IMG/VR virus record: IMGVR_UViG_3300034374_006381
Coordinates: 1-21,437 of that record
Direction: 5' to 3' (one strand)
From: a virus
DNA length: 21,437 nucleotides
The notes under the pieces were generated by a model. The model had not been told where the DNA came from, made no database searches, and saw only the letters and a list, made by a program, of their open reading frames with translations. Position numbers and translations under genes: made by a program. The stretch's first letter is position 1. Every line of letters begins with the position of its first letter. Below, one piece after another: positions 1-21,437 of the stretch.

Positions 1-72
1 CACGAGCATTTTTTGAGAATAACGTTTTTTTATAGAGTTCCCATTCAATACATATAAAGATCAGGAGAGATC
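1..72 (+). other. AT-rich leader before the terminase genes
   Basis: This short non-coding stretch precedes the small terminase gene. It is AT-rich, with a run of seven T at 24-30 or so, a TATAAA box at 53-58 that could be a -10 element, and a clear AGGAG ribosome binding site at 63-67, 5 nt before the ATG at 73. I see no convincing -35 box at the usual distance from the TATAAA. TTGAGA at 13-18 is too close to TATAGA at 31-36. In lambda-like phages the cos site lies near the small terminase gene, but I cannot recognise a cos site here. Confidence 0.35.
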
Positions 73-495
73 ATGAGCGGATCAGATTATTTCAAAGACC
101 AAGACGAGCTGGCGGCAGCGGCAGGAATGTCTGCGCGCCAAGTTCGCAAGTACACGCAGATCGACGGGTTCCCATCCAAGACAAAGAGCGGGTATCCGAA
201 GCAACGTTGCCTCGACTTCATCAAAGCGCAACAGAAGCAGGGGCTGACCGGCGACGGATCCCTGCGCGATGAAAAGATCCTGCGCGAGATCAAACGCCTG
301 GACATCATCATCGAACGCGAACGAGGAGAGCTGGTGAACCGAAAAGAAGAAGAGGCACGATTCCGAGCGGAATGGGCAAAGGCACGGAAAGCAGTCGAGG
401 ACTGGCGGAGTCACGAAACAGCCAAGCACCCGGATCATGCCGGCATAATCAACGAACTGGCCGACCGCCTATGCGAGATGGTGCGCGATGCTTAA
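73..495 (+). CDS. terS: terminase small subunit (DNA recognition)
   Basis: This 140-residue protein is probably the small terminase subunit, which binds the packaging site on the phage genome and hands it to the large subunit. Residues about 8-30 look like a helix-turn-helix (DELAAAAGMSARQVRKY), followed by a Lys/Glu-rich helical region (about 62-110) suited to oligomerisation. Length and domain order match Nu1-like small terminases. The main support is position: its last 8 nt overlap the large terminase start. The ATG at 73 has AGGAG 5 nt upstream. The call rests on the helix-turn-helix plus context, because small terminases are poorly conserved. Confidence 0.8.
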   Translation: MSGSDYFKDQDELAAAAGMSARQVRKYTQIDGFPSKTKSGYPKQRCLDFIKAQQKQGLTGDGSLRDEKILREIKRLDIIIERERGELVNRKEEEARFRAEWAKARKAVEDWRSHETAKHPDHAGIINELADRLCEMVRDA

Positions 496-2233
496 TCACC
501 GGCAACATCGAAAGCAGGCGTTCCGCAAGATCGACCCCGTTCCGTCATGGAAGTGGGCGGTCAACGAGATCGACTACAGCCGAGCCGTGTCATACGACAC
601 CCCCTATAGAGGGAGGTTTGATGCCGACCTCATGCCATTCTGGAAAGAACCACTCGAAGCCATGCAGGATCCAAGCATCCGAGAGCTTGCCATCATCAAA
701 GCAGCACGAGCGGGCTACTCCGAGAACCTGCTTCTCACCGACCTGCGATACACCATCGCCCGCAACCCAGAGCCAACCATGTACATCTCCGGCACCATGG
801 AGGTGGCGAAAGGATTCCACGATCGGCGCGTGTGCCGAGGCATGGCGTTAAGCAAAGACACCGAGCGGGAGTTCAGACACGCCAAGACGTTGAACACCGA
901 GATCCAGTTCCCCAGCATGGACTTTCGATCTACCTGGGCGACATCCAACACCGCAACCAAGTCAGACGGATGGGCGCGGATCTACTGCGACGAAGTCAGC
1001 CTGTGGTCAGAGTTTGGCGTTGATGCCGTTCGCAGGCGTTGCGCAGCCTACCCCTTTCATCACATCTGCTTTGGCGGATCCATTGACCCAACCCGCAAAG
1101 GCGATCCATACGACGATCCGATGGTGAAGCTTTATGAGGAATCCGACAAGCGGGAGTGGGTCATGCACGACGGCGTCGGAGAGTTCACCTTTACCCTGTC
1201 CGGGATCAAGTGGCCCGAAGAGTGCAAGAACGGAAGCGACTGGGATCTCGAAGCCGTAGCACGGGAGGCATGGTACGAGACCAGCAACGGGGTGCGGATT
1301 GACGAAGCCGACAGGATGCGCATCGTACGCGCCGGGCATTGGCAACCGACCGCAGACGGGATCCGGCGCGGATACAAGATCGTCGCGCCCATGGTACCCT
1401 TTGCCGACTGCTCGTTCGGACAACTCGCCAAGCGCTTTCTATCTGCCAAGAACCGAGGGCAGACCACAAGCACCCGTGGACGCACCACCGACACACTGCG
1501 GATTTACTTTGCCGAGAACTGGGCGGAGCCACACTACGAGAAGAAGCTGGCCACCACCGAGGAGGAACTGGTCGACCGGGTTGCAAATTATCAGTACGGA
1601 ACAAAGCCGACCAGTTTAAAGAACTACGCAGACGTTCCATGCGCCACCTACGCGACCATGGACGTGCAGAAGTCCAGTTTGTATATATGCGTCAGGTCGT
1701 GGTTTGCTTGCAACGGAGGAGACAGCGGGCTTGTTTATGCGCAAGAGATAGATAGGTGGGAGGATGCGTTTGCAATTTGCAAAGAGCATGGGGTCGAGCG
1801 CGTTTACTGCGATGCTGGTTACGCCATACGGCAGGAGGAGGTTTACTCTGTTGCAACTAAAACCCCAGGGTTCATACCTGTAATCGATAATGCCAAACTG
1901 CAAGGCTTGTACAAAAGAGAAACGATTGATCCATACGAAGGCACAAGAAAGCAAGGCAGCACAAACTTGATCACAAGGTACATCGTCAACCCCGACCTGT
2001 TCCGGTATAAACTGATGGAGCTAATGAGGGGGGAAGCGGAGCAGAACTGGTATGTTCCACGTGGGACACCCCAGCAATACTACAGCCAAGTGACGGCCGA
2101 GCAGTACGTTGCGGGTCAGTGGGTTAAGAAACGCAGAGATAATCACCTCTTCGATTGTGAGGTTTTACAAACCTTTGCGGCAACAAGACACAGAATCCTT
2201 CTCGCACATAACGACCTAAATACTATTGACTAA
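488..2233 (+). CDS. terL: terminase large subunit, lambda gpA family
   Basis: The 581-residue protein is the packaging ATPase and nuclease that pumps DNA into the prohead. A lambda-type Walker A region lies at residues 71-82 (KAARAGYSENLL) and a Walker B region at 163-170 with D168/E169 (ARIYCDEV). A GSIDPTRKG segment near 197-205 fits the coupling motif. The RNase H-like nuclease domain begins near 388, with likely metal-binding acids D392 (MDVQ), D442 (VYCDAGY) and D556 (HLFDCEV). The CxxC zinc pair seen in lambda gpA-type proteins is not evident. Base composition changes inside the gene: the ATPase half is about 60% GC or more, while sampled rows from about 1740 onward are 45-52%. The change falls near the start of the nuclease domain, suggesting recombination. 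The stop overlaps the promoter of the next gene. Confidence 0.96.
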   Translation: MLNHRQHRKQAFRKIDPVPSWKWAVNEIDYSRAVSYDTPYRGRFDADLMPFWKEPLEAMQDPSIRELAIIKAARAGYSENLLLTDLRYTIARNPEPTMYISGTMEVAKGFHDRRVCRGMALSKDTEREFRHAKTLNTEIQFPSMDFRSTWATSNTATKSDGWARIYCDEVSLWSEFGVDAVRRRCAAYPFHHICFGGSIDPTRKGDPYDDPMVKLYEESDKREWVMHDGVGEFTFTLSGIKWPEECKNGSDWDLEAVAREAWYETSNGVRIDEADRMRIVRAGHWQPTADGIRRGYKIVAPMVPFADCSFGQLAKRFLSAKNRGQTTSTRGRTTDTLRIYFAENWAEPHYEKKLATTEEELVDRVANYQYGTKPTSLKNYADVPCATYATMDVQKSSLYICVRSWFACNGGDSGLVYAQEIDRWEDAFAICKEHGVERVYCDAGYAIRQEEVYSVATKTPGFIPVIDNAKLQGLYKRETIDPYEGTRKQGSTNLITRYIVNPDLFRYKLMELMRGEAEQNWYVPRGTPQQYYSQVTAEQYVAGQWVKKRRDNHLFDCEVLQTFAATRHRILLAHNDLNTID

Positions 2234-2254
2234 TAATCGCAAAGGGCGTACTAT
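2226..2254 (+). promoter_or_regulatory. sigma70-like promoter of the HNH gene
   Basis: TTGACT (2226-2231) and TACTAT (2249-2254) are separated by exactly 17 nt. The -35 box covers the last codons and stop of terL. Only 7 nt separate the -10 box from the ATG at 2262, so transcription would start at or next to the A of the start codon. No Shine-Dalgarno sequence precedes that ATG, consistent with a leaderless mRNA. A private promoter is typical of free-standing homing endonuclease genes in phage late regions. Confidence 0.7.
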
Positions 2255-2261
2255 AGTAAAT

Positions 2262-3086
2262 ATGAAATACGTTCTTCCTTTGCCTAAGCCTTTTTATGAT
2301 GGTTCTTCTGTAAACGCAGCCGAGCTTGCCTTGGCTGTCGGTATGTCTAAATCTTCCGCATATCGATTTTTTAAAAAGCATCCATGCATAACTGCAAAGA
2401 AGGCTATAGAATATTACTCAGATACCTATGGGTGGTTTTCGACAAAAACCTGTCCTTCTTGCTGTAAAAAATTACCAATTGATGAGTTTCGAGTTGGTAA
2501 GACAAGAAGCGCATCCTGTCGAGAATGCCGTGCCACCAAAAAAAGGCAACGGTATAAAACAGATGAAGAATACAGGGAAAAGTTGCAAAAAGCCAACCGT
2601 GAAAGGTTAAGGTTTAAATATCAAAGCGATAAAGAATATAGGGAGAAGGCCAAGGCAAAATGGCGTGACAGGTATCACGAAAACCCAAAGCCTTTTCTGG
2701 AAAAGCGTAAAAAGTGGAAGCAAGAAAACCCCAGAATGGTAAAAGAAGGGCGTGAAAAGTGGAAGCAAGAAAACCCTGACTACGCATACAACTGGTGGCG
2801 AGAGAACAGAGTAAAGGCGCGGTGGTATAGCTCAAAAAGACGCACCATGGAAAGAGGAGGTGATGCAAACGATCTTTCTGCTCTAATTGACGCAAAAAGA
2901 TGCTACTGGTGCGGGTGCGAATTAAAAGGGAAGTACCACCTTGACCACGTTGTACCATTGTCAAAAGGCGGTCGGCACATTGTAGCAAATCTGGTTGCGT
3001 CATGTCCGACCTGCAATTTGTCAAAGGGCGCAAAGATGCCAAACGATTGGATTGAGCAAGGCCAGTTGATTTTAGAGCTGACTTGA
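2262..3086 (+). CDS. free-standing HNH homing-type endonuclease
   Basis: The 274-residue protein (from ATG 2262) is an HNH nuclease. In order it has: an N-terminal helix-turn-helix-like segment (VNAAELALAVGMSKSSAYRF); a four-cysteine zinc-ribbon-like segment (CPSCCKKL, then CRECRATKK); a Lys/Arg/Glu-rich spacer with repeated KWKQENP and YREK motifs; and a C-terminal HNH core with CYWCGCEL, LDHVVPLSKGG and CPTCNLSKG, whose two CxxC pairs should bind zinc. It probably cuts DNA and may act as a homing or packaging-associated nuclease. The gene is clearly AT-richer than its neighbours. A TTG in frame at 2226 would add 12 residues, but it lies in the -35 box, so ATG 2262 is preferred. Some HK97-like phages need an HNH protein for terminase activity; that role is possible but not shown here. 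Confidence 0.93.
   Translation: MKYVLPLPKPFYDGSSVNAAELALAVGMSKSSAYRFFKKHPCITAKKAIEYYSDTYGWFSTKTCPSCCKKLPIDEFRVGKTRSASCRECRATKKRQRYKTDEEYREKLQKANRERLRFKYQSDKEYREKAKAKWRDRYHENPKPFLEKRKKWKQENPRMVKEGREKWKQENPDYAYNWWRENRVKARWYSSKRRTMERGGDANDLSALIDAKRCYWCGCELKGKYHLDHVVPLSKGGRHIVANLVASCPTCNLSKGAKMPNDWIEQGQLILELT
2710..2776 (+). repeat. 22-nt direct repeat in the HNH spacer region
   Basis: Two exact 22-nt copies lie at 2710-2731 and 2755-2776, a 45-nt (15-codon) period. Both encode (K)KWKQENP in the basic linker between the zinc-ribbon-like part and the HNH core. Further degenerate units (YREK, ENP) surround them, so the linker appears to have grown by internal duplication. Confidence 0.85.
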
Positions 3087-3108
3087 CATACCACGACCAA
3101 TCTATAAT
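3083..3108 (+). promoter_or_regulatory. candidate promoter of the accessory enzyme cassette
   Basis: Perfect consensus hexamers TTGACA (3083-3088) and TATAAT (3103-3108) are present, but the spacer is only 14 nt, shorter than the 16-18 nt usual for sigma70. It overlaps the 3' end of the HNH gene. The next gene starts at ATG 3121 and has a normal GGAGG at 3109-3113. The short spacer means it could be weak or use an activator. Confidence 0.45.
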
Positions 3109-3120
3109 GGAGGAATAGTG

Positions 3121-3588
3121 ATGCAGATCAAGATCTACGGACAAAAGCGGACGGGCACCAATATGCTCCAGCATTTGCTGAGAGAAGCAGGTCAGACCGT
3201 GATGGTGAACACCGGCGGATGGAAGCACGGCCCACCGCGACTCATCGGAGACCGTCAACTCATCATAGGCAAGCTGGAACGTAACTGGGTAGACAGTATC
3301 GAGCGGTACAACCAACCAGGTGGCGAGGAACGCCACTACGCCGAAGATTGGGAAGCGCGGGAGTTTGCATATTTGGACTTCTGCCGAAAGCACAAGACCG
3401 CAATGTATATCCAATATGAGGGACTGGTCGGATCGCCCGATATGTGGTGGGATCTCATTTGCAAGCACTGCAACATCCGCCACCCCTTTCCCGGCCTGCC
3501 AGCGAACTACATGGGCAGAAGTGGGTTAGAGACCGAATACAAATACCAGCCCGGATTTAAGTTGCCGGGCATCCACAAAGGAGCATGA
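3121..3588 (+). CDS. small sulfotransferase-like P-loop protein
   Basis: This 155-residue protein looks like a compact sulfotransferase, which moves sulfate from PAPS to a sugar or other hydroxyl. The N terminus has a beta strand followed by a 5'-phosphosulfate-binding-type loop, GQKRTGTNMLQHLL (7-20). A second conserved-looking element, LERNWVDSIERY (52-63), resembles the 3'-phosphate binding motif (Arg...Ser in RDPRD...S of the family). It is shorter than most sulfotransferases (about 250-300 residues), so it may be a minimal form. ATG 3121 is chosen over GTG 3118 because GGAGG at 3109-3113 is well spaced from it. It heads a three-gene accessory cassette. The substrate is unknown. A kinase-like P-loop NTPase is the main alternative. 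Confidence 0.7.
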   Translation: MQIKIYGQKRTGTNMLQHLLREAGQTVMVNTGGWKHGPPRLIGDRQLIIGKLERNWVDSIERYNQPGGEERHYAEDWEAREFAYLDFCRKHKTAMYIQYEGLVGSPDMWWDLICKHCNIRHPFPGLPANYMGRSGLETEYKYQPGFKLPGIHKGA

Positions 3589-3589
3589 G

Positions 3590-4255
3590 ATGCACATACC
3601 AGAGAGATACATAGAAACCCACACCGGCGTGTATGAGCAAGACCACACCGGCACCACAGTGTCGCAAGGGTTAAAAGAACACTACGCCGACGGAGCCGAG
3701 CGGATCCTGCAGAACGACCAAAGGCACTACCGCAAACTGTCCGAACTACTTAACAAACGCATCGACGCTGCGGGTATATCTAGAACGTCCTGCGTTGCAA
3801 TCGGAGGCGGACACCCAAAGCTGGAGGTGACTGCAGGCTTTGAGCGTATTGTGGTGCTCGACGCATTGGCAAACGAGTACGGCGACAAACACGATCTATT
3901 CGAAAAGTACTACGGAGCTGCAAACGTTGAGTATATGCAAGCCGTCAGTGACTTTCAGAACATCAAGATCAACGGAACCGTTACACTTGTTCACTTCCTT
4001 GAACACCTGACCGCAGACGCAGGTGCTGAACTGATCGAGCAGGTCGCCACCAACCCGCTCATCATTTACGGGCCAAACATCCAAAGCGCCCGCAATGAGG
4101 ACTGGTTCCATTTCAAGCCAGCGGATCACAACACATTCTGGACAGCCGAAGCGCTGGAGGCACAACTGCGCGACGTAGGATACGACCGCGTCGACGTGAC
4201 GCCCTACAGCGACGACTACCTCATCATTGCAACCCGGGAGCGTAAAGATGTATAA
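3590..4255 (+). CDS. class I SAM-dependent methyltransferase-like protein
   Basis: This 221-residue protein has the layout of a Rossmann-fold methyltransferase. The glycine-rich motif I is CVAIGGGHPKLE (68-79), the acidic end of motif II is VVLDA (88-92), and the motif IV region reads TLVHFLEHL (132-140), followed by a strand with PLIIYGPN. The C-terminal part (NTFWTAEALEAQLRDVGYDRV) matches the loop and last helix region seen in Methyltransf_11/23-type enzymes. AAAGGAG lies at 3577-3583 before ATG 3590. It starts one base after the sulfotransferase stop and overlaps the GT9 gene by 8 nt, so the three are co-translated. The glycine motif begins IGGG rather than the more usual DxGxG. The substrate, perhaps a sugar, is not visible. 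Confidence 0.72.
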   Translation: MHIPERYIETHTGVYEQDHTGTTVSQGLKEHYADGAERILQNDQRHYRKLSELLNKRIDAAGISRTSCVAIGGGHPKLEVTAGFERIVVLDALANEYGDKHDLFEKYYGAANVEYMQAVSDFQNIKINGTVTLVHFLEHLTADAGAELIEQVATNPLIIYGPNIQSARNEDWFHFKPADHNTFWTAEALEAQLRDVGYDRVDVTPYSDDYLIIATRERKDV

Positions 4256-5276
4256 AGCCACACTATCAAAAGACTACATGGGATGCAAGGCGGGCGACAC
4301 CATCCTGCTCGAACGTGCAAACGCCGGCCATGTGCTGGTGATGCAGAAACCACTGGAGTTTGCGGAAGCGGATCCAAGTCAAGCGCACGGAGAGGGCGGT
4401 CACCTAATCGTCCGACCTGGAGGCATTGGCGACCTTGTTCACCTTGGCGCATCCATCCGTGAAGTAGCCAAGAAGTCAGGCCGAAAGGTGGACGTGGCCG
4501 TGGCAGAACGCTACACCTGCGTCGTCAAACACAACCCGAACGTGAGGAAGGTCATCCACTACCCCACGACCGCCGACGTGTTTGACCAGTACGAGGTCAT
4601 CCACTGGCTGGAGGACAGCGTCGAGGAAGAGGTCGAGCTGCACATGGCGGACGCCTTTCTTGAACATTGCGGATTTGATCACACGCAATACGAGCCGACC
4701 GAAAAGTCGCCGGAGTTGTATCTGCCTAAGAGCATCAAGCCAAAGCCGAAGCCAAAGCGTAGGCGTGTAGGGTTTCAACTTAAAGCGTCGGCCAAATGCC
4801 GGACACCAGACCCCGCACTAATGGCTAAGGTCATGGAAATCTACTTTCAAGAAGGCTGGGATGTGTGGATCTTCGGAGCGCCGGGTGAAGTGACCACGGA
4901 CGAGAAGGCGATCACCAACACCACCCAATGGGACAAACCGCCCAGCATCCTCGAAAGCGCGTCGTATATGCAAACGTGCGACCTGTTCATCGCGCCAGAC
5001 AGCGGGCTGCTACACATCGCCGGCGCACTCAAGATCCCGTCGGTCGGATTGTATGGCCCCTTCCCCGCAGACCTGCGTGTGCGGTACAGTCCGTATTGTG
5101 TCGCAGTTGAAGCCAAAGCACCCTGCGCCCCATGCTTCTGGCACGGACGCGGATCCCACTTCCCACCCGGATGCCCAGGTGCCAAGGCCGGCAAGTGCAT
5201 CGTCACCGCAGCGATCCAACCCGAGACCATTGTCCGGGCTGGTGAATTGGCGATGCAAAAGAAGTTTGACAGATAG
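4248..5276 (+). CDS. glycosyltransferase family 9 (heptosyltransferase-like)
   Basis: The 342-residue protein is a GT-B fold glycosyltransferase of the heptosyltransferase (GT9) family, which transfers sugars such as ADP-heptose onto LPS core or other glycans. The N-terminal Rossmann signature RPGGIGDLVHLGASIR lies at 56-71. The C-terminal nucleotide-sugar site reads FIAPDSGLLHIAGALKIPSVGLYGP (about 247-271). A cysteine cluster (C293, C296, C309, C317) followed by IQPETIV is typical of many GT9 proteins. Residues 1-48 form an extra small N-terminal region, and a basic linker with KPKPKPK lies at 164-170. ATG 4248 is preferred over an upstream TTG at 4227 because GGGAG at 4236-4240 precedes it at normal distance. 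It ends the accessory cassette. Its 3' end contains the -35 box of the next promoter. Confidence 0.9.
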   Translation: MYKATLSKDYMGCKAGDTILLERANAGHVLVMQKPLEFAEADPSQAHGEGGHLIVRPGGIGDLVHLGASIREVAKKSGRKVDVAVAERYTCVVKHNPNVRKVIHYPTTADVFDQYEVIHWLEDSVEEEVELHMADAFLEHCGFDHTQYEPTEKSPELYLPKSIKPKPKPKRRRVGFQLKASAKCRTPDPALMAKVMEIYFQEGWDVWIFGAPGEVTTDEKAITNTTQWDKPPSILESASYMQTCDLFIAPDSGLLHIAGALKIPSVGLYGPFPADLRVRYSPYCVAVEAKAPCAPCFWHGRGSHFPPGCPGAKAGKCIVTAAIQPETIVRAGELAMQKKFDR

Positions 5277-5294
5277 CATTGAAATCACTAATAT
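5266..5294 (+). promoter_or_regulatory. strong sigma70-like promoter of the leader RNA and tRNA
   Basis: TTGACA (5266-5271) and TAATAT (5289-5294) are 17 nt apart. The -35 is a perfect consensus, overlapping the last codons of the GT9 gene. Transcription would begin near 5301 and read through the structured leader into tRNA-Asn. Confidence 0.75.
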
Positions 5295-5300
5295 AAAAAG

Positions 5301-5404
5301 AAAGTAGGCGAGTGCATCGCCGAGCGCGTGGTTTTGGGTCTTTCCCCACGCGCTTCCTCCTTTGTCGGGAGCGCCACCCCCCGAAATGCACAGGTGGCCC
5401 TTAT
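5301..5404 (+). ncRNA. structured leader or small RNA with kissing-loop potential
   Basis: This non-coding stretch between a strong promoter and the tRNA can fold into three successive hairpins. Hairpin A pairs 5307-5311 with 5317-5321 (5 bp, loop GTGCA). Hairpin B pairs 5323-5331 with 5346-5354 (9 bp, GC-rich, 14-nt loop). Hairpin C pairs 5373-5378 with 5393-5398 (6 bp). The whole loop of A (5312-5316) is complementary to TGCAC (5387-5391) inside the loop of C, so a kissing interaction is possible. Between B and C lies CCTCCTTT (5356-5363), which resembles the 16S rRNA anti-Shine-Dalgarno tail. No T-run follows, so it is not a normal terminator. I do not recognise a known RNA family. It could be a processed small RNA or only the 5' leader of the tRNA. 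Confidence 0.5.
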
Positions 5405-5479
5405 TGCCAAGTAGCTCAACGGTAGAGCTACGGACTGTTAATCCGTTGGTTGCAGGTTCGAGTCCTGCCTTGGCAGCCA
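5405..5479 (+). tRNA. tRNA-Asn (anticodon GTT)
   Basis: A complete cloverleaf is visible. Acceptor strands TGCCAAG (5405-5411) and CTTGGCA (5469-5475) pair over 7 bp. The D stem is GCTC/GAGC. The anticodon stem ACGGA/TCCGT holds loop CTGTTAA with anticodon GTT at 5437-5439. The T stem GCAGG/CCTGC holds loop TTCGAGT. The discriminator is G (5476) and CCA is encoded (5477-5479). First base T and discriminator G fit bacterial tRNA-Asn. It would read AAC and AAT; AAC is frequent in the capsid and tail genes. It follows the structured leader directly and is probably released by RNase P. Confidence 0.97.
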
Positions 5480-5504
5480 TTCTCACTTTTTAGAAAATTA
5501 AGAC

Positions 5505-5533
5505 TTGCAAATAAGATAAAGATTCGCAATAAT
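5505..5533 (+). promoter_or_regulatory. sigma70-like promoter at the start of the head module
   Basis: TTGCAA (5505-5510) and AATAAT (5528-5533) are 17 nt apart in an AT-rich gap after the tRNA. The -10 box ends 8 nt before the ATG at 5542, and there is no clear Shine-Dalgarno sequence, so the mRNA may be leaderless. TTTAGA (5489-5494) with TAAGAT (5512-5517) is an alternative pair with the same spacing. Confidence 0.55.
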
Positions 5534-5541
5534 AAGAACAG

Positions 5542-5784
5542 ATGGCGGCCCCCACCTACTTAAAACAGCTTGACGAAGCAAAAGAAGCCTTGGCGTTAAT
5601 TGTCAAAGGCCAGCTTGAATCGTCTTCAACTCTGGCCGGTTCGTTCAAGAACTGGACGCCCCAGCAACTGCGCGACCACATCGAGTGGCTGGAAGTCAAA
5701 GCACGACAGGAGTGCATCGAGGCATCGGACAACCGAGCCGGAACAAGATACGTCGCATACGCCGGCGTACGGAGAGCTGACTGA
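5542..5784 (+). CDS. gpW-like head-tail joining protein
   Basis: The 80-residue protein sits directly before the portal gene, where lambda-like phages encode gpW, the small protein that completes the head and forms the surface for tail attachment. The pattern fits the family: an N-terminal helix (LKQLDEAKEALALIVKG), a short beta hairpin region, then a second helix WTPQQLRDHIEWLEVKARQ and a tail ending in a positively charged stretch. Its length is close to the usual 60-80 residues. The stop overlaps the portal start (TGATG at 5782-5786). The start has no Shine-Dalgarno sequence but lies just downstream of a promoter. Confidence 0.78.
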   Translation: MAAPTYLKQLDEAKEALALIVKGQLESSSTLAGSFKNWTPQQLRDHIEWLEVKARQECIEASDNRAGTRYVAYAGVRRAD

Positions 5785-7364
5785 TGAACCCACTGGACAA
5801 GGCCATTGCATACATCTCACCCCGTGCTGGGGCGGAACGCATGAAGAACCGCATGGCCGTCCAAGCATACGCCAGCTACGAGGCAGCCAACCGCAACCCG
5901 CGCGACCGAGATCCACAAGGGCAGTGGCGTGCGCGGTTCGGTCAGGAAAGCGAGTCCAAGGCGTTGCCGATCACCGACCGCGTTACGCTCATCAATGAGA
6001 TCCAAGACCTCCTGCGCAACGACGGCGGACTCATCAGCACCATCCTCACCCGCCTAACAGACCACGTCGTCGGCACCGGGATCCGCCCACAGGCGCGTAC
6101 CGATTCCGAAGAGTGGAACGAGATGGCGGAGTACTACTACGAGAAAGTCTGGTCGGAGATGTTTGACTACGACGGGCGTATGGGGTTCTCGTTCATTGGT
6201 GACGGTCAGAAGTTACTGATCGACGACGCGCATTTCCGAGGTGAATCCTTCCTGCGCCTGATGGCGGACGGTCGAATCCAATGGTTTGAGTCTGAACTCT
6301 GCCGTGACCCGCAGGACAAAAAGACCCGCCTGTTCGAGGACGGGCTACACCTTTCGCCCGCCGGCTGGACATACGGCGCTAATTTCCAATTCAAGCGCAC
6401 CCGTGACCAAGAAACAGTGGACTTGTACGTCCCACGTCGCGACCTAATCCACGCACACAATCCGTTTATGCGTGCGAGGCAACGTCGAGGCATCCCAGTC
6501 TTTGCGTCCGTGGTGCCGCGACTTCAACGCTACCTGTCCACGCTTGAGGCCATGCAACTCAAGGTTGACCTCGAAGCGCAACAGACTCTGGTGTTCTCCG
6601 GCTCTGGCCCAGGCGGTCAGGTTCTCAATGATATGCCGTTTAACGCGCAACAGACCGACAGCGACGGTCGGAAATACAACGAGATCAAGAACTCGAAAGG
6701 CATGATTTACGACCTGCCCGATGGTCGCACGCTCAACAGCGTAGAAACGCGCACACCGTCCGGCGAGCACATGCCCTATATGGAGAGCCACATCCAAGCC
6801 GTAAGCGCTTGTATGGGCATTCCGTACAGCGTGGCGATGATGCTGACCGGCGGATCCTACGCGGCCACCCGCGGGCAGATCCTGGCATTTGAGCATACCG
6901 TCGCCCGGTGGTACAACTATGTGACCAAAGTCAGCCAGCGGACATGGAACTGGTCGATCGCCAAGGCCATCAAAGAAGGCAAACTGCCACCGGCACCGAC
7001 CACCAAAATGCGCGGTCAGATCCGCAGTCAGTGGGACATCGTCGAGTGGACGCAACCCAAACGCCTGACGCTGAACCCGCTTGAGGATCAGAAAGTCAAT
7101 GACGCCAAGTTCGGACGCGGTGACACCACCCTAACCGCCATCCTCAAGCAGGACAACAAAGAGATCAAGGCCGTTTGGGACGAGCGCCAGCGTGAGATCC
7201 AAGACGCCATCCAACGCGCCAAAGAGATCGAAGTGCAGACAGGAGTGGCTGTAGACTGGACTGTTTTCATGTCAACCAATCGCCCAGGAACCGCATCCGC
7301 AGCAGGTAACACACAAAACAAAGCGGAACAAGTCGTAGATCAGGAGTCAGAAGATGCAGGCTAA
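5784..7364 (+). CDS. portal protein, lambda gpB family
   Basis: The 526-residue protein forms the dodecameric ring at one vertex of the prohead, through which DNA enters and leaves. It matches the lambda-type portal family in length and sequence pattern: an early helical segment (VTLINEIQDLLRNDGGLISTILTRL) with HVVGTGIRPQAR; RGIPVFASVVPRLQRYLSTLEAMQLKVDLEAQ in the middle (long conserved family helix); and MGIPYSVAMMLTGGSYAATRGQILAFEH towards the C terminus. The last part is Gln/Glu-rich. It is translationally coupled to gpW upstream and overlaps the protease gene by 11 nt. Confidence 0.95.
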   Translation: MNPLDKAIAYISPRAGAERMKNRMAVQAYASYEAANRNPRDRDPQGQWRARFGQESESKALPITDRVTLINEIQDLLRNDGGLISTILTRLTDHVVGTGIRPQARTDSEEWNEMAEYYYEKVWSEMFDYDGRMGFSFIGDGQKLLIDDAHFRGESFLRLMADGRIQWFESELCRDPQDKKTRLFEDGLHLSPAGWTYGANFQFKRTRDQETVDLYVPRRDLIHAHNPFMRARQRRGIPVFASVVPRLQRYLSTLEAMQLKVDLEAQQTLVFSGSGPGGQVLNDMPFNAQQTDSDGRKYNEIKNSKGMIYDLPDGRTLNSVETRTPSGEHMPYMESHIQAVSACMGIPYSVAMMLTGGSYAATRGQILAFEHTVARWYNYVTKVSQRTWNWSIAKAIKEGKLPPAPTTKMRGQIRSQWDIVEWTQPKRLTLNPLEDQKVNDAKFGRGDTTLTAILKQDNKEIKAVWDERQREIQDAIQRAKEIEVQTGVAVDWTVFMSTNRPGTASAAGNTQNKAEQVVDQESEDAG

Positions 7365-8160
7365 ATTCATCAGACACCTATACGGCGCACCTTGGGCCAT
7401 CGTGCCCGATAAGCACCGCGAACTCTGCGCGGATGTCAAGGCAATGGACTTGACCATCGAAATGCCGGAAGAGTCCGAGACCGGGCTTTTGGTCATGGAC
7501 GGAATCGCGCACGTCTACATCTACGGCGTCATGGTTCCATCGGCAACGGCGACGGAGGAGGAGTTTTTCGGACTTGCCAGCACATCCAAAGCCATTGAGC
7601 AAATCAAGGAAGCGGACTACCGCTCCGACGTCGATGGCATTATGGTCATCTGGGACACACCCGGAGGCTACACGCAAGGCGTGCCAGAGTTGGGCGTGAC
7701 CATTGCAAACGTCAAGAAGCCACTGGTCAGCTATGTGGAGGGAGGCATGAACTCCGCCGGCTATTGGGCGGGATGCAGTCAGACCGTATATGCAGACGAG
7801 TTTGCATCCATCGGCTCCATCGGCTGCTACATGGCGGTGTACGACCAGTCTAAGATGTTCGAGATGGCGGGGCTTAAAACCATTTTAATCACCACAGGCA
7901 AACATAAAGGAGCCGGAACACCCGGCACCGAGATGAGCGAGGAGCAGATCCAACACTACGCGGACGAAGTGGTCGGCGTGGTGGGTCAACGCTTTTTCGA
8001 CCATGTCACCGAGTACCGCCGGATTTCGGAGGAACTGATGGACGGACGCAGCTGGCTCGGTGCCAGTGCCTTGGAACTGAATCTGATCGACGCGGTCGGG
8101 TCACGAGATGACGCGATGCGCGAACTTGTAAACATGATAACCGAAAAGGAGCTAATATGA
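7354..8160 (+). CDS. prohead protease, S49 (gpC/SppA) family
   Basis: This 268-residue serine protease probably trims head proteins and scaffold during prohead maturation. It has the ClpP/crotonase-like fold pattern: DGIMVIWDTPGGYTQGV (94-110), then the nucleophile region MNSAGYWAG with Ser134, then ASIGSIGCYMAVYD (151-164). The general base lysine is in GKHKGAGTPG, probably K185 by analogy with SppA. AGGAG at 7342-7346 supports ATG 7354. It overlaps the portal by 11 nt and the scaffold gene by 4 nt (ATGA). In lambda the protease and scaffold genes are nested; here the scaffold is a separate coupled gene. Confidence 0.93.
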   Translation: MQAKFIRHLYGAPWAIVPDKHRELCADVKAMDLTIEMPEESETGLLVMDGIAHVYIYGVMVPSATATEEEFFGLASTSKAIEQIKEADYRSDVDGIMVIWDTPGGYTQGVPELGVTIANVKKPLVSYVEGGMNSAGYWAGCSQTVYADEFASIGSIGCYMAVYDQSKMFEMAGLKTILITTGKHKGAGTPGTEMSEEQIQHYADEVVGVVGQRFFDHVTEYRRISEELMDGRSWLGASALELNLIDAVGSRDDAMRELVNMITEKELI

Positions 8161-8606
8161 GCGCACTTTCGATCCAGGTCAAAGACCTGAAACAAGAGCT
8201 TGCCGTTGCCCACGAGGCACACGTCGAGCAGGTGTCTGCGTTTGAGTCGCAGATTGCCGAACTGGCAGAAGCTAAAGAAGGCTTCGAGGCCAAAGTTGCC
8301 GAACTCGACAAAGCACTGGTAGAAGCCAATGAATCCGCAGAAGCCATCAAAGCCGAAGCCGAAGAGCTGAAAGCTGGACTCATGGCCAAAGAGGAAGAAC
8401 TGGCGGTCGCCAAGTCTGAAATCGAACAGGCCAAAGCCGCACTCGCGGATCCGTCTCTGGCGCCCGTCGCCGAAGCTGGAGCCGAGGACGACGGACAGTC
8501 GCCGCTGGCCGAAGAGCCTGCATCCCTTGAAAAACTCCGCTCTCTGGAAGGATCCGAACGCGCTGCGTATTGGGCCGAACACAAGAGCGAACTGTTGAAA
8601 CTGTAA
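8157..8606 (+). CDS. scaffolding protein (coiled coil)
   Basis: The 149-residue acidic protein is almost entirely helical and coiled-coil up to about residue 95, rich in Ala, Glu and Lys, followed by an Ala/Glu/Pro linker and a short charged C-terminal region (SLEKLRSLEGSERAAYWAEHK). Its place between protease and major capsid genes indicates the internal scaffold that guides capsid assembly and is then removed by the S49 protease. The conserved-looking C-terminal helix probably contacts the capsid protein. AAGGAG at 8146-8151 precedes its ATG. Sequence similarity alone would not identify it; the call is from composition and order. Confidence 0.85.
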   Translation: MSALSIQVKDLKQELAVAHEAHVEQVSAFESQIAELAEAKEGFEAKVAELDKALVEANESAEAIKAEAEELKAGLMAKEEELAVAKSEIEQAKAALADPSLAPVAEAGAEDDGQSPLAEEPASLEKLRSLEGSERAAYWAEHKSELLKL

Positions 8607-8633
8607 GCCATTAACCCATAGGAGAAATTTACC

Positions 8634-9533
8634 ATGGCTATTAACTCTGCATTAGTTGGAGAGATTGTCTCTCAGAACGCTTTCTTTGCGTTCCGTGACG
8701 CGCTGACCCCCGTGGCTGGCGCATTTGCTACCGACTTCGGTGGCGAAGTTGCTAACAACCGCCAAGTGGTCGACGTGCCCGTGTTCAACGGTTACTCTGC
8801 CGGAACCTACGCCGGCGACTACACGACCAACGCATCCAACAACGTTGGCGCTGTGACCGTGACCGTTAACAAACACCAGTACAAGACGATCAGCCTGACC
8901 GACTTGGAAGTGTCGAACAACGGCGCATCCGCCACCAACCTGGAGTCGTTCGGACGCAAGCTGGGTGACGCCCTGTCGCTGGCTGTATATCAGGACGTTC
9001 TGTCTCTGGTGACCGCTGCCAACTTCGGCACCGCCACCGGGTTCACCGGCACATCCACCGGCTTTGATTCCGATGACGTCATCGACATCAAGACCGTCTG
9101 TGATGCCGCTGACATGCCCCGCAGTGGCCGTAACATCATTCTGGCCGACGCGTACTACAACGCCCTGTTGAAAGATACGAGCGTCAAGAACGCCCAGAAC
9201 TACGGCACCACCGAAGGCATCCAGGCCGGAACCATTCCGAACCTCGCCGGCTTCCGCGTGTGGCAGTCCAACGCAGTGCCCGCCAACGCCGAGAACCTCG
9301 TAGGCTTCGCCTGTGTGGATTCCGCCATTGCGGTTGCTATGCGTTACCTGCGCCCGCAGGAAGGCAACAAGTACAGCATGGCTGCACCGTTGACCGACGC
9401 CGAAACCGGGATCACCCTCGGAATGCGCGAATGGTACGACGAAGCCAAAGGTACCAAGTACCTGACGCTTGAGTGTAACTACGGTTACAGTGTTGCACAG
9501 GCCGCCGGTCTGAAACGCATCACCTCTGCGTAA
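8634..9533 (+). CDS. major capsid protein
   Basis: The 299-residue protein is the main head shell protein, predicted to have the HK97 fold. Position (after scaffold, before connectors), length, a strong AGGAG at 8620-8624 and a terminator directly after it all support high expression. Visible segments include an N-terminal helix, VVDVPVFNGYSAGTYAGDYT and VNKHQYKTISLTDLEVSNN (extended loop and spine regions), ADMPRSGRNIILADAYYNALLKD, and a C-terminal TLECNYGYSVAQAAGLKRI. It resembles the P22-gp5-like or related branch rather than lambda gpE in pattern, but I cannot be certain of the subfamily. Codons are markedly GC-ending, as expected for a highly expressed gene in this genome. Confidence 0.92.
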   Translation: MAINSALVGEIVSQNAFFAFRDALTPVAGAFATDFGGEVANNRQVVDVPVFNGYSAGTYAGDYTTNASNNVGAVTVTVNKHQYKTISLTDLEVSNNGASATNLESFGRKLGDALSLAVYQDVLSLVTAANFGTATGFTGTSTGFDSDDVIDIKTVCDAADMPRSGRNIILADAYYNALLKDTSVKNAQNYGTTEGIQAGTIPNLAGFRVWQSNAVPANAENLVGFACVDSAIAVAMRYLRPQEGNKYSMAAPLTDAETGITLGMREWYDEAKGTKYLTLECNYGYSVAQAAGLKRITSA

Positions 9534-9545
9534 GTAAAACCTAAT

Positions 9546-9585
9546 GCCCCTCCCTCCGCCAGTCACGCGCTGGGGGAGGGGCTTT
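9546..9585 (+). terminator. rho-independent terminator after the capsid gene
   Basis: A 9-bp perfect GC stem pairs 9546-9554 with 974-type partner 9574-9582 (GCCCCTCCC with GGGAGGGGC). It is continued by a 4-bp inner stem (9559-9562 with 9570-9573) and closed by a 7-nt loop. TTT follows at 9583-9585, then AAAT, so the T-run is short. It lies 12 nt after the capsid stop and probably lowers expression of the downstream connector genes relative to capsid. Confidence 0.82.
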
Positions 9586-9604
9586 AAATCTTGGAGAATG
9601 TGAC

Positions 9605-9844
9605 ATGAAAATTAAACCAGCAGTTATTGTAACAGTCACCGACGGCATTCCAAATTGCTACGCCTGCGGAGACTTTGCACAGATTCACGAAGAGTTCCGA
9701 GCCATCAAGAAGGCAGGATGGCAGGGATTCGAAGAAGCGTATGAGATCAATGCAAGAGGCATTGACGGACGCGCCAAATTTAAGAAACCAGAACAACCGA
9801 CCGCACCCGCCAAGACAACGCGGAAAAAGAAAACGGACGCATAA
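9605..9844 (+). CDS. small protein of unknown function, gpFI position
   Basis: This 79-residue protein follows the capsid terminator and precedes the connector gene, the place of lambda FI or of decoration/assembly proteins. I do not recognise it by sequence. The first 55 residues include VIVTVTDGIPNCYACGDF with a CxxC pair and a helical part (HEEFRAIKKAGWQGFEEAYEI). The tail is Ala/Pro-rich and ends in a lysine cluster (TTRKKKTDA), probably disordered. GGAG at 9593-9596 supports ATG 9605. The stop is immediately followed by the next ATG. It may assist DNA packaging or head completion, but this is inferred only from position. Confidence 0.75.
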   Translation: MKIKPAVIVTVTDGIPNCYACGDFAQIHEEFRAIKKAGWQGFEEAYEINARGIDGRAKFKKPEQPTAPAKTTRKKKTDA

Positions 9845-10156
9845 ATGGGACGCTATGATACACGGATACAGCAGTTGATTGCGCTGGTGACCAGTGACGC
9901 TGAGACGTCTATCACCATCGCGGGCACTGCGGTGCCGTGCATCATCTCCGACCAGGCGTACACCGAGACAGGAGAGAATGCGGGAAGCCGGGTGGTTCGC
10001 TCAATCGAGACGGACATCCTGCTTTCTGACCTTTCCGGGATTGATGTTTCTGTGGGCAAGACGGCGGTGTACGAAGGCGTAACGTACAAGATCACCGAAC
10101 CGAAAACCACGCACAGCAACGGAAATGTCATCCGTATTCAGTGGGGGGCAGAGTAA
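9845..10156 (+). CDS. head-tail connector, gpFII-like
   Basis: The 103-residue protein has a short N-terminal helix (YDTRIQQLIALV) and then mostly beta strands (SITIAGTAVPCIISDQ, VRSIETDILLSDLSGI, KTAVYEGVTYKITEPKT, GNVIRIQW). This matches the small beta-barrel head-tail attachment proteins of the lambda gpFII / Gifsy-2-like type, which close the connector and contact the tail. Position between capsid and tail-completion genes agrees. The stop overlaps the next start (TAATG at 10154-10158). Confidence 0.75.
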   Translation: MGRYDTRIQQLIALVTSDAETSITIAGTAVPCIISDQAYTETGENAGSRVVRSIETDILLSDLSGIDVSVGKTAVYEGVTYKITEPKTTHSNGNVIRIQWGAE

Positions 10157-10881
10157 TGGCTGGCGCGATTGTGGTTGACCGTCGCACGTTCAATCGTGGC
10201 ATTGACGCCATGATGAAAGAGTACGGCACGTCTGCAGCGGGCGTCATGCGTCGGCAAATGTCGATCCTGTCCGGGCAGTTGGCCAAGCGTTACCCACCAA
10301 ACAAGAAAAGCGTGGGTAAGCAAGCCATCGAAAACGACATGAAGCGCATCATGATCCCGATGCCACAGGAGCATGAGGACACGCTGACCCGTTGGCAGGA
10401 CAGCATGGAGTCCACGTTTGACGTATTCGACGATACGGGCACGCGGATCCAGCAGTGGCATCGAGATCACATTGACCCACGCAAAAACCGAGTGACCAAA
10501 AGCATCCGCGGGACGCGATTTATCAACGGTCGCAAGTTCTCCATGAAGTTGCACGTCAAGGAAAGCGACCTTAAGAAGTACGTCAACCGATTGGCGGGCA
10601 AAGTCGGAACCCTCAAAAGCGGATGGGTGCCCGGGGTTACCCGGTGGAAGGGTGGCAAAAAGCCACCGAGCTGGGTGACAAAGCATAGCGGGAACGGATA
10701 CGCAGTTGATCGTATGCGCAACGACGGCTCCGGCTATTTGGAAATAGGCAACAGAATCCAAGGCGCAGCGCGATGGAAGCGGATTGACTCTTTCGTCGTC
10801 AAGTCCCGCGAGAGCGGGTTCCAGAAAGAACTTAAAGCCGCAGTACGCAAAGCCGACAAGGCAGGGAACCGAATCCGATGA
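10156..10881 (+). CDS. tail completion / minor tail protein, gpZ-like
   Basis: The 241-residue basic protein occupies the place of lambda gpZ, needed to finish the tail so that it can join the head. It begins with IVVDRRTFNRGIDAMMKEYG and has a long Lys/Arg-rich sequence with mixed helix and strand, typical of gpZ or HK97-gp10-like proteins. ATG 10156 overlaps the upstream stop and is preferred over the in-frame GTG at 10141, which would overlap the preceding gene by 16 nt. It overlaps the next gene by 4 nt. The assignment is mainly by order and general pattern. Confidence 0.68.
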   Translation: MAGAIVVDRRTFNRGIDAMMKEYGTSAAGVMRRQMSILSGQLAKRYPPNKKSVGKQAIENDMKRIMIPMPQEHEDTLTRWQDSMESTFDVFDDTGTRIQQWHRDHIDPRKNRVTKSIRGTRFINGRKFSMKLHVKESDLKKYVNRLAGKVGTLKSGWVPGVTRWKGGKKPPSWVTKHSGNGYAVDRMRNDGSGYLEIGNRIQGAARWKRIDSFVVKSRESGFQKELKAAVRKADKAGNRIR

Positions 10882-11333
10882 GCCTGTACAAATCACGCAA
10901 ACGCAATCTCGAGGAGGCGGTGCAGGAGACGCTGGAGACGTATGCAGGCACTGCCATTGACGGCGTCCAGATCCTTCTCGGGCGCGACATCACCGTGCAG
11001 GAGCCGACCCACATCCGCATCCATGCAGGCAGTCAAGAGCCTATGTCGGGCGAAGAGGATTTACTGCTTAACTTCCGGGTCACCTGCACCATCACCGTCC
11101 AGCAGTCAATGGATCGCACCCGCGACCAGGTCGACACCTTGGACGGGATCGTCGAAGGATACGTTGAGCAGGACAGCGACACGATCGTTGCGGCGCTTAA
11201 CACCTGCTCGGTTCCTAACTTCGGCGTCTGGGAGTTTCAACCCGAATCATGCGAGGATGACATCGACGAGGAGAACCGCAGATACCTTTCCGCTTACACT
11301 TTTTCGGCCATCGTTGGCCACGCAACCTACTAA
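10878..11333 (+). CDS. tail terminator protein, gpU-like
   Basis: The 151-residue protein lies between the gpZ-like gene and the tail tube candidate, where lambda gpU (the ring that ends tail polymerisation) is encoded. It shows an alternating helix and strand layout with strands LLLNFRVTCTITVQQ and NRRYLSAYTFSAIVGHATY and a helix TRDQVDTLDGIVEGYVEQ. This fits the gpU fold in length (about 130-150) and outline. It is an acidic protein and is translationally coupled (ATGA) to the gene upstream. The call is from position and secondary-structure pattern; sequence identity to gpU is not obvious. Confidence 0.65.
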   Translation: MSLYKSRKRNLEEAVQETLETYAGTAIDGVQILLGRDITVQEPTHIRIHAGSQEPMSGEEDLLLNFRVTCTITVQQSMDRTRDQVDTLDGIVEGYVEQDSDTIVAALNTCSVPNFGVWEFQPESCEDDIDEENRRYLSAYTFSAIVGHATY

Positions 11334-11352
11334 TCCAAAATAGGAGAAAATT

Positions 11353-11703
11353 ATGGCAACAACTGTAATTGGTACAGACCTGAATAAAGGTGCCGGCACA
11401 CTGTCCGGGTATTACATCCAATCGGCAACGGTTGGCGGCGCAGACATTGATATGGAGGACTTCGAGGACGGTGCTGATGGCAGCCGGATCTCTCGGTTCG
11501 TCTACAAGGTCGATGACAAAGTCAGTCTGGAACTGCTCGCAGCGGGCACCATGGCCGAGGGCGACATCACCACCGACTTTCCGGAAGGTGCTATGGCCAC
11601 CGCTACAGGCTACACCGCATTCTTTGTTGATTCCTGCCAGATCAACAAGTCACGCGGAGCCTGGCGCGTCAATGTCAGCATGACCAACATCGGCATCACC
11701 TGA
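11353..11703 (+). CDS. probable tail tube protein (short)
   Basis: The 116-residue protein is preceded by a good AGGAG (11342-11346) and an untranslated gap, which suggests high expression as expected for a tube subunit made in many copies. It appears all-beta: TLSGYYIQSATVGGADIDMEDFED, RFVYKVDDKVSLELLAAG, and GAWRVNVSMTNIGI at the end. The motif of a residue pair before a final strand is common in tube-fold proteins. It is shorter than most siphovirus tube proteins (about 150-250), so a related tail or baseplate component is the alternative. The next gene starts 4 nt after its stop. Confidence 0.55.
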   Translation: MATTVIGTDLNKGAGTLSGYYIQSATVGGADIDMEDFEDGADGSRISRFVYKVDDKVSLELLAAGTMAEGDITTDFPEGAMATATGYTAFFVDSCQINKSRGAWRVNVSMTNIGIT

Positions 11704-11707
11704 TCCG

Positions 11708-12292
11708 ATGGTTGACGAGGTTTTTAGTTCAACGGATATATCCCACACCTGCCCACAATCTGTGGCGCAGGTGCTGGGCGTTGGACTGATGCCCGTCAGC
11801 ATTTGGCACGTCTGGCTTTTGAAATCATACGAGAGCCCATTCGCAGTTGGAGGTCAGCCACAGGTAAACGATCTCGCGCTGGCGGTGCTGATCTGCTCGA
11901 TGAACCGAAAGGACATGGGTGCGGTTTTGTCAGATGACAAAAAGATGGCAGAAGCGGTCGCATCTATAGCAGAAAACTGGTTTACAATACCGAGCGCAGA
12001 GCTTGAGATCCACGTCCTGTCGTTTAACCAATACCTGACCGAAGGGCTTGACGGGCCACAGTTTTGGGAGGATCCAGAACACAACCCAGTTAAAGACAGG
12101 AGCCGGTGCCCAATGGAGTGGCACCTTGTCAAGATGCTACTAAACGAGCGCATCTGCCAGACCGAGGAAGAGGCGTGGAACTACTCTTTCACCCGCGCCT
12201 TGTGCTGGTCTGCGGTGGTAGGTGAAACGAACGGAAGCAGAAACTACATTGACCCGGTCGACCGGGCAGACATTGAAAAGGTAAACGTCTAA
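11708..12292 (+). CDS. probable tail assembly chaperone
   Basis: The 194-residue protein is largely helical and sits between the tube candidate and the tape measure gene, the invariant place of the tail assembly chaperone that coats the tape measure during tail assembly. It is acidic overall and has a helical core (PQVNDLALAVLICSMNRKDMG, MAEAVASIAENWF). Many phages produce a longer form by a -1 frameshift; no convincing slippery heptamer is present (only a run of five A at about 11938-11943). It may therefore act as a single form. The stop overlaps the tape measure start as TAATG. Confidence 0.6.
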   Translation: MVDEVFSSTDISHTCPQSVAQVLGVGLMPVSIWHVWLLKSYESPFAVGGQPQVNDLALAVLICSMNRKDMGAVLSDDKKMAEAVASIAENWFTIPSAELEIHVLSFNQYLTEGLDGPQFWEDPEHNPVKDRSRCPMEWHLVKMLLNERICQTEEEAWNYSFTRALCWSAVVGETNGSRNYIDPVDRADIEKVNV

Positions 12293-13419
12293 TGGCAACG
12301 ATACGCAACAAGGCAACGCTTGACAGCAAACCGTTCTCCTCTGGCGTTGACCAGATGAAGGCAAAGGTTGGCGGGTTCAGCAAATCGCTGGGATCGATGA
12401 AGCGTGCGATGGCTGGCGCATTTGCAACAGGAGCGGTTGCTAATATGGCAAGGCGTGCGCTTGAAGCTGCCGACAACGTTGACAACCTTTCGAAGCAATT
12501 AGGACTCGGCAGAGAAACCACGCAGTCGCTGCAAGTTGCGTTTCAAGAGGCCGGACTTGAACTTACAAGTCTAAACACCACGATGGCAACCTTGCAACAG
12601 AAACAAGCGGAAGCTATAAGTGGAAATAAAAAGGCGACCGAATCCTTTGCTGCGTTTGGATTGTCGATTGCAGATCTGCAAAAAATGTCGCCCGAACAAC
12701 TTCTTGAGGCAATATCAAAAAGACTTGGAGATACCGAGACGGATGCGTCTGCGGCTGCCGCTATGTTCCAACTGATGGGGTCAAGGTCGGCAAGGCTTAA
12801 AAACGTCCTGCAAGAAACCGCAAGAGATGGCTTCGGCCAATTAAACTCCGAAATGATCAAGGCCGGGCGGATTATGGAGGACGAGGTTATTTCAAGGCTG
12901 GACAGAATGGAGGAGAAATTTGCAAGGCAGAAACAACGTATGGGGGCAGGTGCTGCGACGTTGCTGTCTGGGATCATAGGAGGGGTAGAAGAGTTTGCCG
13001 GCGGTATTGGCGCAATGACCGCTGGCGGAACATTCCAGCAGGGTCAGCAAATCATACGCGCTCAAGATCAGGTGAGCCAGTCCGTTTCTGAAATTCCGAA
13101 GATAATGGCAGCGCCGGCAGAATCCATGGAAGAATCAGCCGAAACTATCAAGGAAGTGGTCGAGGCATTGCCAAAAGAGATTGCAAAAAAGGAAGCGGAT
13201 CGAGCATTCGGAAATTTACGAGCAATCGGCGCCAACCTAATCACGCCAGAATCCCTTGGCAAGTTTGGCGAACTTGACCCACGCGCAAACCTTTCTAAAG
13301 ACCGGGTGGCTCGGATATATGAGATCTACGGCAAGTTGCAGACAGAACAAGGCAAAAAAATGATGCGGTATATGCAGGACATCGCAGACAACACATCCAA
13401 CAACCAGGCGGTGCTATAA
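12292..13419 (+). CDS. tape measure protein (short)
   Basis: The 375-residue protein sets tail length and is delivered during infection. It has the usual features: N-terminal helical region with KPFSSGVDQMKAKVGGFSKSLGSMKRAM, the family-like segment LEAADNVDNLSKQLGLGRETTQSLQVAFQEAGLE (57-90), a hydrophobic Gly-rich stretch at about 218-246 (AATLLSGIIGG, GGIGAMTAGG) that could span a membrane, and long helical ends. It is very short for a tape measure; at the usual about 0.15 nm per residue it predicts a tail of roughly 55 nm. Near the end, a run of seven A (13354-13360) is followed by an open -1 frame that runs into the next gene. It overlaps both neighbours by one base (TAATG). Confidence 0.85.
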   Translation: MATIRNKATLDSKPFSSGVDQMKAKVGGFSKSLGSMKRAMAGAFATGAVANMARRALEAADNVDNLSKQLGLGRETTQSLQVAFQEAGLELTSLNTTMATLQQKQAEAISGNKKATESFAAFGLSIADLQKMSPEQLLEAISKRLGDTETDASAAAAMFQLMGSRSARLKNVLQETARDGFGQLNSEMIKAGRIMEDEVISRLDRMEEKFARQKQRMGAGAATLLSGIIGGVEEFAGGIGAMTAGGTFQQGQQIIRAQDQVSQSVSEIPKIMAAPAESMEESAETIKEVVEALPKEIAKKEADRAFGNLRAIGANLITPESLGKFGELDPRANLSKDRVARIYEIYGKLQTEQGKKMMRYMQDIADNTSNNQAVL

Positions 13420-14018
13420 TGACAGAGATCGGCAGTTTAGCAGGTGGCACACGGCAAGAAGAGCGCCGCACATACCAAACTAAAGACCGGAAAACGGTCG
13501 AGTATGTTCTGGCATCTTCCGACGAGGCCACGTTTCTCGGTTCCTACAGCATCGGGACAAGTTTAAGCGATGGGCTTTACCTTGAGTCGATTGACCTGCG
13601 GAATTTCAAAGGCGTCACCCGCGCGACGTTGACGTATGTGACCGAGGAGGAGCTTGTCAATCTGCGCTATGGCGGAACGGGCACAAGCAAGGCCAGTGAT
13701 TCAAACGGCGTAGAGTTGCCTATTGAACTCAACCCAAACTGGTCGCTGTCGTGGGAATCGACCAAACCCGGCGTGACAAGCTTCATCGCACCACAGCCGA
13801 CATACACTTACACGCAGATCGTAAACAGTTTCACTTTTTCAGAATCAAATATTGTTGAAAACGTCGGGACTATTGACTCGCCTACAGGCATGACAAGTCC
13901 GTCTGCCAACAAATGGCTCAAGACAAGTAAAACAGTCACACCGCAAGGTGGCAAGTACCAGATCACAGAGACGTGGCAATATAACGCAAGCGGATGGGAC
14001 ACTGACATCTACAGCTAA
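13419..14018 (+). CDS. tail protein of unknown type (distal tail candidate)
   Basis: The 199-residue protein directly follows the tape measure, where distal tail or minor tail proteins are encoded. It is rich in beta strands and Thr/Ser (LGSYSIGTSLSDGLYLESIDLRNFKGVTRATLTYVT; KYQITETWQYNASGWD at the end). I do not recognise a family. The polar, strand-rich sequence and location are compatible with a tail-tip or baseplate hub component. The start codon overlaps the preceding stop, so translation is coupled. No catalytic motif or signal peptide is seen. Confidence 0.65.
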   Translation: MTEIGSLAGGTRQEERRTYQTKDRKTVEYVLASSDEATFLGSYSIGTSLSDGLYLESIDLRNFKGVTRATLTYVTEEELVNLRYGGTGTSKASDSNGVELPIELNPNWSLSWESTKPGVTSFIAPQPTYTYTQIVNSFTFSESNIVENVGTIDSPTGMTSPSANKWLKTSKTVTPQGGKYQITETWQYNASGWDTDIYS

Positions 14019-14020
14019 TC

Positions 14021-14608
14021 ATGAGCGGAGCATCTAATCCACCACCAGCACCACAAGAGGGTCGGCTTGTTGTAAGCTACCTTAAGACGCTTGTGCAATG
14101 GATCAAGCGCAACCGTATTCTGCCCGGGAAAGGCGTCAGGCTTTCCCAAACCAGCAACGGAATCACGCTGTCCGTCTCTGGTTTTGGTGACAGTGGCCCG
14201 CACCCGTGGCAGGTTAGCACCACGGGCACCGGCACGATCACACTCTATCCGGGAAACATTAACAGCATCATCCCGACCAATATGTTCAGCGAGTTGAGTT
14301 ATGCCGGCACAGGGCTGGAGTTTGTGGTGTTGGACACAGCTGTCAGCGGAAACGCGCCAAACACCTGCACGATCTCTGTCGAAGTCACAGAACCGGATCC
14401 GAATGCAAACGTCGAGCAAGCCACAGGAACCGCGTTTGCGGACGTGCTGGCGTTGATCAATGACGGGACGGTGTACCAGATCCGCAGGAACAACCTGGTC
14501 GCGGAGAGCAGGAAAGAGTTCAGCACGCCTGTGGTGTCTCCATCTCCTGGCGAGTACAATCTGATCGACTATTACAGATGGGTGGTAACAGAAACGCCGG
14601 ACGGGTAA
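14021..14608 (+). CDS. minor structural protein, tail tip (unknown family)
   Basis: The 195-residue protein begins with a Pro-rich tail (SNPPPAPQEG), then a basic helix (LVVSYLKTLVQWIKRNRIL) and a glycine-centred segment PGKGVRLSQTSNGITLSVSG that I associate with small tail proteins of uncharacterised phages. The rest is strand-rich (GTGTITLYPGNINSI, LEFVVLDTAVSG). It lies in the tail-tip block between the gene after the tape measure and the Thr/Ser-rich protein, with only one or two bases between genes. Function is unknown; a linker or adaptor for the fibre is a reasonable guess only. Confidence 0.6.
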   Translation: MSGASNPPPAPQEGRLVVSYLKTLVQWIKRNRILPGKGVRLSQTSNGITLSVSGFGDSGPHPWQVSTTGTGTITLYPGNINSIIPTNMFSELSYAGTGLEFVVLDTAVSGNAPNTCTISVEVTEPDPNANVEQATGTAFADVLALINDGTVYQIRRNNLVAESRKEFSTPVVSPSPGEYNLIDYYRWVVTETPDG

Positions 14609-14609
14609 C

Positions 14610-16535
14610 ATGATCACGGCAGCGATCACCACCGACGTGCGGACAAACTCCGGGTCAACGACGTACAACACCACGTTTATCGATACCAATTTCGGAGTAA
14701 CGACGACATCGAACAGGTCAGACTATGCCGACCCCGCGCAAACGTATGGCGAGACAACCGCGTCCGCTGTTGACGGAGGGACGAAAACAGAATCCAACCA
14801 AGACAGTTACTCGGCAAACAGATCGTACACTACAAGCAGCGGGCAGAGCTTTTCGGGGTTCGGGCCTAAAACCGGCACCACCGCGTCCACATATGAAACA
14901 GTGGCAGGAACAACCCGCACGGTTGAACAGGGCGGAGATCCCGGCAGCGTTTGGTCGTATACAAAGGAGCTGTACACCACCACGGCTACATTTGAGTTTA
15001 CGCACCACAACACGGTCACCACGACCGCAACGTCAGAGGTCAGCAAGTCAGGCACATCCTCATATGTAGAGTCTAAATCGACGTGGCCAAGTGCGATCTC
15101 TTCCACCTATCAGCGGACGGTGACAGAAACGACCGCCAACGTACTGACCACGCAGACCTCGTCGTTTATCGGTGTGTCAGCATTGACAAACACCGACACA
15201 AACCTGACCACAACCGAGGCCACGTTTGCGGACTTCTTCCTGCCGTTGTACGTCGTGACCACATCTGCCACACCGGCAGAGGCTGGGCTTTTCACGTCCA
15301 CCAGCGTGACCACGAACTCGTTTGTCACAAGGCTGAACTCCTTCACAATATCCAGTACCGCCGGCTATACGTTCAACACGGACGGCACATACACATACCT
15401 GCGGTTTGAGTCACGCACCACGACGTCCACGTTCCTGCCCGGTTTAGGGACAAGGACGGGATACGGTGACGCGATGACGTCAAGCGCAAGCATTAATGTA
15501 TCAGGTGGCAACAACTGGGTCACAAAGACCAGACAACTCTACTCGGACGGATTGCCGTACACCGTGACCACCGAGTACAATATCGGCACAAGCGTCAGCA
15601 CCTACGCCGCGTTGACGTCGTACAGCCTGGTGACCGAGACGTCATCGCTTGGTGAGTTTGTGTTTAACTTCAGCACCTACACCGACACCGCTTCGACATC
15701 ATTCAAAGTCACAGACCGCACCACCTCGACCGAGTACATCTTTGACCAGAGTTATGTGGTGGAAGTGTCACAGGCCAGCACAGTGACCTTCTCGACCACT
15801 AAAGACTACGCTCTTGGAGCAGATGGTACATGGACAAGTCACGTCGAATATGCGCTGCAAAGACTTGCCAATAGCATCACCGAGGCGGACGCCAGATTCA
15901 TATCCAAGTACAGCGACGACGCAATTTACTTTTTCAACGGCAACACCGGCATGGGGATCAGCGGGTTCCCGTCTGCATTCACTGGCGCATTTACTGCCGG
16001 CCCGACCTACTACGCCACCGCATCCAGCAACGTGCTGGCGCTCAAGTCGTTCTGGACTGCCACCAAGTCCGCCTTTGCGTTTACCGACTACGAGACCACA
16101 TCCTACACCATCCGCATCGAGATGCCCGGAAACACCAACGCGTCGGGCACATATCAGACCACCAGCACGTCACTCAGCGGAACCGACACGGTTACAGAGA
16201 CGGGAAGCACATCCTCCACCTTCAACATCGGGATCCAGACCGCAACGACAAACGAACCGTACAATGTTGGCGAGCTTTCTAACATGACGAAGGGGCAGGT
16301 TCTCTACGGATCCAGTGCGACTTTTAGCTTTACCGGGCCAATGCAGGCGACTATTATGGGCACAAGTACAGACGAGCTGACTATCACAGACTCGACCTAC
16401 ACCATAGCACCGGGAAACATTGTGAGACTAAAAGACCGATACATTTACACCAACGCCACGACCATTCTAAACGACCAGGGGTATGTGACCGAAGCATCCA
16501 CAAACCTTGGCACAGGATCGGGGCTGTTCTTATGA
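14610..16535 (+). CDS. large Thr/Ser-rich tail protein (fibre or tail-tip candidate)
   Basis: The 641-residue protein is extremely rich in Thr and Ser: I count 24 Thr and 14 Ser in the first 100 residues, and the richness continues through the length. Segments such as TTTATFEFTHHNTVTTTATSEVSKSG and Tyr-Thr alternation suggest many beta strands of an extended, trimeric or repetitive fibre. Cys is absent or nearly so and there is no signal peptide. No enzyme motif is seen. Gene order puts it at the tail tip. Its last 4 nt overlap the start of a glycosyltransferase gene, which makes it a possible O-glycosylated virion protein. I do not recognise a family; the composition could in part reflect the genome's AC-rich codons (ACC, ACA). 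Confidence 0.7.
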   Translation: MITAAITTDVRTNSGSTTYNTTFIDTNFGVTTTSNRSDYADPAQTYGETTASAVDGGTKTESNQDSYSANRSYTTSSGQSFSGFGPKTGTTASTYETVAGTTRTVEQGGDPGSVWSYTKELYTTTATFEFTHHNTVTTTATSEVSKSGTSSYVESKSTWPSAISSTYQRTVTETTANVLTTQTSSFIGVSALTNTDTNLTTTEATFADFFLPLYVVTTSATPAEAGLFTSTSVTTNSFVTRLNSFTISSTAGYTFNTDGTYTYLRFESRTTTSTFLPGLGTRTGYGDAMTSSASINVSGGNNWVTKTRQLYSDGLPYTVTTEYNIGTSVSTYAALTSYSLVTETSSLGEFVFNFSTYTDTASTSFKVTDRTTSTEYIFDQSYVVEVSQASTVTFSTTKDYALGADGTWTSHVEYALQRLANSITEADARFISKYSDDAIYFFNGNTGMGISGFPSAFTGAFTAGPTYYATASSNVLALKSFWTATKSAFAFTDYETTSYTIRIEMPGNTNASGTYQTTSTSLSGTDTVTETGSTSSTFNIGIQTATTNEPYNVGELSNMTKGQVLYGSSATFSFTGPMQATIMGTSTDELTITDSTYTIAPGNIVRLKDRYIYTNATTILNDQGYVTEASTNLGTGSGLFL

Positions 16536-17551
16536 AGATCGGGGTCACCATAGCCGGGACGCACAGCTACCAGTACGCGCTGGCGGATTGCGTCAAGCGG
16601 GTAAAGAAAGCCATTTACCATGCCCAGACCCGCCGCCCAGAGATTGAGGCGGTGTTTATCCTGTCCACCGATGCAGAGGGGGTTGACTACGCAAGGCAGG
16701 TCTGCCCGGAGGCGAATGTGGAAGTCACCCACATGGAAGAGGGTGGCGTCCGCTATAAAGACCAAGCGCAACTGTTGATTGCAGACCTGCAGCAACGCGG
16801 ATTTGACCGAGCCGTAGCCGAGGACGTAGACCTGTGCTGGACGGTAGAGTCGGACGTCTTGGTGCCATACAACGCGCTTTCGTGTATGCTCGATATGCTA
16901 CAGTTCGACGATGGATACTACGACGTGGCGTTTGTTACTTATCCGTCGCAGTCGGGTAGCGCATTCTTGGGCGGGCATGGATCCCCCAGCAATCCAATCT
17001 CCGAGGACTTTCTGGTCGAGGAGCGGGACGTGCCGGAGGAGTTGCTTGATAAGTATAACAAAGCAAAGGAGCAGGTCGAGAAGCCAGACGCGGAGGAGGA
17101 CGCCAAGAAGGCATGGGCGGACGTGAACGAGGAGGTCAAGAAATGCCCGCCACGGGATAACGTGTTCGGATTAAACGCCAAGAAATGGCGTCGGCGGGGA
17201 TGGTTTGACAATGCGTTCCCAGGCATCGGGCGGGGTGCAGTTCTGGAAACCGACTGGACGGGACTGGGTTGCAATCTGTTAACCCGCAAGGCGTTGGCTT
17301 TAGCAAGCTTTGACGGGTACGAGGGCAAGGGCACGCAAGACCTTTTTCTGAACTGGCGCAGATGGAAAGCCAATGACCTGCGGATGTGCGTTATTTCCCA
17401 TTGTGTTTGCGAACACGTCATCACTAAAGAGGACGGCACCCGCTGGGTCGCATTGGCACACCATGAACCACAAGGCGAGTGTAAAGGCCACCTACGGATC
17501 CAGCTTGTTCCTTACAAGCCGGAGACTTTTAAGATTGAAAACAACCCTTGA
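16532..17551 (+). CDS. GT-A-type glycosyltransferase-like protein
   Basis: The 339-residue protein resembles GT-A fold glycosyltransferases. It starts with a Rossmann-like strand (MKIGVTIAGT), has VFILSTDAEGVDYARQ, and a DxD-type metal-binding region DLCWTVESDVLVPYNAL where E106-S107-D108 takes the DxD place. A later part, AVLETDWTGLGCNLLTRKALALASFDGYEGKGTQDLFLNWRRW (236-278), resembles the acceptor and catalytic region of GT2-like enzymes (G..T.D). Residues about 165-205 form a Glu/Lys-rich insert, and the C terminus has HHEPQGECKGH. It is translationally coupled (ATGA) to the Thr/Ser-rich protein gene. Donor and acceptor are unknown; a virion O-glycosyltransferase is the favoured reading. 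Its 3' end holds the next promoter. Confidence 0.72.
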   Translation: MKIGVTIAGTHSYQYALADCVKRVKKAIYHAQTRRPEIEAVFILSTDAEGVDYARQVCPEANVEVTHMEEGGVRYKDQAQLLIADLQQRGFDRAVAEDVDLCWTVESDVLVPYNALSCMLDMLQFDDGYYDVAFVTYPSQSGSAFLGGHGSPSNPISEDFLVEERDVPEELLDKYNKAKEQVEKPDAEEDAKKAWADVNEEVKKCPPRDNVFGLNAKKWRRRGWFDNAFPGIGRGAVLETDWTGLGCNLLTRKALALASFDGYEGKGTQDLFLNWRRWKANDLRMCVISHCVCEHVITKEDGTRWVALAHHEPQGECKGHLRIQLVPYKPETFKIENNP

Positions 17552-17563
17552 TATAGGTATAAT
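17535..17563 (+). promoter_or_regulatory. sigma70-like promoter of the fibre module
   Basis: TTGAAA (17535-17540) and a perfect TATAAT (17558-17563) are 17 nt apart, lying in the last codons of the GT-A gene and the short gap. Six nt separate the -10 box from the ATG at 17570 and no Shine-Dalgarno sequence is present, so a leaderless mRNA is predicted. Confidence 0.75.
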
Positions 17564-17569
17564 AGAACC

Positions 17570-19567
17570 ATGAGCCTACTGCCAAAGTTAAACTACGAGA
17601 TCGACATCAATGAACCATTGCGTACCACGGAGTTCACTGCGGTACAAGGCTCTGATTTTGAGATAGTGGTGCGCGTCAAGCGATGCGGAACCATTCAGAC
17701 GCTTGAGGGTGTGACGCCTTCTCTGATCGTTGCCAATGCTGCCGAGGACTGGGTGCGGGCGTTTACCGGGACAGCCGGCGGTGCGAACGATGAAAGCATC
17801 ATCATCCCGGTGGCGGGAACGGCGTTGGATAACAACGGCACGATGAACTACGATATCAAGCTGACCAACACCGACGGCACCACGCCGATCTGGAGACGTG
17901 GCACGTTTATCGTCTACCCATCCGTACCCACTGGCGTCACTCCAACAGTAAACAACCCGATCGACTGGAGCAGCTACGGCACCTATGTGGACACGGCTGC
18001 GTCGGGCCCATATACAGCCGGAACCGGAATTGCATTCGGAACGGCAGACGGGGATGGAAAGGTGCCCATCGAATTGGACGGGGTTGCCACGCTGGTCTCT
18101 TACGACAACACCACAAGCGAACTGACCGCGACCAACGTCCAGACCGCCATTGACGAGCTGGACAGTATCATTGACCTGCACAAACAAACCATCACCCTGA
18201 CAGTCCGCAACGAGACGGGCGTGCAGATTGACAAGGGTTCGGTCGTGTACATCAGCGGGGCAACTGGAAACCGTGCCACAGTCGCACTTGCGGATGCGGA
18301 CATTGCCAACACCGCCACCAAAACCATCGGCTTGGCGTTTGACGATATTTCGCACAACAGCAACGGCGAGATCGTGGTGCTTGGAGAGATCACGGGCGTG
18401 GACACGTCTGGCTTTACAGCCGGCGATCAAGTGTGGCTATCACAGACCCCAGGCCAGCCCACAAACATCCGCCCGGCAGACGATGCAGCGTATGCGTACC
18501 GGGTTGGGTACGTCGAGACCGCAGCAAACAATGGCAAGATTCTGGTCGCACCACAGTTCGAGGGTACGGTTTACGGTGAGACCTTCTTTGCAGCCACAAG
18601 CGCGTCAGGCGTGCGGACGGATTTGGATGTGCCGTCGAACTCCGAAGCCGTTTTGCTGACGCCCGATGCCGACACAACGCAGGACGTGTCACCCGCATCT
18701 GGCTTTACCGCACTTCGCCTTTCAGCTGATGGGGCGTTTATGGTGATGAACCGAACCGCAGCGGACACGGAGGCTGTGTTTAACTTTCAAGATGAAGGCG
18801 TGGGCGCATGGCAGGTAGGGCTTCGGCGCGACCCCGGCAACACGCCAAACCCAGCGCCAGAGTCAAACGCTTTCTGCGTTATTGACACGCAGGACGCATC
18901 CATCCCTTTCTGGGTGTCTCTCGTTGACAAAATGGTGCACGCTGTCACGGGGCTTGTGTCTCCCATTGTGAAAGCGGCATCGGCTGCAGGGATTGCGTTT
19001 AAAGACAGCACCGGCACAACGCAGGCCACCATTGACAGCACTGGATTAACCGCCACGACTTCGGTGGTTCCTGCGTCCGATAATACTGCAGTCCTCGGCA
19101 CGCCGTCGCTCCAATGGTTGGCAGGCTACATCAGCGTGTTGAACGCCGGAGTTGTTCACGCTGTTGGCGCAAGCGGGATCGGGTTTAAAGACTCCACTGG
19201 CACTGTGCAGGCCACGATTGACTCAAGCGGACTTGCGCTAACAAACGACCTTGCCGTGACCGAAGGCGGCACAGGAGCCAGCACAGCACAAGCAGCCACC
19301 TACAACATTCACGACACCCGCACCGCGACGATGACTGGGGACGAGACGCTCACCACCACGTCTGCGGTTTACCAGTTCCTCGACCCAAATGGAAGCGACC
19401 GCAACTTGGACTTGCCAAACGCCACGATGTTTGCGATCAAAAACACCGGCGACGGTGGCGAGGTTATTACGGTTCGCAATGCGTCTGATGTGACCATTGA
19501 CGAGGTGGACAATGGTGTGACGCTAACATTCCGCTGGGATGGATCGGCCTGGCAGGTGATGGGCTAA
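17570..19567 (+). CDS. tail fibre / upper baseplate protein
   Basis: The 665-residue protein looks like a modular tail fibre. Residues 1-120 resemble a BppU-type N-terminal baseplate-anchoring domain (LNYEIDINEPLRTTEFTAVQGSDFEIVVRVK). TSELTATNVQTAIDELDSI (182-200) is a common fibre linker. Residues about 218-330 form a widespread phage-fibre beta domain (KGSVVYISGATGNRATVALADAD, GLAFDDISHNSNGEIVVLGEITGVDTSGF). A tandem 62-residue repeat starts at 474 and 536 (GIAFKDSTGTTQATIDSTGL and a close copy), with DNTAVLGTPSLQWLAGY between, a typical fibre-shaft motif. EGGTGASTAQAA follows, and the end TLTFRWDGSAWQVMG is a common fibre terminus. The stop overlaps the next gene (TAATG). Confidence 0.88.
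   Translation: MSLLPKLNYEIDINEPLRTTEFTAVQGSDFEIVVRVKRCGTIQTLEGVTPSLIVANAAEDWVRAFTGTAGGANDESIIIPVAGTALDNNGTMNYDIKLTNTDGTTPIWRRGTFIVYPSVPTGVTPTVNNPIDWSSYGTYVDTAASGPYTAGTGIAFGTADGDGKVPIELDGVATLVSYDNTTSELTATNVQTAIDELDSIIDLHKQTITLTVRNETGVQIDKGSVVYISGATGNRATVALADADIANTATKTIGLAFDDISHNSNGEIVVLGEITGVDTSGFTAGDQVWLSQTPGQPTNIRPADDAAYAYRVGYVETAANNGKILVAPQFEGTVYGETFFAATSASGVRTDLDVPSNSEAVLLTPDADTTQDVSPASGFTALRLSADGAFMVMNRTAADTEAVFNFQDEGVGAWQVGLRRDPGNTPNPAPESNAFCVIDTQDASIPFWVSLVDKMVHAVTGLVSPIVKAASAAGIAFKDSTGTTQATIDSTGLTATTSVVPASDNTAVLGTPSLQWLAGYISVLNAGVVHAVGASGIGFKDSTGTVQATIDSSGLALTNDLAVTEGGTGASTAQAATYNIHDTRTATMTGDETLTTTSAVYQFLDPNGSDRNLDLPNATMFAIKNTGDGGEVITVRNASDVTIDEVDNGVTLTFRWDGSAWQVMG
18989..19234 (+). 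repeat. tandem 62-residue fibre-shaft repeat
   Basis: Two copies start at 18989 and 19175, exactly 186 nt apart. The first 20 codons of each agree at 17 of 20 residues (A/G, T/V and T/S differences), while the DNA differs mostly at third positions. This indicates an old internal duplication kept by selection on protein. Confidence 0.8.
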
Positions 19568-20337
19568 TGACAATACTTGCGCCACATTCTGACCGCGCAG
19601 TGCAGGAGTACCGCCACCGTTCTGGTGCGCGGGATACCTATTGGATCAATGAGCTGGTCAAATATGTACGCTCGCAGGGGTTGTATGACAACTTCCGCCT
19701 GTACCCGTTCATGCCTCGCACAAATGCGGATTCGGGATCTACTGCGTATGGGTTGGGAGGATTGACTGCAAATGAGATGACGCTGGTAAACGGGCCGACG
19801 TGGGGTTCGAGTGGGATTTCGTTTGCGAGTGCAAGCAGTCAGTATGGTAGCATTTCTGACCCTATATCATCTGGTAAAATTACTGTATTCCACCGAGCAA
19901 CATTAGCAGAACTATCAAACTTTTATGCAGTTTTTTCACAATGGGAGCCTTCCTCTAACGAACGCTCATTTATGTATTACAAAAGTACAGTTGCCGACGA
20001 GATGTTTACTATTATCTCTGAGGATGGAGAAGCATTTGGACGTTATAGTGGTGGGGATCAAAGTGCCGGAATCGATATTTCTCATGTTGTCCAGTATGGC
20101 TCAGATGGTGATATTTCTTATTATCTTAATAAATCTTTACAATCCATGTCTTTACAAGCTGGATCTGCTCAAACATCTAGATATGATTCTGCAACAGATT
20201 TTCTGTTAAATGCATTGCAGTCATCTGGTACACCTACATCCTTTGCCGACCAAACCGCCCACGCCCTAGCCTTCCTGACCGGCACACTAACCACCGAGCA
20301 ACGCGAAACCATCACGGACTTGATCAATGAGCTTTGA
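19567..20337 (+). CDS. lectin-like receptor-binding protein
   Basis: The 256-residue protein probably binds the host surface. The N-terminal part (VQEYRHRSGARDTYWINELVKYVRSQGLYDNFRLYPF) is an attachment segment, followed by a concanavalin/LamG-like jelly-roll region starting at ANEMTLVNGPTWGSSGISFASASSQYGSI. The C terminus (AHALAFLTGTLTTEQRETITDLINEL) is a helix pattern common in this protein type. The central part, from about residue 91 to 222 (nt 19840-20230), is strikingly AT-rich (27-37% GC in sampled rows) with different codons from both ends, suggesting a domain exchange. The start overlaps the fibre stop, so the two are made together. A minor tail or host-specificity protein is the alternative. 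Confidence 0.75.
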   Translation: MTILAPHSDRAVQEYRHRSGARDTYWINELVKYVRSQGLYDNFRLYPFMPRTNADSGSTAYGLGGLTANEMTLVNGPTWGSSGISFASASSQYGSISDPISSGKITVFHRATLAELSNFYAVFSQWEPSSNERSFMYYKSTVADEMFTIISEDGEAFGRYSGGDQSAGIDISHVVQYGSDGDISYYLNKSLQSMSLQAGSAQTSRYDSATDFLLNALQSSGTPTSFADQTAHALAFLTGTLTTEQRETITDLINEL

Positions 20338-20677
20338 CACACAATCCCTAATCGTCGCATTCCCTGCCAGTGAAATGGCGCAACTCGAATCACACCGAGA
20401 GCAGTACGGTGCAGAGTTGCCACTGGCTCCAAATCACCGCCGTGCTGCTACCGAAACGGTCAAGACGCTTCTGGGTCACGACGACAAAGGCGATGGCGTG
20501 TTAAGGGCCGGCATCAGTCCTACATCCGTCTCCGCTCGGCTGTTGTCAGACGGACGCTATGCAGTTGCCGGTCATTGGAGCTTGGCACTCAAACAGGCGT
20601 GGGAAGCTGGCGATATTCAAGCCGAGATCTTGACTCCCGAACAACTTCAAGCACTCACACCTCAATCGGAAATCTGA
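20327..20677 (+). CDS. small protein of unknown function
   Basis: The 116-residue soluble protein follows the receptor-binding gene with an 11-nt overlap. I do not recognise it. It contains HRRAATETVKTLLGHDDKGDG, LRAGISPTSVSARLLSDGRYAVAGHWSLALKQAWEAGDI and a C-terminal segment TPEQLQALTPQ that looks like a helix cap. There is no signal peptide, membrane segment or metal motif. As a neighbour of fibre and lysis genes it could be a fibre assembly factor or a small structural protein, but nothing in the sequence settles this. The stop overlaps the next start as TGATG. Confidence 0.6.
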   Translation: MSFDTQSLIVAFPASEMAQLESHREQYGAELPLAPNHRRAATETVKTLLGHDDKGDGVLRAGISPTSVSARLLSDGRYAVAGHWSLALKQAWEAGDIQAEILTPEQLQALTPQSEI

Positions 20678-20940
20678 TGAACCTCGACGAAACCCAAAAG
20701 ATTGAAACAAATCAGCCACTCCTGCCACACTGCGTAACGCACATTAGGCGGATCGACAACATCGAGGCGCGTCTGGAAGTGGTCGAGCGAAGGATCAATG
20801 GCATCGAGGATCTGCGGACGATGGTGCAGTTGCTGGTGGACAGGATGAAGCTGGTGCTGTGGATGACCGGCGTGGCGACCACCGGCATTCTGCTGGGTGT
20901 GATTGGGATGGTGTTCAATATCATCGGTAAATTGCAATGA
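20677..20940 (+). CDS. holin-like membrane protein (XhlA-like layout)
   Basis: The 87-residue protein has an amphipathic coiled-coil-like part (HIRRIDNIEARLEVVERRINGIEDL, about 22-46) followed by one transmembrane segment at about 59-84 (VLWMTGVATTGILLGVIGMVFNIIG) and a short Lys-Leu-Gln end. This is the layout of hemolysin XhlA-type holins and related phage membrane proteins that act in lysis. ATG 20677 overlaps the preceding stop and is preferred over an in-frame upstream start at 20575, which would lie deep in the previous gene. It overlaps the following lipoprotein by 4 nt, supporting a lysis cassette. Confidence 0.68.
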   Translation: MNLDETQKIETNQPLLPHCVTHIRRIDNIEARLEVVERRINGIEDLRTMVQLLVDRMKLVLWMTGVATTGILLGVIGMVFNIIGKLQ

Positions 20941-21365
20941 AGATCGTACTCGCCATCCTGCTTCTCACGCTCTGCTCCTGCGCCACCTTCCAAAAGCGCA
21001 GAATGGAGGGGGGCAGTGAACAGGAGCGGGCGATGGTGCATGGGGCTTTTAACAGTCAGATCCCTTTCCTGCGTGCTAGAGGCTTTAATGTGCCAGATCG
21101 GCGGGATCAGGTGCGTCTACACCCACGGGCAGCCGATGGTCAGGTGCGACTGAAATCGGGTCGGGTGCAGGGCTACTTTAACGGAACGGACGGGCGTAAG
21201 ATCGCGGGCAGGGCCAAGGGATTCTGGATTGAATACGCCCGCCCAGCAACGCCGGAGATGTTTGCGCACGAAGTCAAGCACCTGCTCCTCGGCTGGGGCG
21301 GATACCAGGCTTTGAATGAAGCACACGACCGGCGGGCGTTCCCGGAAGGCGGAACCATTCGATGA
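20937..21365 (+). CDS. phage lipoprotein with HExxH motif
   Basis: The 142-residue protein starts with a lipoprotein signal peptide: MKIVLAILLLTLC then S-C, with the likely lipidated Cys at 15 (lipobox LCSC; Cys at -2 is unusual). The mature part is basic. At 110-117 it has AHEVKHLL, a zinc-metalloprotease HExxH motif with H111, E112 and H115; a third ligand might be E128 or H130 (LNEAHD). It would sit in the periplasm or on the outer membrane. It overlaps the holin-like gene by 4 nt, and a further gene begins inside its stop. It could be a lysis protein such as an outer-membrane-directed spanin-like factor or a cell-wall or protein hydrolase. The metalloprotease reading rests on the short motif only. 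Confidence 0.62.
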   Translation: MKIVLAILLLTLCSCATFQKRRMEGGSEQERAMVHGAFNSQIPFLRARGFNVPDRRDQVRLHPRAADGQVRLKSGRVQGYFNGTDGRKIAGRAKGFWIEYARPATPEMFAHEVKHLLLGWGGYQALNEAHDRRAFPEGGTIR

Positions 21366-21437
21366 ACCTACATAAAATAATTCTAAAAAAGTGGTTGCAA
21401 ATCGCGAGGCACTTCCCCATTGTCAGAATTATACCAG
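21362..21437 (+). CDS. start of a further gene, cut by the window end
   Basis: ATG at 21362 overlaps the lipoprotein stop by 4 nt (ATGA) and the frame stays open to the end of the window (25 codons). The visible peptide is basic and hydrophobic (MNLHKIILKKWLQIARHFP). The overlap style matches other gene junctions here, so a real gene, perhaps another lysis protein, is plausible. The base composition is AT-richer than upstream genes. Too little is visible to assign function. Confidence 0.4.
   Translation, partial: MNLHKIILKKWLQIARHFPIVRIIP

Follow-up and report, generated by a model that had tools for sequence, protein, structure and literature searches.

A tail gene cassette of uncultivated phages that pairs a GT-A fold enzyme with a variable Thr/Ser-rich protein, its likely glycan acceptor

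To our knowledge, glycosylation of phage virions is known from few cases, which concern mainly capsids. Glycans have been reported on the major capsid proteins of the mycobacteriophages Che8 and Rita (PMC11256854), and Corndog carries an O-methyltransferase gene and three glycosyltransferase-type genes between portal and protease, which have been proposed to modify the capsid (PMC4351075). Another point of comparison is provided by the autotransporter heptosyltransferases TibC and AAH, each of them a dedicated enzyme that heavily glycosylates Ser residues of a repetitive adhesin at the cell surface (PMC4358343). The locus described here resembles the mycobacteriophage cases in that phage-encoded glycosyltransferases lie within or near the virion genes, and it resembles TibC acting on TibA in combining a dedicated enzyme with a surface-protein partner, a similarity in principle. 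It is nevertheless distinct from both: TibC and AAH have a GT-B fold resembling WaaC, whereas the partner enzyme here is a GT-A; this GT-A has a Thr/Ser-rich tail protein as its partner, whereas in the mycobacteriophages the capsid is modified; and its family, queried with three different members, found no match among 50,697 phage records. What sets the locus apart from these systems is both the enzyme family and its association with a variable tail protein.

The window, by which we mean the whole IMG/VR record of 21,437 bp, is a linear fragment whose late genes all run in one direction (Table 1). Its tape measure protein is so small that a short tail is to be expected. The first-pass annotation had gathered the stretch 3121-17551 into a single dispersed glycan-modification set; the conserved unit comprises only 14021-17551. 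We consider this unit to be a tail cassette in which the GT-A enzyme likely glycosylates the neighbouring Thr/Ser-rich tail protein. The best reading of its composition is a mobile connector, a variable Thr/Ser-rich tail protein and a dedicated glycosyltransferase, accompanied by optional decorating genes. Over its full length the 641-residue protein contains 22.2% Thr and 12.9% Ser; the count of 38 such residues among its first 100, given earlier, is exact (24 T, 14 S), and the 4-nt overlap of its reading frame with that of the GT-A enzyme was confirmed. Part of the fibre-like protein encoded after the cassette is common to two related contigs (G001 and G002), and its residues 172-364 are 73% identical to G002.

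Table 1. Features of the window, with positions counted from its first nucleotide
Feature	Coordinates	Strand	Remarks
terL	488-2233		phrog_15
HNH endonuclease gene	2226-3086		directly 3' of terL; PF14279 E=4.9e-10
Sulfotransferase-like protein, 156 aa	3118-3588	+	PF13469 E=6.9e-5, below cut-off
Probable class I methyltransferase, 221 aa	3590-4255	+	weak PF13489 and MftM matches
GT9 glycosyltransferase, 349 aa	4227-5276	+	PF01075 E=5.6e-14
tRNA-Asn (GTT)	5405-5479		between GT9 gene and head genes
Portal	5784-7364		phrog_21
Protease	7354-8160
Major head protein	8634-9533
Tape measure, 375 aa	12292-13419
Connector-like tail gene, 195 aa	14021-14608	+	first of conserved cassette
Thr/Ser-rich tail protein, 641 aa	14610-16535	+	candidate glycan acceptor; 35% Thr+Ser
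GT-A fold glycosyltransferase, 339 aa	16532-17551	+	new family; predicted structure, conserved active-site positions
Fibre-like protein, 665 aa	17570-19567	+	after cassette

Neither Pfam nor PHROGs nor NCBIfam contains a profile that matches the 339-residue enzyme, and sequence searches of the PDB with the protein or its profiles returned nothing usable. Its AF2 model, built from 38 family sequences, reached a pLDDT of 93.6 and a pTM of 0.90 (with three sequences the pLDDT was just 46.9). Comparison by Foldseek and VIA-align places this model in the GT-A fold, with many GT-A structures matched at Z 15-19, so that the initial GT-A call withstood the fold search. The best match is COLGALT1 residues 52-331 (Z 19.2 over 239 residues at 3.5 Å), followed by Mnn9 (Z 17.5) and LH3 (Z 17.4) and then by WrtF, R699, RmlT and GalNAc-T2; many of the viral models that were also matched are annotated as glycosyltransferases. 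The GT-A fold is shared with COLGALT1, which modifies proteins, with LH3 and with R699 of mimivirus, which is viral; unlike these three, to which it is 11-12% identical, the enzyme has a single GT-A domain and no collagen-like acceptor, and the part of R699 that is matched (253-455) lies away from the metal-binding and catalytic residues described for that protein (PMC11838735). Judged by its predicted structure, the product of 16532-17551 is a GT-A fold enzyme, a fold that does not in itself tell the acceptor.

The active-site features of GT-A enzymes, namely the DxD and xED motifs and the C-His (PMC7185993), served as reference for the conserved residues. D47, (E/D)106-x-D108, (Q/E)269-D270 and H295 are kept in 38/38 family sequences, across which G244 and G246 are likewise invariant; the kept positions were assigned to the three motifs by sequence order and structure elements. 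This conservation supports a metal-using and probably inverting enzyme, in which the metal would be held by E106-x-D108 together with H295, and D270 would act as the catalytic base.

The family search started with two relatives and a third that was found via the preceding gene, which yielded a four-row profile. With this profile at least 148 viral contig stretches were found to contain a family member, 80 of which were kept for comparison. A scan of bacterial genome contigs that preceded the profile had found no member; the profile itself located members in the assemblies of Kiritimatiellaeota bacterium B1221 (L089), a Chthoniobacter flavus MAG and a Burkholderiales MAG. Screening 388 genomes from the phylum of the Chthoniobacter MAG returned only the two members already found, and just two carriers among so many genomes offer a hint at hosts rather than a host assignment. 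The family is missing from profile libraries yet widespread in uncultivated viruses.

The pairing was examined in 86 loci, including the window, with reading frames called by a simple rule; a gene next to that of the enzyme counted as Thr/Ser-rich if its product had 300 aa or more and a Thr+Ser content of 17% or higher. Such a gene adjoins the GT-A gene in 83/86 loci, which bears out the co-occurrence across genomes that had been put forward as a check. In two of the three exceptions (L045 and L049) the locus is truncated by a contig end, and the third (L075) lies on a contig that starts 140 bp before the enzyme; for L089 a serine-repeat gene 3' of GT-A was counted, and the preceding 661-aa gene (31% Thr+Ser) qualifies too. 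Where the upstream neighbour lies on the same strand and has at least 400 aa (74 loci), it contains at least 20% Thr+Ser in 71, with a median of 28.4%; the median for the other large genes of the compared loci (n=236) is 13.1%. The most Thr/Ser-rich gene adjoins GT-A in 72 of the 78 testable loci (19.5 expected), a count that depends on the simple calling of reading frames and is drawn from loci related to each other. With a single locus per enzyme cluster, the same holds for 34 of 38 at 80% identity (10.9 expected) and for 13 of 15 at 60% identity (4.2 expected).

A member of the connector family is present in 78/86 loci and adjoins the Thr/Ser-rich gene in 77. Most loci show connector, Thr/Ser-rich gene and GT-A in one order; in 8 testable loci, however, the enzyme gene is inverted and converges on the Thr/Ser-rich gene from the other strand. 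These convergent loci form three lineages, the representatives of which share only 33-41% of residues in their enzymes. Between loci whose enzymes are 90-95% identical, the paired Thr/Ser-rich proteins have diverged to background, with a median identity of 22% (composition correction off), and 11/59 pairs show no hit at all, while the preceding connector keeps 45% identity. L044 and L050, for instance, encode enzymes that are 98.5% identical beside unrelated Thr/Ser-rich partners. The window enzyme is 73% identical to that of G001 and 82% to that of G002, despite the fact that tblastn (E<=1e-3) with the window terL, portal and head genes found no match in either. Shared gene order alone is therefore insufficient to explain the adjacency, given the convergent orientation and the divergence of the candidate acceptor. 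A scan for the connector motif agrees with the pairing: for the next gene the medians are 30% Thr+Ser and 626 aa where GT-A is present (24 loci), and 20% and 321 aa where it is absent (8 loci; Mann-Whitney P=1.9e-5), a contrast that we take as supporting evidence only, since one of the 8 (L124) is carried by a contig that does have a GT-A gene (L058), which weakens it, and several of the rest belong to one clade.

Other proteins of repetitive composition lie near the cassette in some loci. Serine/threonine-repeat proteins are encoded at 11083-12471 of L089 and at 4909-5841 and 5847-6632 of L042; with 41-55% Thr+Ser, their composition is like that of serine-rich repeat adhesins. In G001 (L004 1-270 and the end of L005) the fibre-like gene 3' of GT-A ends in a BspA-like repeat that also links the two ends of the contig, which overlap by 56 bp. 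Directly 3' of GT-A, a second gene family occurs in L024 (11042-12031), L036 (11043-12017) and L038 (11092-12084); it has no convincing Pfam match and is possibly another transferase.

Genes related to sugar metabolism accompany the enzyme in various forms. Sugar-nucleotide enzyme genes directly adjoin GT-A in 14 loci: an epimerase/dehydratase gene in L010, L011 and L034 (PF16363 E=9.1e-41 in L010), an RmlD-like gene in L032, and a cupin sugar-isomerase-like gene upstream in six convergent loci and downstream in four others. Two further cupin sugar-isomerase-like genes lie about 0.66 kb away. A sulfotransferase gene is found 407 bp after GT-A in L026 and L027, with PF13469 over the cut-off in L026, and in G001 it follows GT-A by two genes (E=1.6e-16). 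Some 20 contigs carry a GT2-type gene among the head genes, about 8 kb from GT-A; in L061 this GT2-type gene has a methyltransferase domain fused to it. Of 50 relatives, 14 have GT2, 2 have PF13469 and 0 have GT9, which indicates that the core is the gene pair and that the decorating genes vary. The same GT9 and PF13469 counts led us to reject a conserved pathway of four enzymes. The earlier proposal of self-glycosylation thus stands in part: the pairing of GT-A with the Thr/Ser-rich gene holds across the loci, and the fixed set that would extend, sulfate and methylate the glycan does not.

We propose that the GT-A enzyme would move a sugar from a nucleotide-sugar donor to hydroxyl groups on Thr and Ser of the adjacent tail protein. 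The transfer would take place inside the infected cell, ahead of assembly, and would give O-linked glycans that may serve shielding or host binding. The enzyme would read the Thr/Ser-rich character of its partner and not an exact sequence, which would leave the surface protein free to diversify or to be swapped with the enzyme unchanged. Some phages supplement this core with enzymes of sugar-nucleotide metabolism, additional glycosyltransferases, methyltransferases or a sulfotransferase.

The enzyme might instead act on another virion protein, such as the major head protein, the connector or the downstream fibre, with the Thr/Ser-rich gene as a mere neighbour in the cassette. Capsid glycosylation in mycobacteriophages offers a precedent (PMC11256854), and a uniform order of the three genes in most loci would fit as well; we nevertheless consider this unlikely, because what persists in the neighbour is its Thr/Ser richness, against changes in its sequence, in gene order and in the remainder of the phage. 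The host surface is a second conceivable target: the enzymes would alter LPS or capsule against superinfection or re-adsorption, and the Thr/Ser-rich protein would be only a receptor-binding protein, which its hypervariability does recall. Seroconverting phages alter host surface glycans, and GT9 enzymes are typically LPS heptosyltransferases. However, the flippase GtrA, the usual companion of the glycosyltransferase in seroconverting phages, was found neither in the window nor in any of the 50 relatives (PF04138, 0/50), the window enzymes show no hydrophobic stretch of membrane length, and a host target does not explain why the partner should always be Thr/Ser-rich even as its sequence changes; this alternative, also raised in the first-pass annotation, therefore appears improbable. 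Passive adjacency, in which the cassette moves as a block and no reaction takes place, would account for the one gene order of most loci by shared descent or cassette exchange and for the Thr/Ser richness by the Thr-rich composition that is also common in beta-structured phage fibres, but fixed active-site positions, adjacency that persists in convergent orientation in three lineages and sugar-nucleotide genes beside GT-A in several forms make it very improbable.

Glycosylation of the neighbouring tail protein remains our preferred reading for the cassette, and the enzyme genes near terL call for a separate one. Their positions between terL and the head genes were confirmed, and all three share a separate site with the HNH endonuclease gene and the tRNA. 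Around the HNH gene the G+C content is reduced (44% in 2001-3000), and this gene may represent a homing element next to the decorating ones. Among the original enzyme calls, GT9 is upheld by 52.5 bits to PF01075 against a cut-off of 22, and the protein matches the heptosyltransferase II structure 1psw (E=2.6e-4). The sulfotransferase-like protein falls below the PF13469 cut-off (23.6 against 27 bits, with a match limited to residues 74-121), its N-terminal GQKRTGTN being read by eye as a candidate 5'-phosphosulfate-binding loop; the methyltransferase-like protein has weak hits (PF13489 E=0.064, MftM E=0.0045), and its class I motifs were likewise read by eye. Scans of viral contigs and phage records with each of the three proteins found no close relatives, PDB sequence searches with the sulfotransferase-like and methyltransferase-like proteins gave nothing usable, and BLASTP of the former against its counterpart in G001 produced no real alignment. 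The GT9 protein is nearer to TibC and AAH in fold, but it is unlinked to the tail gene and absent from the 50 relatives. The target of these enzymes could be the head, the tail or the host, and they are best read as one variable set of optional additions, for which a role on the tail protein would be conjecture.

It is conceivable, though rather doubtful, that one GT-A decorates an ever-changing tail protein by its composition and that sulfation or methylation of the glycan follows in some phages, resulting in a sulfated tail glycan. Among the papers listed by full-text searches, none was recognisable from its title as a description of sulfated phage virions, so that sulfation of a virion glycan is a speculative extension; nor was any recognisable as a description of phage-encoded glycosylation of tail fibres.

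Altogether, the gene pair turns up in phages whose head genes are otherwise unrelated and presents one enzyme with one candidate acceptor, so that tail glycosylation becomes testable with two genes in a laboratory host. It also points to a likely function for an enzyme family that the profile libraries lack. If true, our reading would hint at a way for a protein on the receptor side to vary freely under a sugar coat that persists. The recurrence of the pair suggests that many uncultivated phages glycosylate their own tails.
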